Of a stretch of DNA of 64,000 nucleotides, positions 1 through 64,000 are shown in pieces (position 1 is the first letter of the stretch; each line of letters opens with the position of its first letter). Source of the DNA: Halopiger djelfimassiliensis (GTDB taxonomy: Archaea; Halobacteriota; Halobacteria; Halobacteriales; Natrialbaceae); NCBI RefSeq assembly GCF_000455365.1, contig NZ_HG315685.1, forward strand, positions 299,514 through 363,513, given 5' to 3'. A model generated the notes under the pieces. That model was not told the DNA's origin. It saw nothing but the letters and a program-made list of their open reading frames with translations, and ran no database searches. The position numbers and the translations under genes were made by a program.

Positions 1-123
1 GGATCGTCCGGAGCGCTTCCGGCACCGCCGTGGACGAGTACCTGCATACGCCATCCTGTCGGCCGAGGAAGGTAATGGATTTCGAGTCGCCGCGACGGCG
101 GCGACAAATCCCCTACACTTACG

Positions 124-462
124 ATGACAGCTTGTGTACCGGCGACGAGGATGACGCCGCTTGTCGTGCTCGTCGTGTTCTGTGCGACCATGGCAGTGAT
201 CGCCCTCGGGCGACTGGTCGTCACCGACGAGCGAGATGCCATCGACATCGGAACGGCCCTGATCGTCGTCGGAATTACGCTGTTTACCGTACTGTGGGTC
301 GCGCTCGTGGAATCGTGGCTGTCCGCGATCACGCGGGGACTGGTCGCGGTTACCGGTACCGTCGCCTGCTGTGGCGGGACGGCCATGCTCGTCCGATACT
401 GGAACGTCCCGTCCTGCGACGTTCGCCGGGACGACGTCGACGGGGACGACACCCACCCCTAA
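124..462 (+). CDS. small membrane protein, unknown function
   Basis: Not recognised. The 112-residue product has three hydrophobic stretches (about residues 11-28, 42-63 and 71-91), which suggests three membrane helices, and an acidic soluble tail of about 20 residues. The ATG at 124 is used; a second ATG at 151 would start just before the first helix and is nearly as good. It lies alone about 220 bases ahead of icd on the same strand, and icd has its own promoter, so nothing ties the two functionally. It could be a lineage-restricted haloarchaeal protein. Confidence 0.6.
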   Translation: MTACVPATRMTPLVVLVVFCATMAVIALGRLVVTDERDAIDIGTALIVVGITLFTVLWVALVESWLSAITRGLVAVTGTVACCGGTAMLVRYWNVPSCDVRRDDVDGDDTHP

Positions 463-646
463 CGGTTGCCGGCGACGATTCCGGTCGACTCGCCCCCGTC
501 TCGAGTCGGCTGTTCGATCCCTCGGGCCGTCGGGTGAAGTTGCGGTTTTCCCCGAAGGGGCCCCGTCATTCGACGAATGTTTATATTCTGTCCCCCGTGA
601 AGAACGGTTCTCCTGCAACTTTCGCCGCCGCGATGGAAATGGTAGA

Positions 647-654
647 CCTTTTAC
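647..654 (+). promoter_or_regulatory. TATA-like box of icd
   Basis: The box CTTTTAC lies about 30 bases before the icd ATG at 681, the spacing expected for a leaderless or very short-leader haloarchaeal transcript. A second AT-rich box (TTTATATT, about 580-587) lies further upstream and could serve a longer transcript. The role is inferred from spacing and composition. Confidence 0.5.
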
Positions 655-680
655 CCGAGTCGAAGCACCGTACAGACGAG

Positions 681-1943
<1,263 letters not shown>

Positions 1944-2072
1944 CGGCTCTCACGGGTTTTCGACCCGCTCGAATTTCTTCGCTTCCGAACGACGCGGCTG
2001 GTCTCGAACCGTTCGTTCTCGAAACGATCAACTACTGTTATCCCTCGCCACGGAAACGTGGGTAGTTGACGG

Positions 2073-3128
2073 ATGGTTGACGATCCTCCCGACTCGAGCA
2101 CTCCCAGACGGGTATTTCTCGCGGGCACGGCGGGGACGGTCGTCGGCGCGAACGCTGCGACCGCGACTGACGATCGTTCCGACGGGGCGGACGAGTCACA
2201 GGCAGCCCGGAAACCGACGCCGCACGACCTGACCATGGACGACGGCCACCGGCTCCGGGTGTGGGAACGGACGACCGCGGACGACCCCGACGAGGCGGTG
2301 ATCTTCGTCCACGGGATGACCTACGGAGCACTGTCGATGTTCGCCCCGCCCGTAGCCGACGAGTACGGCTGGATGGACTACGCGGCGGCGCGGGGACAGG
2401 CGACCTTCGCTCCCGACATGCGCGGATACGGCGAGACCGAACGGCCGGCCGAGTACGCCGATCCTCCGGTGGCCAACCCGCCGCCGCTCTCGTTCGAGCG
2501 TGAGGCGTCCGATCTCCTCGCGGTGACGCGCTGGCTTCGGGACGAACGGGGCTTCGATCGGATCCACTACGTCGGCCTGTCGGGCGGGTCGTGGCGGGGC
2601 CGGGCGGTGTACACGCTCGGCGACCCGGGATACGCGACGGTCACGCTCGCCGGCGGATCGTTCGGGACACTCCCCGTCGGGGCGTCCCCTATCGGACCGG
2701 CGTATCTGCCCCATACCCGCGACGAATTCATCGCGTCTTGGACCGGTGAGGTGCCCGCCGACGCCGATCTCGATCGGTGGATCGGCGGCGAGGAGTTCAC
2801 CGCCGACGAGGTGTTGTCGGCGGTCTGGGAGGCGATCTTCGACACCAATCAGGCGATCGACGACGACCCCGAGACGATCATCAATCCGCTCGTGATCCAG
2901 GGTCGGACGTACCACCCCAAACGGATCACCGATCCGACGCTCGTCATCCGCGCCTCGAGCGACGGGACGATCTCACGGGTGGGCGCGTTGAACCTGTACG
3001 ATGCCGTCGGTGCGACCGACCGCCGAAAGCGGTACACGGAGATCGCCGGCGGGACCCACTTCATCTTCCTCGAGCGAAAACGCCACGAGTTCTTCGACGC
3101 GGTCTCCCGGTTCCAGACACGGTACTGA
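2073..3128 (+). CDS. Tat-exported alpha/beta hydrolase
   Basis: Predicted extracytoplasmic hydrolase of the alpha/beta fold; substrate unknown. The 351-residue protein begins with a twin-arginine signal (RRVFLAG from residue 12, then a small-residue hydrophobic stretch), so export in folded form is expected. The oxyanion motif HGM is at 80-82, the nucleophile elbow G-L-S-G-G at 168-172 (Ser170), and Asp297 and His329 (GGTHF) complete a plausible triad. Esterase, peptidase or haloalkane-type activities cannot be told apart from sequence. The acetyltransferase gene at 3174 follows after 45 bases and may be cotranscribed. Confidence 0.8.
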   Translation: MVDDPPDSSTPRRVFLAGTAGTVVGANAATATDDRSDGADESQAARKPTPHDLTMDDGHRLRVWERTTADDPDEAVIFVHGMTYGALSMFAPPVADEYGWMDYAAARGQATFAPDMRGYGETERPAEYADPPVANPPPLSFEREASDLLAVTRWLRDERGFDRIHYVGLSGGSWRGRAVYTLGDPGYATVTLAGGSFGTLPVGASPIGPAYLPHTRDEFIASWTGEVPADADLDRWIGGEEFTADEVLSAVWEAIFDTNQAIDDDPETIINPLVIQGRTYHPKRITDPTLVIRASSDGTISRVGALNLYDAVGATDRRKRYTEIAGGTHFIFLERKRHEFFDAVSRFQTRY

Positions 3129-3173
3129 CCGCGGGCGTAACGCTCTCACCGATGGCTCCCCACCTCCCTCGTG

Positions 3174-3611
3174 ATGAGCGAGATCGAGGTTCGCGTCGCC
3201 GAAACCGAACGGGAGCGCGACGACGCGTTCGCCGTCCGGCACGAGGTGTTCGTCGAGGAACAGGGCGTCGACGAGGAACTGGAGTACGACGAGTACGACG
3301 CCGACGCGGTTCACTTCGTCGCCTACGACGGTGACGATCCGGTCGGCGCGGCGCGACTGCGTGACGCCGGCGACGGCGTCGGAAAGGTCGAGCGGGTCGC
3401 CGTCCTGGGACCGCGCCGTGAGGAGGGCATCGGGCGATCGCTGATGGCTGCGGTCGAACAGCGGGCCGCGTCGCTCGAGTTCACGACGCTGACGCTTCAC
3501 TCGCAAACGCACGCGGCCGACTTCTATCGGGTCCTCGGTTACGAACGAGCGGGCGAGGAGTTCGAGGAGGCCGGCATTCCCCACGTGGCGATGCGAAAGC
3601 CGATTCGGTGA
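3174..3611 (+). CDS. GNAT family N-acetyltransferase
   Basis: Cytoplasmic acetyl-CoA-dependent acyltransferase of unknown substrate. The 145 residues cover one GNAT fold: the N-terminal RHEVFVEEQGV segment resembles the ElaA/YjcF-type subgroup, and the acetyl-CoA loop is RREEGIGRS near residues 82-90. The product ends with the AxFYRxLGY-like strand (TAADFYRVLGYE-type, residues about 110-122). GTG at 3171 immediately precedes ATG at 3174; the ATG is chosen. The gene converges on the Nramp-like gene, with 7 bases between the stop codons. Confidence 0.85.
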   Translation: MSEIEVRVAETERERDDAFAVRHEVFVEEQGVDEELEYDEYDADAVHFVAYDGDDPVGAARLRDAGDGVGKVERVAVLGPRREEGIGRSLMAAVEQRAASLEFTTLTLHSQTHAADFYRVLGYERAGEEFEEAGIPHVAMRKPIR

Positions 3612-3618
3612 TCACGGC

Positions 3619-4992
3619 TCAGTCGGCCGCGACTCGCTTCCGTACGGTCGCACCGACCAGACCGACGAGTGCGAGCGCCATCGCACCGGCGAAGGCGACG
3701 ACGAACGCCGAAACCGGCCGGGTGACCGTCTCGAGCTCCGCGAGGGCGAACTCGCCCGCGAGCACCGCCGCGACCGCGAACACGGCGATCCCCCCGAGGT
3801 TTGCAAGGCGGGAGTTCGTCGCTGCCACGGCGTCGGGATCGTTCAGCAACCGGAGGATCACCGCGAGTACGAACGGCGTCCCGACGAGGCCGAACGCGAG
3901 GACGAGAACCAGCAACTGGAAGAACGCCCCCTCGAGAAAGGCTCCGGCCGCGGAGGCGAGGGCGACGACGACGAGCGCGCTCCGGTATCGGGGGTCCTCG
4001 ACGGACTGCTCCCAGCCGAGCGCATCGGCCACCAGTGCGGGCGGGACGATCGTGTTCCCGCCGAGCGTCGAGACGGCCGCGCCCAGCAGGCCGGCGAGAA
4101 ACAGCCACGTGGCGTACTCGCCGGCGACGGGACCGAGCGCCCGCGCCGCCCCGATCTCGTCGATCGTTCCCGGCTCGAGGCCGGTCTCGGGGAGGACGCT
4201 CGCGGCGACGAGAAAGACGGCGAGACTGAAGACGCCGAAGGCGACGAGCATCGAACTCACGACGTCGAACGTCGCGATGTCGGCGTCGCGTTCGGTCCAG
4301 CCGCGTGCCCGCACCGTATAGCTTTGCATCGTCAACAGCGTGATGTGAACCGCACCGCCGAGAACGCCCGCAGCGACGCGCGCCCCGTCGACGCCGGCCG
4401 GGATCGCCGGGAGCAGGCCGGCCGCCGCCCGTCCCGGATCGATCGGGACGAGGAACGCCGACGCGACGAACGCGAGGACGACCGCCGAAACGAGCAGTTT
4501 CGCGCCGAACTCCGCGACCCGATAGCCGCCGCCCGCGAGTCCGGCGGCCAGAACCACGGCCCAGGTGACGCCCCAGAACCGCGGATCGACGAGCGCCGCG
4601 GTCCCGACGCCGGCGCTGGCGGCGGTGGTCGCGCTGACCTCCGCGAGGGTCTTCATGATCACCAACTGGGCGAGTCCCGCGGCCAGAACCGTATCGAGCA
4701 CGAGCAGCCACGCCCAGGGTTTCCCGAGGTGGGTTTCGACGGCGGCGACGATCCCCGCTTCGGTGAGCAACCCGAGTCGCATCGCGAGGTACTGCCCGAC
4801 CGTCCCGAGAACCGCCGACAGCACGACGACCCACAGCAGTTCGTACCCGAACCCCGCCCCGGCGGCGAGCAGACTGACCATCGTGGCCGGCCCCGCCGCG
4901 ATCGCACCGGCCAGCCAGGTCGGCCCGAGCCGACCGACGAACCGCCAGACCCGACCGAGCGTCCACGCGTCCGGTTTCGTCTCCGTTGCCAT
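3619..4992 (-). CDS. Nramp-related membrane transporter with altered metal site
   Basis: 457-residue polytopic membrane protein of the Nramp fold, with about eleven hydrophobic helices. The first helix aligns with Nramp helix 1 (GPTWL... then AAGAGFGYELLW), but the canonical DPGN metal motif reads GPAT (residues 34-37). In helix 6 the usual M-P-H-N region reads AVHITLLTMQS (about 214-224), so the metal-coordinating Asp, Asn and Met are all absent. The overall fold is clear but classical Mn/Fe transport is doubtful; Mg2+ or a non-metal substrate is possible. A TATA-like box (about 5015-5021) precedes the ATG at 4992, so it is probably transcribed apart from the CoA-transferase gene upstream. 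Confidence 0.8.
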   Translation of the reverse strand: MATETKPDAWTLGRVWRFVGRLGPTWLAGAIAAGPATMVSLLAAGAGFGYELLWVVVLSAVLGTVGQYLAMRLGLLTEAGIVAAVETHLGKPWAWLLVLDTVLAAGLAQLVIMKTLAEVSATTAASAGVGTAALVDPRFWGVTWAVVLAAGLAGGGYRVAEFGAKLLVSAVVLAFVASAFLVPIDPGRAAAGLLPAIPAGVDGARVAAGVLGGAVHITLLTMQSYTVRARGWTERDADIATFDVVSSMLVAFGVFSLAVFLVAASVLPETGLEPGTIDEIGAARALGPVAGEYATWLFLAGLLGAAVSTLGGNTIVPPALVADALGWEQSVEDPRYRSALVVVALASAAGAFLEGAFFQLLVLVLAFGLVGTPFVLAVILRLLNDPDAVAATNSRLANLGGIAVFAVAAVLAGEFALAELETVTRPVSAFVVAFAGAMALALVGLVGATVRKRVAAD

Positions 4993-5124
4993 CGACCGTT
5001 CTTTCGAACTGACTCATATAACTCCGTGGTATTCATCGCTACTGACGCCGGCTTCCGGACCCACAGGCTGGCTCCGCGTCGTCCCTCGAGCGGGCAGGTG
5101 ACCGACGTGACTCCCGGTCGGGCG

Positions 5125-6588
5125 CTATCGCTCGAGCGGATCGAACGCCGTCGACAGGTCGTGTGGCACGTGCCCCGGCTTGTCCCCGCTCGTCGCTCGC
5201 TCGAGGAACGACCGGAGGTCGTCCCGGAAGGCGGGGTGGGCACACTCCCCGATCAGCCGCGTGGCGCGCTCGTGGGGCGCAAGCCCCCGGAGATCCGCGA
5301 CGCCGTGTTCAGTGACGACCACGTCGACGTCGTGATCGGGGTGGTCGACGTGGGTCGCTTTCGGGACGATCCGTGACACCTCGCCGTCGCGGGCGGTCGA
5401 GGGGAGGACGATCACGGAGACGAGCGCGTTCCGCGTGAAATCGCCGCTGCCGCCGATCCCCTGCAGGAGCCGCGAGCCGCGAACGTGCGAGGAGTTCGCG
5501 TTGCCGTAGATGTCGACTTCCAGCGCGCTGTTGACGCCGACGAGACCGAGTCGCCGGATCACCGACGGCTCGTTCGAGATGTCGACGGGACGGAGCCGAA
5601 CCCGGTCGGCGAACGTCTCCGGCGACCCGTACAGCCGATCGATCCCGTCCTGTGAGAGCACGATCCCCGTCCCGCTCGCGGACTCGAGCGTCCCGTCGGC
5701 GAGCAACTCGAGCAGGCCGTCCTGAATCACCTCGCCGTAGTACGCGAGATCGTAGCCCGAACGGGCGATCCAGTCCAGACGGCGCATGATCTCGTCGCCG
5801 AGCGTCCCGATGCCGACCTCGATCGTCAGTCGGTCCTCGAACGCGGGGTTGCGCTCGAGTTCGCGCTCGAGGAAGTCGACCGTTGCGGCCGCGATTTCCC
5901 CTTCGTCCGCGGTGAGCTCGCGGAACGGATACGGCATCGGCGGCTGTTCGGTTCGGATGACGGCATCCGGGCCGTCGGGGAGGGCGACGTACCGGTCGCC
6001 GAGTCGGTCACCCGGGTCGGAAAGCGGGATCGGCTCCCGCGGCGGGGTGTCGGGCCGATATACGTCGTGGAACTCGCCGACCGTTCGGGGAACGGCTTCG
6101 TTGACCTCGACGATCACTCGATCCGCGTGGTCGACGAACGCGGGGACGGCACCGATCGCCGTCGTCGGGACGAACCGGTCGTCCTCGACGGCGACGGCCT
6201 CGACGATGGCAACCGTCGGCCCGTCGAACCCGAACGCCGGCGTGAACACGTCCTGCTGTACCGTCCGGCTGATCGAAGAGAAGTGATCGTCGACGAACGA
6301 CAGGTCGCCGTCGTTGGCCGCTCGCCGGTGGTCGGGCCAGACGGCAAACGGGTACCTGAAATCGACGCCGCCGCTGTCGACGAGTTGCGTATCCGTCAGA
6401 AACCCCGCGTCGGCGCTGCTGACGATCGACAGTGATAGCTCCCGGTCAGACCGGGCGAGCGCGAGCGGGAGTTCCTTCGGTCCCGCGCCGATGCCCCCGG
6501 CGTAGACGGTTGCGTCGGCTGGAATCGTCGCCGCTGCCTCCTCGGCCGAGACGACCGGCAGACCGGCCGCGATCCGTTCGTTCGTCAT
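5125..6588 (-). CDS. acetyl-CoA hydrolase/CoA-transferase family protein
   Basis: Family I CoA-transferase fold related to acetyl-CoA hydrolase (Ach1), succinyl-CoA:acetate and 4-hydroxybutyrate CoA-transferases; it moves CoA between small carboxylates or hydrolyses the thioester. The 487 residues have the usual length. The segment ALEVDIYGN (355-363) carries the probable catalytic Glu357, followed by the glycine-rich GIGGSGDF loop (377-384) and the C-terminal TEHGVADLRG signature (426-435). The acceptor carboxylate cannot be told from sequence. An AT-rich upstream region (6610-6680) contains a TATA-like box (AATAATTG near 6614-6621), about 27 bases from the ATG. Confidence 0.88.
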   Translation of the reverse strand: MTNERIAAGLPVVSAEEAAATIPADATVYAGGIGAGPKELPLALARSDRELSLSIVSSADAGFLTDTQLVDSGGVDFRYPFAVWPDHRRAANDGDLSFVDDHFSSISRTVQQDVFTPAFGFDGPTVAIVEAVAVEDDRFVPTTAIGAVPAFVDHADRVIVEVNEAVPRTVGEFHDVYRPDTPPREPIPLSDPGDRLGDRYVALPDGPDAVIRTEQPPMPYPFRELTADEGEIAAATVDFLERELERNPAFEDRLTIEVGIGTLGDEIMRRLDWIARSGYDLAYYGEVIQDGLLELLADGTLESASGTGIVLSQDGIDRLYGSPETFADRVRLRPVDISNEPSVIRRLGLVGVNSALEVDIYGNANSSHVRGSRLLQGIGGSGDFTRNALVSVIVLPSTARDGEVSRIVPKATHVDHPDHDVDVVVTEHGVADLRGLAPHERATRLIGECAHPAFRDDLRSFLERATSGDKPGHVPHDLSTAFDPLER

Positions 6589-6690
6589 CGGGCTGACGGT
6601 TCGACACCGACCCGAATAATTGTTGTGAGAATTACATAATAATCGATAGTAAATAAGTGTATCGTTTATAATAACTACCAGCTCCCGGAG

Positions 6691-7044
6691 TCACGACCGC
6701 GGCTCCGACTCCCGCCAACTCGGGTTCTCACGGGGCGGACTGAACACGTCGACGCCACGCACCGTCCCGTCGCCGCGGTTCTCGGCGGCGTGTGGCTGAT
6801 CGCCGGGGATCGCGTAGGAGTCGCCCGGACCGCACCTGATCTCGTCGCCGTCGACCAGAAACACCAGCTCACCCTCGTAAATAAACCCTGTCTGCTCGTG
6901 TGGATGGCTGTGTTCCGCGACCGTCGCCCCGGGTTCGATCTCGAAGTGCTGGACGTTCATCGAGTCGGTGCCCGCCATCAGCGCCAGGTGAACGCCGTCG
7001 GCGGCTTCCGACGGCTCGAGGTCGGTCAGTGACACGCGGTCCAT
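6691..7044 (-). CDS. cupin domain protein
   Basis: Small single-domain cupin, 117 residues. The first cupin motif shows as PGATVAEHSHPHEQTGFIYEGE and the second as PGDSYAIPGDQPHAAEN, with metal-ligand histidines in H-x-H-x2-H and the later QPHA. Such proteins bind a metal and may be isomerases, dioxygenases or sensors, so the function is open. The start is taken at the internal ATG (7044), where homology-like sequence begins (MDRVSLTDLEP); the frame is open further upstream without protein-like character. It precedes the CoA-transferase gene on the same strand, separated by an AT-rich promoter gap. Confidence 0.82.
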   Translation of the reverse strand: MDRVSLTDLEPSEAADGVHLALMAGTDSMNVQHFEIEPGATVAEHSHPHEQTGFIYEGELVFLVDGDEIRCGPGDSYAIPGDQPHAAENRGDGTVRGVDVFSPPRENPSWRESEPRS

Positions 7045-7160
7045 ACGTCCCGAGACGCGCTGTGTGGCCAAATAATGGCAGGACGCTTTCGAATCAGCCA
7101 GTAAATCACTTCCGCCGCGCTTGCCGAACCTTGAACTGGCGGGCCGTCCCACCTCGAGCC

Positions 7161-7685
7161 ATGTACGCCGTCGTCGGCTGTAGCGAGTGTTCGAACCTCT
7201 GGATTATCGAGGGTCGATCGGAGACGTCCCAGTGTCCCCGCTGTGGCTCCCGGCGGGCCTACGAGAAACGCAAGAAGTTCGTCGAAACCGAACACGCGGA
7301 CCACGCCCGCGAGGTGCGGGCCTCGATGCTTGCAAACCGGCAGGGCGAAGGCGAGGCCTTCGCCGAGCTGGACTCCTTTGCCGACCTCGAGGACGACGTG
7401 GCCGACGGCGTCGTCGACGACGACGAGTACCTCGAGGCCGCCGGACTGGACGCCGACGAACTCGAGGCCGCCGGCGACCGCGATCCCCGCGGCCCGACCC
7501 GAAGCGGCAGCAAGCAGGAGATCGTCGAACGCGCGCTCGAGGCCATCGACCGGCCGACGGAGGACGAGGTCCTCGAGTACGCCGGCGAACGGGGCGTCGA
7601 GGCCGAGTACGTCAGGACCGCGCTCGAGAAGCTTACGCGACGCGGCGTCGTCAGCGAGAGCCGCGGCCGGTATCGGAAACTGTAA
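7161..7685 (+). CDS. zinc-ribbon/winged-helix protein (DUF5817-like)
   Basis: 174-residue acidic protein. The N terminus MYAVVGCSECSNLWIIEG...CPRCGSR has two CxxC pairs (residues 7-10 and about 27-30), a zinc ribbon, followed by a charged helical segment (AREVRASMLANRQGEGEAF). The last 60 residues (AIDRPTEDEVLEYAGERG...LEKLTRRGVVSESRGRYRKL) look like a winged helix. The architecture matches a conserved haloarchaeal family that I recall as DUF5817, of unknown function; a nucleic-acid-binding role is inferred. Start chosen at the ATG giving MYAVVG; the membrane-protein gene at 7737 follows 51 bases later. Confidence 0.78.
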   Translation: MYAVVGCSECSNLWIIEGRSETSQCPRCGSRRAYEKRKKFVETEHADHAREVRASMLANRQGEGEAFAELDSFADLEDDVADGVVDDDEYLEAAGLDADELEAAGDRDPRGPTRSGSKQEIVERALEAIDRPTEDEVLEYAGERGVEAEYVRTALEKLTRRGVVSESRGRYRKL

Positions 7686-7736
7686 CGCGCCGGCGGTAAC
7701 GGTAGCGCTTTGGGTTCGGCACGGAAACGGAAGCCA

Positions 7737-8075
7737 ATGGCAGAGACGGTCGACGTCCAGTCGATGACGATCGGTGTCGGGACGGGAACCGCGATACTCG
7801 CGCTGGTTTATGGCGCGCTCGTCGACGGGTCGGTGGTCGGCCTCGACGCGTCGACGGTCGCGGTCGGTGCGTTCGCGGTCACCTTTCTCGCGGTCGGCGT
7901 TCTCCACGGTGCATACGGACGTGGTTCCTTCGCGGTCGCGTGTGCGACCGCGGGGATCGGGCTCGGTCTCGTCGCGCTTGCCGCGAGCGGGGGCCAGGTT
8001 CTCGTCGGCTACGTCCTGTTGTTCGCGGGCGGCGGCTACGTCGCGGTCGCGACGGCTCGAGCCCGCGCGGACTGA
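7737..8075 (+). CDS. small membrane protein, unknown function
   Basis: Not recognised. The 112 residues contain about four hydrophobic segments rich in Gly/Ala/Val separated by very short loops, and end in ARARAD; it should be an integral membrane protein of the cytoplasmic membrane. The ATG at 7737 (MAETVDVQS) is preferred over an upstream GTG-type start at 7710. It follows the zinc-ribbon gene by 51 bases and converges on hmgA; a stem-loop between them is a likely shared terminator. Confidence 0.6.
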   Translation: MAETVDVQSMTIGVGTGTAILALVYGALVDGSVVGLDASTVAVGAFAVTFLAVGVLHGAYGRGSFAVACATAGIGLGLVALAASGGQVLVGYVLLFAGGGYVAVATARARAD

Positions 8076-8079
8076 TATC

Positions 8080-8126
8080 GCCGTTCGCGGGACGGCCGGC
8101 GACGCGATCGCCGACCGCGAAACGGC
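8080..8126. terminator. stem-loop between convergent genes
   Basis: GCCGTTCGCGG (8080-8090) pairs with CCGCGAAACGGC (8115-8126) with one bulged base, a stem of 11 base pairs, in the 87-base gap between the membrane-protein gene and hmgA, which converge here. A bidirectional transcription-stop or mRNA 3'-end role is inferred from position. Confidence 0.4.
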
Positions 8127-8162
8127 ACTGAAGAAAGCGCGATTGATGGTCGTCTGCCGGCG

Positions 8163-9389
8163 CTACCGCCCGAGATCCTCGTGGGCGCTCGCGAGGTGAC
8201 GCGAGGCCAGCGCGGCCAGCAGCGAAAGTTCACCGGCGAGCGCGCCGACGGCGATGATCTCGGCGAGCGCGTCGGCGTTCGACCCCGGCGGATCGCCGCC
8301 GCCCCGAAGGCCGAGCACCTCGAGCGCTTCGGCCTGCGTCGGGAGCGACGTCCCGCCGCCGACGGTGCCGACCTCGAGCGAGGCGAGCGAGACCGACGCG
8401 TAGAGGTCGGTCGTCCCGTCTTCGCGCTCGCGGGCGTCCATCGTGGTGATGGCGTTTGCGGCTTCGACGACCTGCGCTTCGTCCTGTCCCGTCGCGAGGA
8501 ACGCGGCGGCGACGACGTTTGCGGCGTGGGCGTTGAACCCGAGGCTTCCGGCCTTGGCGCTGCCGGTCAGGTTCTTGCGGGTGTTGGCCTCGGCGATGGC
8601 GTCGGCGGTCGTGTGAAGCCGCTCTTCGACGACCTCGCCGGGGATGACGACGTCGGCCGTGACCGACCGACCGCGCCCTTCGATGGCGTTGATGGCGGCG
8701 GGTTTCTTGTCCGAACAGAGGTTGCCCGACAGCGCGACCAGCGACGCGGGCGTCTCGCGTTCGACGACCTCGCAGGCCTCGCCGGTCGCGATCGTCGCCA
8801 TGTTCATCCCCATCGCGTCCTTGGTATCGTAGGCGAATCGCAGGTAGACCGAGTCCCCGACGACGTACGGCGACACCTCGAGCAGTTCGCCGTGACTCGT
8901 CGTCGATTCGGCCGCCTCGCGCAGCGCGTCGACGTTGTTCTCGACCCACTCGACCGTCCGTGCGGCCTCCGCGACGCCCTCGACACGGAACACCGGCGCG
9001 CGGGTCATCCCGTTTTTGGTGACGCGAGCGGCAGCGCCGCCGGCCGATCGGATCACCGACAGGCCCCGGTTGACCGACGCGAGCAACGCGCCTTCCGTGG
9101 TCGCGAGCGGCAGGTAGTGCTCGCCGCTCGTCGCACCCCCGTCGACGGGAACGGGGCCGACGACACCCATCGGGACCTGGGCCGCTCCGATCATGTTCTC
9201 GATGTTCGGCTCCGCCTGCTCGGCGGGGAACGCGTACTCGCCGATCGTCTCGAGGCTCGCGTCCGTCTCGCGTTCGATCAGCAGCCGGCGGGCCGTGGCC
9301 GCGGTCTCGTAGTCGGCGTGGTCCTCGAGTTCGTGCAGCCGAAGCTCTCCCTCGCGCACTCGATCGGCGAGGGTCTCGGGATCGGTCAT
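8163..9389 (-). CDS. hmgA: hydroxymethylglutaryl-CoA reductase (NADPH)
   Basis: Reduces HMG-CoA to mevalonate, the committed step toward the isoprenoid chains of archaeal lipids. The 408 residues match soluble archaeal class I reductases. Visible motifs are ENMIGAAQVPMGVVGPV (64-80), ATTEGAL with catalytic Glu99, DAMGMNM (Asp191), GTVGGGTSLPTQ near 335-346, and a C-terminal His in SRHLASAH (about 398-403). There is no membrane anchor. The 127-residue unknown gene lies upstream on the same strand with a 76-base gap. This enzyme is the target of statins, which underlies mevinolin-resistance markers in haloarchaeal genetics. Confidence 0.97.
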   Translation of the reverse strand: MTDPETLADRVREGELRLHELEDHADYETAATARRLLIERETDASLETIGEYAFPAEQAEPNIENMIGAAQVPMGVVGPVPVDGGATSGEHYLPLATTEGALLASVNRGLSVIRSAGGAAARVTKNGMTRAPVFRVEGVAEAARTVEWVENNVDALREAAESTTSHGELLEVSPYVVGDSVYLRFAYDTKDAMGMNMATIATGEACEVVERETPASLVALSGNLCSDKKPAAINAIEGRGRSVTADVVIPGEVVEERLHTTADAIAEANTRKNLTGSAKAGSLGFNAHAANVVAAAFLATGQDEAQVVEAANAITTMDAREREDGTTDLYASVSLASLEVGTVGGGTSLPTQAEALEVLGLRGGGDPPGSNADALAEIIAVGALAGELSLLAALASRHLASAHEDLGR

Positions 9390-9465
9390 GCGTCAGTCGA
9401 GACGGCGGCCGGTCCTAAGGATTGCTGATTCGTCTCGCTTCGGCGCGAACGCCGGGGGCTCGTGT

Positions 9466-9849
9466 TCAGCCGTCGACGTCGGACAGGACGCTCCTGATCG
9501 CGGTCGCGACCTCGTGAAACTCGTTCATGTTCAGCGGATCGGTCGTCACGTAGACGCCGTGATCGCCGACAATGACGCGGGTGACGTACCCCCACTCGAA
9601 GACGCGGATGGTGAACTCGTACTCGCCGAGTTCGGAGTCCCCGTACGTTTGCTGGGACGTAAACCCGAGCCGTTCGTTCGCGACGAAGCGATTGAGGTCC
9701 GCGTCGCGCTCGAGGTCCTCGCGCAGGTAGAGTTGCTCGTGATCGTCGGCCGTGAAGTACGTGATGCTCCGCAGGCCGTCGCCGATCGCGGTTCGACAGA
9801 CGCTGCTCAGTTCGTCCGCGAGGCCGTCGCTGACCGTGGACGGTGCCAT
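9466..9849 (-). CDS. conserved haloarchaeal protein, unknown function
   Basis: 127-residue soluble protein with ATG at 9849 (MAPSTVSDGLADELSS). The central part (SITYFTADDHEQLYLREDLERDADL) and the C-terminal part (VFEWGYVTRVIVGDHGVYVTTDPLN) resemble a small alpha/beta family common in haloarchaeal genomes whose function I do not know. No signal peptide, membrane segment or metal motif is seen. It precedes hmgA by 76 bases on the same strand; a shared transcript is possible but not shown. Confidence 0.62.
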   Translation of the reverse strand: MAPSTVSDGLADELSSVCRTAIGDGLRSITYFTADDHEQLYLREDLERDADLNRFVANERLGFTSQQTYGDSELGEYEFTIRVFEWGYVTRVIVGDHGVYVTTDPLNMNEFHEVATAIRSVLSDVDG

Positions 9850-9961
9850 ACGAGATCGTACAGTCGATGGACACATATATCACTCTGCCTGCGACCGCGC
9901 TCGGGCCTCGCTCGAGCGGGACGTCCTGTCGTCGCGGGTCGGCAACTCGAGTGCTGATCGA

Positions 9962-10381
9962 TCAGCGGACGACCGTTACCGGCACCGACGCGCGGCTCAT
10001 GACTCCCTCGGCGACGCTGCCGAGCAGGACGCGCGAAACGCCCGCCCGACCGTGACTGCCGAGCACGATCTGCTCGATGTCGTTTTCGGCCGCAAACGAG
10101 ACGATCGCCCGGGACGGGACGCCGACGACGGTCTCGGTCGTGACCGACGCGTCGTGTTCCGCGGCGATCCGTCGCGCCGTCTCGAGCAGCGGCTTTGCGT
10201 TTCGCTTTTCGACCTCGATCCGTCGTTCGATGTCGGCCGCCGAAACCCCGACATCGTACGTGGAGACCGACGGGCTGGCGGCGTGCAAGGCCGTGATATC
10301 GGCGTCCGGATGGGTCGTCACCGCGTACTCGAGCGCCGCCCGTGCGGGAGCCGAGTCGTCGATCGGAACGAGGACGTTCAT
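9962..10381 (-). CDS. universal stress protein (UspA family)
   Basis: 139-residue single-domain Usp. It starts MNVLVPIDDS and carries the nucleotide-binding signature G-x2-G-x9-G-S as GSHGRAGVSRVLLGS near residues 107-121, then SRASVPVTVVR at the C terminus. ATP binding is therefore expected, though the physiological role is unknown. Start set at the ATG giving MNVLVPIDD; the frame is open for 31 codons upstream without protein-like sequence. It is divergent from the broken amidohydrolase gene, with both promoters in 10382-10506. Confidence 0.9.
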   Translation of the reverse strand: MNVLVPIDDSAPARAALEYAVTTHPDADITALHAASPSVSTYDVGVSAADIERRIEVEKRNAKPLLETARRIAAEHDASVTTETVVGVPSRAIVSFAAENDIEQIVLGSHGRAGVSRVLLGSVAEGVMSRASVPVTVVR

Positions 10382-10506
10382 ACGGGCCGTTCGTACAGTG
10401 TCGCCATATACGGCCCCCTCGTTCCCACGTTCTGGAACGTTTCGGGTGCCGGCGACGTGTGCGTCCCTCCACAATCGTTTTGCACCTCGCGCGTGCGTCC
10501 TCTGCT

Positions 10507-12065
10507 ATGACCGCCGCAGCCGACCGCCTGTTGACGAACGCGGAGGTTCACACCCTCACGGATCCCGATACGACTCACGAGGCCGTCGCGATCCGCGACG
10601 GCGAAATCGTCCGGCTCGGCGACACCGACGAGGTCGCGTTCCTCGAGGGCGTCGAAACGGACGTGATCGACTGCGAAGGACGTGTCGTGCTTCCCGGGTT
10701 ATCGACGCACACACGCACGTCGAGAACCTCGGCCGCTATCTCGTCCACGCGGATCTCTCCGATGCGTCCGGCTTCGATGAGTGTCTCGAGCGACTCGCCG
10801 ACCGGGCCGCGGCGACCGACCGCGAGTGGGTGCAGGGCTTTGGCTACGACGAAAGCGAGTGGGACGACGACCGCGGCTACCTCACCCGCGCGGATCTCGA
10901 TCGCGTCAGCGAGGACCGTCCCGTGGTCGCGCTTCGGGTCGACATGCACGCCGCGTCGTTGAACTCGGTCGCGCTTTCCCGCCTCGCGGACGCCCTCCCC
11001 GACGAGGACGTTCGCCGATCGACGGCGACCGGGGAGCCGACCGGCGTCGTCGTCGAGGACGCGGCCGAGGTCGTTCGCAAACGGATCGCGCCCGGCTACG
11101 ACGAAACCCGGGAACTCGTCACCGCCGGCCTCGAGTACGCGGCTCGACAGGGGGTGACCGCCGTCCACGACATGGTTCGGAACTCGCGTGCGCCACGGGT
11201 CTATCGCGATCTCGAGGCGGAAGGCAAACTCCCGACGCGGGTACGGATCAACTACTGGGCCGATCACATCGAGAGCGTGATAGAAGTCGGCCTCACGACG
11301 AACGCGGGGAGCGACCGTATCCAGACGGGTGCGATCAAGACCTACACCGACGGCAGTATCGGGGCACGAACCGCGAAGCTCTTCGAACCGTACGAAAGCG
11401 ACGACCCCGATCCCGACGACGACGGCGAGTGGGTCGTCACCCCCGACGAACTGCGGTCGATCGTCGAGCGGGCCGACGACGCGGGCCTTCAGGTCACCGC
11501 CCACGCCATCGGCGACGCGGCGATCGAGGAGGCGCTTTCGGCGCTCGAGGTCACGGCCGATCCCGATCGCGCGCGCCACCGGATCGAACACGTCGAACTC
11601 GCGACCGACGAGCAACTCGAACGCATGGCCGAGGCCGGGATCGTCGCCTCGATGCAGCCGAACTTCCACCAGTGGGCGCGGGACGGCGGGCTCTACGACC
11701 AGCGATTGGGAACGGAGCGACGGAAGCGAACGAATCGGTTCCGGCGGGTGCTCGAGGCCGGCGTTCCGCTTGCTTTCGGCTCGGACTGTATGCCGCTGGA
11801 CCCGCTGCTGGGCGTCCACCACGCCGCCAACGCGCCCACCGAGGCCCAGCGGCTGTCGGTCACCGAGGCCCTGCGGGCCTACACTCACGGCGCGGCCTAT
11901 GCCGGCTTCGACGAGGACCGACTCGGAACCGTCGAGGTCGGCACGCGGGCGGACCTCGTCGTGCTCGAGGCCTCGCCGTGGGAACGGGCCGACCGGATCG
12001 ACGAGATCGATGTCGCGATGACGCTCGTCGACGGCGACGTCGTCTTCGACGGGCGCGAGGGGTAG
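10507..12065 (+). pseudogene. amidohydrolase (YtcJ-like), disrupted by -1 frameshift
   Basis: Metal-dependent amidohydrolase of the amidohydrolase-3/YtcJ type. The first 64 codons (MTAAADRLLTNAEVHTLTD through GRVVLPG) are in one frame; from about base 10700 the protein continues in another frame with IDAHTHVENLGRYLVHADLSDA and runs to the stop at 12063-12065. The junction reads GGG TT ATC GAC GCA CAC ACG CAC: one base is missing from the codon between Gly and Ile, right at the HxH metal motif. The repaired product would be 519 residues, a normal length, and the rest looks intact (for example QTGAIKTYTDGS and LAFGSDCMPLDPL). So either a very recent pseudogene or a one-base sequencing error. 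A TATA-like box (CGTTTTGC) is near 10476-10483. Confidence 0.85.
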
Positions 12066-12151
12066 CGTCGCTAGAGCCGGCGATCGGACCCGCTTGTACA
12101 TGTTAGCTCCAAATGCTAATTACCCAAGCAGTGTAGCGGGTTGGACCCGGA

Positions 12152-13375
12152 ATGAACCTTCGAGAGAGCCTCCGTATCGGGTGGCGGTCGATCGCGTCGC
12201 ACAAGCTTCGCTCGACGCTGACGACGCTCGGTGTCATCATCGGCGTCGCCGCCGTGATCACGTTCATGGTGCTCGGCTCCGGTTTCTCCGAGAGCATCGT
12301 CGGCGACATCGAGGCCGAACAGGACCCGGTGATGATGGTCCAGACCCAGACGGATCCGGAGGCGGGGGTCGGAATCGTTCCCGTCGACGCGCCGATCTAC
12401 ACCGAAAGCGACGTCGCGGCGCTCGAGCAACTCGACGGCGTCGCGTACGTCGCCCCCGAGGGGTCGGTCGACGTCGTCCAGACGGCAACCGACGACGAGC
12501 GGCTGACCGGCGTCGTCGACGCGTCGGCGACGACGCCCGATCGGTTCGAGCACGCGACGTTCGCCGAGGGCGAGCCCTTCGACGGGCCGAACGAGGCCGT
12601 CATCAACGAGCCGGCGAGCCAACTGTTCGAGGGGAACGTCTCGACCGGCGACGAACTTACGCTGACTTTCGAGAACGGCGAGACGACGACCGTCACCGTC
12701 GCCGGCGTCATGGAAGCGGAGTTCAGCGCACAGCCGTCACCCCGGCTTTTCCTCCCGGTCGAGCCACACTACTCGACGACGATCGAGACGCCCGCCGGGG
12801 ACGAAGAACGAGCCTATCCGCTCTTGCAGGTGGGGGCGGAGAGCTTCGACGACGTCGAGCCGGCCCAGGCGGCGGTCGCCGACTACCTCGAGACCGAGTC
12901 ACACGCGGCCGAGCTGAAACAGGACGACCACCGGATCGAGGTCCAGACCGTCGAGGACGCCATCGAGCAGTTCACCGACATCGTCGACCAGCTTACGGCG
13001 TTTATCGGAGCCGTCGCCGCCATCGCGCTCGTCGTCGGCTCGATCGGTATCGCCAACATCATGATCGTAAGCGTCACCGAGCGCATCCGGGAGATCGGCA
13101 TCATGAAAGCCGTCGGCGCGACGAGACGCGACGTCCTGCAACTGTTTCTCGTCGAATCGATCATCCTCGGACTGTTCGGGGCCGTCTTCGGGGTGGCCGT
13201 CGGACTCGGCGTCGGCTACTTCGGGGTGGCGCTGCTCGAGTGGCCGATGGTCTACCCGCTCGAGTGGATCGTGATCGCCATCGGCGTCGGCGTCGGCGTC
13301 GGCGTTGTTTCCGGGCTGTATCCGGCGTGGCGCGCCGCCCGCGTGGACCCGATCGACGCCCTCCGATACGAGTGA
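12152..13375 (+). CDS. ABC transporter permease, FtsX/MacB type
   Basis: 407-residue membrane protein of the MacB/LolC/FtsX family. One helix near residues 20-45 (TLGVIIGVAAVITFMVLGSG) is followed by a large external MacB-type domain of about 230 residues and then three C-terminal helices (from about 285), with the conserved stretch SVTERIREIGIMKAVGATRRDV and ending in RAARVDPIDALRYE. Such permeases use ATP hydrolysis to drive mechanical changes in the external domain (lipid, peptide or efflux substrates). No ATP-binding subunit lies next to it, so its partner must be elsewhere. The upstream gap contains TTAGC/GCTAA inverted repeats near 12104-12120. Confidence 0.88.
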   Translation: MNLRESLRIGWRSIASHKLRSTLTTLGVIIGVAAVITFMVLGSGFSESIVGDIEAEQDPVMMVQTQTDPEAGVGIVPVDAPIYTESDVAALEQLDGVAYVAPEGSVDVVQTATDDERLTGVVDASATTPDRFEHATFAEGEPFDGPNEAVINEPASQLFEGNVSTGDELTLTFENGETTTVTVAGVMEAEFSAQPSPRLFLPVEPHYSTTIETPAGDEERAYPLLQVGAESFDDVEPAQAAVADYLETESHAAELKQDDHRIEVQTVEDAIEQFTDIVDQLTAFIGAVAAIALVVGSIGIANIMIVSVTERIREIGIMKAVGATRRDVLQLFLVESIILGLFGAVFGVAVGLGVGYFGVALLEWPMVYPLEWIVIAIGVGVGVGVVSGLYPAWRAARVDPIDALRYE

Positions 13376-13548
13376 TACCGGGTTATCGATGCGACGCCGG
13401 CTCGCCGCTGCGTCATCGATGCACGGCGCTTCCGTCGTGAGTTTCGCTCGACGTCGCGTACGGCCGCTGGGCGCTCCGTCACCCGCGTGTGACGCGGCGA
13501 AACCGGCGACGTGATCGCAGTCGAGCGGCCGGTCGACTCGGAGCCGTC

Positions 13549-13557
13549 ACTTTTGTC
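13549..13557 (+). promoter_or_regulatory. TATA-like box of LLM gene
   Basis: CACTTTTGT lies 24-32 bases before the ATG at 13580, the position of a haloarchaeal TATA box for a leaderless transcript; inferred from spacing. Confidence 0.35.
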
Positions 13558-13579
13558 GCTGGCCGTTCATGCGGTCGGC

Positions 13580-14572
13580 ATGGACGTTGGACTCATGGTT
13601 ACGTCGCTCGGGGATCTCGACCCCGCGGACGTCGCGGTTCGCGCGGAGGAGTTAGCCTACGATGCGGTCTGGGTCGGCGAACTCTGGGGCGAAAGCGGCG
13701 TCGTCCAGCTAACCGAGATGGCGTGTCGGACCGACGGGATCGAGATCGGGAGCGCGATCCTGAACGTCTACTCCCGGTCGCCCGCGGTGCTCGCGATGAC
13801 CGCCGCGTCGCTCCACCGGGCCTCGAGCGGGCGGTTTACCCTCGGACTCGGGACGAGTACCCGGAAAGCGGTCGCGGACCTCCACGGGATGGCGTTCGAT
13901 CGGCCGGTTCGACGCGCCCACGAAACGATCGAACTGGTGCGTGCGTACACCGGCGGGACGGAGACTCCCGGCGATCCGGTCGACTACGACGGCGACGTAC
14001 TCGAGGCGGCCGATTTCCCCGCCCTCGACGCGCCGGTCCCGATCTATCAGGCCGGGCTCGGACCGGCGAACCGGCGGGTCGTCGGCCGGCTCTGTGACGG
14101 CTGGATCCCCCACAACATCCCGTTTTCGCGGCTGGCGGATGCCTTCGAGGAGGTCGCCGCCGCAGCGCGGGAGCGCGACCGTGATCCGGACGAGATCACG
14201 GTCGCTCCGTACGTCCCGGCGGCCGTCAGCGAGGAGTCGGCCGAGGCTCGCCGGACGCTCCGTCGGCACGTCGCCTACTACGTCGGCAGCGGCGAGGGCT
14301 ATCGCCGCGCGGTCGCGACGGGCTTTCCAGCGGCCACAGACCGGATCGCCGAGGCGTGGCGAAACGGCGACAAGCGGGCCGCCGCGAGCGCCGTCACCGA
14401 CGAGATGATCGCCGACCTCGGTGTCGCGGGGACGGCCGACCAAGCGCGGGACCGGCTCCGAACCCTCGTGGCCGAGACGGGGATCGATCATCCGATCGTC
14501 GTCGTCCCCGAACCGGCCTCGAGCGAGATGGTCGAGGCGACGATCGAGGCGCTCGCTCCCGTACGTGCGTAA
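13580..14572 (+). CDS. LLM class (F420-dependent type) oxidoreductase
   Basis: TIM-barrel protein of the luciferase-like monooxygenase family, 330 residues. Characteristic stretches are AEELAYDAVWVGELWGE, GSAILNVYSRSPAVLAMTAASLHRASSGRFTLGLGTST and a later YVGSGEGYRRA. In archaea such proteins commonly use coenzyme F420, as in methylenetetrahydromethanopterin reductase-like enzymes; the substrate here is unknown. The ATG at 13580 (MDVGLMVTSLG) begins the barrel; the open frame upstream has no family-like sequence. A TATA-like box lies at the right distance. It is followed by the DUF106 gene 42 bases downstream. Confidence 0.85.
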   Translation: MDVGLMVTSLGDLDPADVAVRAEELAYDAVWVGELWGESGVVQLTEMACRTDGIEIGSAILNVYSRSPAVLAMTAASLHRASSGRFTLGLGTSTRKAVADLHGMAFDRPVRRAHETIELVRAYTGGTETPGDPVDYDGDVLEAADFPALDAPVPIYQAGLGPANRRVVGRLCDGWIPHNIPFSRLADAFEEVAAAARERDRDPDEITVAPYVPAAVSEESAEARRTLRRHVAYYVGSGEGYRRAVATGFPAATDRIAEAWRNGDKRAAASAVTDEMIADLGVAGTADQARDRLRTLVAETGIDHPIVVVPEPASSEMVEATIEALAPVRA

Positions 14573-14614
14573 TCAAAAGGGTTGATAGTTCCGTGACGGA
14601 AACACGCAAGGAGT

Positions 14615-15502
14615 ATGCCGGTCGATCAGTTGGAACCCCTTCTCGCCGATCCCGCGATGCAGGACGCGCTGGCCGTGCTCCTCGATCGCTCCGACGGCGG
14701 CACGGAGGAACTCGAGTGGACCGACGTCAGCGACGCCCTCTCCAGCGAGCAGTGGGGTCGGCTTATCGAGCAGGAAGTGCTCGTCAGTTCGGGGGCCGGG
14801 TTTACGCTGGCCGATCCCGAGCGAGTGCGCGAGAAGCTGGCGGCTCGTGACGAAGACGGGTCGCTGGACCGAGCCGACATCGAAACCGAGCGCTGGTCGT
14901 CGCTGGACAAAGCCGCGGGCGCGTTCGCTCTCGCCCTGTTTGCCGGCTACTGGAGTCCACGGCTCCGGGACGTCGTCGCGTCGGTCGAAAGCGTCGTCCT
15001 CGGTCCGCTCACCGATTCCCTGCCGTTTCACATCGTCATCCTTGTGCTCGCCGTCGTCACCGGGCTCTACTCGACCGTGTTGCAGTCACGGCTGACCGAT
15101 CACGAGAAACTCGAGCAGTATCGACGCCGGCTATCCGAGTTTCAAGAGCGGAAGCGGGCGGCGACGGAGCGCGGCGACGACGCGGCTCTCGAGCGCATGC
15201 AGGATCAACAGCAGGCGATCGTCCGCGATCAGATTGCGATGTTCAAACTCCAGTTTCGGCCGACGGTCTGGGTCATGCTGTTGACGATACCGGTCTTCCT
15301 CTGGTTGCGCTGGAAAGTCAACGGCGGCCATCTCGGGGCCGACGAGACGGGACTGGTCGTCCCGATAGCCGGTGCCGTCTCCTGGCAGGAGTCCCTCGTC
15401 GGCCCGATGCCGACGTGGATCGTCTGGTATTTCCTCGCCTCGATGGCCTCGCGGCAACTCATCCGGAAGACCCTCGACTGCTGGACCGAGCGGTCCCGAT
15501 AG
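14615..15502 (+). CDS. DUF106/EMC3-like membrane protein
   Basis: 295-residue membrane protein of the archaeal DUF106 family, which belongs to the Oxa1/YidC/EMC3/TMCO1 superfamily of membrane-protein insertases. It has an acidic N-terminal soluble region of about 95 residues, helices near 98-113 and 128-150 (IVILVLAVVTGLYSTVLQS), a cytosolic coiled coil of about 50 residues (KLEQYRRRLSEFQERKRAA...), then helices from about 208 and 260. A role in insertion or chaperoning of membrane proteins is inferred from the superfamily. The N-terminal extension is longer than the minimal family and its role is unknown. It converges on the Gfo-type gene with 7 bases between. Confidence 0.8.
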   Translation: MPVDQLEPLLADPAMQDALAVLLDRSDGGTEELEWTDVSDALSSEQWGRLIEQEVLVSSGAGFTLADPERVREKLAARDEDGSLDRADIETERWSSLDKAAGAFALALFAGYWSPRLRDVVASVESVVLGPLTDSLPFHIVILVLAVVTGLYSTVLQSRLTDHEKLEQYRRRLSEFQERKRAATERGDDAALERMQDQQQAIVRDQIAMFKLQFRPTVWVMLLTIPVFLWLRWKVNGGHLGADETGLVVPIAGAVSWQESLVGPMPTWIVWYFLASMASRQLIRKTLDCWTERSR

Positions 15503-15509
15503 CGCCGAC

Positions 15510-16583
15510 TCAGCGCTCGAGGGTGACCCGGCTGCCCGTTTCGGCCGCGCCGTAGATCGCTTCGATCGCACGAATGTCCGCGAGGCCGTCGATACCGTCG
15601 GGTTCGGGGTCGCTGTCGGTCAACACGCAGTAGCCGAAGTAATCGAACTCCTCGCGGACCTCGTCGACCGGCGGACCGGTGTACTCCATTCGCACGTCGC
15701 CGCTCTCGACGACCAGTTCCTGTGGGACGACGCCGCCGAACGGGGATTCGACCGAAATCATGCCGTCGGTCCCGACCAGTTTGAGTCCGCTGTCGGCGTG
15801 GGCGTCGAGACTGGCCGTACACGAGGCGGTCGCCCCGGTCGGAAACTCGAGTTGAAAGGCGACGCGTTCGTCGACCTCGTCGAAGGGATCGCCGCTCGAG
15901 TACGTCGTCGCGTACGCCCCCGCTGGGTCACAGTCGAGCAGGAACCGGACGGTGTTCAGCGGGTAGATACCGAGGTCGACGAGCGCACCGCCGCCCGCGA
16001 GATCGGGGTCGAGCCGCCACGTGTCCGGGCTGGCGTGCTCAAGAAGCGGGTTCGAGAAGCCGCCGTGGATCTGGACGACGTCGCCGACGACGCCCTCGTC
16101 GACGAGTTCTCGCGTCCGCCGGACCGTCGGTTCCGTCTGGAGCCGGTAGGCAGTCATCAGGGTCACGCCCGCGTCGGCACAGGCGGCGACGATGTCGCGG
16201 GCGCGCTCGAGCGAGACGTCGAGGGGCTTTTCGCAGATGACGTGTTTGCCGTGCTCGGCCGCAGCGACGGCGTAGCGGCCGTGGAGGGCGTTCGGCGTCG
16301 CGACGTAGGCCGCGTCGTACGTGTCGGCGTGATCCCCCGCGAGAAACGCGTCGTAGTCGATGACGTGGGCGACGTCGAACGCCTCGGCGACGGAGCGCGA
16401 GCGATCGGGGGAGCCGGTGACAAGCGTCGTCGTCTCACAGTAGGTCCCGTCGGCGATCGCGGGCAGTGCACGCCGGCGAGCGAACCCGCCGATCCCGACC
16501 ACGGCGAGTCGGATCGTCCCGTCGACGCGCTCCCGTTCCCAGTCCCGCCGCGTGAAGTTCGCGAAGGCGTCCTCGAGTGCCAT
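15510..16583 (-). CDS. gfo6: Gfo/Idh/MocA oxidoreductase, D-xylose 1-dehydrogenase-like
   Basis: 357-residue NAD(P)-dependent sugar dehydrogenase. The Rossmann loop AVVGIGGFA is at 27-35, the catalytic lysine motif CEKP at 117-120 (Lys119), then TPNALHGRY and GALVDLGIYPLNTVRFLL. The N-terminal FTRRDWE and the overall pattern resemble haloarchaeal Gfo6, the enzyme that oxidises D-xylose to xylono-lactone as the first step of oxidative pentose degradation. No other pentose-pathway gene is near, so the actual sugar may differ; the Gfo6 name is by resemblance. It is transcribed away from nadA. Confidence 0.75.
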   Translation of the reverse strand: MALEDAFANFTRRDWERERVDGTIRLAVVGIGGFARRRALPAIADGTYCETTTLVTGSPDRSRSVAEAFDVAHVIDYDAFLAGDHADTYDAAYVATPNALHGRYAVAAAEHGKHVICEKPLDVSLERARDIVAACADAGVTLMTAYRLQTEPTVRRTRELVDEGVVGDVVQIHGGFSNPLLEHASPDTWRLDPDLAGGGALVDLGIYPLNTVRFLLDCDPAGAYATTYSSGDPFDEVDERVAFQLEFPTGATASCTASLDAHADSGLKLVGTDGMISVESPFGGVVPQELVVESGDVRMEYTGPPVDEVREEFDYFGYCVLTDSDPEPDGIDGLADIRAIEAIYGAAETGSRVTLER

Positions 16584-16665
16584 ACCGTCTCTAGGGAGTC
16601 CACGAAAAAGGTCTCAGCCCGCCGATTTCTGACAGTCACCGGCGAGGACGTGTTCCCGGGAGCGA

Positions 16666-16694
16666 ACAACGAATCGTTCGTTTTCGATCGTTGT
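16666..16694. promoter_or_regulatory. inverted repeat upstream of nadA
   Basis: ACAACGA (16666-16672) and TCGTTGT (16688-16694) are a perfect 7-base inverted repeat with a 15-base spacer, in the gap between the divergent gfo6-like gene and nadA. It could be an operator; the factor is unknown. Confidence 0.25.
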
Positions 16695-16787
16695 ACCAGT
16701 CGATGGTAATCACTCAGTCGGGGCTATCGAAGGAAAAAGTTATTCAATAGTCGCCTATGATATCCGCATAACCACGGGTGACGTGAA

Positions 16788-17921
16788 ATGGTCAAAATGG
16801 AAACGGCGGAGCTGGAAACCGATTTGAGTCTGTTCAAATACGACAATCTCGAACAGCTCCCGCCACGTTATCGTGAGTTGGACGAGGACGAACGGACCGA
16901 ACGCATCGAGGCCGCGCTCGCCGAACTCGGGGACGACGTCGTCATCCTCGGACACAACTACCAGCGTCGGGAGATCGTCGAGCACGCCGATTTCGTCGGC
17001 GACTCCTATCAGCTCTCGAAGCAAGCCGCCGAGGCCGACGCCGAGTACGTTGTCTTCGGCGGCGTCACGTTCATGGCCGAGAGCGCCGACATCATCACCG
17101 ACGACGACCAGACCGTTATCCTGCCGAGCATGGAGGCGTCGTGTCCGATGGCGGGGATGGCCGAGGCGCTGCAGGTCGACAGCGCGTGGGCCGAGATCAC
17201 GGCCGCCGCGCCCGACGCCGACATCGTTCCGATCACGTACATGAACTCCTACGCGGACCTGAAGGCGTTCTGTGCGAGCCAGGGCGGTCTCGTCTGCACG
17301 TCCTCGAACGCGCACAAGGCCTTCGAGTACGCCTTCGAGCGGGGCGACAAGGTTCTGTTCCTGCCCGACAAGCACCTCGGGGAAAACACCGCCTACCGCC
17401 TCGGGATGGAGGACGATATCGCCGAGTGGGACCCGTGGGATCCCGAGGGCAAGGACGCCGACGAGGTCGCCGAAAGCGACATCATCCTCTGGGACGGCTA
17501 CTGTCAAGTCCACGAACGGTTCCGCGAGGACCACATCGCGGCCGTCCGCGAGGACCACCCCGAAGCGAACGTCGTCGTCCACCCCGAGTGTCGCCGCGAA
17601 GTCGTCGAAGCCGCCGACGTCGTCGGCTCGACGAGCACGATCTGCGAGACGATCGAAACGGCCGATCCCGGCGAGACGTGGGCGATCGGCACCGAGATAC
17701 ACCTCACGAACCACCTCCAGCGGTGGCACCCCGACGTGAACGTCCTGCCGCTGTGTGGCGAGGCCTGTATGGACTGCAACGCCATGCGCCAGATCGACCC
17801 CAACTATCTGACGTGGGTGCTCGAGGAACTCGTCGAGGGTCGCGAACGAAACGTGATCGAGGTCGCCCCCGAGGAGAAGGACCTCGCCGGGGTGGCGCTC
17901 GATCGAATGCTCGAGATCTAA
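16788..17921 (+). CDS. nadA: quinolinate synthase
   Basis: [4Fe-4S] enzyme condensing iminoaspartate with dihydroxyacetone phosphate to quinolinate in de novo NAD synthesis. The 377 residues contain VVILGHNYQRREIVEHADFVGDS-type N-terminal sequence (51-73), MEASCPMAG with Cys119, HPEC with Cys268, and the C-terminal CGEACMDC cluster (323-330), which supply the cluster ligands. ATG at 16788 is used; a second Met three codons on is an alternative. nadB starts five bases after the stop, so the two are cotranscribed and the unstable iminoaspartate could pass directly from NadB to NadA. Confidence 0.97.
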   Translation: MVKMETAELETDLSLFKYDNLEQLPPRYRELDEDERTERIEAALAELGDDVVILGHNYQRREIVEHADFVGDSYQLSKQAAEADAEYVVFGGVTFMAESADIITDDDQTVILPSMEASCPMAGMAEALQVDSAWAEITAAAPDADIVPITYMNSYADLKAFCASQGGLVCTSSNAHKAFEYAFERGDKVLFLPDKHLGENTAYRLGMEDDIAEWDPWDPEGKDADEVAESDIILWDGYCQVHERFREDHIAAVREDHPEANVVVHPECRREVVEAADVVGSTSTICETIETADPGETWAIGTEIHLTNHLQRWHPDVNVLPLCGEACMDCNAMRQIDPNYLTWVLEELVEGRERNVIEVAPEEKDLAGVALDRMLEI

Positions 17922-17926
17922 CACCG

Positions 17927-19471
17927 ATGACTCCCACTCCCGAAACCACGGAGGTCCTCGTCGTCGGTAGCGGCATCGCCGGCTGTGCGGCCGCACTCGC
18001 CGCCGCCCGCAACGGGGCGGACGTCTGCCTGCTTACCAAAGCCGAGCGTCCCGACGACGCCAGTACCGACTGGGCACAGGGCGGGATCTCGACGACCCGC
18101 GGCGATCCCGAGTCGCTCAAGGAAGACATCATCGCGGCCAGCGCCGGGACTGCCGATCCCGATGCGGTCGACGTCCTCGTCGAGGACGCCGACGACGCCG
18201 TTACGGACGTGCTCATCGACACGCTGGGCATCGAGTTCGACAGCGACGGTGACGGCGACTTCGACTACACCCGCGAGGCCGCCCACTCCGAGAACCGGAT
18301 CCTCCACGTCGACGCGGCGACGGGAAGCCACATCCTGCGGCCGTTCCTGAACTACGTCGACGACCACGATCGAATCGAAGTCCGGCAGGACACCGCCGCC
18401 CTCGAGTTGCTCACCCACGAGGGACGGGTCCACGGCGTCGTCAGCGACGAGGCCGAGGAGGGCCATCCGATCTACGCCGGCGCGACGATCCTCGCGACCG
18501 GCGGCATCGGCGCGCTCTATACGCGCTCGACCAACCCCGACGACGCGACGGGCGACGGGATCGCCATGGCCGCCCTCGCCGGGGCCGACGTGGCCGACCT
18601 CGAGTACGTCCAGTTCCATCCGACGGCCTACGAGGGGAGCGGGGCGCGTAGCGCCTCGAAGCGGAGCGGCGAAGCCGCGGAGCAAGATACCTTCCTCCTC
18701 TCGGAGGCCCTGCGCGGCGAGGGCGCAGTGTTGCGAAACGGCGACGGCGAGCGGTTCATGGACGACTACCATTCCGACGCCGAACTCGCGCCGCGGGACG
18801 TCGTCGCTCGCGCGGTCGAAACCGAACGCGAGGCGACCGGCGAGGTCGTCCTCGACGTGAGTCCCCTCGCGTTCGAGGACGAGTTCCCCGGCATCGCCGA
18901 GAAGTGCCGCGACCGCGGTATCGAGGGCGAGGAGATCCCCGTTGCACCCTGCGAGCACTTCCTGTGTGGCGGGATCGACGTCGACGACCGGGGCCGCACC
19001 TCGCTCGAGGCTCTCTACGCCGTCGGCGAATGCGCCCGGACCGGCGTCCACGGCGCGAACCGACTCGCGAGTACGAGCCTGCTCGAGGGCCTCGTCTGGG
19101 GCCTACGTGCCGGCGACGACGCCGCCGACCGCGACGCGGACCCGGCGGTCGTCGAGGCTCCCGACCTCCGGAACAGCGATCCCGCTCTCCCCGAACGGTT
19201 CGCCGCCGAGAAGTTCACCCGCCTGCAGCGGACGATGGACGAATCCCTCGGCCTCGAGCGCGACCCCGACGAGATCTCCCGCGCCAGCGCCGTCCTCCGC
19301 CGGCTCAAGGGCGAAGTGGACGCGTATATCCGCACCCGGACGGCTCGAGACCTGTACGAACTCCGCAACGCAAGCGTCGTGGCCCTGTTGATCGCGCGGG
19401 CGGCGAGCGAGAACACCGAGTCGAAGGGGTGTCACTACGTCGTCGAGGACGAACACCCGACTCGAGCGTAA
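17927..19471 (+). CDS. nadB: L-aspartate oxidase
   Basis: FAD enzyme oxidising L-aspartate to iminoaspartate for NadA. The 514 residues open with the FAD-binding VLVVGSGIAGCAAALAAARNG (about 10-30), then STDWAQGGIS, ILATGGIGALYTRSTNP and the active-site strand EYVQFHPTAY. Between HPTAY and FLLSEALRGEGA sits a short extra stretch (SGARSASKRSGEAAEQD-like, encoded at about 18637-18687) whose DNA forms two small hairpins; most homologues run straight through here. CEHFLCGGI and the C-terminal helical domain are normal. The five-base gap to nadA indicates an operon. Confidence 0.96.
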   Translation: MTPTPETTEVLVVGSGIAGCAAALAAARNGADVCLLTKAERPDDASTDWAQGGISTTRGDPESLKEDIIAASAGTADPDAVDVLVEDADDAVTDVLIDTLGIEFDSDGDGDFDYTREAAHSENRILHVDAATGSHILRPFLNYVDDHDRIEVRQDTAALELLTHEGRVHGVVSDEAEEGHPIYAGATILATGGIGALYTRSTNPDDATGDGIAMAALAGADVADLEYVQFHPTAYEGSGARSASKRSGEAAEQDTFLLSEALRGEGAVLRNGDGERFMDDYHSDAELAPRDVVARAVETEREATGEVVLDVSPLAFEDEFPGIAEKCRDRGIEGEEIPVAPCEHFLCGGIDVDDRGRTSLEALYAVGECARTGVHGANRLASTSLLEGLVWGLRAGDDAADRDADPAVVEAPDLRNSDPALPERFAAEKFTRLQRTMDESLGLERDPDEISRASAVLRRLKGEVDAYIRTRTARDLYELRNASVVALLIARAASENTESKGCHYVVEDEHPTRA

Positions 19472-19570
19472 CGGGGGCGTTTTGCGGGTCGGTTATCGGC
19501 CGCACGGCGGCTTCGGAACCGGCCGTTCGACGCGCCGATCCGTCGTGATACTGTTGTCGGAGGCTGAACA

Positions 19571-19586
19571 GTTCCGATTTCGGAAC
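19571..19586. promoter_or_regulatory. palindrome in MFS promoter, probable operator
   Basis: GTTCCGATTTCGGAAC is a 16-base palindrome with 7-base arms and a central TT. It ends 30 bases before the GTG start of the MFS gene, overlapping where the core promoter should lie. A repressor or activator site is inferred; the cognate protein is unknown. Confidence 0.45.
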
Positions 19587-19616
19587 GTTTGAGGCCGCCT
19601 ATCGGAAATACCGGGC

Positions 19617-20777
19617 GTGGCCCGCGCTCGACTCTTCGCCTCGCTCTGTGGACTCGTCTTTCTCGTCAATCTGGCCAGAATCATCTTCGCCCCGCTGCTG
19701 GACGTCTTCATCGCCGAGTTCGCGATCGGCGAGGCCACCGCCGGATTGATCGTAACGTTTGCGTGGGTCGGGAGCGCGTCGCCCCGATTGCCGACCGGAT
19801 GGCTGCTCACGAAGGTCCCTCGACACTACGTCGTGATCGGGTCGGGGACGATCCTCACTGTCGCGGCCGGTCTCGCCGCGACCGCAACGACGGTTACGCA
19901 CCTCCTGATCGGCGCGTTCCTCATGGGAATCGCCTCCGGGGTGTACTTCGTCTCGGCGAACCCCCTGTTGAGCGAACTGTACCCGGCGCGGGTCGGTCGC
20001 GTCATGGGGATCCACGGGACCGCCAACCAGATCGCCGCGGTGATCGCCGCGCCGTTCGTCGCGTTCGTCGTCCTCGTCGCCGACTGGCGACTCGCGCTGT
20101 GGGCGATCGCCGTCGGCGCGGCGGTGGTGACGGCCTACGCGTGGTACGCCGCGACGGGAACCGAGATGCCGACGGCGGGCCGAGATGACCGCGGACTCGT
20201 CGCCGGCGCGCTCTCGGAGTGGCGGCTCATCGTGACGGCGCTTGCGATCGTCGGCGCGGCGTCGTTCGTCTGGCAGGGCGTGTTCAACTTCTACGAACTC
20301 TACATGCAGTCGAAGGGGCTTTCCGATCGCATGGCGGGAACGATGCTCACGATCGTCTTCGCCGCCGGCGTCCCCGCGTTCTTCTTCGGCGGCGATCTGG
20401 CCGACAGGCTTCCGCGGATCCCGTTCCTGCTGGGGATCGTCGGCACGTTCTCCGCGAGCCTGTTCGCTCTCACGGTCGTCGACGGGCTGGTGGCGCTTGT
20501 CGCCCTCTCCGCGATCGTCGGGTTCGTCATCCACACGCTGTTTCCCGCCACGGACACCTACCTGCTCGATACGCTTCCGGACGCGACGCGTGGCAGCGCC
20601 TACGCCGTGTTCAGTTCGACGTGGATGCTGACGCAAGCGGTCGGGTCGTCCGCGCTGGGCGTGCTCCTCGAGCGCGGCTACGCCTACGACACGGTATTTG
20701 CCGGCGCTGCCGTCTTTCTGGCCGCGACGGTCGTCGTCCTCGCCGGTCTCGACCGGGCCGGACGGCTCCCGAACTGA
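19617..20777 (+). CDS. MFS transporter inside the nad cluster
   Basis: 386-residue major facilitator protein with about twelve hydrophobic helices in two halves. Helix 2 ends with PRLPTGWLLTKVPRHYV, a variant of the MFS loop 2-3 motif, and the second half has the related GGDLADRLPRIPFLL. The start is GTG at 19617; no better start is in frame. It sits between nadB (145 bases upstream) and nadC (72 bases downstream), all in one direction. Transport of a NAD precursor such as quinolinate, nicotinate or aspartate is a guilt-by-association idea only; a drug- or metabolite-efflux role is equally possible. The palindrome at 19571-19586 suggests separate control. Confidence 0.85.
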   Translation: MARARLFASLCGLVFLVNLARIIFAPLLDVFIAEFAIGEATAGLIVTFAWVGSASPRLPTGWLLTKVPRHYVVIGSGTILTVAAGLAATATTVTHLLIGAFLMGIASGVYFVSANPLLSELYPARVGRVMGIHGTANQIAAVIAAPFVAFVVLVADWRLALWAIAVGAAVVTAYAWYAATGTEMPTAGRDDRGLVAGALSEWRLIVTALAIVGAASFVWQGVFNFYELYMQSKGLSDRMAGTMLTIVFAAGVPAFFFGGDLADRLPRIPFLLGIVGTFSASLFALTVVDGLVALVALSAIVGFVIHTLFPATDTYLLDTLPDATRGSAYAVFSSTWMLTQAVGSSALGVLLERGYAYDTVFAGAAVFLAATVVVLAGLDRAGRLPN

Positions 20778-20849
20778 CCCGCCGCCACGGACCGAACCGG
20801 GACGGCGAAAACAGGCCGTTTATCCACGATCGGGTTGCAAGTCGATCAC

Positions 20850-21665
20850 ATGATCACCGACACGCAGGTCGACCGCTGGCTCCGCGAGGACGTCGGCCAC
20901 CACGACGTGACCAATCAGGTGCCCGGCGAGACGACGGGTCGACTCGTCGCCAAGGAACCCGGCGTCGTCGCGGGTCTCGAGGCCGCGACGGCCGTTTTCG
21001 AGTATCTCGACGTTACCGTCACCGATCGACTCGAGGACGGCGCTGCCGTCGACTCCGGCGACGAACTCCTCCGGGCCGAGGGGCCTGCACGCGAGGTCCT
21101 CCGGGGCGAGCGGGTCGCGGTCAACCTCGCGGGTCACGCGTCGGGAATCGCGACGCGGACGAACGACGCGGTCGAGCGCGCCCGTGCCGAATCCGACGAC
21201 GTCCGCATCGCCGGGACCCGCAAGACGACCCCCGGTCTCCGCGGCCTCGAGAAACGGGCCGTCGTCGCGGGCGGCGGCGACACCCACCGGCTCGACCTCT
21301 CGCATATGGTGATGATCAAGGACAACCACGTCGCGGAGATGGGACTCGAGGGCGCGATCGAGCACTTCCGCGAGCGGACGTCGTTTGCGACGCAACTCGA
21401 CGTGGAGGTCGAGGCCGTCGCGGACGCGCCCCGGGCGGCCGCGGCGGGCGCGGATATCGTTCTGCTGGATAATATGACCCCCGAGGAAACGCGCGAGGCC
21501 GTCACCCTGCTGGCCGACTACGAGGGGGTGCTCGCGGAAGCCAGCGGCGGGATCACGCTGGAGACGGTCGCAGACTACGCCGCGACCGGCGTCGACGTCG
21601 TTTCGATGGGATCGCTCACCCACTCGGCACCGTCGCTCGACCTGTCGTTCCGTACCGGCGAGTGA
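20850..21665 (+). CDS. nadC: nicotinate-nucleotide pyrophosphorylase (carboxylating)
   Basis: Quinolinate phosphoribosyltransferase, forming nicotinate mononucleotide and CO2 from quinolinate and PRPP. The 271 residues have the family's N-terminal domain (REDVGHHDVTNQ), the central TRKTTPGLRGLEKRAVVAGGGDTHRLDLSHMVMIKDNHV active-site region, and the barrel end LLDNMTPEETREAV and EASGGITLETVADYAATGVDVVSMG. ATG at 20850 is chosen over a TTG five codons upstream. It is the third nad gene of the cluster, placed after the MFS gene. Confidence 0.97.
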   Translation: MITDTQVDRWLREDVGHHDVTNQVPGETTGRLVAKEPGVVAGLEAATAVFEYLDVTVTDRLEDGAAVDSGDELLRAEGPAREVLRGERVAVNLAGHASGIATRTNDAVERARAESDDVRIAGTRKTTPGLRGLEKRAVVAGGGDTHRLDLSHMVMIKDNHVAEMGLEGAIEHFRERTSFATQLDVEVEAVADAPRAAAAGADIVLLDNMTPEETREAVTLLADYEGVLAEASGGITLETVADYAATGVDVVSMGSLTHSAPSLDLSFRTGE

Positions 21666-21817
21666 GCCGCGATTACCGCACGATGTGTCCGTCTCGAGCG
21701 ATCCGGTCGTCTCGTCGACGCTGCGGCGATGCTCGAGGATGGGGCGCACCTGACTCGGGTTTCTTCGTCTCATAATAGTTGGGTGAATATAAACTCTCCT
21801 AGCCAAACACACCGAGT

Positions 21818-22105
21818 ATGGAGGGCCAACACGAGGAAAGGACGGCTTCGTTCGAGGACGGACCGCTATCGCCCACGCTGCTCGGCGGACTCGAGGCGAT
21901 GACACCGGCCAACGACCCCGGCCCGCTCCGTGGATTCCACCGACTCGCCGCCGGGTTCGGATCTTCGGCTGCCGGTATCGTGTTTCTCGCGGCGATGTTC
22001 ACCGAGGCCGATCCGGTCGTCGGTCTGCCGGCGGCGTTGACCGTCGGTCTCGTCGTCTCCCTCGGCGTCGGATACGTGATACCGAACGCGAAGCTCCCGA
22101 AGTGA
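21818..22105 (+). CDS. small membrane protein, unknown function
   Basis: Not recognised. The 95-residue product has an acidic N-terminal half (MEGQHEERTASFEDGPLS) and two hydrophobic helices (about 47-62 and 68-88), ending in NAKLPK. It is preceded by an AT-rich promoter stretch (about 21770-21800) and ends 131 bases before the aldehyde dehydrogenase start. It could be a lineage-specific membrane protein. Confidence 0.6.
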   Translation: MEGQHEERTASFEDGPLSPTLLGGLEAMTPANDPGPLRGFHRLAAGFGSSAAGIVFLAAMFTEADPVVGLPAALTVGLVVSLGVGYVIPNAKLPK

Positions 22106-22236
22106 TCGCGGCGACGACCCCGGGTCTGTTCCGTTCTAAGCGATCGTTCCGGCACCGAGACAAAGCGACCGTGGGATCGGGACGCGTTGCAGTTGCCGGT
22201 ATGACACTTTTCCCGACCGCCGGATACCGTTCCCGT

Positions 22237-23709
22237 ATGACTGACCTGCCATTGTCACCCGAGTCGGGCTGGAACGCGCTGTATCTCGCCGGCGAGTGGA
22301 CCGCCGCCGACGATCGGGACTCGATCTCGGTCGAAAACCCCTACACCCGCGAGGAGATCGCGACCGTCCCGGCGGGGACCGAAGCCGACGTCGACCGGGC
22401 CTACGAGGCCGCCGCCGAAGCGCAGGCCTCGTGGGCTCGTCAGCCGCCGCAAGCGCGAGCGGGCGTGATCTCCGCGGCCATCGAGTTCGTCCGCGACCAC
22501 CGCGATGAGATCCTCGAACTGCTCGCGCTCGAGTCGGGGAGCACGGCGGTCAAAAGCACCGCCGAGTTGCAGACGGCACGCGGAATGCTGCAACAGGCCG
22601 CGAGCTATCCGTTCCGGATGGACGGCGAGCACGCGGACTCGATCGTCCCGGGGAAAGAGAACGTCGTCGAACGGCGGCCGGTCGGCGTCGTCGGCGTCAT
22701 CTCGCCGTGGAACTTCCCGTTTCACCTGTCGATGCGGGCGGTCGCGCCGGCGATCGCGACCGGCAACGCGGTCGTGCTCAAACCCGCCTCGAGTACGCCG
22801 ATCACCGGCGGGCTGTTGCTCGCCCGGATCTTCGAAGCGGCCGGCGTTCCCGAGGGCGTCCTGAGCGTCGTGCCGGGCCGTGGCTCCGAGATCGGCGACG
22901 CGATCGCCGACCACGAGGTCCCCCGCGTACTCGCCTTTACCGGCTCGACCGAGATCGGCCAACGGGTCGCCCGGCAGGCCGCCGGCAACTGTACGCTTCC
23001 GGCCCTCGAACTCGGCGGCAACAACGTCCACGTCGTCACCGAAAACGCTGCCCTCGAGCGTGCCGTCGACGGCGGCGTCTTCGGCTCGTTTCTCCATCAG
23101 GGACAGGCCTGTATCTCGATCAACCGCCATCTGGTCCACGAGGAACTGTACGACGACTACGTGGGGATGCTCGCCGACCGGGCGGCGAACCTGCCGACCG
23201 GCGACCCGACCGACGAGGACACGATCATCGGACCGATCATCGACGAGAGCCAGCGCGATCGGATCCTCGAGTACATCCAGACGACGGTCGAGGAGGGCGC
23301 AACCGTCGAGACCGGCGGCGGCCACGACGGACTGGTCGTCGAACCGACGGTTCTCTCGGACGTCGACAACGACATGGCCGCCGCGTGCAACGAGCACTTC
23401 GGGCCCGTCGCACCGGTCATCCCCTACGCGAGCGATACGGAGGCGATCGAACTGGCAAACGACACGATCCACGGGCTGTCGGGGTCAGTCCACAGCGAGG
23501 ACCTCGATCAGGCCCGAACGATCGCCGACCGGATCGAGACGGGGATGATCCACATCAACGACCAGCCGATGAACGACGAGCCACACGTTCCCTTCGGCGG
23601 GATGAAACAGTCGGGGCTTGGCCGGTACAACGGCGAGTCGATCCTCGACGAACTCACCACGACGAAGTGGCTCTCGATCCAGCGCGAACCCCGGAAGTAC
23701 CCGTTCTGA
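22237..23709 (+). CDS. aldehyde dehydrogenase family protein
   Basis: NAD(P)-dependent oxidation of an aldehyde to its acid. The 490 residues carry the standard motifs: ISPWNFP with Asn159, the FTGSTEIGQ cofactor loop (234-242), ELGGNN with Glu258, catalytic Cys292 in GQACISINR, and EHFGPVAPV. The short TTTKWLSIQREPRKYPF end and the HINDQPMNDEPHVPFGG segment resemble the benzaldehyde/vanillin dehydrogenase subgroup, so an aromatic substrate is possible. The ATG at 22237 (MTDLPLSPESGW) is chosen; an in-frame ATG at 22201 would add 12 residues lacking family character. Confidence 0.93.
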   Translation: MTDLPLSPESGWNALYLAGEWTAADDRDSISVENPYTREEIATVPAGTEADVDRAYEAAAEAQASWARQPPQARAGVISAAIEFVRDHRDEILELLALESGSTAVKSTAELQTARGMLQQAASYPFRMDGEHADSIVPGKENVVERRPVGVVGVISPWNFPFHLSMRAVAPAIATGNAVVLKPASSTPITGGLLLARIFEAAGVPEGVLSVVPGRGSEIGDAIADHEVPRVLAFTGSTEIGQRVARQAAGNCTLPALELGGNNVHVVTENAALERAVDGGVFGSFLHQGQACISINRHLVHEELYDDYVGMLADRAANLPTGDPTDEDTIIGPIIDESQRDRILEYIQTTVEEGATVETGGGHDGLVVEPTVLSDVDNDMAAACNEHFGPVAPVIPYASDTEAIELANDTIHGLSGSVHSEDLDQARTIADRIETGMIHINDQPMNDEPHVPFGGMKQSGLGRYNGESILDELTTTKWLSIQREPRKYPF

Positions 23710-23719
23710 CGGATATCGA

Positions 23720-23962
23720 TCACGCAAGCAGCGAGAGCACCCGTTTCCAACTCCAGAGAACGAGCGCCACCGAAAGCCCGGCGAGAAGGAGATACAACGG
23801 GACTGCGTCCGCCGCCGGGCCGCGATCCGGAACGAACGCCTCGAGCGCCCCGCTCCAGTACAGGCCCGCGAGCGCGACCGCCACCACGATCGATCCGACG
23901 ACGATTGCGACCGCCATCCGGTTCGTGGCGATCCGTGATCGCTCCGGCTTCGGCCCACTCAT
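23720..23962 (-). CDS. small two-helix membrane protein
   Basis: Not recognised. 80 residues: a basic N terminus (MSGPKPERSRIATNR), one helix near 16-38 and a second near 55-72, with WSWKRVLSLLA at the end. The ATG at 23962 is preferred, since the open frame upstream runs into tRNA-like repeats and is not protein-like. It converges on the aldehyde dehydrogenase gene with ten bases between the stops. Confidence 0.55.
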   Translation of the reverse strand: MSGPKPERSRIATNRMAVAIVVGSIVVAVALAGLYWSGALEAFVPDRGPAADAVPLYLLLAGLSVALVLWSWKRVLSLLA

Positions 23963-24072
23963 CACCTGCAGTTCGTCTCGAACCGCTGAAACGATTGGAC
24001 CTGCAGGTTCCGGCCGGTCACTCCCGCGTGGCTCGGCTCCCGGACCGGCCGCTTGGGTTGGTCGCGGCGACA

Positions 24073-24161
24073 TGCGAGGAGTGGGATTTGAACCACGTCC
24101 AGACGTTCCGGGCACTCGCGTCGCTCGTGTTCCGGACTGTGGCTGCTCTCGTTCAAATCCC
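24073..24161. repeat. partial copies of the tRNA-Leu 3' end
   Basis: Bases 24073-24094 match the 3' end of the neighbouring tRNA-Leu at 20 of 22 positions (discriminator, acceptor strand and T-loop). The 11-mer GGGATTTGAAC occurs at 24083-24093, inverted at 24151-24161, and again inside the tRNA (24211-24221). The T-stem of the fragment does not pair, so it is not a functional tRNA. Such duplications arise from site-specific integration at tRNA 3' ends; that origin is inferred. Confidence 0.6.
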
Positions 24162-24167
24162 GCGTCG

Positions 24168-24204
24168 CGCACTCGTTACTCACGAATCGTTCGTGACGAG
24201 TGCG
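24168..24204. repeat. inverted repeat at the tRNA-Leu 3' end
   Basis: CGCACTCGT (24168-24176) and ACGAGTGCG (24196-24204) are a perfect 9-base inverted repeat with a 19-base spacer, the second arm overlapping the 3' end of the tRNA gene. It may form a 3'-end hairpin in the precursor or mark an old recombination site. Confidence 0.35.
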
Positions 24205-24284
24205 AGGGTTGGGATTTGAACCCAAGGACCCCTACGGGAGCGGGTCTTAAGCCCACCGCCGTTGGCCTGCTTGGCTACCCTCGC
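24201..24284 (-). tRNA. tRNA-Leu (anticodon UAA)
   Basis: 84-nucleotide class II tRNA on the minus strand. The acceptor GCGAGGG (24284-24278) pairs with CCCTCGC (24208-24202), followed by discriminator A at 24201; no CCA is encoded. The anticodon loop CTTAAGA gives UAA, the variable arm is long (GCTCCCGTAGGGGTC-like), and the T-arm TTGGGTTCAAATCCCAA pairs perfectly. The D-arm has GCC...GGC. Leu identity follows from the anticodon and the class II variable arm. Confidence 0.95.
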
Positions 24285-24362
24285 GCAAAAGCGCAGTCTA
24301 TGGTTGTTCCCGACCCGGGATGTGCGTTTCGGTGTGTCGCGGGCGATCGACCGCTCGAGGCG

Positions 24363-24701
24363 TTACCAGTCGACGCTCAACGTCCCGTCGCCGTGTGGAT
24401 CCGGCGCGATCTCCTCGTCGGTGCGGCGATCGACGACGTGGATGCAGCCGTCGTCTTTCTTCGCCGGGCAGATCTCCGCCGCGCGAACGTTGTGCTCGAG
24501 GTCGTCCTCGTCGATGAAGTACTCCTCTGGCTGGGCCATCCCGGAGGCGATGGACATCTCCCAGTTGTCGCTGACCTCGGCGCACTTGCCCGCGCCGAAG
24601 CACTTGTTGGCCTCGAAGATGATCTTGTAGGGTTTCTCGTCGATCGGTGGCGCGTCGGCCGACCCGACGTCGCTCGCGCGCTGGATACCGTCGTCGCTCA
24701 T
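24363..24701 (-). CDS. single-cluster ferredoxin
   Basis: 112-residue acidic ferredoxin. The cluster ligands are in CFGAGKC (Cys34, Cys40) and CPAKKDDGC (Cys78, Cys86), the spacing of short ferredoxins that hold one [3Fe-4S] or [4Fe-4S] cluster and often donate electrons to cytochrome P450 or other oxygenases. No such partner is adjacent. The ATG at 24701 gives MSDDGIQRAS, an acidic 25-residue lead before the conserved KPYKIIFEANKC. It lies between the tRNA and the giant histidine kinase gene. Confidence 0.85.
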   Translation of the reverse strand: MSDDGIQRASDVGSADAPPIDEKPYKIIFEANKCFGAGKCAEVSDNWEMSIASGMAQPEEYFIDEDDLEHNVRAAEICPAKKDDGCIHVVDRRTDEEIAPDPHGDGTLSVDW

Positions 24702-24820
24702 TGCGTAGTGGTTCGACTGCGTCGTCTTTCCCGTTACGGTTGGCCGACCCCGGCGGTGGCTCGAGCGGACTGGTGTCGCCGCAATACACAGCGACGGGCC
24801 GCCGGCGTCGAGGGGCGTCG

Positions 24821-27800
24821 TTACGCGGCGGGAAGCGTAATCGAGAACGTCGATCCCTCGCCGGGTTCGGACTCGACCCAGATCTCGCCGCCGTGGCGTT
24901 CGACGATGCGCTCACAGAGCGCCAGTCCGATCCCGGTTCCGTCGTATTCCGCGTGGCTGTGGAGCCGATCGAAGATGGAAAACACCCGCTCGTGATCGGC
25001 CGGATCGATACCGATGCCCTCGTCCCGGACCGAGATCACCCACTCCGAACCCCGTCGTTCTGCGCCGACGTGAACGCGCGGCGGTTCGTCGCCGCTGTAC
25101 GTAATCGCGTTGCTCACGAGGTTCTGCAGGACCTGTCGTATCTGGCTCCGATCGCCGGTCACACGCGGGAGTTGCGCGGCCGTGATCTCGGCGTTGCTCT
25201 CCTCGATCCGGAACTGGAGGTCCGCGAGGACGCTCTCGAAGACGGCGTTCAGATCCACCGGCTCGAACGGCTCGCCACGCGTTTCCACGCGCGAGTACTC
25301 GAGCAGGCCGTCGATCATGTCTCGCATCCGGTCTGCGCCGTCGATAGCGAACGCGAGGAACTCCTCGCCGTCCTCGTCGAACGCGTCGCCGTACCGGCTT
25401 TCGAGAAGCTGGAGGTAGCTTGTGATCATCCGGAGCGGCTCCTGCAAGTCGTGGGAGGCGGCGTACGCGAACTGCTCCAATCGCTCGTTGGATTCCTCGA
25501 GTTTGCGCTCGTACTCCCGCCGTTCCGTGACGTCCTGGGTGAAGCTCAGCCCGGCGAAAATATCGCCGTCGGCGTCGCGAAGCGGCGTCGCCCACACGCG
25601 CCAGTCCCGGCCGGCGAACGTCGTTTCGACGCTGCCGGTCTCGCCGTCCTCGACGGCGGCGCGAAACAGCGGCTCCAGATCCGCGACCGTTTCCTCCGGA
25701 AAGACCGCCGGCAGTCGATTCCCCTCGAGTCGATCCGCAGGAGGTAGCGTCTCGCCGAGTTCGGCCCCCTCGGTCAGCGTGTACGTGAGATCGTGGTCGT
25801 AGACGCCGACGGCCCCGTTCGGGAAGTGCTGGGTTAGCGTTCGGTATCGCCGTTCGGATTCCTCGAGCGCACGCTGGCGTTCGACTCGTTCCGTGACATC
25901 GCGTCCGATTCCGGCCAGTACCGTGTTCCCCCACGGGTCCTCGAGCGTCGATGCGGCGAACTCGACGGGGATCGGCTCGCCGTCTTTGGGGTGAAGTTCC
26001 AGTTCGACGGTGACCGAGCCGGTCTCGAACCCTTCCCGAACGGCGGCGACGACCGTCTCCCAGTCGTCATCGTCGAAGAACGCAGCGGGGTTCATCGAGT
26101 CGATTTCGGCGTCCGTATACCCCGTCACCTCGTTCAGACTCCGGTTCCACCGCTGGATCGTCCCCTCCTCGTCGATGACGTAGAACACGTCGTCGATGGC
26201 GTCGAGAACGTCGTCGGTGTACTCCTTGTATCGTTTGAGCCGCCGCTCTCGCTCGCGCAGTTTGCGTTCCCGCTCTTTCTGTTCGGTGACGTCTTGCACC
26301 AGGATCATGCCGCCGAAGATCTCACCCCCGTCGTCCGTCACGGGAACCGTATACGCCATCCAGTCCCGGCCGTGGAACGCGATCTCGAAGGCGTTCGCCT
26401 CGCCCTCGAGGGCCGCCCTGAACTTCGGTTCTAGCTGGTCGGCCAGCGGCTCCGGATACCGTTCTCGGACGGTCTTGCCGACGATCGACGATGTGGTCGT
26501 CTCGATGTCGTCGAACGCCGCGCCGCCGACGACCTGGTACCGTAGGTCGTCGTCGAACAGGCCCACCGCACCGTTGGGGAAGTGTTCGACCAGCGTCCGG
26601 TAACGCTGCTCGCTCTCGGCGAGCTTTCGCTGGTTGTTCCGTCGCTCGGTGATGTCCGTGATCGTCACGACGCCACGGGTCACCGTCCCGGTTTCGTCCC
26701 GGACCGGCATCCCCTCGACCTGGATGATCCGGCGCTTACCGTCGACGGTTTCGATCTCGAAGACGTCGGGATCGGTGACCTCCTCACCCTCGAGCACGCG
26801 AGCCATCGTCCACTCCTCGGGCTCGACCGGCTCGCCTGAGTCCGCCCACACGGCCGGGTACTGTTCGTACTCCGCGATGGATTCGGCGTCGAACACGTCT
26901 CCGCCCCAGATCTCGGTGGCAGTGTCGTTGGCCTCGACGAGCCGTCCGTCCGCGTCCGCGACCACGACGCCGACCGGGAGGATCTCGAACAGCGTCTCCA
27001 GTTGTTCGTTGTTCCGCTGTAGCTGTAGTTCGGCGCGTTTCCGCTCCGTGATGTCGGTGAGCGCGCCGGGGAACGTGACCGGAGTTCCGTCCGCGTCGCA
27101 CTCGACGCGGCCGCGAGCGACGACCCATCTGATCTCACCGTCGGCGTTTCGAACGCGGTACTCCGCTTCGTAGTCGCCGCCCGATTCGACGGCCGCTTCG
27201 ATCTCCGCGACGACCCGTTCGCGGTCGGCCTCGTGGATCGCCGAAATGAACCGGTCGAGCGAGACGCCCTCGCGTGCGGCCGCCGGTTCGACCCCGAACG
27301 TCCTGGCAAACGACTGGCCGACGACCATCTCGTCCGTTTGAACGTCCCACTCCCACGTTCCGACGGCACCGGCCTCGGTCGCCGCCTCCAGTTGGGACTT
27401 GGCGTCGCGCAGGTACCGCTCGTACTCCTTTCGTTCGGTGATGTCCTGGGCCATCGTCATGCCGGCGAACACGTCGCCGCGCTCGTCGGTGATCGGGACC
27501 GCGTGAAAGACCCACTCCCGCCCGGCGTACTCGAGTTCGATCGACCGTTCCCTGCCGTCCAGCGCGGCCTCGAACGCCGGCTGTAGCGCGTCGGCGGTTT
27601 CCTCGTCCCAGACCTCCCTGAAGTATCGCCCTTCGAGGGTTTCCGGCTCGACGGGGATGTCGTCGAACGCCCGGCCGGCCGCCAGCTCGTACCGGAGTTC
27701 GTGGTCGAACAGGGTCACGATCCCGTTCGGAAAGTGCTCGGTGAGGGTCCGATAGCGCTGTTCGGACCGCTCGAGCCGACGCTTTCGCTCCGTTCGCTCG

Positions 27801-29779
27801 GTGATGTCCTGTGACATCCCCAGCGCAGCGGAGACGTTCCCGTCGTCGTTCCGGACCGGAACGACGTGAAACCGGTAGACCCGACCGTTGAGTTCCGTCT
27901 CGAACGTGCTGGATTCCCCCTCGAGTGCGGCCTCGTAACGCGGGACGAGCTCGTCGGCCAACGCCGACGGGATGGCTTGCTCGACCGGTTTTCCCTCGAT
28001 TTCGTCGGCCGTCACGTCGGCGACGTCCAGCGGATTGCCGCCGACGGTCCGGTACCGGAGGTTCCGGTCGACGAGGGCGACGGCACCGTTGGGGAACTGT
28101 TCGACCAGCGTCCGATAGCGCCGCTCGGACTCCTCGAGTTCGGCCGCCAGCCGTTTGCGCTCGGTGACGTCGGCGATGATCCCCTCGACCGCGACGAGGT
28201 CGCCGTCCTCGAGGATGCCCCGGCCGTAATCCCTGACCCATCGTCGGTCCCCGTCGGCGGTCTCGATCCGGTAGGTCGTCGAGAACGTCCCGCCGTCGGC
28301 CGCGTCCTGCTGGACCGTCTCCCAGACCATCTCGCGATCCGCCTCGACCACGACGTCCTCGCCCCACACGACCTCGCCGCGCTCGAGCGCCGTCGGTTCG
28401 TAGCCGGTCACGTCAGCACAGGCGTCGCTGACGAACTCCATCGGCCACCCTCGAGCGTTGCGACAGCGATAGACCATTCCGGGGACGTTGTCCATCAGCG
28501 TCGACAGTTGCCGTTCGCGTTCTTCGAGCGCCCGCTCGTGTGCCTTTCGTTCGGTCACGTCACGGTCCGAAACGATGATCGAGACGACCTCGCCGTCCTC
28601 GTCGGTAACAGGTCTGAAGACGCCCTCGATCGTGTATCGCTCGCCGCTCGGCCGAGTGAGATCGGCCTCGAAATCCACGTACTCGCCGGCGGCCGCACGC
28701 TCGACCCACTCCCTGACATCGGACCGGATGTCGTCGTCGCTCCTCCACCACGGCGTTTCCCAGAAGGGGATGTCGGTCACTGCCGACAGATCCGAATCGA
28801 TGTACTCCAACGCCGTTCGGTTGATGTCCCGGACGGTCCCGTCGGGATCGAGCAGCCCGACGAGGATGTTCGGGTCCTCGAAGACCGCTTCGAAGCGACG
28901 TTCCTTTCGCCGCAGTTCCCGTTCTCGCTCCCCGCGCTCGCTGATGTCGCGAAAGTAGACGGAGAGCCCGGTCGGCGACGGATAGGCATGGACCTCGAAC
29001 CACGCGTCGAGTGGCTCCGGGTAGTACTCCTCGAACGAGACGGTCTCCTGTTCGGCCATCGCGCGCTCGTACTTCGGCTTGAACTTCCGACCGATCGCCT
29101 CGGGGAACGCGTCCCAGACGTTCGTCCCGACCAGCTGTCGGCCGTCGGGGCTGAGCAGCGCCCGGGCACGCTCGTTGAGGTGCGTAAACTGCCACTCCTC
29201 GTCGATCGCGAAGAAGGCGTCCGATATCCGGCCGTACGGTTCCTCGAGTTCGGTCCGTGTCCGAACGCGTTCGATCGCCGAGGCGAGGACGTTCGTGACG
29301 CTTCGGAGAAACGCCGCGTCGGACTCGGTAAAGGTCCGCTGCTCGGACGTGTACACTCCGAGCACGCCCCACGGGTCGTCCGACGGGCCGATTCGGACGC
29401 CGATGCCGCTGGTGACGTCGTGCTCGAGGAGGAACTCGGGGACGGACAACCGCGGTTCGGTGCTGATACCGTCGACGATCACCGCGCCGTCAGCACGGAG
29501 TGGTGCCCCAATCTGTGTGTCCTCGGTCGTCGGAACCGTCGTTCCGCGGAGATCCGATCGCCAGCCGAGTCCCGCGCCGAAAACAGCGGCGTCCCCGCTC
29601 GGGGTGACCTCGAGTACGGCGCAGTACTCGGCGCGCAACGTCTCGGTAACGGTCGCTGCCGCGTCGTCTACCAACCGGTCGAGATCGTCCGTGTCCAGCG
29701 CCTGCTGACTCAGTTCCGCGAGGGCCTCCTGCTCGGAGACTCGGGTGGAACGTTCCGTATCGGGTGACGACGATCCCAT
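24821..29779 (-). CDS. giant multi-PAS sensor histidine kinase
   Basis: 1652-residue soluble sensor kinase with no membrane helix. A GAF domain (about 25-180) is followed by ten PAS domains, most ending in DITERK-like PAC motifs. Four of the ten share the start motif RYRTL-x-(E/Q)-(H/Q)-FPNG and look like internal duplications. The kinase core has a phytochrome-like H-box ASHDLQEPLR (His1443), N-box QNLVSNA (about 1552-1558), DEGIGID (Asp1586) and GTGIGLAL, ending in TFSITLPAA. It autophosphorylates on His in response to cytoplasmic ligands, light, redox or gas; the signal is unknown. No response regulator is nearby. ATG at 29779 is chosen over GTG six codons upstream. Confidence 0.93.
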   Translation of the reverse strand: MGSSSPDTERSTRVSEQEALAELSQQALDTDDLDRLVDDAAATVTETLRAEYCAVLEVTPSGDAAVFGAGLGWRSDLRGTTVPTTEDTQIGAPLRADGAVIVDGISTEPRLSVPEFLLEHDVTSGIGVRIGPSDDPWGVLGVYTSEQRTFTESDAAFLRSVTNVLASAIERVRTRTELEEPYGRISDAFFAIDEEWQFTHLNERARALLSPDGRQLVGTNVWDAFPEAIGRKFKPKYERAMAEQETVSFEEYYPEPLDAWFEVHAYPSPTGLSVYFRDISERGERERELRRKERRFEAVFEDPNILVGLLDPDGTVRDINRTALEYIDSDLSAVTDIPFWETPWWRSDDDIRSDVREWVERAAAGEYVDFEADLTRPSGERYTIEGVFRPVTDEDGEVVSIIVSDRDVTERKAHERALEERERQLSTLMDNVPGMVYRCRNARGWPMEFVSDACADVTGYEPTALERGEVVWGEDVVVEADREMVWETVQQDAADGGTFSTTYRIETADGDRRWVRDYGRGILEDGDLVAVEGIIADVTERKRLAAELEESERRYRTLVEQFPNGAVALVDRNLRYRTVGGNPLDVADVTADEIEGKPVEQAIPSALADELVPRYEAALEGESSTFETELNGRVYRFHVVPVRNDDGNVSAALGMSQDITERTERKRRLERSEQRYRTLTEHFPNGIVTLFDHELRYELAAGRAFDDIPVEPETLEGRYFREVWDEETADALQPAFEAALDGRERSIELEYAGREWVFHAVPITDERGDVFAGMTMAQDITERKEYERYLRDAKSQLEAATEAGAVGTWEWDVQTDEMVVGQSFARTFGVEPAAAREGVSLDRFISAIHEADRERVVAEIEAAVESGGDYEAEYRVRNADGEIRWVVARGRVECDADGTPVTFPGALTDITERKRAELQLQRNNEQLETLFEILPVGVVVADADGRLVEANDTATEIWGGDVFDAESIAEYEQYPAVWADSGEPVEPEEWTMARVLEGEEVTDPDVFEIETVDGKRRIIQVEGMPVRDETGTVTRGVVTITDITERRNNQRKLAESEQRYRTLVEHFPNGAVGLFDDDLRYQVVGGAAFDDIETTTSSIVGKTVRERYPEPLADQLEPKFRAALEGEANAFEIAFHGRDWMAYTVPVTDDGGEIFGGMILVQDVTEQKERERKLRERERRLKRYKEYTDDVLDAIDDVFYVIDEEGTIQRWNRSLNEVTGYTDAEIDSMNPAAFFDDDDWETVVAAVREGFETGSVTVELELHPKDGEPIPVEFAASTLEDPWGNTVLAGIGRDVTERVERQRALEESERRYRTLTQHFPNGAVGVYDHDLTYTLTEGAELGETLPPADRLEGNRLPAVFPEETVADLEPLFRAAVEDGETGSVETTFAGRDWRVWATPLRDADGDIFAGLSFTQDVTERREYERKLEESNERLEQFAYAASHDLQEPLRMITSYLQLLESRYGDAFDEDGEEFLAFAIDGADRMRDMIDGLLEYSRVETRGEPFEPVDLNAVFESVLADLQFRIEESNAEITAAQLPRVTGDRSQIRQVLQNLVSNAITYSGDEPPRVHVGAERRGSEWVISVRDEGIGIDPADHERVFSIFDRLHSHAEYDGTGIGLALCERIVERHGGEIWVESEPGEGSTFSITLPAA

Positions 29780-29847
29780 GTCACCCGGAGACAGCACCGC
29801 GACGCGTAAAACGTCTCGGCCGGATCGGAGCTTCCGTCCCGTCGACC

Positions 29848-30411
29848 CTACCCGGCGACGGAAACCGACTCGAGGAGGACGTCTTCCTTGGGGCGGTCGT
29901 TAGCGTCTGTCTCGACGCTGCCGATCTCGTGGACGATGTCCATCCCGTCGGTCACCGTACCGAAGACGGCGTGGCGGTCGTCGAGGTGCGGTTGCGCCTC
30001 GAGCGTGATGAAAAACTGCGAGCCGTTGGTGTCGGGGCCGGAGTTGGCCATCGAGAGGATCCCCTCGTCGTCGTGGCGCAGTTCGGGGTGGAACTCGTCG
30101 TCGAACTGGTAGCCGGGACCGCCCCGACCGGTCCCGGTCGGGTCGCCGGTCTGGATCATGAACCCCTCGATAACGCGGTGGAAGGCGACGTCGTCGTACA
30201 GCGGCTCGCCGTCGACCTCCTCGCCGGTTTCCGGGTCGGTCCAGCTCTTCTCGCCGGTTGCCAGCCCGACGAAGTTCTCGACGGTCCGCGGTGCGCGCTC
30301 GTCGTAGAGTTCGACCTCGATGTCGCCCTTGCTCGTGTGCAGGACCGCCGTCAGGGGACCGTCACCGTCGCTCGAGTCGTCCCCCGACTGATCGTCGTCG
30401 GGGCGTTGCAC
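29848..30411 (-). CDS. cyclophilin-type peptidyl-prolyl isomerase, probable lipoprotein
   Basis: Peptidyl-prolyl cis-trans isomerase with a full cyclophilin domain (AFHRVIEGFMIQTGDP, GSQFFITLEAQPHLDDRHAVFG). The first usable start in frame is GTG at 30411, giving 187 residues that begin inside an acidic linker. The frame continues upstream through a twin-arginine lipoprotein signal: RR codons at 30489-30484, an Ala/Gly/Leu stretch and LAGC with its Cys codon at 30435-30433. No ATG, GTG or TTG lies between the upstream stop (30555-30553) and that signal. The native protein was therefore probably an exported lipoprotein whose start codon is lost, shifted or non-standard. It is highly similar to the next gene, a tandem paralogue. 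Confidence 0.85.
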   Translation of the reverse strand: MQRPDDDQSGDDSSDGDGPLTAVLHTSKGDIEVELYDERAPRTVENFVGLATGEKSWTDPETGEEVDGEPLYDDVAFHRVIEGFMIQTGDPTGTGRGGPGYQFDDEFHPELRHDDEGILSMANSGPDTNGSQFFITLEAQPHLDDRHAVFGTVTDGMDIVHEIGSVETDANDRPKEDVLLESVSVAG

Positions 30412-30643
30412 GTCCGTGTCGTCGCTGCTCGTACAGCCGGCAAGCCCGAGTCCGAGGCCCGAGGCGGCGGCTGCAAGCAGCGGTCGTCGATTTCGTGTAA
30501 TAGTCTCACGTGGTCGGAGCGACGAAATAACGCTATCGGCCAGTGCGTGTGGCTATCGGATCACGACAACAGGAAGCGTTCGAACCGCTGCGTGGCACGG
30601 AATCGGCGGCTGGAACCCTCGCCGGGGATGAACCGCCGCGCGA

Positions 30644-31159
30644 TCAGTCGTGAATAGTGACCGACTCGAGGAGGACGTCCTCCTTGGGGCGGTCGTTGGC
30701 GTCTGTCTCGACGCTGCCGATCTCGTGGACGACGTCCATCCCGTCGGTCACCGTGCCGAAGACGGCGTGGCGGTCGTCGAGGTGCGGCTGGGCGTCGAGC
30801 GTGATGAAAAACTGCGAGCCGTTGGTGTCGGGGCCGGAGTTGGCCATCGAGAGGATCCCCTCGTCGTCGTGGCGCAGTTCGGGGTGGAACTCGTCGTCGA
30901 ACTGGTAGCCGGGACCGCCCCGACCCGTCTCGGTCGGATCGCCACCCTGAATCATGAAGTCCTCGATAACGCGGTGGAAGGCGACGTCGTCGTACAGCGG
31001 CTCGCCGTCGACCTCCTCGCCGGTTTCCGGGTCGGTCCAGCTCTTCTCGCCGGTTGCCAGCCCGACGAAGTTCTCGACGGTCCGCGGTGCGCGCTCGTCG
31101 TAGAGTTCGACCTCGATGTCGCCCTCGCTCGTGTGCAGGGTTGCGGTAAGGTTGCCCAT
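30644..31159 (-). CDS. cyclophilin-type peptidyl-prolyl isomerase, cytoplasmic
   Basis: 171-residue cyclophilin that catalyses proline isomerisation in the cytoplasm; no signal peptide. ATG at 31159 gives MGNLTATLHTSEGD. The catalytic core is AFHRVIEDFMIQGGDPTETGRGGPG and SGPDTNGSQFFITLDAQPHLDDRHAVFG. About 140 residues are nearly identical to the exported-type copy just downstream, at DNA level too, with differences clustered in IQGGDPTE versus IQTGDPTG and at the C terminus. A recent duplication or gene conversion is inferred. It runs divergently from the deacylase gene at 31304. Confidence 0.94.
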   Translation of the reverse strand: MGNLTATLHTSEGDIEVELYDERAPRTVENFVGLATGEKSWTDPETGEEVDGEPLYDDVAFHRVIEDFMIQGGDPTETGRGGPGYQFDDEFHPELRHDDEGILSMANSGPDTNGSQFFITLDAQPHLDDRHAVFGTVTDGMDVVHEIGSVETDANDRPKEDVLLESVTIHD

Positions 31160-31303
31160 ACGTTCCGCGACGAGGGGACGCCTGAAAACGATAGTGGTCT
31201 CGCGGCCGGCTCGTGACCCGCACTCGGCGACCGTGGCCGGCCGAAAAGCAATCCTGATTGATGTTTCCGCAGCTACATACCCACGGAGATCGAACGGCGA
31301 ACC

Positions 31304-32275
31304 ATGACCGCCGGGACCCATTCGGCGGAGGAAATCACCCTCGCACGGTTGCCCTCCGGCGTGGCGCTGACGACCACGGTTCATACCTACCGCGGTGTGG
31401 ACGACGGGCCGACCCTTTACGTTCAGGCGGCCCAGCACGGCCGAGAGGTGAACGGGGCGGAAGTCCTCCGTCGGTTTCACGACCGCCTTCCGCTGGATTC
31501 GCTGTCGGGAACAGTGCTTGCCGTTCCGGTTGCGAATCCGCTGACGTTCGATCTGGTCTCCTATATCACCCCCGAGGAGTTCGACAGCGTCAATCCGAAC
31601 ATGAACCGGGTCTGGCCGGGTGACCCGTCGGGAAGCCTCCATCAACGAATGGCGGCCCGTCTCTGGGAGATCATCAGTCAGGCCGACGCCATCGTCGATC
31701 TCCACACGGGGAGTCCCGACATGCTCCCACACGTGGTCTACCGCGAGGGGGACGATCGTTCCCGCGACCTCGCGGAAGCGTTCGGGACCGACCTCCTCCT
31801 GTCAGAAGAAGCCGGCGAGGATGCCCCCGAGGAGTGGCATCGGCGCGGCTTCGCCGGCAAGCTCCGGGTTGCCGCCGCGGAGGAGGACATCCCGTCGATC
31901 ACGCCGGAACTCGCACACAACAAGCAGATCCTCGAGGACGTCGTCGAGGACGGCGTCGACGGACTGTGTTCCGTCCTGCGGGCCCTCGAGATGCTCCCCG
32001 GCGACGTTCCCGATCGTGACCGAACTGTCGCCCGAAACCACCTCGGACAGGTCACCGCCAGTCAGTCCGGGCTCTTCCGTCCGGAACCCGGCCTCGAACT
32101 GGGGCAGTTCGTCCCTGAGGGGACGGCGATCGGGACGGTCTACGACCCCGCCAGCTACGAGCCGCGACAGGAGGCGGCGGCCGACCGCGACGGCGTCCTC
32201 TATGCGCTCACGCGGGAAGCTACCGTGATCGCGGGCGACCAACTCGCCAGCATCGCGTTAGTCCGTGAGGACTGA
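31304..32275 (+). CDS. succinylglutamate desuccinylase/aspartoacylase family protein
   Basis: Zinc carboxypeptidase-like (M14) deacylase of the AstE/AspA type, 323 residues. Zinc ligands are in QHGREVNG (His and Glu, about 45-52) and in VDLHTG (His near 133), with NPNMNRVWPG between. The family cleaves N-acyl amino acids or acylated polyamines; the actual substrate is unknown. The C-terminal 80 residues (ASQSGLFRPEPGLELGQFVPEGTAIGTVYD) form the beta-rich lid domain. It converges on an SDR gene with 8 bases between, so the two are not cotranscribed. Confidence 0.85.
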   Translation: MTAGTHSAEEITLARLPSGVALTTTVHTYRGVDDGPTLYVQAAQHGREVNGAEVLRRFHDRLPLDSLSGTVLAVPVANPLTFDLVSYITPEEFDSVNPNMNRVWPGDPSGSLHQRMAARLWEIISQADAIVDLHTGSPDMLPHVVYREGDDRSRDLAEAFGTDLLLSEEAGEDAPEEWHRRGFAGKLRVAAAEEDIPSITPELAHNKQILEDVVEDGVDGLCSVLRALEMLPGDVPDRDRTVARNHLGQVTASQSGLFRPEPGLELGQFVPEGTAIGTVYDPASYEPRQEAAADRDGVLYALTREATVIAGDQLASIALVRED

Positions 32276-32283
32276 GTGGTCCC

Positions 32284-33045
32284 TCAACAGGTCGAGAACC
32301 CGCCGTCGACGACCAGTCCGTGGCCGCTGACGAACGACGCCTCGTCGCTTGCCAGAAACAGGATCGCGTTTGCGATCTCTTCCGGCTCCGCGAGGCGTTT
32401 GAGCGGGTACTGTTCGACCATCTCCGCACGGGCCGCATCGGGATCCGCCTGACTCTCGAGATACCGGTCCAACAGCTGCGTTTCGGTAAACCCGGGACAG
32501 ACGGCGTTGGCGCGAACGCCGTGGGGACCGGCCTCGGCAGCGACCGTTCGCGTCAGGTTCAGTACGGCGGCTTTGGTCGTCGAGTACGCCGCCTGCTTTG
32601 GCAACCCGAGGATGCTCGCCAGCGAGCCGACGTTGACGATCGAGCCGTGTTCCTGGGCTTTCATGTGGGGCAACGCGGCGTGACAGCCGTTCCAGACGCC
32701 CTTGAGGTTGACGTCGATGACGAAGTCACGGACCGAGTCGTCGATATCCTCGAGACTGCCCCCCGGATGTCCGGTTCCGGCGTTGTTGACCAGGACGTCG
32801 AGTCCGTGGTCGTCAGCGACAGTGTCGACGACGTCGTGGAACCGGTCGCTGTCGGTGACGTCGAGATCGTAAAAGCTTGCGTCGCCGCCGGCTTCCGCGA
32901 TCGTCTCGGCGACCGTGTGACCGCCGTCGCTATCGACGTCCGTGACGATGACGTGTGCACCCTCCTCCGCACACCGTTCGGCCGTTTCTCGACCGATGCC
33001 CGACGCTGCACCCGTGATAACTACAGTCTTGTCTTCGAGTCGCAT
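32284..33045 (-). CDS. SDR family oxidoreductase
   Basis: Short-chain dehydrogenase of classical type, 253 residues. The cofactor motif is TGAASGIGRE (11-20), then DVDSDGG, VNNAGTG, the active-site Ser in VGSLAS, and Y-S-T-T-K (Tyr/Lys catalytic pair, AAYSTTKAAV). The acidic residue after strand 2 (TDVDSD) favours NAD over NADP. 3-oxoacyl-ACP reductase-like or sugar/alcohol dehydrogenase activities are possible. A strong TATA box (CTATATAAAT, about 33067-33076) sits 22-31 bases before the ATG, so it is transcribed leaderless. Confidence 0.93.
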   Translation of the reverse strand: MRLEDKTVVITGAASGIGRETAERCAEEGAHVIVTDVDSDGGHTVAETIAEAGGDASFYDLDVTDSDRFHDVVDTVADDHGLDVLVNNAGTGHPGGSLEDIDDSVRDFVIDVNLKGVWNGCHAALPHMKAQEHGSIVNVGSLASILGLPKQAAYSTTKAAVLNLTRTVAAEAGPHGVRANAVCPGFTETQLLDRYLESQADPDAARAEMVEQYPLKRLAEPEEIANAILFLASDEASFVSGHGLVVDGGFSTC

Positions 33046-33181
33046 AGATACGTCATCGTGCGGACACTATATAAATTCGTTCATTATTCATTCGGGTTAC
33101 ACAGCGTTCGTTTCGACGCTTCCACTCGTGGTTAACAATGTTATCCAGCCGGCGGGCGGTCGACCGATGGCGGGCTGCCCG

Positions 33182-33601
33182 TCAGGGGCAGGCGTGGCGA
33201 TCCGTCAGTTCCGGCGGCCGTTCCGGAAGGATCCGATACGCGAGGAGCTCGTCGTCGTCGACGATGACGACCAGGATATCGCCTTCTTCGATCGTGTCGA
33301 ACTCGGATCTCGAAACGACGAGTTGATCGACCACTCTCCCGTCCGCTTCGAGCAGGAGTACGACGTGCTCCCCGTCGACGATCCGGTCGACGGTCGCTAC
33401 GTACCGATTCGCGCCCTCCGGAACCTGTTCGCAGTCGACCGCGAGCCCCGCCCGATCGGACGGGCGAGGCTGGGGTTCCGCCGTGGCGTTGTGGTCGCGC
33501 TCGCTCCGATCCACAGCGGTTACTGGACCGGCGGTTATCGCAACGCTGAGCGCTCCAAGCGTTTGCAGTACGGTTCGTCGCGACGGGTGGATTCGGACCA
33601 T
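33182..33601 (-). CDS. Tat-exported DUF3006-like protein
   Basis: 139-residue exported protein of unknown function. A twin-arginine signal (MVRIHPSRRTVLQTLGALSVAITAG, RR at about 8-9) precedes a region rich in Asp/Glu and then a compact beta domain: VDRIVDGEHVVLLLEADGRVVDQLVV...FDTIEEGDILVVIVDDDEL, which resembles DUF3006 domains found in many archaea and Gram-positive bacteria. ATG at 33601 is fixed by the signal peptide and by the TATA box (33625-33635) ahead of it; the open frame upstream is AT-rich and not protein-like. Confidence 0.75.
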   Translation of the reverse strand: MVRIHPSRRTVLQTLGALSVAITAGPVTAVDRSERDHNATAEPQPRPSDRAGLAVDCEQVPEGANRYVATVDRIVDGEHVVLLLEADGRVVDQLVVSRSEFDTIEEGDILVVIVDDDELLAYRILPERPPELTDRHACP

Positions 33602-33624
33602 CGTTCCACGATTAGATAACTTCA

Positions 33625-33635
33625 ATATATAAATA
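33625..33635 (-). promoter_or_regulatory. TATA box of the DUF3006-like gene
   Basis: ATATATAAATA on the plus strand (TATTTATATAT on the coding strand) lies 24-34 bases before the ATG at 33601, an unusually strong AT-rich box for this GC-rich genome, with leaderless spacing. Confidence 0.6.
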
Positions 33636-33639
33636 ATAG

Positions 33640-34264
33640 CCGACGACCACATCCGCTTCGTTCTGATGTATATGATCTCTATGAGGGGCAGATAACGGCT
33701 GGAAACTGGCTTGATCCGATCCACTCGAGGTAGGATCATTATTTCTAAAAATCAGATATATACCATCTAGGATATCTGGTAAGATCACGCGCTAATGCCA
33801 CCGACTCGTGTTCGAACCCGATTCGAAGACGACGGAGAGGTGGCCCGACGAGGTTTGCTGTTATCCACCGGTAAATACGGACGATCACTGCACCGCCGGC
33901 TTCTTTTCGGAGCTACTAATCCTATCACTCGAAATATATTACAAATTACTTCTAGCTGGTAATAGCTGGGGAATGATGTTTCATTCTCGAACTGTTCCAT
34001 CCGTCGTCGTTCGCCGCGACCAGTATCGATCCGGTCTCACCTCCTCGAGAGAGGACCGTCCCGTTTCCACAGTTACGAGCGACCTTGCTGAATCGCTGTG
34101 CCGACGTGGCACTTCCGACCCTCCACGCTTGCACGCATCGCACGGTGGTCGCAAACCCGCGTCCCGCCCCGTGAACCGGGACGATCGAGCGTACTCACGA
34201 TAGGGTTCCGGCCATGCTCGAGGATGTGCTTCGAGGTCGTATACACTCGGTCGAACGGCCCTTC
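33640..34264. other. gene-poor region, AT-rich on the left
   Basis: About 620 bases without a convincing gene. The left half (33640-33990) is AT-rich with no protein-like frame. The right half (34000-34264) is GC-rich and contains small stem-loops, including CGTCCCG (34160-34166) paired with CGGGACG (34177-34183) and GTGCC/GGCAC around 34102-34116. Several short open frames cross it in both directions but none shows halophilic protein composition. It may hold a decayed gene, a mobile-element remnant or an untranslated RNA; nothing decides. Confidence 0.4.
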
Positions 34265-35044
34265 TCAAACGTGTTCGTGGGTAACGAGCGGCTCTGCATC
34301 CTCCTTTATGCGGTCGTACTGTTCGATCGCCCACGTGAGCGCGTCCGCCGTGTCATTTATCAAAATCCCTTGGATCCCGTTGTTGGCGTAGACGATAATT
34401 CCCGCGTGGTCGTCGTCCGCGATCCACAACGAAAAGGTCACCGGCACCGCTCCACTATAGAATTCGATTCGTTCGTCGTCTATCGTTTTGGCCGCCTGTT
34501 CCGGGTGTAGGTCGTGCACTCGCTTATAGACGTCTACCGGAAGAACGATGTCGAGTCGGTAGTCCTCGCCGGCCGTCGCGGACTGGTAGAACTCCTCGAC
34601 GTACCCGGATAACACAAGCGGTGTGAGACACCGGATCCAGTTCGCCGATTCGACGGCCTCCAGAAAGACCCTGATCACTTCGTCGGGAATCGCGTTCGAG
34701 GCGACGTAGACGTCCGCACCGACGAGAAACGAACTTCCAACCGGTGTATCGGTGGGTAACTGCTCGATGATCGGGGCGGCTTCGAGCAACCGTTCGATCC
34801 GATCGTTGTAGTCGACGTACATCTCGAGAGCGATCTGTCCGAGAACGGTAGCGTGCCATTTGCCGTCCCGATACTCCACGAGATCGGCCGTCTCGAGTTC
34901 CCGAACGATATCGTCAAGCGTCGAACGCGGCGTCTCAAGCGTATCGGTGAGGTCCTGTTTCGACTGTGGCGTTGTCGCAATCGCTTGCAGATAGGCGTGT
35001 CGTTGTTCAATGAGTCTGGTTAGGTCAGTTCGGTGGAAAGTCAT
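34265..35044 (-). CDS. HTH regulator with FilR1-type domain
   Basis: 259-residue transcription regulator. The N-terminal 75 residues form a winged helix (QAIATTPQSKQDLTDTLETPRSTLDDIVRELETADLVEY), followed by a FilR1/DUF1724-like effector domain (YVASNAIPDEVIRVFLEA, YSGAVPVTFSLWIADDDHAGIIVYANNG). The family is archaeal; ligands are unknown. A TATA box (TTATTATTAA, 35071-35080) lies ahead of the ATG at 35044, and between them GGAGG (35047-35051) and CCTCC (35060-35064) can pair, a hairpin that involves the ribosome-binding GGAGGTG on the coding strand. It is divergent from the small secreted-protein gene and may regulate it. Confidence 0.85.
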   Translation of the reverse strand: MTFHRTDLTRLIEQRHAYLQAIATTPQSKQDLTDTLETPRSTLDDIVRELETADLVEYRDGKWHATVLGQIALEMYVDYNDRIERLLEAAPIIEQLPTDTPVGSSFLVGADVYVASNAIPDEVIRVFLEAVESANWIRCLTPLVLSGYVEEFYQSATAGEDYRLDIVLPVDVYKRVHDLHPEQAAKTIDDERIEFYSGAVPVTFSLWIADDDHAGIIVYANNGIQGILINDTADALTWAIEQYDRIKEDAEPLVTHEHV

Positions 35045-35192
35045 ACGGAGGCATGCCCACCTCCTGGGACTTATTATTAACTAAAATTAACAATATTGTG
35101 GTCGATGTTTATCTTTTCGTTCGGGTCTCCCGGCGACCGTTCGGAAGGGGGTGGTTACTCTTCGTACGGGTTCGAACGGTTCGCGGTTTTCC

Positions 35193-35215
35193 GAGTGAGT
35201 AGAGTAAATTCACTC
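35193..35215. promoter_or_regulatory. inverted repeat before secreted-protein gene
   Basis: GAGTGA (35193-35198) and TCACTC (35210-35215), spaced by 11 bases, lie 22 bases ahead of the ATG at 35237 in the gap shared with the divergent HTH regulator. A possible operator, by position only. Confidence 0.25.
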
Positions 35216-35236
35216 CGTGGAGACGTACCGGTTGCC

Positions 35237-35677
35237 ATGTCACACCAGACACGGCGTTCGTTCCTGTCGAAGAGTGCAGCAACCACCGTTGGGATCGGGG
35301 CTCTCGCTACCGGGTCCGGGATGGCCGCTTCCGAAGTCCAAGACGCAAGTGACGAGGCGACGGCACACCAATCCTGGCCGGTTACGAGCGACTATACGGA
35401 CCTCGCTCCCGGCTCTTATCATAACGTCGATTCGCCGGCCATCAGCTTTGGAACGAGTTACGAATGCGAACTCGACTATTCGCCCGAAGTCGAAGTTGAG
35501 ATCGGCGTCTACGATGCGGGATCCGATAGCTATTACGTCAAGACCGTCTCCGGACCGGGTAACTATACCGCGACGGCACCCACGAGTATTGCTGAAAGCG
35601 ATGCGTACGTTACGGTCGGGAACCTGTCCGGAAACAGCAGTTCGATCTCGGGAAGCCTTACAGTTTCACCCCTCTAG
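35237..35677 (+). CDS. small Tat-exported protein, unknown function
   Basis: Not recognised. 146 residues with a twin-arginine signal (RRSFLSKSAATTVGIGALATGS, RR at about 6-7). The mature part is rich in Ser, Tyr, Thr and Asp with short beta-strand-like repeats (YTDLAPGSYHNVDSPAISF, VEIGVYDAGSDSYYVKTV, YVTVGNLSGNSSSISGSLTVSPL) and a single Cys, so a small extracellular beta-sandwich is plausible. It lies in an AT-richer patch next to a divergent HTH regulator. A secreted toxin- or adhesin-like role cannot be excluded but nothing shows it. Confidence 0.65.
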   Translation: MSHQTRRSFLSKSAATTVGIGALATGSGMAASEVQDASDEATAHQSWPVTSDYTDLAPGSYHNVDSPAISFGTSYECELDYSPEVEVEIGVYDAGSDSYYVKTVSGPGNYTATAPTSIAESDAYVTVGNLSGNSSSISGSLTVSPL

Positions 35678-35706
35678 GGGTAACCAGCCGTCCGCTGAAT
35701 GAGGAC

Positions 35707-35784
35707 GAGCTAACGAACTCCGAGAGAGTCACGACGCTGGTCGGTCGAGCGACGGCATGTTCGTCGCCCGAATCCCGTTAGCTC
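35707..35784. repeat. 9-base inverted repeat, 60-base spacer
   Basis: GAGCTAACG (35707-35715) and CGTTAGCTC (35776-35784) are a perfect inverted repeat in the gap before the SMC-like gene. A further hairpin, GCAGCGA/TCGCTGC (35810-35816 and 35825-35831), lies 25 bases downstream. Function unknown. Confidence 0.35.
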
Positions 35785-35879
35785 CTCGAGCACCGATTCG
35801 AGCGAAAACGCAGCGATTCGGGATTCGCTGCTGGGAACTATCCGTTCTATTCGCGGTATCGTGCCGTGATACTCCAAAG

Positions 35880-35887
35880 GTTTATCA
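35880..35887 (+). promoter_or_regulatory. TATA-like box of the SMC-like gene
   Basis: GTTTATCA is 25-32 bases before the ATG at 35912, the expected place for a leaderless haloarchaeal promoter. Confidence 0.5.
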
Positions 35888-35911
35888 CTCGTTTAGGGTG
35901 TTATTCGAACA

Positions 35912-37891
35912 ATGGCTACACAGGAGACAGCTGCCCGAGAGGCCCAGTTACGGGCACGAAACATCGGCGGCATCGACGAGACGACGGTCGAACTCGAGCC
36001 GGGGATTACCGTTCTCGCGGGCCGAAACGCGACGAACCGGACGTCGCTGCTCCAGGCGTTTATGGCCGCGCTCGGCGGTGAATCCGCGTCGCTCAAGGCC
36101 GACGCCGAAGAGGGGTACGCCGAACTCGAACTCGGGGACGAGACGTACACCCGTCGGCTACACCGGACCGGCGACACCGTCGTCGCCGACGGCGAGCCGT
36201 TCCTCGACGATCCGGAGCTGGCGGACCTCTTTGCGTTTCTGCTCGAGTCGAACCCCGCACGGCGGGCCGTCACGACGGAGGACGACCTCCGCGAGATCAT
36301 CCTCCGGCCGGTCGATACCGACGAAATCGAAGCCGAGATCACCCGGCTTACGGCCGAAAAAGACGAGATAACCGACGAACTCGACCGTCTCGAGTCGCTC
36401 AAAAACGACCTGCCGGCGCTCGAGCAGGAACGGTCCGACCTCGAGACCAGAATCCAGGAAAAGCGGGCGGAACTCGAGGACGTCAAAGCCGAAATCGAAG
36501 CCGCCGAATCGGATATCGAAACCCGACGGGACGATCAGGACGAACTCGAGGAGAAACTGACCGAACTCCGCGAGCGTCGATCGACGCTCGAGGACGTCCG
36601 GTTCGATCTCGAGACCGAGCGCGAAAGCCTCGCTGCGCTGCGAGAGGAGCGGGACGAACTCCGTGAGGAGCAGGCGGCGCTGCCGGACGCCGGGTCGCTT
36701 GATCGCGAGGAGATCGACGCCGAGATCGATCGGCTCCAGCGCCGGTCGCAGTCGATCGACGGCGTGGTGAGCCAACTCCAGAGCATCGTCCAGTTCAACG
36801 AGGAGATGCTCGAGGGGTCCCATCCCGAAATACGGGAACTCCTCGCCGACGCGGAATCCGAATCGGCCGACGGCCCGGTGACCGACCGACTGCTCGAGGA
36901 CGAAGCGACCGTCCGCTGTTGGACCTGCGGGAGCGAGGTACAGCGGTCGGAGATCGAACGCACGATCGAGCGACTGCGCGAACACCAGGAGACCAAGCTG
37001 AGCGAACGCGACGAACTCGAGGAACGGATCGAATCGCTACGGGACGAACGGCGCGAGATCGAACGGACGCGAACGCAACGCGAACGCGTCGACGAACGGC
37101 TAGCGGACGTTACTGCGGAGATCCAGCGCCGGGAAACCCGTCTCGAGGAACTGACCGACCGCCGCGAGGAACTCGAGGACGAGATCGAGACGCTCGAGGC
37201 CGAAGCCGAAGCCCTCGAGTCCGACACCGACCAGTCCGACTCCCACGACGAGGAGAGCTTGCTCGATCTCAACCGCCGGGCGAACGAACTCGAGTTCTCG
37301 CTGGGCCGACTCGAACGCGACCTCGAAGCGACCACCGACGAGATCGAGGAGATCGAGGCGGCACTCGAAGACGAACCGCAGTTGCGGGACCGACGCGAGG
37401 AGATCCGCGAGGAACTCGAGGAGCTCCGGACGCGGATCGACCGACTCGAACGGCAAGCCGTCGAATCGTTCAACGACCACATGGACGCCGTTCTCGAGGT
37501 GCTCGAGTACGAGAACATCGATCGTATCTGGATCGAACGCGTCGGGGAGACGGTCCGTGAGGGCCGCCGGACGGTCGAACGAACGACGTTTGACCTGCAT
37601 ATCGTCCGCAGCACCGAGGACGGACGGACCTACGAGGATACCATCAACCACCTGAGCGAAAGCGAACGCGAGGTAACGGGGCTGATCTTCGCGCTCGCCG
37701 GTTATCTCGTCCACGAAGTGTACGACGTCGTCCCGTTCATGCTTCTCGACTCGCTCGAGGCTCTCGACTCAAACCGTATCGCGGCCCTCGTCGAGTACTT
37801 CCGGGAGTATACGGACTTCCTCGTGGTCGCCTTGCTCCCGGAGGACGCCGCAGCCATCGACGACGAACACGATCGCATCGCCGAGATCTAG
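35912..37891 (+). CDS. archaea-specific SMC-related protein (Sph-like)
   Basis: 659-residue Rad50/SMC-like ATPase. The N-terminal nucleotide-binding half has TVLAGRNATNRTSLLQ; the Walker A reads G37-RNATNR-T44, so the usual Gly and Lys are Asn42 and Arg43. A long charged coiled coil (about 135-330 and 345-540) is broken by a zinc-hook CxxC (Cys336-Cys339, CWTCG). The C-terminal half has the signature-like LSESEREVTG and a Walker B VVPFMLLDSLEALD (Asp613, with Ser in place of the catalytic Glu). Haloarchaeal Sph proteins of this type have been linked to cell shape, in particular Sph3 encoded beside rdfA in Haloferax (recalled). The convergent rdfA supports that context. It has its own leaderless-type promoter. 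Confidence 0.88.
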   Translation: MATQETAAREAQLRARNIGGIDETTVELEPGITVLAGRNATNRTSLLQAFMAALGGESASLKADAEEGYAELELGDETYTRRLHRTGDTVVADGEPFLDDPELADLFAFLLESNPARRAVTTEDDLREIILRPVDTDEIEAEITRLTAEKDEITDELDRLESLKNDLPALEQERSDLETRIQEKRAELEDVKAEIEAAESDIETRRDDQDELEEKLTELRERRSTLEDVRFDLETERESLAALREERDELREEQAALPDAGSLDREEIDAEIDRLQRRSQSIDGVVSQLQSIVQFNEEMLEGSHPEIRELLADAESESADGPVTDRLLEDEATVRCWTCGSEVQRSEIERTIERLREHQETKLSERDELEERIESLRDERREIERTRTQRERVDERLADVTAEIQRRETRLEELTDRREELEDEIETLEAEAEALESDTDQSDSHDEESLLDLNRRANELEFSLGRLERDLEATTDEIEEIEAALEDEPQLRDRREEIREELEELRTRIDRLERQAVESFNDHMDAVLEVLEYENIDRIWIERVGETVREGRRTVERTTFDLHIVRSTEDGRTYEDTINHLSESEREVTGLIFALAGYLVHEVYDVVPFMLLDSLEALDSNRIAALVEYFREYTDFLVVALLPEDAAAIDDEHDRIAEI

Positions 37892-37911
37892 CGGCACGTT
37901 ATTGGGGACAG

Positions 37912-37945
37912 AAACCCATAACAGCAGTACTTCTGTTACGGGTTT
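37912..37945. terminator. bidirectional hairpin between Sph-like gene and rdfA
   Basis: Thirteen pairable positions with one A/C mismatch (37912-37924 with 37933-37945) around an 8-base loop, followed by TTGG; on the minus strand the mismatch becomes a G-U pair. It lies between two convergent genes, which fits a shared 3'-end structure. Confidence 0.6.
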
Positions 37946-37999
37946 TGGTACCAGCACCACGTGACCGAGTTCTTCCGGGAACGGCGTTCCCGACGCCGG

Positions 38000-38617
38000 T
38001 TACGGCTCGAAACACTCACACTCGCCCGACTCGAGGAGTTCCGCGACGTCGTACTGTTTCCCACACCGCTCACAGAGGACCTGCACGTCCGCGAGGACGC
38101 GGTGGGGACCGAGTTGCAGGCGGTCGTCGTCCCGGAGGGCATCGAGTTTGCTCTCGGTGACCGAGACCGTCCGCTGGCGCAATCGTTCGATGGTCCGGGC
38201 CGTCGATTCCCGATCCATCTCGTCGGTTTCGGTCGGCGGGGAGACGCCCCGGTAGCTGGTGAGGTACGTTCTGATCGCCCCATACGAGACGAACTCCTCG
38301 GTGAGGCTGTCGACGTCGACGCCCTGTCGCTCGAGTCGGCGCTCGACCTGCGTCCGCTCGCCACGGCTTCCCGTTTCGCCGGTGAGCACCGCGTACAGGT
38401 GGGAGACGTCCTCCGAGATCGTATCGATCCCGGCGTCGGCGAGGGCGGCACGGAGCAGTCGCTCGTTGAACGAATCGGCGAGACTCCGGAGACTCTCGCG
38501 GTTCTCGGGACGGGTCCACCGGGCCTCGAGGTCGTCGCCGGTTCCCTCGAGACCGTACTTTTCGATGAGGCGTGCGACTTTCGGCGTCGGCCCTCGCCCC
38601 TGTGTTCGATCGGCCAT
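38000..38617 (-). CDS. rdfA: rod-determining factor RdfA
   Basis: 205-residue cytoplasmic protein of the haloarchaeal RdfA family, needed for rod shape in Haloferax volcanii (recalled from published work). The conserved N terminus is KVARLIEKYGLEGTGDDLEARWT, followed by SLRSLADSFNERLLRAALADAG, RRLERQGVDVDSLTEEFVSYGAIRTYL and RTVSVTESKLDALRDDDRLQLG. A C-terminal zinc-ribbon-like motif CERC...CEC has Cys182, 185, 200 and 202. It converges on the Sph-like gene with a 13-pair hairpin between. Haloarchaea often carry several rdfA-like genes, so which cell-shape function this copy serves is uncertain. Confidence 0.85.
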   Translation of the reverse strand: MADRTQGRGPTPKVARLIEKYGLEGTGDDLEARWTRPENRESLRSLADSFNERLLRAALADAGIDTISEDVSHLYAVLTGETGSRGERTQVERRLERQGVDVDSLTEEFVSYGAIRTYLTSYRGVSPPTETDEMDRESTARTIERLRQRTVSVTESKLDALRDDDRLQLGPHRVLADVQVLCERCGKQYDVAELLESGECECFEP

Positions 38618-38708
38618 CGACTGCCCTTTCCCGGGAACTGCCGAAAGGAGTTTCGGTCAGCGGTTCCCGGTCGCGGGGGCCGCGTACTGGGGAACACCGC
38701 CGTCCGTA

Positions 38709-38788
38709 ATGTGAAACGGCGACGTGTAGGCGTTTCTCTCTCGACCGTTCGTCTCCGCCGCTCGACGAATTGTTTCACATAGTGGAAC
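38709..38788. promoter_or_regulatory. GTTTCAC operator-like repeats upstream of rdfA
   Basis: ATGTGAAAC (38709-38717) and GTTTCACAT (38772-38780) are perfect inverted copies, and the second is half of a near-palindrome GTTTCACATAGTGGAAC (38772-38788). A related GTTTCATATAG occurs inverted at 39676-39686 in the iclR promoter. Likely binding sites of the neighbouring IclR protein or another factor; by resemblance only. Confidence 0.4.
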
Positions 38789-38853
38789 GCCCCCCGACAG
38801 GAGTACCGAAACCCGGTTCGGAACTCCTCCGGACTGTGTCGGTCGCCGGTCCG

Positions 38854-39618
38854 TTACCGGTACGCCAGCGTCACCTTGATTTCACCCGCCTTGTCCTGGA
38901 GCAGGCTCGGGAGTTTCTCGTGTACGTACTCGTCTTTCAGTCGGCTCGTCGGTCCGAACACGCTGAGCGCCCCGAGGAGTTCGTCCTCTGGCGTGTACAC
39001 CGGGACGGCGACGCCCCGTAGCCCGTCCATGTGTTCCTGGTTGTTCACCGCGTATCCGCGTTCGCGAATCGTCTCGAGTTCCGCAGCGAGGGCCTCCGGA
39101 TCGGTGATCGTCCGGTCCGTGATCGACTCGAGGCCGTTCCGGTCGACGAAGTCGGCAACCCGCTCGTCGTCCCAGGCCGCGAGAATCGCTTTGCCGGCCG
39201 CAAGCGAGTGTAGCGGCCGGCGCTTTCCGATCATCGTTTCCGAGAGGCTCCCGTATCGGTGGAGGTAGACGGCCTCGTCGTCTTCTTCGGCGATAAACAC
39301 CGCCCGCTCGTCGGTTTCCTGACCGAGTTCGAACACCTTCCGTTTCGCGACCGTGTACCCCGTTTTTCGGCTTCGAGCCTGTTCGCTGATCTCGAGGAAT
39401 CGGTAGCCGATGTAGTAGCGGTCGTCCCGTTCGATCACGTAGCCGAGGTCGGTAAGGGTCTTGAGATGCCGGTAGACGGTGCTTTTCGTCAGTCCCGTCC
39501 GTCGCGTCAGCTCCGTGATCGAGATGCCGTCCTCGTCTCGGAGCGCCTCGAGGAGCCTGAACGTCTTGCGGGTCGTCGAGACACCCGGTTCGTCCCCCTC
39601 GGTTCGGTCCGTGTTCAT
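38854..39618 (-). CDS. IclR family transcription regulator
   Basis: 254-residue regulator with an N-terminal winged helix (RLLEALRDEDGISITELTRRTGLTKSTVYRHLKTLTDLGYV, about 22-62) and an IclR effector domain (about 80-254; LHSLAAGKAILAAW, RGYAVNNQEHMDGLRGVAVPV). IclR proteins control catabolic genes in response to small carboxylates. It is the first gene of the catabolic island and sits just downstream of gcdH on the same strand. A palindrome GTTCCGGGTAGCGGAAC (39649-39665) overlaps its promoter region, suggesting autoregulation. Targets probably include gcdH and the TRAP genes (inference). Confidence 0.92.
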   Translation of the reverse strand: MNTDRTEGDEPGVSTTRKTFRLLEALRDEDGISITELTRRTGLTKSTVYRHLKTLTDLGYVIERDDRYYIGYRFLEISEQARSRKTGYTVAKRKVFELGQETDERAVFIAEEDDEAVYLHRYGSLSETMIGKRRPLHSLAAGKAILAAWDDERVADFVDRNGLESITDRTITDPEALAAELETIRERGYAVNNQEHMDGLRGVAVPVYTPEDELLGALSVFGPTSRLKDEYVHEKLPSLLQDKAGEIKVTLAYR

Positions 39619-39648
39619 ATCGGGGTGTTCGACGGTGTAGCAATTAAT

Positions 39649-39665
39649 GTTCCGGGTAGCGGAAC
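39649..39665. promoter_or_regulatory. palindrome in the iclR promoter
   Basis: GTTCCGGGTAGCGGAAC has perfect 6-base arms around GGTAG and lies just upstream of the AT-rich box ATTAAT (39643-39648), about 25 bases from the iclR ATG. Candidate autoregulatory operator. Confidence 0.4.
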
Positions 39666-39727
39666 GGAATCCTTACTATATGAAACGCCAGTCGATTCGG
39701 CGGACGGAAAATCGGTGCTCGAGCGCG

Positions 39728-40891
39728 TTACTGGTAGGCCGGGATGCCCGTCAGGTCCTCGCCGAGGATCAGCGTGTGGATGTCGTGGGTTCCCTCGTAG
39801 GTGTAGACCGTTTCCATGTTCGTCATGTGTCGCATCGGCGAGTAGTCGGTCGTGATCCCGTTGCCGCCGAGCATCTCGCGGGCGACCTTCGACTGCTCTC
39901 GGGCCATCCGGACGTTGTTTCGTTTCGACATCGAGACGTGCTGTGGACGCATATCGCCGCGCTCTTTGAGTTCGGCGAGCCGGTAGGCAAGCAGCTGGCC
40001 GAGCGTGATCTGGGTCGCCATCTCCGCGAGTTTCTGCTGTTGGAGCTGGAACCGACCGATCGGGCCGCCGAACTGTTCTCGGTCCGTCGCGTACTGACGG
40101 GCCTCCTCGAAGCAGTCCCGTGCCGCACCGACGGCACCCCACGCGATACCGTACCGGGCCTGCGTGAGACAGGACAGCGGCCCCTTCATTCCGGAGACGC
40201 CCGGCAGGACGTTCTCCTCGGGGACGTAGACGTCGTTCAGGCCGATCTCACCCGTGATCGAGGCCCGAAGCGAGAGCTTCTCGGTGATCTTGTTGGTCGT
40301 GACGCCGTCGCGGTCGGTCTCGACGAGGAATCCGCGGACGGGATCGTCATCGGCCGATCGGTCCCGCGCCCAGACGACCGCGACGTCGGCGATCGGGGAG
40401 TTCGTGATCCACGTTTTCGATCCGTTCAGGACGTAGCCCTCGCCGTCGCGTTCGGCGGTGGTTTCCATCCCCGACGGGTTCGAGCCGTGTTCGGGTTCGG
40501 TGAGACCGAAGCAGCCGACGGCCTCGCCTTCGCCGAGCTTCGGGAGCCACTCCGATTTCTGTTCCTCGCTCCCGAAGGCGTGGATCGGGTACATGACGAG
40601 CGCTCCCTGCACGGACGCCATCGACCGCAACCCCGAGTCGCCCGCCTCGAGTTCCTGCATCAACAGCCCGTAGGCCGTCTCGGAGACGTTCGGCGAGCCG
40701 TACCCTTCGAGGTTCGGCGCGTAAAACCCGAGTTCCCCCATCTTCGGGATAAGCTCCGTCGGGAACGTCCCGTTCTCGAAGTGGTCGCCGATGTCCGGCT
40801 TGACGTGGTCTTCGACGAACTCCCGGGCGGTGTCTCGGATCAGCCGCTCTTCCTGGTCGAGGTCTGCCTCGAGCTGAACGAAATCCAGCAT
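39728..40891 (-). CDS. gcdH: glutaryl-CoA dehydrogenase
   Basis: FAD enzyme oxidising and decarboxylating glutaryl-CoA to crotonyl-CoA. The 387 residues align closely with mammalian GCDH: SGLRSMASVQGALVMYPIHAFGSEEQ carries Arg89 at the position of the glutarate-binding arginine, LNGSKTWITNSPIADVAVVWAR is nearly the same, and TYEGTHDIHTLILGEDLTGI carries catalytic Glu366. This specificity-linked Arg separates it from general acyl-CoA dehydrogenases. ATG at 40891 is used; TTGCC/GGCAA (40902-40906 and 40912-40916) just upstream may be an operator. Genes for the following crotonyl-CoA steps lie at 47-50 kb. Confidence 0.9.
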   Translation of the reverse strand: MLDFVQLEADLDQEERLIRDTAREFVEDHVKPDIGDHFENGTFPTELIPKMGELGFYAPNLEGYGSPNVSETAYGLLMQELEAGDSGLRSMASVQGALVMYPIHAFGSEEQKSEWLPKLGEGEAVGCFGLTEPEHGSNPSGMETTAERDGEGYVLNGSKTWITNSPIADVAVVWARDRSADDDPVRGFLVETDRDGVTTNKITEKLSLRASITGEIGLNDVYVPEENVLPGVSGMKGPLSCLTQARYGIAWGAVGAARDCFEEARQYATDREQFGGPIGRFQLQQQKLAEMATQITLGQLLAYRLAELKERGDMRPQHVSMSKRNNVRMAREQSKVAREMLGGNGITTDYSPMRHMTNMETVYTYEGTHDIHTLILGEDLTGIPAYQ

Positions 40892-40901
40892 ACGGTATAC
40901 T

Positions 40902-40916
40902 TTGCCAACGAGGCAA
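40902..40916. promoter_or_regulatory. short palindrome before gcdH
   Basis: TTGCCAACGAGGCAA has perfect 5-base arms around a 5-base spacer and begins 11 bases upstream of the gcdH ATG, where a repressor would cover the transcription start. Inferred. Confidence 0.3.
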
Positions 40917-41130
40917 TAGGCATTGCGATCCGTGATGTTATCCGTTGGACATAAATCTCGGTCATGACACGACGCCAATATATATTAACCTGTAATATAA
41001 TAGAAACCATCGGTGATTCTCAGTAACTAAAACAGTTAACATCTCATTAATTAAGTATAGCTATATTCGAATACTTGGGCTTGTTTAGCGGTAGTTTCGT
41101 GTGGTAGCGGAAGTATTATAATTGATAAGT

Positions 41131-42177
41131 ATGAATCGAATTGCCATGGCGAGCGGACACAACTCCATCTCCAGCCGAACGACGCGACGAGCATTCCTCG
41201 CTGCGGCCGGCGTCGGGACGACGACGATGTTAGCCGGCTGTTCCGACGAGAGTAGCCAGACCACCGTACGGATGCGAACGTCGACCTCGAGCACGACGGC
41301 CTACACGGCGAACCAGGGGCTGGCGAGTGCGGTCAACGATCAGTCCGACGACCTCTTCGTCGAGGCACAGACGAGTCAGGGAACCGAAGCCAACATCGGT
41401 GCGCTCAGCAAGGAGGAGGCCGAGATGGTCTACGTCCAGAACTGGTCCGCCTACGACGTCCAACAGGGCAACGACCCCTTCGGAGAACTGGAGTTCGAGA
41501 TGGCGCAGGTCTTCCACTACTACGACCTGCCCTGGTTTTTCATCACCGATAGTTCGTCCCTCGAGACGCTGTCGGACATCGATTCCGGGACGGCGGTGTC
41601 GCCGACGCCCAGCGGCTCCGGGACGGCCCCCGCCCTCGAACGCGCCCTCGAGTACGCCACCGACGACTACGAACGCGTCAGCGTCACGTACCCGAACCAG
41701 AGTAGTTCGTTGAACGAAAACCAGCTCGACGTCGGCGTCGGAACGCTGATGAACTTCGGTGCCGTCCCGAGCTGGCTCCAGGAAATCGTGAGTTCGGTCG
41801 ATCTCCGCGTCCTCGACGTCGAGGATTCGACCGCACAGGCGTGGTCGGACGACGAGCGGCTGCTCTCACAGACGGTCGATACCGGACGGATCGAAGGCGC
41901 GGAGACGCCGGGAGAGATCCCCGCCCCGACGTTCGCGTACAACTTCGTCGCCCGTGCCGACCTCGAGTACGATACCGTCTACACGTTCCTCGAGTCGCTG
42001 CACGAACAGCGAGCGGACCTCGCGGACTATCACGCGCTCCTCGGAACCTTCGAGGACGAATCGTTCTGGGTGAAAAACATGTACGACGACGTCCCGTTCC
42101 ACCCGGCTGCGGCGGACTTCTACGAGGAGATCGGCATCTGGAACGACGAGTTCGAACGCGCTGACGAGTCGGAGTAA
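41131..42177 (+). CDS. TAXI family TRAP transporter substrate-binding lipoprotein
   Basis: 348-residue exported solute receptor. A twin-arginine signal with lipobox (RR at 19-20, TTMLAGC with Cys37) is followed by the TAXI-type binding domain (GTEANIGALSKEEAEMVYVQNW, SGSGTAPALERALEY, AVPSWLQEIVSSVDLRVLDV). It captures a carboxylic acid outside the cell and hands it to the fused permease whose ATG overlaps this stop by one base (TAATG), so the two are translationally coupled. The substrate is unknown; glutarate or a related dicarboxylate would fit the neighbours. ATG at 41131 is used; 41146 is an alternative. Confidence 0.92.
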   Translation: MNRIAMASGHNSISSRTTRRAFLAAAGVGTTTMLAGCSDESSQTTVRMRTSTSSTTAYTANQGLASAVNDQSDDLFVEAQTSQGTEANIGALSKEEAEMVYVQNWSAYDVQQGNDPFGELEFEMAQVFHYYDLPWFFITDSSSLETLSDIDSGTAVSPTPSGSGTAPALERALEYATDDYERVSVTYPNQSSSLNENQLDVGVGTLMNFGAVPSWLQEIVSSVDLRVLDVEDSTAQAWSDDERLLSQTVDTGRIEGAETPGEIPAPTFAYNFVARADLEYDTVYTFLESLHEQRADLADYHALLGTFEDESFWVKNMYDDVPFHPAAADFYEEIGIWNDEFERADESE

Positions 42178-44336
42178 TGTCACAGACCAGCCGACGATTC
42201 GACCGATGCCTGCCGCTTCGTGGCCTCGACTGCGTCGTCTACCTGCTCGGGGTCGCACTGACCCTCTTTACCCTCGTGTACGCCGTTTCCCTCGTGTACG
42301 GGTGGCCCTTCGCGAGGGTGATCGCCGAGCCACAGTGGATCAAACGAGTCGAACTGTACATGATCCTCTTTTTCGGACTGGGGATCGCGCTGTACTACCT
42401 CGATTACGCACAGGACCGTCTGCCGACGGAAGTCGACGACACACAGCCTGACAGCCCGCTTCCGGTGTCGCCGACGGTCCTCGAGCGGGCACGGCGGGGC
42501 TACGCGACGATCGACCCGTACGTCGCCATCGGATTGGCCGTCGCGGCGATCGCGGCGACGGGCTACGTCTACACGAACTTCGGCCGCCTCGAAGGTGACG
42601 CGTTTATCGTCGGCTATACCACGACCGACCACCTCGTCGGTGCGGTCCTGATCGCGCTGGCGATCGACGCCACTCGCAGGGCGTTCGGGGTCGTCATCGC
42701 AGCCGTTGCGGTCCTTTCGATCGTTTACGCCCATTCGATGGTCGGAAGCAACCTGTTCGGTGTCTTCCGGCATTCGGGGATGAGTTGGACGCAGATCGCC
42801 GAAAACGGGGCCGTGAGTATTAGCGGCGTTTATCACGGCACGCTCATGGACGTCGGCTCGCGGTGGGTCGCGATCTTCATCATGTTCGCCGGCATCGCCA
42901 AGACGTACGGACTGATGGAGTTCGTCCGCGAGGTCGGGCAGGAACTCGGTCGGAGCCTCCGGACCGGCGTCGTCCAGATCGCCGTCATCTCGAGTATGAT
43001 CATGGGGTCGATCACCGGCAGCGCGGCGGCAAACACCGCCACGACCGGGAGCTTCACGATTCCGATGATCAAGGATCAGGGCGTCCGCGACGACGTAGCC
43101 GCCTCGATCGAGGCGGTCGCCTCCGCGGGTGGCCAGATGTTGCCGCCCGTGATGGGCGTCGCGGCGTTCCTGATGGCCGATATCCTCGATGTCCCGTACC
43201 TGGCGATCGTCAAGGCCGGCGTGATTCCGGCGGCGCTGTTTTACTTCAGCGTCTGTCTCGCCGTTCACTTTACGATCCTCAAGTTCGGCTGGATCTCGAG
43301 CGACCTGTCGCGGTTCGACTGGCGGCTCCTCCTCGGCGGGATCCACTTTGCGGTGCCGATGGCCGTCCTCCTTATTACGCTCGTGTACCTCCGGTACACG
43401 CCGTTTACGGCCGGAATGTACACGATATTTGCGATCATCGGCGTGATGTACGTTCGAAACCTCCTCGTTCACGTCTTCGCCATCGGTGACGACGAACGGG
43501 ACGGAGCCGGCAAAGAGAACGTCACGGTCGAAGCGATCGTTCGGAACCTCCTCGAGACGACCAAACAGACGTTCGACGGGTTCAAACAGGGGGGTGTCGA
43601 GATGGCCCCGCTCGTCGGCGTTCTCGCGGCGATGGGTGTGATCATCGAACTCGTCGAGGGAACCGGATTGACGGCCCGTGTCGCGACGACCCTCATCGGA
43701 ATGGGCGATATCTCCCTGTTGGGAATCGGCGGCGGCCTGTTCGTCGTGTTGTTCCTCGCGATGCTCGCCAGCATTCTGTTCGGACTCGGAATGCCGACGC
43801 CCGCGGCGTACATCCTCGTTGCCGTGCTGGTCGCCAAACCGGTCACCGAGATGGGCGTCCCGGATATTACGATGCACATGTTCGTGTTCTATTTCGCGAT
43901 GCTGTCGGCGATCACGCCGCCGGTCGCGATTTCGGTCGCGATCGGTTCACGGATCGCGGGGGCGAGTTTCATCCGATCGTGCGTCCAGTCGCTGCGACTC
44001 GGCGCACCCGGGTTCGTCATCCCGTACGCCTTCGTCGCGAACAACAGTCTCATCTACTGGTCCGGGGAGACGCTGCTCGCGTTCCCCGTCGTCATGGCCG
44101 GTACCGTCGGCCTGATCGTCGCCACGGTCGGCTTCGACGGTGCCCGCGACCTCTCGGTTCCCGTCCGCGGTCTCTACGCCGTCGCCTCGCTGTGTGCGAT
44201 GTTCGGGTCGGTCGTCCACGTCGGACTGCAGGTCGTCGCGGCGGCGCTCGTCGTCGCCGCATTGGGCCACGCCAGATACGTCGTCGGCTACGAGGTCGCC
44301 GAGCAACCGGACCTCGATGCGGCAACGGTCGACTGA
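42177..44336 (+). CDS. TRAP transporter fused permease (4TM/12TM)
   Basis: 719-residue polytopic membrane protein fusing the small (DctQ-like) and large (DctM-like) TRAP subunits, as is usual in TAXI-type systems. The large half has SSMIMGSITGSAAANTATTGSFTIPMIKDQG near 270-300 and AAIEAVASAGGQMLPPVMG-like sequence after it, then the second motif block GMPTPAAYILVAVLV and AITPPVAISVAIGS. Transport is driven by an ion gradient, presumably Na+ in a halophile. The start overlaps the receptor gene by one base. It is followed 111 bases later by the acyl-CoA ligase gene with its own TATA-like box. Confidence 0.95.
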   Translation: MSQTSRRFDRCLPLRGLDCVVYLLGVALTLFTLVYAVSLVYGWPFARVIAEPQWIKRVELYMILFFGLGIALYYLDYAQDRLPTEVDDTQPDSPLPVSPTVLERARRGYATIDPYVAIGLAVAAIAATGYVYTNFGRLEGDAFIVGYTTTDHLVGAVLIALAIDATRRAFGVVIAAVAVLSIVYAHSMVGSNLFGVFRHSGMSWTQIAENGAVSISGVYHGTLMDVGSRWVAIFIMFAGIAKTYGLMEFVREVGQELGRSLRTGVVQIAVISSMIMGSITGSAAANTATTGSFTIPMIKDQGVRDDVAASIEAVASAGGQMLPPVMGVAAFLMADILDVPYLAIVKAGVIPAALFYFSVCLAVHFTILKFGWISSDLSRFDWRLLLGGIHFAVPMAVLLITLVYLRYTPFTAGMYTIFAIIGVMYVRNLLVHVFAIGDDERDGAGKENVTVEAIVRNLLETTKQTFDGFKQGGVEMAPLVGVLAAMGVIIELVEGTGLTARVATTLIGMGDISLLGIGGGLFVVLFLAMLASILFGLGMPTPAAYILVAVLVAKPVTEMGVPDITMHMFVFYFAMLSAITPPVAISVAIGSRIAGASFIRSCVQSLRLGAPGFVIPYAFVANNSLIYWSGETLLAFPVVMAGTVGLIVATVGFDGARDLSVPVRGLYAVASLCAMFGSVVHVGLQVVAAALVVAALGHARYVVGYEVAEQPDLDAATVD

Positions 44337-44409
44337 CTGTAGCTTCCGTTTCGGCCGTTTTCCGCCCCGTTACCCCCAACAACCGAAATAAATGGACTTT
44401 CCGAGTAAC

Positions 44410-44419
44410 AACGTTTTAG
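44410..44419 (+). promoter_or_regulatory. TATA-like box of acyl-CoA ligase gene
   Basis: AACGTTTTAG lies about 29-38 bases before the ATG at 44448; spacing fits a short-leader haloarchaeal transcript. Inferred. Confidence 0.35.
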
Positions 44420-44447
44420 TGGTGTTCCGGTCACTCCTACACAAGGC

Positions 44448-46025
44448 ATGACAAATCTCGTGACGGAGGTCGTCGAGACCGTCGAAACGCGACCGGACGC
44501 GAACGCGATCGTCTACGACGACACCGAACTGACCTACGAGGAATTCTGGACCCGAGCCGGCCAGTTCGCCGCGGCCCTCGAGAACCGCGGTATCGGCGAG
44601 GGCGACCGCGTCGGGATCTATCTCCCCAACCTGCCGCAGTTCGTGACGGCGTTTTACGGGACGCTTCGGGCCGGTGGTATCGTCGTTCCGATGAACCCCC
44701 AGTACAAGGCCCGCGAGATCGGGCACCTGCTGGGCGACAGCGGGGCCAAGGCGGTCGTCTCCCTTTCGGACAACGTTTCTCAGGTCCGCGACGTGCTCGC
44801 GGAGACCGACGTCGAACAGGTCATCAGCGTCGGCCCGCACTCCGCAGACGGCGAGGCGTCGGCCGACGTAACCGGCTTCGACGCGTTTCTCGCCGACGAC
44901 ACGAACGAGATCGTCGACCGTGCGGACGACGACGTCGCCGTCCAGCCGTACACGTCGGGAACGACGGGCACGCCGAAGGGCGTGCTTCTTACCCACCGAA
45001 ACATCAACTGGACGACACACGCAAACGCCGAGGTCCCACACGGGGGCTTCCAGGCGTCGGATCGACTCGTCGGAACGCTCCCGCTCTTTCACATCTACGG
45101 GATGTCCGTCGTGATGAACGGGGCGATGTACAGCGGCGGTACCTACTACCCCGTCCCCGAATGGGACGCCCAGACCGTGATGGACCTGATCGAGTCCGAG
45201 GACCTGACCGTCATGTTCGGCGTGCCGGCGATGTTCAACGACATGATCAACCACCCCGACGCCGACGCGTACGAGTTCGAGGCGCTGCGGTTCGTCAACT
45301 CCGGCGGCTCGAGCCTGCCGCTCGAGGTCTTAGAACGGTTCGAGGAGCTCTACGGCGTCGAACTCTACGAGGGCTACGGCCTCACGGAGACCAGCCCGGT
45401 AACCCACGCAAACCGCGGGGAGGCCCGCCGGAAGGGCAGCATCGGCACGCCGCTTGACGGCGTCGACGCGAAGGTCGTCGACGACGAGTTCGACCCGGTC
45501 CCCCGCGTCGAGGAGGGGCCGATCGACGAGGAGGCGGCCGATCTCCACGAGATCACCGGCGAACTCGTCATCTCCGGTCCGAACGTGATGAAAGGCTACT
45601 CCGAACTGCCGGAGGCCAACGAGGCGGCGTTCACCGAGGATGATGGGAACCGATGGTTCCACACCGGCGATATCTGTTACTGGGACGAGGACGGCTTCTT
45701 CTACGTCGTCGACCGCGAGAAGCACATGATCGTCACCGGCGGCTACAACGTCTACCCGCGGGAAGTCGAGGAACTCCTCTTCGAACACCCTGACATCGCT
45801 GACGCCGCCGTCGTCGGCGTTCCCGACGAACGCCGCGGAGAAACCGTCAAGGCCTTCGTCGTGCCCACGCCGGACGCCGAGGCGACGCCCGCGGACATCA
45901 AGGCGTACTGCCTCGAGAACCTCGCGGAGTACAAACACCCCCGCGAGGTGGAGTTCGTCGAGGAACTCCCGCGGACGACCACCGGCAAGGTCCAGAAGTT
46001 CAAGATTCGCGACGAGGACGAGTAA
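44448..46025 (+). CDS. acyl-CoA ligase (AMP-forming)
   Basis: Class I adenylate-forming enzyme, 525 residues, converting a carboxylic acid to its CoA ester with ATP. The P-loop YTSGTTGTPKG is at 168-178, then GYGLTETSP, the hinge DRxK-type segment VVDREKHMIVTGGYNVYPREVE, and the C-terminal catalytic lysine in TTTGK (Lys514). Family resemblance is to medium/long-chain fatty acid or related carboxylate ligases. In this place, after a TRAP importer and before dehydrogenases, it would activate the imported acid (inference). Confidence 0.92.
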   Translation: MTNLVTEVVETVETRPDANAIVYDDTELTYEEFWTRAGQFAAALENRGIGEGDRVGIYLPNLPQFVTAFYGTLRAGGIVVPMNPQYKAREIGHLLGDSGAKAVVSLSDNVSQVRDVLAETDVEQVISVGPHSADGEASADVTGFDAFLADDTNEIVDRADDDVAVQPYTSGTTGTPKGVLLTHRNINWTTHANAEVPHGGFQASDRLVGTLPLFHIYGMSVVMNGAMYSGGTYYPVPEWDAQTVMDLIESEDLTVMFGVPAMFNDMINHPDADAYEFEALRFVNSGGSSLPLEVLERFEELYGVELYEGYGLTETSPVTHANRGEARRKGSIGTPLDGVDAKVVDDEFDPVPRVEEGPIDEEAADLHEITGELVISGPNVMKGYSELPEANEAAFTEDDGNRWFHTGDICYWDEDGFFYVVDREKHMIVTGGYNVYPREVEELLFEHPDIADAAVVGVPDERRGETVKAFVVPTPDAEATPADIKAYCLENLAEYKHPREVEFVEELPRTTTGKVQKFKIRDEDE

Positions 46026-46229
46026 GGACGAGGCGGGGGCCGCCGGCGTCGGCGGTTCGAGCAACGTCAGAACTGGGTCGTCCGACGATGGGTCGATGCT
46101 CTTCGCCCGCCACACAATTTCGTTAGCTAAATCGAAGAAATAGCTTACAACGTTTACTTTCATACGCCGATTCTTTGCAGCGTTTGGACCTATCGAAGCT
46201 GTTTTGTAACGCCTCCACAATCGTTACAT

Positions 46230-47369
46230 ATGGCGTTTAGTCTGTCGGACGAGCATACGGCGATCCGTGACGCCGTCCGCGAATTCGGTGAAAACGAGAT
46301 CGAACCGGTTGCGGAGAAACACGACCGCGAGGGAACGTACCCCGAGGCGCTTCGGGAGAAAGCCGCCGAGTACGACTTCGTCGCACCGACTATCCCGATC
46401 GAGTACGGCGGTGCAGGGATGGACAAACTCTCCTCGACGATCGTCACCGAGGAACTCTGGCGTGCCGATCCCGGGATCGGTTCGGCGGTCGGCTCCGCCG
46501 GCTTCGGGACGGACATGATCCTCGAGTTCGGCGACGAGTGGATGAAAGCGGAGTGGCTTCCCCGAATCGCCGCCGGCGAGACGGCCTCGTGTTCCATGAT
46601 CTCCGAGCCGGCCCACGGCTCGAACGTCGCCGGGATCGAGACCGTCGCGGAGAAAGACGGCGACGAGTACGTCCTCGACGGGTCGAAGATGTGGATCACC
46701 AACGGGACCGTCGCCGACGTCGGCGTCGCCATGGCAAAGACCAGCCCGGGCGAGGGCCACCGCGGCATCACCGCCTTCCTCGTCGAGATGGACGCCGACG
46801 GCGTCCGGACCGAGAAGATCGACAACAAACTCGGCATCCGCGCGTCCGACCTTGCCGAAGTCGTCCTCGACGAGGTTCGCGTTCCCGAGGAAAACGTCAT
46901 CGGCGAGGTCGATCGGGGCTTTTACCAGCTGATGGAGTTTTTCGCCTCCGGGCGCACCAACGTCGCCGCACAGGCCGTCGGCGCGGCACAGGGCGCACTC
47001 GATGCCGCCATCGAGTACGCGAACCAGCGCGAACAGTTCGACCAGCGGATCTCGGAGTTTCAGGCCATCCAGCACAAGGTCGCCGAGATGGCCACCAAGG
47101 TCGAGGCCGCCCGCTCGCTGACCTACCGGGCCGCGACCCAGGTCGAGCAGGAAAACCAGGAGATCGCCGCGCAGTACTCGAGCATGGCGAAGCTGTTCGC
47201 CTCCGAGATCTCGGTCGAGGTCGCCGACGAGGGGGTCCAGATCCACGGCGGGTCGGGCTATGTGACCGACTACCCGGCCGAGCGCTACTACCGCGACGCC
47301 CGCATCACGAAGATCTACGAGGGGACCAGCGAGATCCAGAAGAACATCATCGCCGACCGCATCCTGTAG
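46230..47369 (+). CDS. acyl-CoA dehydrogenase
   Basis: FAD-dependent acyl-CoA alpha,beta-dehydrogenase, 379 residues. Family motifs are SMISEPAHGSNVAGIET, VLDGSKMWITNGTVAD, QFDQRISEFQAIQHKVAEM and KIYEGTSEIQKNII with catalytic Glu364. It lacks the GCDH-type SGLRSMASVQ segment, so it should act on straight- or branched-chain acyl-CoA rather than glutaryl-CoA. It follows the ligase gene by 204 bases in the same direction and precedes a convergent thiolase gene. Confidence 0.94.
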   Translation: MAFSLSDEHTAIRDAVREFGENEIEPVAEKHDREGTYPEALREKAAEYDFVAPTIPIEYGGAGMDKLSSTIVTEELWRADPGIGSAVGSAGFGTDMILEFGDEWMKAEWLPRIAAGETASCSMISEPAHGSNVAGIETVAEKDGDEYVLDGSKMWITNGTVADVGVAMAKTSPGEGHRGITAFLVEMDADGVRTEKIDNKLGIRASDLAEVVLDEVRVPEENVIGEVDRGFYQLMEFFASGRTNVAAQAVGAAQGALDAAIEYANQREQFDQRISEFQAIQHKVAEMATKVEAARSLTYRAATQVEQENQEIAAQYSSMAKLFASEISVEVADEGVQIHGGSGYVTDYPAERYYRDARITKIYEGTSEIQKNIIADRIL

Positions 47370-47429
47370 CGCCGCCACGACGCCCGGTTTCACGGGCCGG
47401 CAGCGGTGCGTCTCGAGTGGGGGTTCCGA

Positions 47430-48572
47430 TTACTGCTCGGGAACGCGCAGTTCGACGGCCGCGCCCTGTCCGTAGCCGACACACATCGTCGCCAGTCCGA
47501 GCCCGCCACCCCGGCGTCGCAGTTCGTGGATCAACGTCACCGGCAGGCGCGCGCCGGACGCGCCGAGCGGGTGGCCGATCGCGATGGCACCGCCGTTGAC
47601 GTTGAACACGTCGTCGCCGAAGCCGAGTTCGTCCTTGCAGTACAGCGTCTGGCTGGCGAACGCTTCGTTGAGTTCGACCAGATCGTAGTCCGCGGCCGAC
47701 CGCCCGTTGCGTTCCCAGAGTCCCCTGACGGCGGGGACCGGTCCGATCCCCATCACGCGCGGATCGACGCCCGCGACGTTGTGGTCCTCGATCGCGGCCA
47801 TGATCTCGAGACCCCGCTTCTCGGCGAACTCCCGGCTCGTGACGAGGACCGCGGCGGCTCCATCGGAGATCTGGGAGGCGTTCGCGGCGGTGACGGTCCC
47901 GCCCTCCTCGAAGGCCGGCGGGAGGTCGGCGATCTTTTCCGCCGTCGTTCCCGGCCGGAGGCCCTCGTCTTCCTCGACGGGACCGTCGTCCGTCTCGATC
48001 GGGACGATCTCGTCGTCGAACCTGCCCGCCTCGGTCGCTTCGCAGGCTCGTCGTTGACTTCGAGCACCGTACTCGTCCTGACGCTCGCGGGGGATGTCGT
48101 ACTCGCGGGCGACCGTCTCGGCGGTCCGGCCCATCCGGAGGCCGGCGACGTCGTACTGGTCGGCGATGCCGTCGTAGGACCCGATCCCTTTCCGGCGCTC
48201 GTTGCGGGACATGTTCTCGACGCCGCCGGCGACGACGACCTCCCGCTGGCCCGCGCGAACGGCGTCGCTGGCGCTCATGATCGCCTCCGCCGAGGAGGCA
48301 CAGAGGCGATCGATCGTCGTTCCGGGGACGCCCTCGCCGAGTTCCGACAGGAGGGCGATCACCCGCGCGATGTTGTTGCTCTGTTCGTCGACTTGCTTCG
48401 CACAGCCCCAGCGGACGTCGTCGACGTCTTCGCCCGTGAGACCCGTTCGCTCGAGCATGGTATTCACGAGCGGCACCGAGAGTTCCTCGCTGCCGGTCTC
48501 GGCGAAGACGCCGCCCTGTTTGCCCTGTGGCGTCCTGACTGCCTGTACGATAACTGGCTGCCGGTCGCTCAT
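47430..48572 (-). CDS. thiolase (acetyl-CoA C-acyltransferase)
   Basis: 380-residue thiolase that cleaves 3-ketoacyl-CoA with CoA, or forms acetoacetyl-CoA in reverse. The acyl-carrying Cys91 is in DRLCASSAEA, the His in AIGHPLGASGAR (His334), and the proton-donor Cys364 in GLATMCVGYGQG. It lies on the minus strand, divergent from the hydroxyacyl-CoA dehydrogenase gene with a 103-base shared promoter region, and would supply the last step of the local beta-oxidation set. Confidence 0.95.
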   Translation of the reverse strand: MSDRQPVIVQAVRTPQGKQGGVFAETGSEELSVPLVNTMLERTGLTGEDVDDVRWGCAKQVDEQSNNIARVIALLSELGEGVPGTTIDRLCASSAEAIMSASDAVRAGQREVVVAGGVENMSRNERRKGIGSYDGIADQYDVAGLRMGRTAETVAREYDIPRERQDEYGARSQRRACEATEAGRFDDEIVPIETDDGPVEEDEGLRPGTTAEKIADLPPAFEEGGTVTAANASQISDGAAAVLVTSREFAEKRGLEIMAAIEDHNVAGVDPRVMGIGPVPAVRGLWERNGRSAADYDLVELNEAFASQTLYCKDELGFGDDVFNVNGGAIAIGHPLGASGARLPVTLIHELRRRGGGLGLATMCVGYGQGAAVELRVPEQ

Positions 48573-48675
48573 CGTACCGAGTCACTCGTACTCCGGGGGT
48601 AAAGTCACACCGTTCCGCTCGTCGTCGACCGGACTAAGGGGAACGTTTTTGATAGTTTCCAACCTGTATTTGCAC

Positions 48676-49566
48676 ATGCAAATCGCAGTCCTCGGAGCCG
48701 GCAGTATGGGACACGGAATCGCACAGGTCTCCGCGATGGCGGGCCACGAGGTGGTCCTGCGGGACGTCGAGGACGACCTCGTCGCCGACGGACTCGAGGG
48801 GATCCGCGAGAACCTGCAAGGTGGCGTCGATCGTGACAAACTCACCGAGTCGGAGATGGACGCGACCCTCGAGCGCATCGAGGGGACGACCGACCTCGAG
48901 GGGGCCGTCGCCGACGCGGACCTCGTCGTCGAGGCGGTGCCCGAGGACATGGACCTCAAACGGGAGGTCTTCGCCGACGTCGAGGCGGCGACGGGCGAGG
49001 AGACGGTCATCGCTTCGAACACTTCCTCGCTGTCGGTGACGGAGATGGCCAGCGTCCTCGACCGGCCCGAACGCGCCGTTGGATTGCACTTTTTCAATCC
49101 GCCGCACCTGATGGATCTCGTCGAGATCGTCGTCGCCGAACAGACCGACGAGCGAACCGAGACGGTCGCCGTCGACTACGTCCGGGACATCGAGAAGGAG
49201 GACATCGTCGTCCGTGACAGCGCCGGCTTTGCCACCTCGCGGCTCGGTCTGGCGACCGGGCTCGAGGCGATCCGGATGGTCGAGGCGGGCGTCGCCAGTC
49301 CGGCCGACATCGACGAGGCAATGAAACTCGGCTACGGCTACCCGATGGGGCCGATCGAACTCGGCGACCACGTCGGACTCGACGTCCGATTACACATCGC
49401 CGAACACCTCCGGGAGGAACTCGGCGAGCGGTTCAAGCCGCCACAGGCGCTGCGCCGGAAGGTTCGCGCCGGCAAACTCGGCAAGAAGACCGGCGAGGGC
49501 TTTTACGTGTGGGAGGACGGCGAGCGCGTCGGCACGAGCGGCGACTGGGGTGGGGACGATGAGTGA
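48676..49566 (+). CDS. 3-hydroxyacyl-CoA dehydrogenase
   Basis: NAD-dependent oxidation of L-3-hydroxyacyl-CoA (including 3-hydroxybutyryl-CoA). The 296 residues have GAGSMGHGIAQ (7-17), SNTSSLSVTEMA, and catalytic HFFNPPHLMDLVEIV with His138 and Glu150. The C-terminal helical domain ends in GKKTGEGFYVWEDGERVGTSGDWGGDDE. A TATA-like GTTTTTG (about 48645-48651) is 25-31 bases before the ATG at 48676. Its stop overlaps the enoyl-CoA hydratase start (ATG at 49559, stop ending 49566), so the two are cotranscribed and coupled. Confidence 0.95.
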   Translation: MQIAVLGAGSMGHGIAQVSAMAGHEVVLRDVEDDLVADGLEGIRENLQGGVDRDKLTESEMDATLERIEGTTDLEGAVADADLVVEAVPEDMDLKREVFADVEAATGEETVIASNTSSLSVTEMASVLDRPERAVGLHFFNPPHLMDLVEIVVAEQTDERTETVAVDYVRDIEKEDIVVRDSAGFATSRLGLATGLEAIRMVEAGVASPADIDEAMKLGYGYPMGPIELGDHVGLDVRLHIAEHLREELGERFKPPQALRRKVRAGKLGKKTGEGFYVWEDGERVGTSGDWGGDDE

Positions 49567-50365
49567 ACTCCGCGACGAGTACGACGTCCTCTCGGTCGCG
49601 GTCGGCGACCACGCCGACCGCGTCGCGACGGTCGCGATCGAACGACCCGACGCCCGCAACGCGCTCAACGGGCAGGTCCGGTCCGAACTCAAGGACGCGG
49701 TCGCCGCCGCCGAAGCCGACGACGACGTGCGCGTGCTCGTGCTCACCGGCGGCGAGGACTCGGGGGCGTTCGTCGCCGGCGCTGACGTCACCGAGTTTCG
49801 GGACCGCGGTCTCGTCGAACAGCGCGAGGCCAGCGACCGTCCGCGGGTCTACGAGACCGTCGACGACGCCTCGATCCCGGTTATCGCGCGGATCAACGGC
49901 CACGCACTCGGCGGCGGCTGCGAGCTCGCACAGGCCTGTGACGTCCGGATCGCCGCGGCCGGGGCGAAACTCGGCCAGCCCGAGATCAACCTCGGACTCA
50001 TCCCCGGCGGCGGCGGGACACAGCGGCTTACCCGCCTCGTCGGCGAGGGGCAGGCGATGCGACTCGTCCTTTCGGGGGAACTCATCGACGCGACCGAGGC
50101 CAGATCGATCGGACTCGTCGACGAGGTCTACGAGGAGGACGCCCTCGACGAGGGTGTCTACGATCTCGCCAGTTCGATGGCCGAAAAGAGCCCGATCGCC
50201 CTCGAGTTCGCCAAAAACGCCGTCAAGGCCGGCTCGCGGATGGGACTCGAGGAGGGCCTGCAATACGAGTCCGAACTGTTCGTTCAGTTGTTTGCAACCG
50301 ACGACAAGGACGAAGGTATCGACGCCTTCCTCGAGGGGCGCGAACCGGAGTTTACGGGCGAGTAA
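49559..50365 (+). CDS. enoyl-CoA hydratase/isomerase family protein
   Basis: Crotonase-fold enzyme, 268 residues, hydrating 2-enoyl-CoA (such as crotonyl-CoA) to 3-hydroxyacyl-CoA. The oxyanion strand is GGGCELAQACDVRIA, with catalytic Glu122, and the second Glu142 is in GQPEINLGLIPGGGGTQRL, both retained, so hydratase activity is expected. The ATG at 49559 overlaps the end of the dehydrogenase gene by eight bases; a GTG at 49550 is possible but less likely. It pairs with the 3-hydroxyacyl-CoA dehydrogenase as consecutive pathway steps. Confidence 0.94.
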   Translation: MSELRDEYDVLSVAVGDHADRVATVAIERPDARNALNGQVRSELKDAVAAAEADDDVRVLVLTGGEDSGAFVAGADVTEFRDRGLVEQREASDRPRVYETVDDASIPVIARINGHALGGGCELAQACDVRIAAAGAKLGQPEINLGLIPGGGGTQRLTRLVGEGQAMRLVLSGELIDATEARSIGLVDEVYEEDALDEGVYDLASSMAEKSPIALEFAKNAVKAGSRMGLEEGLQYESELFVQLFATDDKDEGIDAFLEGREPEFTGE

Positions 50366-51056
50366 CGCCTCGATCGTAACCGCGATTGCGATCCCCGTCG
50401 CGTCCCGAAACGGGACTCGAACCGGCGAGGATCGACGAGCGTGAACCCGAGACCGTCCTCGTGGCGGCCCGGTCGTGGGCCAGCCGTCGCCCACTGGTCG
50501 CTCGACGGACCGCCGTCGACAGTTCGCCTTCTTGAGAATGGTTCTCTCCTGAGTGGACAGCAGGCATGACCACTCCTTGACTTGCAGTGTGTGCGCTGCC
50601 GTGTACGGATCGTATGACGCCGATAACGTCTGTAACGGCCGAACGAAGTCAATGTAGGCCGTCCAAATCGGTGCGGTCAACGCGACGATTCGGGCGATGT
50701 GACGACTCGAGAGAGAGATAACGCAAGTAGTAGAAGTGGAGACCGGTACCGAAACGGAAACGACGAGTCCGATCGGAGCGGACGGCTGCGGCCGTCGCAG
50801 TTCCCCGCGTCTCGAGGCCGAGGGCCGCGGCGTACCTGACTAGTTAGGCGAACGAGTTGTACCGCCGGAGCACGTCGGTTCGGGTACCGTCCGAGCCATC
50901 GGACGGGAAAGCCTGGGGGCGTATGCGGGGGATCAGAGGCACCCTTCCGGTCTTTTTCCGAGCGACGCGTTCGAACTCGACGGGGCGTCCGACCGGGCGG
51001 GGGCTTGCCGGTCGGCCGTAGCGTTCTCGACCGTTGGACCTGCTGGAAGACCGACG
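50366..51056. other. about 690 bases without a supported gene
   Basis: No reading frame on either strand has convincing halophilic protein character. The stretch 50520-50700 is less GC-rich than its surroundings and 50830-51000 contains short stems and a CCGGAAGGG-like word, but no RNA gene could be assigned. The promoter of the following FAD/Fe-S gene lies at the right edge. Confidence 0.4.
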
Positions 51057-51063
51057 CTTTAAG
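51057..51063 (+). promoter_or_regulatory. TATA-like box of FAD/Fe-S gene
   Basis: CTTTAAG is centred about 27 bases before the ATG at 51087, in an otherwise GC-rich stretch, which fits a leaderless transcript. Confidence 0.5.
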
Positions 51064-51086
51064 CCTTCGAGCGGCAACGAACAGGT

Positions 51087-54000
51087 ATGTCCCTCGAGCC
51101 GAGCGCCGATCCGGCCGCCGACCGACGCGCGAACTACGATTACCGGAGCGACGCCGTCGACCGTCCGGCGCTTGTCGACGACCTCGAGCGACTCGTCGAC
51201 TGCGAGGTCCGTGCCGATTCGTACACCCGACAGCTGTACGCGACGGATGCAAGCGCCTACGAGGTGACGCCGATCGCGGTCGCCTTTCCCGAATCGACGG
51301 CCGACGTCGCCGGGATCGTCGACTACTGTGCGGCCCGCGGAATTGCGCTGCTCCCGCGGGGCGGCGGCACGAGTCTGGCCGGCCAGACGGTCAACCGGGC
51401 CGTCGTGCTCGATTTCACGCGGCACATGACCGAGATCCTCGAGATCGATCCCGACGGCCGGACGGCGACGGTCCAGCCGGGGACGATCCTCGGGACGCTC
51501 AACGAGGCGCTCGCTCCCCACGACCTCAAGTTCGCCCCCGATCCAGCGTGGGGCGACAAGAGCGCGATCGGCGGCGCGATCGGAAACAACTCGACCGGCT
51601 CACACTCCCTGCAATACGGGAAGACCGACGCCTACGTCGAGGAGTGCGAGGTCGTTCTCGCCGACGGCACCGTGACGACCTTCGGCGAGGTTTCGCTCGC
51701 GGAGATCGACGCACGCGCCGATCCGGAGGGGGACCTCGAAGGGCGGATCTACGCCGAAGTCAACCGGATCCTCGAGAACGAGGCAGATCTGATCGCGGAA
51801 ACGTATCCGGATCTCAAACGCAACGTCTCCGGATACAACCTCGATCGGCTCGTCGCCGAGGCTCGAGGCGACCCGTTGCCGGGCGGGGAAGACCCCGGCG
51901 AACCGGGGACCGTCAACCTCGCCCGCCTGCTGGCCGGCAGCGAGGGGACGCTCGCGGTCGTCACCGAGGCCACCGTCTCCCTCGAGCCGGTCCCCGAGAC
52001 GAAAGCCGTCGCCTTGCTTTGTTATCGGGACCTCCACGAGGCGATGGCGGACGTCGAGCCGATTCTCGAGCACGATCCCGCCGCGGTCGAGGTGTTGGAC
52101 GACGTGTTGATCGACCTCGCGCGCGATACCGCGGAGTTCGGTCCCGTCACCGAGATGCTGCCCGACGGGACAAACGCCGTCTTGCTCGTCGAGTTCTACG
52201 CCGACGACGACGCCCACGGCCGCGAGCGGGTCGCCGGCCTGCTCGCCGATCGCTGTCCCAACGTATCCGCCGACGACGACCCGGCCGCGGACGCCCCGCG
52301 ATCGAACGCCGAGACCCTCGCGATCGACGCCCTCGAAGCCTACGAGGAGGAAGAACGCACGAAGCTCTGGAAACTCCGCAAGTCGGGCCTGCCGATCCTC
52401 CTCTCGCGGACGACCGACGAGAAACACATCTCGTTTATCGAGGACACGGCGATCCCGCCCGCGAAACTCCCCGAGTTCGTGGCGAGATTCGAGGAAATTC
52501 TCGAGGCCCACGACACCTACGCGAGCTTTTACGCCCACGCGGGACCCGGCGTGCTCCACGTTCGGCCGCTGGTCAACACCAAAACCGAGGTCGGACTCGA
52601 GCAACTCCACGGCATCGCGGACGACGTGACCGATCTCGTCGTCGAGCTGGGTGGGTCCGTCTCGGGCGAGCACGGCGACGGTCGGGCCCGCACCCAGTGG
52701 AACCGAAAGCTGTACGGCGACCGGCTCTGGGAGACGTTCCGGCAGCTCAAGACGGCATTCGACCCAGACTGGCTCCTGAATCCGGGACAGGTCGTCTTCC
52801 GCGAAGACGATCCGACCGACCTCCGAGAGCACCTGCGGTTCGATCCCGACTACGCGTTCGATCCCGACTTTGACCCCGTCCTCGAGTGGGACAACGACAA
52901 CGGCTTTCAGGGGATGGTCGAACTCTGTCACGGCTGTGGCGGCTGTCGCGGCCACCAGTCGACGACCGGCGGGGTGATGTGTCCGACCTACCGGGCGAGC
53001 CGGGAGGAGATCACGGCGACCCGCGGGCGGGCGAACGCACTCAGGCAGGCGATGAGCGGCGATCTCGATCCCGACGAGGCCTTCAGCGACGAGTTCGTCG
53101 AGGAGGTGATGGGGCTGTGTATCGGCTGTAAGGGCTGTGCCATCGACTGTCCGAGCGAGGTCGACATGGCGAAGCTCAAGGCCGAAGTCACCCACGAGTA
53201 CCACGAGCGAAACGGGGCGACGCTTCGCGACCGACTGTTCGCGAACGTCGCGACCCTCTCGAAGTGGGGCTCGAGACTCGCGCCGCTTTCGAACGCGCTG
53301 CCGTCGCTTCCGGGTGCCCGCAAACTGCTCGAGGCGACCGTCGGCATCGCGTCCGATCGGCCGCTCCCGACGTTTCAGGGCCGGACGTTCCGCGACTGGT
53401 TCGAACGCCGCGGCGGGGCGACGGTACGCGAACACGAGGCGGCCCGCCGTGTCGTCCTCTATCCCGACACCTACACCAACTACAGTCACCCCGAGGCGGG
53501 GATCGCCGCGGTCCGGGTGCTCGAGGCTGCGAACGTTCACGTCACGGTTCCCGACGTGCTGGGCGATACGGGCCGGCCGGCGTTCTCGAAGGGCTTTCTC
53601 GAGCAGGCCCGCGAGCGGGCCCGGGAGAACGTCTCGAAACTCGCGCCGCTCGTCGAGGACGGCCGGGACGTGGTCGTGATCGAGCCCTCGGACGCGGTCA
53701 TGTTCCAGCTCGATTATTCGGATCTGCTCTCGGGAGACAGGGCCGAACGGGTCGCGGCCGCGACCTACGGCGTCTGCGAGTACATCGATCGCTTCCGGCT
53801 GGACGAGTCGATCGCGTTCGACCCCGACGCGGGCGAGACGCTGGTCTATCACGGCCACTGCCACCAGAAGGCCGTCGCCAAGGACCACCACGCGGTCGGC
53901 GTCTTGCGTCGAGCGGGATACGCCGTCGATCCGCTCGACTCCGGCTGTTGTGGCATGGCCGGCAGCTTCGGATACGAGGCCGAACACGCCTCGATGAGCG

Positions 54001-54158
54001 ACGCCATCGCCGCGCTCCTGTACGAGCAGGTCGAGGCAAGCGAGGGCGACCGCGTCGTCGCCCCCGGCGCGTCCTGTCGCACCCAACTCGAGGATCGCCC
54101 CGGCGGCGACGAGAAGCCGCCGACGCCGATCGAACTCGTCGCCGCGGCGCTCGGGTAG
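51087..54158 (+). CDS. FAD-linked oxidase / Fe-S dehydrogenase fusion (GlcD-GlcF type)
   Basis: 1023-residue 2-hydroxyacid dehydrogenase. The N-terminal half is an FAD_binding_4/FAD-oxidase C pair (RGGGTSLAGQ at 91-100; GAIGNNSTGSHSLQYG; SGEHGDGRARTQW). The C-terminal half has two ferredoxin-type Cys clusters (Cys614, 617, 620 and Cys678, 681, 684, 688) and two CCG-type motifs (YHGHCHQK with Cys925; SGCCGMAGSFG with Cys954-955). The whole length and order match the YdiJ/D-2-hydroxyglutarate or D-lactate dehydrogenase fusions; the substrate is not settled. It probably passes electrons to the quinone pool. It stands alone and converges on the siroheme decarboxylase gene. Confidence 0.9.
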   Translation: MSLEPSADPAADRRANYDYRSDAVDRPALVDDLERLVDCEVRADSYTRQLYATDASAYEVTPIAVAFPESTADVAGIVDYCAARGIALLPRGGGTSLAGQTVNRAVVLDFTRHMTEILEIDPDGRTATVQPGTILGTLNEALAPHDLKFAPDPAWGDKSAIGGAIGNNSTGSHSLQYGKTDAYVEECEVVLADGTVTTFGEVSLAEIDARADPEGDLEGRIYAEVNRILENEADLIAETYPDLKRNVSGYNLDRLVAEARGDPLPGGEDPGEPGTVNLARLLAGSEGTLAVVTEATVSLEPVPETKAVALLCYRDLHEAMADVEPILEHDPAAVEVLDDVLIDLARDTAEFGPVTEMLPDGTNAVLLVEFYADDDAHGRERVAGLLADRCPNVSADDDPAADAPRSNAETLAIDALEAYEEEERTKLWKLRKSGLPILLSRTTDEKHISFIEDTAIPPAKLPEFVARFEEILEAHDTYASFYAHAGPGVLHVRPLVNTKTEVGLEQLHGIADDVTDLVVELGGSVSGEHGDGRARTQWNRKLYGDRLWETFRQLKTAFDPDWLLNPGQVVFREDDPTDLREHLRFDPDYAFDPDFDPVLEWDNDNGFQGMVELCHGCGGCRGHQSTTGGVMCPTYRASREEITATRGRANALRQAMSGDLDPDEAFSDEFVEEVMGLCIGCKGCAIDCPSEVDMAKLKAEVTHEYHERNGATLRDRLFANVATLSKWGSRLAPLSNALPSLPGARKLLEATVGIASDRPLPTFQGRTFRDWFERRGGATVREHEAARRVVLYPDTYTNYSHPEAGIAAVRVLEAANVHVTVPDVLGDTGRPAFSKGFLEQARERARENVSKLAPLVEDGRDVVVIEPSDAVMFQLDYSDLLSGDRAERVAAATYGVCEYIDRFRLDESIAFDPDAGETLVYHGHCHQKAVAKDHHAVGVLRRAGYAVDPLDSGCCGMAGSFGYEAEHASMSDAIAALLYEQVEASEGDRVVAPGASCRTQLEDRPGGDEKPPTPIELVAAALG

Positions 54159-54176
54159 GGTCCGCGTCCACGCCAG

Positions 54177-54208
54177 CCGAACGCACGTCTTCGGCGCGGA
54201 GCGTTCGG
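54177..54208. terminator. stem-loop between convergent genes
   Basis: CCGAACGC (54177-54184) and GCGTTCGG (54201-54208) are a perfect 8-base inverted repeat with a 16-base loop in the 58-base gap between the FAD/Fe-S and siroheme decarboxylase genes, which converge. Shared 3'-end structure inferred. Confidence 0.45.
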
Positions 54209-54216
54209 ACGATGAA

Positions 54217-55257
54217 TCAGTGGCCGACCAGAGCCTCGTACCGTGCTCCCGTCTGTTTCAGCGTCTCCGTCGAGTAGAGCCGCTCGTGGTCGACCGGCAG
54301 CTGCTCCGCGGCCAGTTCGTCGATCTTCGCGTCGACGGCCTCGGGGTCGCGGCCGTGGATCATCGTAAACAGGTTGTACTGCCAGTCCAGTTCCGGCCTG
54401 CGGGGCCGGTGGTAACAGAGCGTCACGTACGGGAGGCCGCCGACGCGCTCGCCCAACTCGTCGAGGCGCTCGTCCGGAACGTCCCAGACGACCATACAGT
54501 TGGCGTCGAAGCCGGTGACGACGTGGTTGACGACACAGCCGATGCGTTTGATACAGCCGGCGGCCGAGAGGCGTTCGATCCCCTCGAGTACCGCGTCGAC
54601 ATCGGTAGCCAGTTGTGCCGCCACGTCGCGGTAGGGCGTCTTCGAGAGCGGAATCCCGTTCTGAATCGCCAGCAGGAGATCGGCCTCGAACGCCGAGAGG
54701 TCGCCCGTCGCCTCCTCGCTGATCCGCGTCGCCGAGGAGTCGGTTCGGTCCGCCAGTGACTCCCGGGCGAACCGGTCGGCGTTGACGACCGGAAACTCGA
54801 GGTCGATGTAGTAGTCGGTCAGCATCGGCAGGTTCAACACGGTACAGCCGGTTTCCGTCTCGATCTCGGACAGGATCTCGTCGCGCCGTTCCCGCGAACC
54901 GGCAGTGACGACGAACCACATGTTCCACTCGTGATCGCGGGCGTAGTTGTGGTTGACCTGCCGGTAGCCGTTGACGATCGCCGCGATCTCCGCGAACCGG
55001 TCTTCGGGTGCCTGTACCGCCGCGAGCGTCGAGGAGCCGATCACTGGCGGGTTGAGAACGGGACCGAACCGCCGGAAGATACCCGCGTCGTGGAGGCGAC
55101 CGACGCGCTCGAGCGCGTCACCTTCGTCGATGCCGAGTTCCGAGCCGATGTGTCGAAAGGGCCGTTCCGCGATCGGCACGCCGCTTTGGTAGCCGTCGAT
55201 GAGGGCCGCGTCGACGTCGTCGATCGCGTCGCGCCAGTCCCCCGAAAGGGTGCTCAT
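54217..55257 (-). CDS. siroheme decarboxylase, fused AhbA-AhbB type
   Basis: 346-residue protein with two AsnC/Lrp-like halves, each an HTH-like segment and a catalytic fold. Half one has RRFGPVLNP (62-70) and NHNYARDHEWNMWFVV; half two, from about 185, has IKRIGCVVNH and CYHRPRRPELDWQYNLFTMIHG (His283 and His301). These match siroheme decarboxylases, which convert siroheme to didecarboxysiroheme on the archaeal heme route. In many archaea AhbA and AhbB are separate; here they are one chain. The protein looks like a regulator by family but the conserved His residues favour the enzyme. It is divergent from the GNAT gene. Confidence 0.85.
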   Translation of the reverse strand: MSTLSGDWRDAIDDVDAALIDGYQSGVPIAERPFRHIGSELGIDEGDALERVGRLHDAGIFRRFGPVLNPPVIGSSTLAAVQAPEDRFAEIAAIVNGYRQVNHNYARDHEWNMWFVVTAGSRERRDEILSEIETETGCTVLNLPMLTDYYIDLEFPVVNADRFARESLADRTDSSATRISEEATGDLSAFEADLLLAIQNGIPLSKTPYRDVAAQLATDVDAVLEGIERLSAAGCIKRIGCVVNHVVTGFDANCMVVWDVPDERLDELGERVGGLPYVTLCYHRPRRPELDWQYNLFTMIHGRDPEAVDAKIDELAAEQLPVDHERLYSTETLKQTGARYEALVGH

Positions 55258-55417
55258 TGAGAGGAGCTAGGGAGAACGCCGCCGTATCGTTTTCGGGTTT
55301 TCCTCGCGACGCCGTCGAGCCGCGTTCGTCACGCTCGCGGTGCGTTCGCTCCGTCCAGACTGTCAACCGTTCCGACCATTGAAACGATTATAACCGAGTC
55401 ACTCGTTATCATTATTC

Positions 55418-56176
55418 ATGGAGCTAGCCGAACCGACGTCCATCGAAGGCGACGACCGGGTACGGATCTACGAGTACGTCGAGGCCCACGGGGCGGTCGA
55501 TCGAACACGGGCGCGCGAGGAGCTGTTCCCGCCGGACCCGCCGGGTGAACCCCAGCACACGCGGGCGTTCAGGCACAACGTCGCGGTGCTGAAACGCGAC
55601 GGCTACCTCGAGGAAGCCGACGACGGGACCCTGCGTATCGCGATCGACGCCGACGAGGGCGAGGAGTTTACCACCGAGGACCTCTCCGTGACGATCAGGC
55701 CGGCCCGACAGGAGGATCTGACGGGGATCGTCGGCGCGATGCGACAGGTCGTCGAGGAGCTGACCTACATCGAGGCCGAAACCGTCGCGGACGAACTCGA
55801 CCACGAGAACGTCCTGTTACGCCACAACGAGTTCGAGTCGCGGATGTTCTTCGTCGCGACCGTCGACGGCGAGGTCGTCGGCTGGGCTCACCTTCACGTC
55901 CCGAACCTCGAGAAGCTGGCCCACACGGCGGAGCTTACCGTCGGCGTCCTCGAGGAGTACCGCGACATGGGGATCGGAAGCCAGTTGCTCGACAGCGCCC
56001 TCGAGTGGGCGCGCTCGAGCGGTCACGAGAAAGTCTATCAGAGCGTCCCCTCGACGAACGAGGAGGCCGTTTCGTTCTTCGAGGACCGCGGGTGGGTAAC
56101 CGAGGCCGTCCGCGAGGACCACTACAAACTCGACGACGAGTACATCGACGAGGTGATGATGGCGATCGAGTTGTAG
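55418..56176 (+). CDS. winged-helix plus GNAT acetyltransferase
   Basis: 252 residues: an N-terminal winged-helix-like segment (RVRIYEYVEAHGAVDRTRAREELFPP...VAVLKRDGYLEE, about 13-68) fused to a GNAT domain (VTIRPARQEDLTGI from about 90; acetyl-CoA loop EEYRDMGIGSQLL near 181-193; EEAVSFFEDRGW). The helix-turn-helix may position it near DNA or ribosomes, but the substrate is unknown. It starts at the first ATG after a promoter gap shared with the divergent siroheme decarboxylase gene. The TrpD-like gene follows 72 bases later. Confidence 0.82.
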   Translation: MELAEPTSIEGDDRVRIYEYVEAHGAVDRTRAREELFPPDPPGEPQHTRAFRHNVAVLKRDGYLEEADDGTLRIAIDADEGEEFTTEDLSVTIRPARQEDLTGIVGAMRQVVEELTYIEAETVADELDHENVLLRHNEFESRMFFVATVDGEVVGWAHLHVPNLEKLAHTAELTVGVLEEYRDMGIGSQLLDSALEWARSSGHEKVYQSVPSTNEEAVSFFEDRGWVTEAVREDHYKLDDEYIDEVMMAIEL

Positions 56177-56248
56177 CCGTCCCCGGTCGTCGGCGGTTGG
56201 GCCGCCGGAAACGGGAGGCTTTTGCGCCGTCCGTCCGAACGCTCGCGT

Positions 56249-57316
56249 ATGGCGCAGGCATCAGAGTTCGGTGAGTGGCCGCTGAAACGGCTGATGACGG
56301 AGGTCGTCGGCTCCGGGCCGAAGTCCGCCGACGACATGACCCGCGAGCAGGCTCGAGAGGCACTCCAGCGGATTCTGGCGAGCGAACCCGACGGGACGAC
56401 GCTGGGTGCGTTCTGGCTCGCGAACCGCTGGAAGCGCAACACGCCCGCGGAACTGGCGGCGTACACCGACGTCATGCGCGAGGAGTCGGTCGTCACCGCC
56501 GAACCGGACGCGGACCCGGTCGACTGCGGGGCCAACTACGACGGGAAACACACCTCCGCCCTGCTGGGCGTCGGTGCTGGCCTCGTCGCCGCCGCTGCGG
56601 GGACTCCCGTCGTCGTTCACTCCGGTGACCGCGTGCCGACACAGAAGGCGACGGCGTACAAGCACGTCCTCGACGAACTCGGCGTCCGAACCGAAATCGA
56701 CCCCGAAGAGAGCGCCGCCATGGTCGACGAGACCGGGTTCGGCTTCTACTACCAGCCCGCGTTCAACCCCGGCATCGACGACCTGTACGACCGACGCGAC
56801 CGGATGGGTGTGCGCACGTTCGTCAACACGATCGAGACTGTCGCCAACCCCGCGAACGCCGACGTCCATCTGGGCTCGTTCTACCACCTCGCGTTCGCCA
56901 AGAAGATGACCGACCTGATCGAGGAAAGCGAGCGTCTCGACTACTCGCGAGCCATCTTCTTCCAGGGAATGGAAGGCTACGACGACATCCGCCCCGGCTA
57001 CACCAAAGTCGCCGAGTGGGACGCGGGAGACGACGGTCTCGAGGATTACGAGATCGAGACCGGCGAGTACGGCATGGAGATGGAAAACGAGGATCTGGAA
57101 GTCGAGGACGTGACCGCCGACTCCGCGGCGATCACCGAGGCGGTGCTCGCCGGCGAGCGCGAGGATCAGTTCGCCGACGCCATCGCGCTCAACGGCGCGT
57201 TCCGGATGTACGCCCGCAAAGACGTGGCGAGTCTCGAAGCTGGCCTCGAGCGAGCGCGCGAGGTCATCGCCGACGGCAGCGCCCGCGCGGTACTCGAGGA
57301 CCTGCAGGCGTTCTGA
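56249..57316 (+). CDS. TrpD-like phosphoribosyltransferase paralogue lacking GTGGD motif
   Basis: 355-residue glycosyltransferase family 3 (TrpD/YbiB) protein. The N-terminal helical domain (PLKRLMTEVVGSGPKSADDMTREQAREALQRILASE) and the core are recognisable, but the PRPP-binding loop GTGGDG of anthranilate phosphoribosyltransferase is D92-CGANYDGK-100 here, and the HGNR-like motif reads VHSGDRVPTQKATAY. This is a divergent paralogue rather than the tryptophan enzyme; no trp gene is near. YbiB-like proteins bind nucleic acid, so a non-catalytic role is possible. ATG at 56249 is chosen over TTG at 56222. It follows the GNAT gene. Confidence 0.75.
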   Translation: MAQASEFGEWPLKRLMTEVVGSGPKSADDMTREQAREALQRILASEPDGTTLGAFWLANRWKRNTPAELAAYTDVMREESVVTAEPDADPVDCGANYDGKHTSALLGVGAGLVAAAAGTPVVVHSGDRVPTQKATAYKHVLDELGVRTEIDPEESAAMVDETGFGFYYQPAFNPGIDDLYDRRDRMGVRTFVNTIETVANPANADVHLGSFYHLAFAKKMTDLIEESERLDYSRAIFFQGMEGYDDIRPGYTKVAEWDAGDDGLEDYEIETGEYGMEMENEDLEVEDVTADSAAITEAVLAGEREDQFADAIALNGAFRMYARKDVASLEAGLERAREVIADGSARAVLEDLQAF

Positions 57317-57355
57317 ACGCCGGCGAGTCGGCGGCACTCTCCGAGCGGCGGGTCG

Positions 57356-59287
57356 TTACCGGCCGCCGGCGTCGCTCGAGTCGGCAAGGGCCGATTCGAG
57401 CGCTGACTCGCCGCCGACGACCGGCACGCGGACGCTGCTTCGTTTGAGATCGAGGGCGATCTCGACCCGCGTCTCGGGCGGTCGCAGGAGGCTCCCCGGG
57501 TCGGTCGACAGGACGACGACGCCGATCCGGGAGCCGGCGTCGAACACCCTGTCGACGGCCTGCAGGTCGAACTCGAGGTGATACGGCCGGCCGGGCGGGT
57601 GCAGTGCGAACGTTTCGTCGAGCGATTTGCGGTTCTGGGGATCCATCCAGCCGCGGTTGATGACTTCGACGGTTCCGTCCGCCGCGTATTCGACGAGTGC
57701 GACGGTGACGTTCGCGGCCGGTTCGTCGAACGACAGGCGCAGTTCCGGGAACGCGGTCCCGCTGATCCGTACCGGCTCCGCGAGCGGGTCGGTTCGATAG
57801 ACGAGCCGGTGTGTCGACGACTCGGCACGGGCGTGGGTCGCGATGCTCGTTTGGGGGGCGTCGACGAGGCGCTCTTGGACGGGTTTGCCGCGGATACGCT
57901 CCCGCGTGAGCCCGCCCGCCGTTCGGCCGCCGGGCGTGAAGTTGAGGGTGACGTGTTCGGCCGCTGGGTCCGGCCAGTCCGCATAGCTGGCGAGTTCCTC
58001 GCTCTCGCGTTCGACGACGGCGGTCGGTTCGTCCATGACGCCGTTCTCGCGGCCGAACAGCCAGCGGGTAAACCAGCGGTTGAGCATCGCCACCCACTCC
58101 TCGGCGTGGCGATCGAAGGCGAGGAAGTCGCCGTGTCCGGCCCGGTGTATCCAGACCTTGTGCGGGACGTCGTGAGTTTCGAGGGCGTCGATCCACTTCG
58201 CGAACTGGCCGGTCTCGACGTTGTAGTCGGTGAGTCCGTGACAGACGAGCACGGCGGCCTCGACGCTCCCCGCATCGGGGAGGTAGTTTCGTTCGTGCCA
58301 CCAGTCGTTGTAGTCGCCGGTGACGCGGTCCTGCCGGTCGACGATCGTTTCCCGTGCGGGCTCACAGACCGTCCCGTTCTCCCGGCTCATGATGAAATCG
58401 AAGAGGCCGTCCATATCCAGCGCCGCGGCAACGTGGCCGTTCGCGCGGTAGTAGTCGTACCAGTTGGCGATCGCGGCTATCGGGACGATCGCTTCGAGGC
58501 CGTCGACGCCGGTCGTGGCGACACCGTTTGCCAGCGTGCCGTTGTAGGAGATCCCGATCGCGCCGGTCTTGCCGGTCGTCCAGTCGGCGTCGACCGGCTC
58601 GCCGCCCTCCCGCCTGTCGTAGGCGGTCGCCCGCCCGTTCAGCCAGTCGACGACGGTTTCGATCCCCTCGATCTCGGTGGGGCCGCCGACCGACGGACAG
58701 CCGGTCGACTGTTCGGTGCCGATCGACGCGGGGTACGCCCAGACGAACCCACACTGCAGGAGGTGTTCCTCGAACGGGCTCGGGCCGATTCGGGGAGCGT
58801 TCGCCCCCGTGAACTCCGCAAGCTCCGAGTAGTCGTCGTACACCTTCCGTGGCCGGTCCGAAACCACCTTCTCGAGGTCCCGGCCGGGTTTGTCCGGACG
58901 ATAGAGTTCGACGTCGGTCGGATGCCCCCACGCGGGCTGGTTCTCCCCGTAGTATGGGCTGGGTTCCATGACGACCGGCAGCTGGAGGTCGTCGTATTGG
59001 GTCGACGCGGGGCGGGCGATTTCGACGTGTACCCGGTCCGGATCGCCCGTCCCGTCGGTGTCGAGTTGCGTTTCGACCCAGTAGTCCTCCCGGATCACCT
59101 CGTCGTCGGCGAACACCGGCTGGGCGCGTCCCTCGTCGAACACCGGTTCGGTGACGTCGGAATCGGCCGCGACCGGCGTCGCAACGCCGGCCGCGACCGT
59201 GCTCGTTGCCGCGGCGTTTCGCAACACTCGTCGTCGGCTGACCCCGTCACCGATGGTTCGGTTCGCTCCGTGTTTGCGGTGAGCCAT
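57356..59287 (-). CDS. Tat-exported CocE/NonD (X-Pro dipeptidyl-peptidase-like) hydrolase
   Basis: 643-residue secreted serine hydrolase. A twin-arginine signal (SRRRVLRNAAATSTVAAG, RR at 18-20) is followed by an alpha/beta hydrolase domain with GISYNGTLANG (Ser247) and the histidine in HRAGHGDFLAF, then a C-terminal jelly-roll PepX_C domain (about 440-640). The family includes X-Pro dipeptidyl peptidase and cocaine esterase; extracellular peptide or ester cleavage is expected. The TATA-like GATAAG is near 59315-59322 before the ATG at 59287. It converges on the TrpD-like gene. Confidence 0.88.
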   Translation of the reverse strand: MAHRKHGANRTIGDGVSRRRVLRNAAATSTVAAGVATPVAADSDVTEPVFDEGRAQPVFADDEVIREDYWVETQLDTDGTGDPDRVHVEIARPASTQYDDLQLPVVMEPSPYYGENQPAWGHPTDVELYRPDKPGRDLEKVVSDRPRKVYDDYSELAEFTGANAPRIGPSPFEEHLLQCGFVWAYPASIGTEQSTGCPSVGGPTEIEGIETVVDWLNGRATAYDRREGGEPVDADWTTGKTGAIGISYNGTLANGVATTGVDGLEAIVPIAAIANWYDYYRANGHVAAALDMDGLFDFIMSRENGTVCEPARETIVDRQDRVTGDYNDWWHERNYLPDAGSVEAAVLVCHGLTDYNVETGQFAKWIDALETHDVPHKVWIHRAGHGDFLAFDRHAEEWVAMLNRWFTRWLFGRENGVMDEPTAVVERESEELASYADWPDPAAEHVTLNFTPGGRTAGGLTRERIRGKPVQERLVDAPQTSIATHARAESSTHRLVYRTDPLAEPVRISGTAFPELRLSFDEPAANVTVALVEYAADGTVEVINRGWMDPQNRKSLDETFALHPPGRPYHLEFDLQAVDRVFDAGSRIGVVVLSTDPGSLLRPPETRVEIALDLKRSSVRVPVVGGESALESALADSSDAGGR

Positions 59288-59322
59288 TACGACCCAACCC
59301 GTTTCTCGATGTGACTTATCGG

Positions 59323-59533
59323 CAGTGACGATTTTCTACAGCAGTTATTAGTAGAAATATTTTAGTGGCGGAACGCCCGTCGGTCGACGACACGAAACCG
59401 CGTCTGCGGCGTTCGGTTTCACGATTTATCACCAATTGAGCATACAATACACAACAGTGATAGTTATACCACCATGTCGAAATAATTATTTTTGTAGCTG
59501 GCCGCCTAATCCGGAACACTCGTCCTGATTCTA
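59323..59533. other. AT-rich intergenic region
   Basis: AT-rich sequence upstream of the CocE-type gene. It contains AT-tracts (about 59345-59365 and 59478-59496) but no protein-like frame. Confidence 0.4.
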
Positions 59534-59626
59534 ATGGGCCTCGATCGAATCAGGCGTGCGGATAGCGGCTCTAAAGCTGTTGTTCTGGGGAGTTTGATCG
59601 GTTGTCTCGCTATCGAGGTCGCGTGA
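59534..59626 (+). CDS. possible 30-residue hydrophobic microprotein
   Basis: ATG at 59534 opens a 30-codon frame: a basic start (MGLDRIRRADSGSK) followed by a hydrophobic stretch (AVVLGSLIGCLAIEVA) and TGA. The pattern is that of a small membrane peptide or the N terminus of a truncated membrane gene. An AT-rich block (59478-59496) lies about 40 bases upstream. Short length makes chance likely; low confidence. Confidence 0.22.
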   Translation: MGLDRIRRADSGSKAVVLGSLIGCLAIEVA

Positions 59627-59825
59627 CTCGAAGGAACGACATCGCTATAACTTCAAAATAATCAATACTAAAACTGTAGTTGGAGTGTGTTTGAATATCA
59701 GATATGTTTTATATATTGTTTCCTGTCGCGGCGCTCGATCCGGCACCCTGCTCTCCCGCTAGCATAGCTCTCCGCGTATCGATCGGTCCACCAGTCGAAT
59801 CCCCTGAAACGTCGGGTCGTGCGTG
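59627..59825. other. AT-rich intergenic region, nothing recognised
   Basis: AT-rich sequence to about 59720, then GC-rich, between the small frame and the end of the acidic chemotaxis-linked gene. No gene, RNA or clear hairpin terminator was recognised. Confidence 0.35.
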
Positions 59826-60560
59826 TTACTTCTCGCTCGGCTGGGACTCCCCGTCGTCCGTCCTACCGTCGGCTCCGTTCTCCGACGGTGCCGTGTCACG
59901 CTCACCGCCACGCCGTTTCGCGTCCGCGGTCGGTCGGCCGTCGGCGTCGTTGCCGTCGTCCGCGTCGCTTGGGGACGGCTCCTCGCTCGAGTCGTCGTCC
60001 GCGTCTCCGGACTCGGCACCGCCCGGGACGTCGCGGCTTCGCTGAACGTCGTCGAGGGAGCGGCCGAACACCGTCCGTCCGTCGCCGAACAACGATGGAT
60101 CGCCGCCGTCGCTCGAAGCGGCCTGTTCCGCGCTCTGGCGCTCGAGAAAGCCCGGTCGTTTGACGACCTCCGTGCTGTCGTCGGGCAGCGTATCGATGTC
60201 GAACCCACGAACCGCGTCGGGAATCATGTCGTCCTCGTCACGGTCCGTCTCGGGTGTTCTATCGGACGAATCCTCGTGTTCTACCAGTTCGATTTCGGTT
60301 TTTTCCTCGACCAGTTCCGTCCAGACCGCCTCGTCGTCGGCCCGCTGTCCGACCTGTCCGGCCTGATTTTGTCCCTTCTGGTAGGCGAGATTGACGAAAC
60401 TCCGATCGTAGGTCGTCGTGACCTCCTCGGCGATGCGGTCGAGTTCACCGGGATAGCGCTCCCCTAACTGGGCCGCAACCCCGAGCGCGAACGCCCGCTG
60501 GACCGCCTCCTCGCGGCTCGTAATCGCGTCCCAGTCGGTTCCGTAGGTGTCCTCGTACAT
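59826..60560 (-). CDS. acidic protein coupled to KaiC-like ATPase, unknown function
   Basis: Not recognised by name. 244 residues: the first 85 (MYEDTYGTDWDAITSREEAVQRAFALGVAAQLGE...TTYDRSFVNLAYQKGQNQA) look like a folded helical domain of a haloarchaeal family, and the rest is acidic, low-complexity and probably disordered (DADDDSSEEPSPSDADDGND). The ATG at 60560 comes two bases after the stop of the ATPase gene, so the two are translated from one message. Placement after cheA-cheC-cheD suggests a motility or signalling adaptor (inference). Confidence 0.7.
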   Translation of the reverse strand: MYEDTYGTDWDAITSREEAVQRAFALGVAAQLGERYPGELDRIAEEVTTTYDRSFVNLAYQKGQNQAGQVGQRADDEAVWTELVEEKTEIELVEHEDSSDRTPETDRDEDDMIPDAVRGFDIDTLPDDSTEVVKRPGFLERQSAEQAASSDGGDPSLFGDGRTVFGRSLDDVQRSRDVPGGAESGDADDDSSEEPSPSDADDGNDADGRPTADAKRRGGERDTAPSENGADGRTDDGESQPSEK

Positions 60561-60561
60561 C

Positions 60562-61272
60562 TCAGGTCTGGATCTTCTCGCTCGGATCGACCCGGAGTCC
60601 ACGATCGGTGAACTCGACCTTGCGGATGTCACAGTCGGTTCGGGTGCCCCGCATTTTGATGATCTGGACGCCACGGGTCATCCCGCCGGACTCGAGGTAG
60701 TTGTGCATGAACACGACGCCGTGTGCCAGATAGTGACCGTCGGAGTAGGAACTCGGATCGGTCATCTCCGAGATCAGGAGCACCGTGACGTCGGCCCGTT
60801 TGAGCTTCGTCAGGAACTTGATCAACGCGTTGAGGTCGTCCGAGAAGTAGTACTCGAGCAGCATCGTCGAGTCAATCACTAGCCGATCGACGCCCCGGGA
60901 TTCGATGAAGGCGACCAGTTGATTCGAGAGGTTCTCGACGTTCGAGGGGAACTCGCCGCTGCTTCGGGAAGACGACGAGAGCAGTCGCTGGGCCTCGCTG
61001 TCGAAGACGTTCAGCACTTTCACGTGCCCGGAACTGACCGCCTGTTCGAAGCCGAACTCGAAGTTCGCCATGTCGTTGACGAGCTCCGCTTCGGACTCGT
61101 GTAGGGTCAGAAACAGCGTCGTCTCGCCGTCGATAGCGCCTTTCGTGACGAACTGTGAACAAAACGTCGTCTTTCCGCTACCCGGCGGGCCGCTGATGAC
61201 GTACAGGCGATCTTTCAGGATCCCTCCGTCGACCAGTTGATCGAAGCCTGGTACGCCCGTGGTAATTCGCAT
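60562..61272 (-). CDS. RecA/KaiC-like single-domain ATPase
   Basis: 236-residue RAD55/KaiC-superfamily ATPase related to archaellar ArlH. Walker A GPPGSGKTT is at 28-36, FLTLHESEAELVNDM follows, and Walker B RLVIDST is near 128-134. The C-terminal part has SEMTDPSSYSDGHYLAHGVVFMHN, the usual KaiC-like pattern. Such proteins act as ATP-dependent switches or motor regulators rather than recombinases. It lies downstream of cheD with an 84-base gap that contains a TATA-like box, so it may be transcribed on its own and together with its acidic partner. Confidence 0.85.
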   Translation of the reverse strand: MRITTGVPGFDQLVDGGILKDRLYVISGPPGSGKTTFCSQFVTKGAIDGETTLFLTLHESEAELVNDMANFEFGFEQAVSSGHVKVLNVFDSEAQRLLSSSSRSSGEFPSNVENLSNQLVAFIESRGVDRLVIDSTMLLEYYFSDDLNALIKFLTKLKRADVTVLLISEMTDPSSYSDGHYLAHGVVFMHNYLESGGMTRGVQIIKMRGTRTDCDIRKVEFTDRGLRVDPSEKIQT

Positions 61273-61296
61273 TGTGGGGAATCAGGGTCGTACCGG

Positions 61297-61304
61297 ATAA
61301 ATAG
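61297..61304 (-). promoter_or_regulatory. TATA-like box of the KaiC-like gene
   Basis: GATAAATA on the plus strand (TATTTATC on the coding strand) lies 25-32 bases before the ATG at 61272, in the gap between cheD and the ATPase gene. Suggests an internal promoter. Confidence 0.45.
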
Positions 61305-61356
61305 ATTCTGGTGAAATTGTGTTTCGAAATACCGTTCGGCCGGCGGTAGCGACGGC

Positions 61357-61980
61357 TCACAGCCGCCGCTCGACGCCCTCGGCGCTGTTTATCGTCAGCG
61401 TCCCGGTCTTCGGGTCGAACGTGATCGACCGGCCGTAGTTGCCGCCGAAATCGGCCTCGGTGATCGAGACGCCGTACGCCCGGAGCTCGTGGCGAACGGC
61501 GTCGACGTTTCGTTCGCCGATGGACCGGTCGGTCTGGCGGAACTCGACCATCGTCGCGCCGCCGGCGACTTTGGCCCACGCCCGGGACGGCTCCCCGCCG
61601 AGCGCCGCAAACTCCGAGAGCATGGCTTCGATGCCCGTATCCGCGAACTTCGCGGCCGGGTGTTGGCGGCTGTTGGCCTCGGCTGCTTTCGGGAGCATGA
61701 AGTGTAACAGGCCGCTGACGCCCGCGGATTCGTCGTGGACGGCGACGCCGATACAGGACCCCAGTCCGCTGGTCCGCAAGGGGACGTGCTCGTCGGTCAG
61801 GGCGTACTCGGCGATCCCGACCGGGATCGCGTCGGGATCGGCCTCGCCGTTGGCTCGATGGACGGTCCGCGCGGCATCGTCACCGCCGGCGTCGAGCTCC
61901 GGCGAGTAGATCGGGATCTCCTCGTCCCCACCGAGCGCGGACACGTCGGCAGCGTTTCGTTCGTCCCTGTTTCCGTTCAT
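61357..61980 (-). CDS. cheD: chemoreceptor glutamine deamidase CheD
   Basis: Deamidates glutamines of methyl-accepting transducers and is regulated by CheC. The CheD fold spans about 55-207, with catalytic Cys76 in SGLGSCIGV and His93 in GLLHFMLP, then AWAKVAGGATMVEF and GERNVDAVRHELRAYGV. The first 50 residues are an acidic extension longer than in bacterial CheD. The ATG overlaps the cheC stop by one base (TGATG), so the two are translationally coupled, fitting the CheC-CheD complex. Confidence 0.95.
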   Translation of the reverse strand: MNGNRDERNAADVSALGGDEEIPIYSPELDAGGDDAARTVHRANGEADPDAIPVGIAEYALTDEHVPLRTSGLGSCIGVAVHDESAGVSGLLHFMLPKAAEANSRQHPAAKFADTGIEAMLSEFAALGGEPSRAWAKVAGGATMVEFRQTDRSIGERNVDAVRHELRAYGVSITEADFGGNYGRSITFDPKTGTLTINSAEGVERRL

Positions 61981-63176
61981 CAGTCACACCTCCGTTCGGG
62001 AAGGTCGCTCGGCCTGATGAGCGTATACACGATCCACTCGAGATCGCCGTCGGCCGCGTCGACCCGCGTTTCGAAGGAACAGACGAACCGCTCCGTCGAA
62101 CTCGCGTTGATGACGGCGTCGTTGACGATCGACGACGCCATGTCCGCGACGAACTGCGGGGCGCTCGCCTCGACCGGCGCGTCGAGGCGATCCTCGAGGC
62201 CACCAACCAGCGCTCGGCCGAGTTCCGTTGCGACGGTCCCAGTCAGGGCCTCCGCGTCGGACGACGGGGCGCGTTCGAACGCCGGCGTGGACGGCTCCGG
62301 GGTGAACGCGTTCGCTACCCGTTGCGTTGACGCCCGGTCGGTCAGTGCGAGGACGTACCCCTTCGGCGTCCCGGTCAACTCGATGACGACGCCCGCGTAC
62401 TCGTCGTCGGGAACCGTCTCCGAGAGCCGCTCCGCGGGAACGATTTCGAACGCCGAGGTCGTCGGGTCGACGGTTCCCGCGGCCATGGTTCGCGCCCGAT
62501 CGAGGAGCCTGTCGACGCCGGCATCGACGACATCCCGGAAGGGGGCGATCGGTTCGGTCTCCGGGTCGTCGGACCCGAGCAACGCCATCGTCGACGGCGC
62601 ATCGAGGAACTGGTAGAGAGACGCAACTGGTTCCCCGTCGGTTCCGTCACGAGTCGCGATCGAACTGCGCTGTGTGACGACGTAGTCGGACGCCCCGTCG
62701 CGACCGGCGGCGACGACCGACGGCGCGTCGTGTCGCCCGTCGGTAATCGGACTCGAGACGACGACCGGCGGCGACATCTCGACGGGGTCGGCCCGTTGCT
62801 CCGCCCAGCCGTCGATATACCCGCTGACCATCACGCTACAGAGTTCCGTCACGGCGTCCTCGTGTTTCGCAGTGTAGCCGTCCGCCGACGGCAACGCCGG
62901 CATGAAGGCCTCGGCCAACCGGCGTGCGTTCTCGCGGTCGAACACGAGCACGGCGTCGCCCGCGAGCGAACCCTCGAGCGAGATGCTGACCGTGACGGTG
63001 GCGTCGCTTTCGAACTCCTCGCGGAGTTCGGTCGCGGAGACGACGCCGAGCCGGGAGGCGTCGACGCCGGTTGCGATACCGGTCAAGCCGGTGAGTCGGT
63101 TGGTCGCGCTCGCCGCGCCGTCGACGGCCATCCGATCGAACGCTTCCAGTGTCTCGAGATCGACGTGGACGCCCAT
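61980..63176 (-). CDS. cheC: CheC family chemotaxis protein (two-domain)
   Basis: 398-residue CheC-type protein, twice the length of single-domain CheC. Each half opens with a helical region resembling the CheC/CheX repeat (AFDRMAVDGAASATNRLTGLTG and the later RLLDRARTMAAGTVDPTTSAF), with receptor/phosphatase-type segments AVLVFDRENARRLAEAFM, AVTELCSVMVSGYID and TELGRALVGGLEDRL. CheC dephosphorylates CheY-P and controls CheD. ATG at 63176 is used; GTG at 63188 overlaps the cheA stop by four bases (GTGA) and is a strong alternative. It is part of the cheA-cheC-cheD operon. Confidence 0.88.
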   Translation of the reverse strand: MGVHVDLETLEAFDRMAVDGAASATNRLTGLTGIATGVDASRLGVVSATELREEFESDATVTVSISLEGSLAGDAVLVFDRENARRLAEAFMPALPSADGYTAKHEDAVTELCSVMVSGYIDGWAEQRADPVEMSPPVVVSSPITDGRHDAPSVVAAGRDGASDYVVTQRSSIATRDGTDGEPVASLYQFLDAPSTMALLGSDDPETEPIAPFRDVVDAGVDRLLDRARTMAAGTVDPTTSAFEIVPAERLSETVPDDEYAGVVIELTGTPKGYVLALTDRASTQRVANAFTPEPSTPAFERAPSSDAEALTGTVATELGRALVGGLEDRLDAPVEASAPQFVADMASSIVNDAVINASSTERFVCSFETRVDAADGDLEWIVYTLIRPSDLPERRCD

Positions 63177-63184
63177 GGATTCGC

Positions 63185-64000
63185 TCACAGTGTATCGACG
63201 TCGAGGATCATGACGACCTCCCCTTCGCCTAGCACCGAGGCACCGCTGATCCCGGGCGCACCGCTCAGGACGCCTTCGAAGGGTTTGATCACGACCTCTT
63301 CCTGACCGACGACGTCGGAACATCGGAGACAGACCTGTCTGACGCTGTCTTTGATCCGAACGACCATGTCGTCGGTGGTGTGCTCCGCGTCCGGTACGTC
63401 GAGCCGATCGCCAAGCGACAGAAGCGGATAGACGCGATTGTCGTGGGTGATCGTCGACTGTCCCTCGACCGATTCGACGGTGACATCTTCGAACTCGGAG
63501 ATTTCGTCGATGTTCTTGATCGGGACGCCGTAGGTCTCGTCCCCGACGGTGACAAACAGGACACGAACGATGGCGACGCTGACCGGCAGCATCAGCGTGA
63601 TGCTGGTCCCCTCGTCGGGTTCGCTCTCGACGTTGATCGAGCCGTCCACGCCGCGGACGACCTGATTGACGACGTCCATCCCGACGCCACGACCGCTTAC
63701 CTCGGTCACCTCGTCGGTGGTCGAAAAGCCGGGGTGGAAGATCAGGTCGTACACTTCCGAGTCGTCGAGGAGTTTGACCTCGTCCTCGCCCATGATCCCC
63801 TGTTCGACCGCTTTGTTCCGGATCTTTTCGACGTCGAGGCCGCCACCGTCGTCCTCGACGGTCACGGAGACGCGATCCCGGTCGCGTTCGCCGACGAGCC
63901 TGATCGTCCCTTCGCGGGGTTTGCCCTTCCGTTCGCGCTCCTCGGGCGATTCGATCCCGTGGTCGACGGCGTTGCGGATGAGATGCATCAGCGGATCGCT
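63185..64000 (-). CDS. cheA: chemotaxis histidine kinase CheA, C-terminal part
   Basis: Partial: the gene runs past the right edge of the window, so the Hpt and dimerisation domains are not seen. Visible are the ATP-binding domain (MHLIRNAVDHGIESPEER, VEDDGGGLD, GRGVGMDVVNQVVRG, GTSITLMLPVSVA) and the CheW-like regulatory domain (VGDETYGVPIKNIDEI...YPLLSLGDRLDVPD...GASVLGEGEVVMILDVDTL). CheA phosphorylates CheY and CheB in response to transducers. Its stop overlaps the possible GTG start of cheC. The window edge cuts it upstream of residue SDPLMHL. Confidence 0.96.
   Translation of the reverse strand, partial: SDPLMHLIRNAVDHGIESPEERERKGKPREGTIRLVGERDRDRVSVTVEDDGGGLDVEKIRNKAVEQGIMGEDEVKLLDDSEVYDLIFHPGFSTTDEVTEVSGRGVGMDVVNQVVRGVDGSINVESEPDEGTSITLMLPVSVAIVRVLFVTVGDETYGVPIKNIDEISEFEDVTVESVEGQSTITHDNRVYPLLSLGDRLDVPDAEHTTDDMVVRIKDSVRQVCLRCSDVVGQEEVVIKPFEGVLSGAPGISGASVLGEGEVVMILDVDTL

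Follow-up and report, generated by a model that had tools for sequence, protein, structure and literature searches.

The window, a stretch of 64,000 nucleotides from Halopiger djelfimassiliensis, carries on its minus strand a gene for a single-domain KaiC ATPase, followed by a gene for a partner protein of a new family (Table 1). The stop codon of the ATPase (TGA, 60564-60562) and the start codon of the partner (ATG, 60560-60558) are separated by 1 nt. Upstream of the pair, on the same strand, are cheD, cheC and cheA (3' end of cheA at 63185), with a spacing of 84 bp between cheD and the ATPase gene. Hence, the first-pass annotation was accurate in placing both reading frames after cheA-cheC-cheD, with the second starting on the second base after the stop of the first. 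The window forms the edge of a larger che/arl island on contig C2. The first part of this island contains cheB, a ParA-like gene, a transducer gene, cheW, cheR, cheY and a second cheC, and it continues with arl genes including arlI and the true arlH, archaellins, cheF and a HEAT-repeat gene. The ParA-like gene (G000:C2:366169-366987), which is located just outside the window between cheB and the transducer gene, recurs in che clusters of Natrialbaceae. Downstream of the pair, positions 57356-59287 (minus strand) encode a large putative secreted hydrolase with a twin-arginine-like signal, of which no counterpart was seen adjoining the pair in most other loci.

Table 1. Coordinates of the ATPase-partner pair, its sequence features and its upstream neighbours in the window.
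Feature	Position	Strand	Basis
CirD-type single-domain KaiC ATPase, 236 aa	60562..61272	-	PF06745; own clade; cirD primer match to Haloferax ortholog
Walker A GPPGSGKT, ATPase residues 28-35	61168..61191	-	invariant in ortholog alignment
His58-Glu59, replacing the KaiC catalytic Glu-Glu	61096..61101	-	HE in 78/78 readable orthologs
CirD partner protein (new family), 244 aa	59826..60560	-	no Pfam/NCBIfam/PDB family; 213/392 genomes
Partner helical N-terminal domain, residues 1-86	60303..60560	-	AlphaFold2 on 66 sequences
Partner motif P-x-[FLM]-L-x-[RK] (RPGFLER, residues 135-141)	60138..60158	-	P136 and L139 invariant in 66 sequences
Partner acidic low-complexity tail	59826..60137	-	alignment; only in Natrialbaceae-type forms, absent from short forms
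Probable promoter region of the pair; TATA-like TATTTA at -31..-26 (61298-61303) from the ATPase ATG	61273..61356	-	
cheD, neighbour outside the module	61357..61980	-	PF03975, E 2.6e-30
cheC/CheX-type phosphatase, neighbour outside the module	61980..63176	-	PF13690 and NCBIfam CheC matches

The ATPase has a KaiC fold, with a score of 145.8 bits against Pfam PF06745 (gathering cut-off 26.6), and its best matches among solved structures were KaiC proteins. A tree built from haloarchaeal KaiC proteins grouped the window ATPase and its orthologs into one clade (support 100/99), apart from the CirA clade (99/100), the ArlH clade (100/100), which sits on a very long branch, and other KaiC proteins. 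The ortholog profile gave scores above 315 bits for orthologs and of about 100 bits or less for paralogs. Against the ArlH model NCBIfam NF052589 the ATPase scored only 28.4 bits, far under the curated cut-off of 215, and against the clock KaiC model TIGR02655 it scored 59.6 bits (cut-off 546), having one KaiC domain where two are required. Judged from these scores and the tree, ArlH is no closer a relative of the ATPase than other KaiC proteins are. The kinship with ArlH that was originally noticed therefore holds at the level of the KaiC superfamily only, and the same genome has a true arlH at a distance of about 15 kb. A second motor ATPase, replacing or backing up ArlH at the archaellum base, would fit the shared superfamily and the weak matches to ArlH/FlaH models (28-40 bits). 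However, such a role is extremely improbable in view of the 28 versus 215 bits, the ArlH branch of 3.85 changes per site, the presence of a genuine arlH within the genome's own arl cluster and the better match to KaiC than to ArlH. Paralogy to ArlH was rejected on the basis of profile score and tree. Two other candidates were also rejected: CirA, considered since it sits in the Haloferax archaellum cluster, has 25% identity to the ATPase and a separate clade, and OE4643R of Halobacterium is a DUF151 protein (PMC3579733).

A His-Glu dyad was found in 78 of the 78 distinct orthologs with a readable motif, and it aligns to the Glu-Glu of solved KaiC CI domains. The K-x-R-G interface motif was likewise kept in 78/78 orthologs. 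The ATPase thus resembles the CI domain of cyanobacterial KaiC in fold, Walker A and K-x-R-G. In contrast to cyanobacterial KaiC, it has one domain instead of two and His-Glu instead of Glu-Glu, and there is no evidence for a clock function. The altered dyad suggests slow or gated ATP hydrolysis, and thereby a switching rather than a motor function. The AlphaFold model of the ATPase, obtained from 18 sequences, is too low in confidence (pLDDT 66) to lend anything to the idea of a ring with an adaptor.

Primers for quantitative PCR of four KaiC genes of Haloferax volcanii have been published (PMC3941300), and we searched for them in a genome of Haloferax type that carries both cirA primers exactly. 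The cirD primers matched the ortholog of the window ATPase (L120) with 1/1 mismatches, in convergent orientation and about 250 bp apart. The other primer pairs matched three other KaiC paralogs, with 0/0 mismatches for cirA (L167), 0/1 for cirB (L166) and 1/0 for cirC (L176). Because each primer pair finds its own KaiC gene, and the cirD pair does so within the clade of the window ATPase, we conclude from the sequences that the ATPase is orthologous to CirD of Haloferax volcanii (Maniscalco et al. 2014, PMC3941300; Nussbaum et al. 2026, PMC13286277). The published size of CirD (29.7 kDa) exceeds that of the 234-aa Haloferax product; the open frame comprises 263 aa, and another start codon may explain the difference. 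The arrangement in Haloferax also agrees, with an oxidoreductase-like and a hypothetical gene next to cirD. The Haloferax locus differs in that the pair is located away from the che/arl genes and in that its partner is a shorter protein that lacks the long acidic tail.

AlphaFold2 predicted the N terminus of the partner as a confident helical domain (pLDDT 93-97 over residues 1-80), in agreement with the conserved helical N terminus proposed earlier. Helices were placed at residues 2-6, 16-31, 39-46, 50-71 and 76-86, followed by a low-confidence tail. The alignment of 66 sequences contained seven invariant columns (Y2, R22, G27, G63, P114, P136 and L139). The long acidic tail is present in the window and has a low-confidence fold, but it turned out to be specific to Natrialbaceae: partners outside this family are about 130-155 aa long, and in these short forms P-x-[FLM]-L-x-[RK] stands at the very C terminus. 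None of the 66 aligned sequences matched NCBIfam, and only two isolated single-member matches to Pfam were obtained. A search of the partner profile against PDB sequences gave no hit, and a Foldseek search of the AlphaFold model found no similar fold in the PDB (best E 1.9). In the literature, we found neither a study of the partner nor a published interaction between ATPase and partner; the gene flanking Haloferax cirD is mentioned merely as a hypothetical protein. The protein HVO_1902 drops together with CirD in proteomics (PMC12240190) and is a candidate for the Haloferax partner, although no source ties the locus tags together.

We surveyed 392 haloarchaeal genomes at class level. The ATPase was found in 212 and the partner in 213 of these genomes, and the two sets differ by a single genome (G183). 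The pair is conserved over 41 haloarchaeal genera, which is far beyond chance. The gap between ATPase and partner ranged from -4 to +6 bases in 48 GTDB loci, and the two genes adjoined in 38 further pair-holding loci with one exception (G317), where only one of the two ATPase copies (L134, L147) was found to have the partner next to it. Two cirD copies were observed in G062, G105, G241 and G317. In G183, a genome without CheB or ArlH, ATPase fragments lie beside a partner remnant (L146, G183:C26:83001-103000, ~9889-11470), possibly as decay after loss of motility.

Most of the Natrialbaceae examined have the pair beside che genes, as do Halorubrum and several genera allied to it. The position of the pair there is not uniform: the neighbour is cheD in Natrialbaceae, and cheW, opposite cheB, in Halorubrum and its allies. 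In Haloferax, Haloarculaceae and f2 (Halobacteriaceae-type) genomes, as well as in some loci of Natrialbaceae (L024, L025, L152, L154), we found no che/arl gene at a distance of up to about 10 kb from the pair. Conservation of the pair together with che genes, as expected in the first-pass annotation, thus applies to the former groups but not generally; the pair commonly occurs away from che and arl genes, an outcome that the annotation itself had named as counting against its proposal, and physical coupling to che is not a rule. In two loci, L026 (a Haloplanus MAG; 286-2592) and L128 (G280; 8098-10414), csmR, cirA, cirD and the partner gene are contiguous. Here, csmR and cirA are arranged head-on, followed by cirD and the partner gene, with cirD divergent from cirA and a cheW-like gene next to them. 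Published motility regulators are thus clustered together in these two loci.

The 86 upstream regions of the ATPase gene showed a peak in A+T content of 94-98% at positions -28..-26 from the start codon. An A+T block at that spacing is expected for leaderless haloarchaeal mRNA. This conserved block makes it probable that the pair is transcribed from a promoter of its own, also where it lies behind cheD, and the pair would therefore not need to belong to the che operon. We also scanned the promoters for the published CsmR motif, the palindrome TATCA(N4)TGATA, with at most two mismatches. It was present in 52 of the 59 promoters outside Natrialbaceae versus about 1% in shuffled sequences; many of the 59 come from close Halorubrum relatives, which makes the effective number smaller, and the site also occurs in genera of Haloarculaceae. 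Nearly all of these sites lie at -57..-59, ahead of the TATA box (e.g., in L028, in L121, and in L120 at 9701). The same scan gave 0/29 in the loci of Natrialbaceae and f10. In the che/arl region of Haloferax, it returned perfect sites at promoters of archaellins and of cheY and at a third place.

The distribution of the pair was strongly associated with motility genes. CirD was present in 210 of the 272 genomes with both CheB and ArlH, in none of the 42 genomes with CheB only, in one of the 24 with ArlH only, and in one of the 54 with neither. Accordingly, 210 of the 212 ATPase genomes have both markers. The single ArlH-only genome with CirD (G234) has CheF and cheA, so the assembly may lack its CheB; the single CirD genome without CheB and ArlH is G352. 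Plain Fisher tests gave p-values of 5e-28 (CheB) and 5e-39 (ArlH). Because relatedness inflates these values, we stratified by genus in a Cochran-Mantel-Haenszel test, which gave p = 4.5e-12. Outside genus g14, 18 of the 19 pair-negative members of pair-positive genera lacked CheB or ArlH; some of these genomes are incomplete MAGs, and about half are 93-99% complete.

Ten Natrialbaceae with CheB and ArlH but without the pair were tested for CheF, which was absent in nine (G028, G043, G046, G116, G191, G203, G238, G270, G371) and present in one (G020). A che cluster that has no connection with the archaellum is found in many Natrialbaceae. These results imply that the pair tracks archaellum-coupled chemotaxis rather than chemotaxis alone. 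The relation is one-way: the pair implies archaellum-coupled chemotaxis but not the converse, as several lineages have CheF and ArlH without the pair (G018, G020, G021, G024, G066, G124, G129). A second che cluster was also observed in the genome of the window (L160, G000:C3:646000-665999, ~4461-13995); it contains cheR, cheD, two cheC-like genes, cheA, cheB, cheY and cheW, and neither CheF nor archaellum genes lie close to it. Two CheB matches were seen in CirD-positive Natrialbaceae, and one in most CirD-negative members of the family.

The co-occurrence with motility might be a phylogenetic coincidence, with the pair serving a general response to light or density that merely affects motility. 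Such a response would account for the cirD transcript being about 10-fold higher in the dark (PMC3941300) and for the reaction of CirD to conditioned medium, which is partly independent of DdfA (PMC12240190). However, we consider a coincidence improbable, because the association holds within genera, nearly all pair-negative genomes counted outside g14 lacked CheB or ArlH, and G183, without CheB and ArlH, keeps only a decayed ATPase.

Physiological work on Haloferax bears on what the pair does. Deletion of cirD yields non-motile cells without archaella (PMC13286277), in support of the claimed link to the archaellum. In disc-inducing medium, which turns motile rods into discs, the log2 fold change of CirD was below -3, together with ArlA1, ArlG, CheY and CheW1 (PMC12240190). 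A motility requirement has been shown for Haloferax only, where the pair lies away from che, and the phenotype in Natrialbaceae could differ.

The earlier proposal was a switching or signalling adaptor that connects Che proteins (CheC, CheD, CheF) to the archaellum motor and acts on rotation or reversal. It agrees with the position of the pair beside cheD in Natrialbaceae, or beside cheW and opposite cheB in Halorubrum and allies, with its near confinement to genomes with Che and archaellum, and with the absence of CheF in nine of the ten pair-negative Natrialbaceae. However, what the cirD deletion mutant shows is a complete lack of archaella and not a switching defect (PMC13286277), which makes a direct role in switching less likely and points to a biogenesis or licensing step upstream of reversal control. 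Moreover, the pair is away from che/arl in many genera, and lineages with CheF but without the pair exist. We therefore regard a switch adaptor as unlikely.

Alternatively, CirD and its partner could form a regulatory node that modulates transcription factors (CsmR and others), in which case the loss of archaella would be secondary, as proposed for CirA. The genetic link of cirD with csmR keeps this alternative alive: cirD is upregulated when csmR is deleted, and cells lacking both csmR and cirD become slightly motile again (PMC13286277). This partial recovery also indicates that CirD is not an absolute structural requirement. The CsmR-like operator in 52 of the 59 promoters outside Natrialbaceae and the immediate vicinity of csmR and cirA in L026 and L128 point in the same direction. 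In contrast, the cirD deletion barely affects the CsmR target genes, which include archaellum and chemotaxis genes, and the CirD-regulated genes are absent from the shared motility core (PMC13286277). Furthermore, the promoter in Natrialbaceae is without the operator, and no CirA-type KaiC was found among the KaiC matches of the window's genome. A regulatory node is hence possible, and it is the rival to which we give most weight, but we doubt that it is the correct explanation.

We favour the interpretation that the pair is one bicistronic motility unit, in which the CirD ortholog is required for archaellum formation and is accompanied by a dedicated partner; on balance, this is probably correct. 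Our best reading is that the pair is an autonomous module by which haloarchaea capable of taxis license the biogenesis of archaella, and not a switch from Che to the motor. By analogy with KaiC, CirD would form an ATP-dependent ring, for which the K-x-R-G interface motif is kept. The helical N-terminal domain of the partner may dock on this ring and read its nucleotide state, and the flexible tail with P-x-[FLM]-L-x-[RK] would bind a client belonging to the machinery of the archaellum or of Che. The complex would then act after transcription, as an assembly licence for the archaellum. The pair itself would be under control of the motility programme, as suggested by the CsmR-like operator and by the >8-fold lower level of CirD protein in non-motile discs. 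In a more specific and rather speculative version, which we consider unlikely, CirD and its partner provide an ATP-gated licence that physically couples the chemosensory machinery to that of the archaellum while assembly takes place, e.g., at the cell pole. If true, haloarchaea would build archaella only when these can be steered, and the partner would be an undescribed core protein of motility and taxis in about half of the haloarchaea.

The pair is real, conserved and mostly overlooked. CirD itself is known, and the obligate partner, the invariant His-Glu dyad and the phyletic linkage appear to be new; a 2017 review of archaeal KaiC neighbourhoods may mention the pair. Since Haloferax was recently found to need CirD for its archaella, the partner, the co-loss and the altered dyad offer concrete handles on how CirD acts.

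Two other haloarchaeal KaiC proteins serve motility as well. Haloferax volcanii CirA is likewise a single-domain KaiC motility regulator, and its gene is head-to-head with a CirD-type gene in L026 and L128. Beyond its low identity and separate clade, it differs in keeping Glu-Glu and in its location in the archaellum cluster, and its deletion leads to hypermotility, opposite to the phenotype of the cirD deletion. ArlH shares the KaiC/RecA superfamily and a function in the archaellum, but it belongs to a separate clade, with arlH elsewhere in the same genome. ArlH, CirA and CirD thus represent separate lineages of KaiC, all three of which serve a single motility programme, and hence a KaiC-like gene near che or arl genes should not be taken as ArlH.
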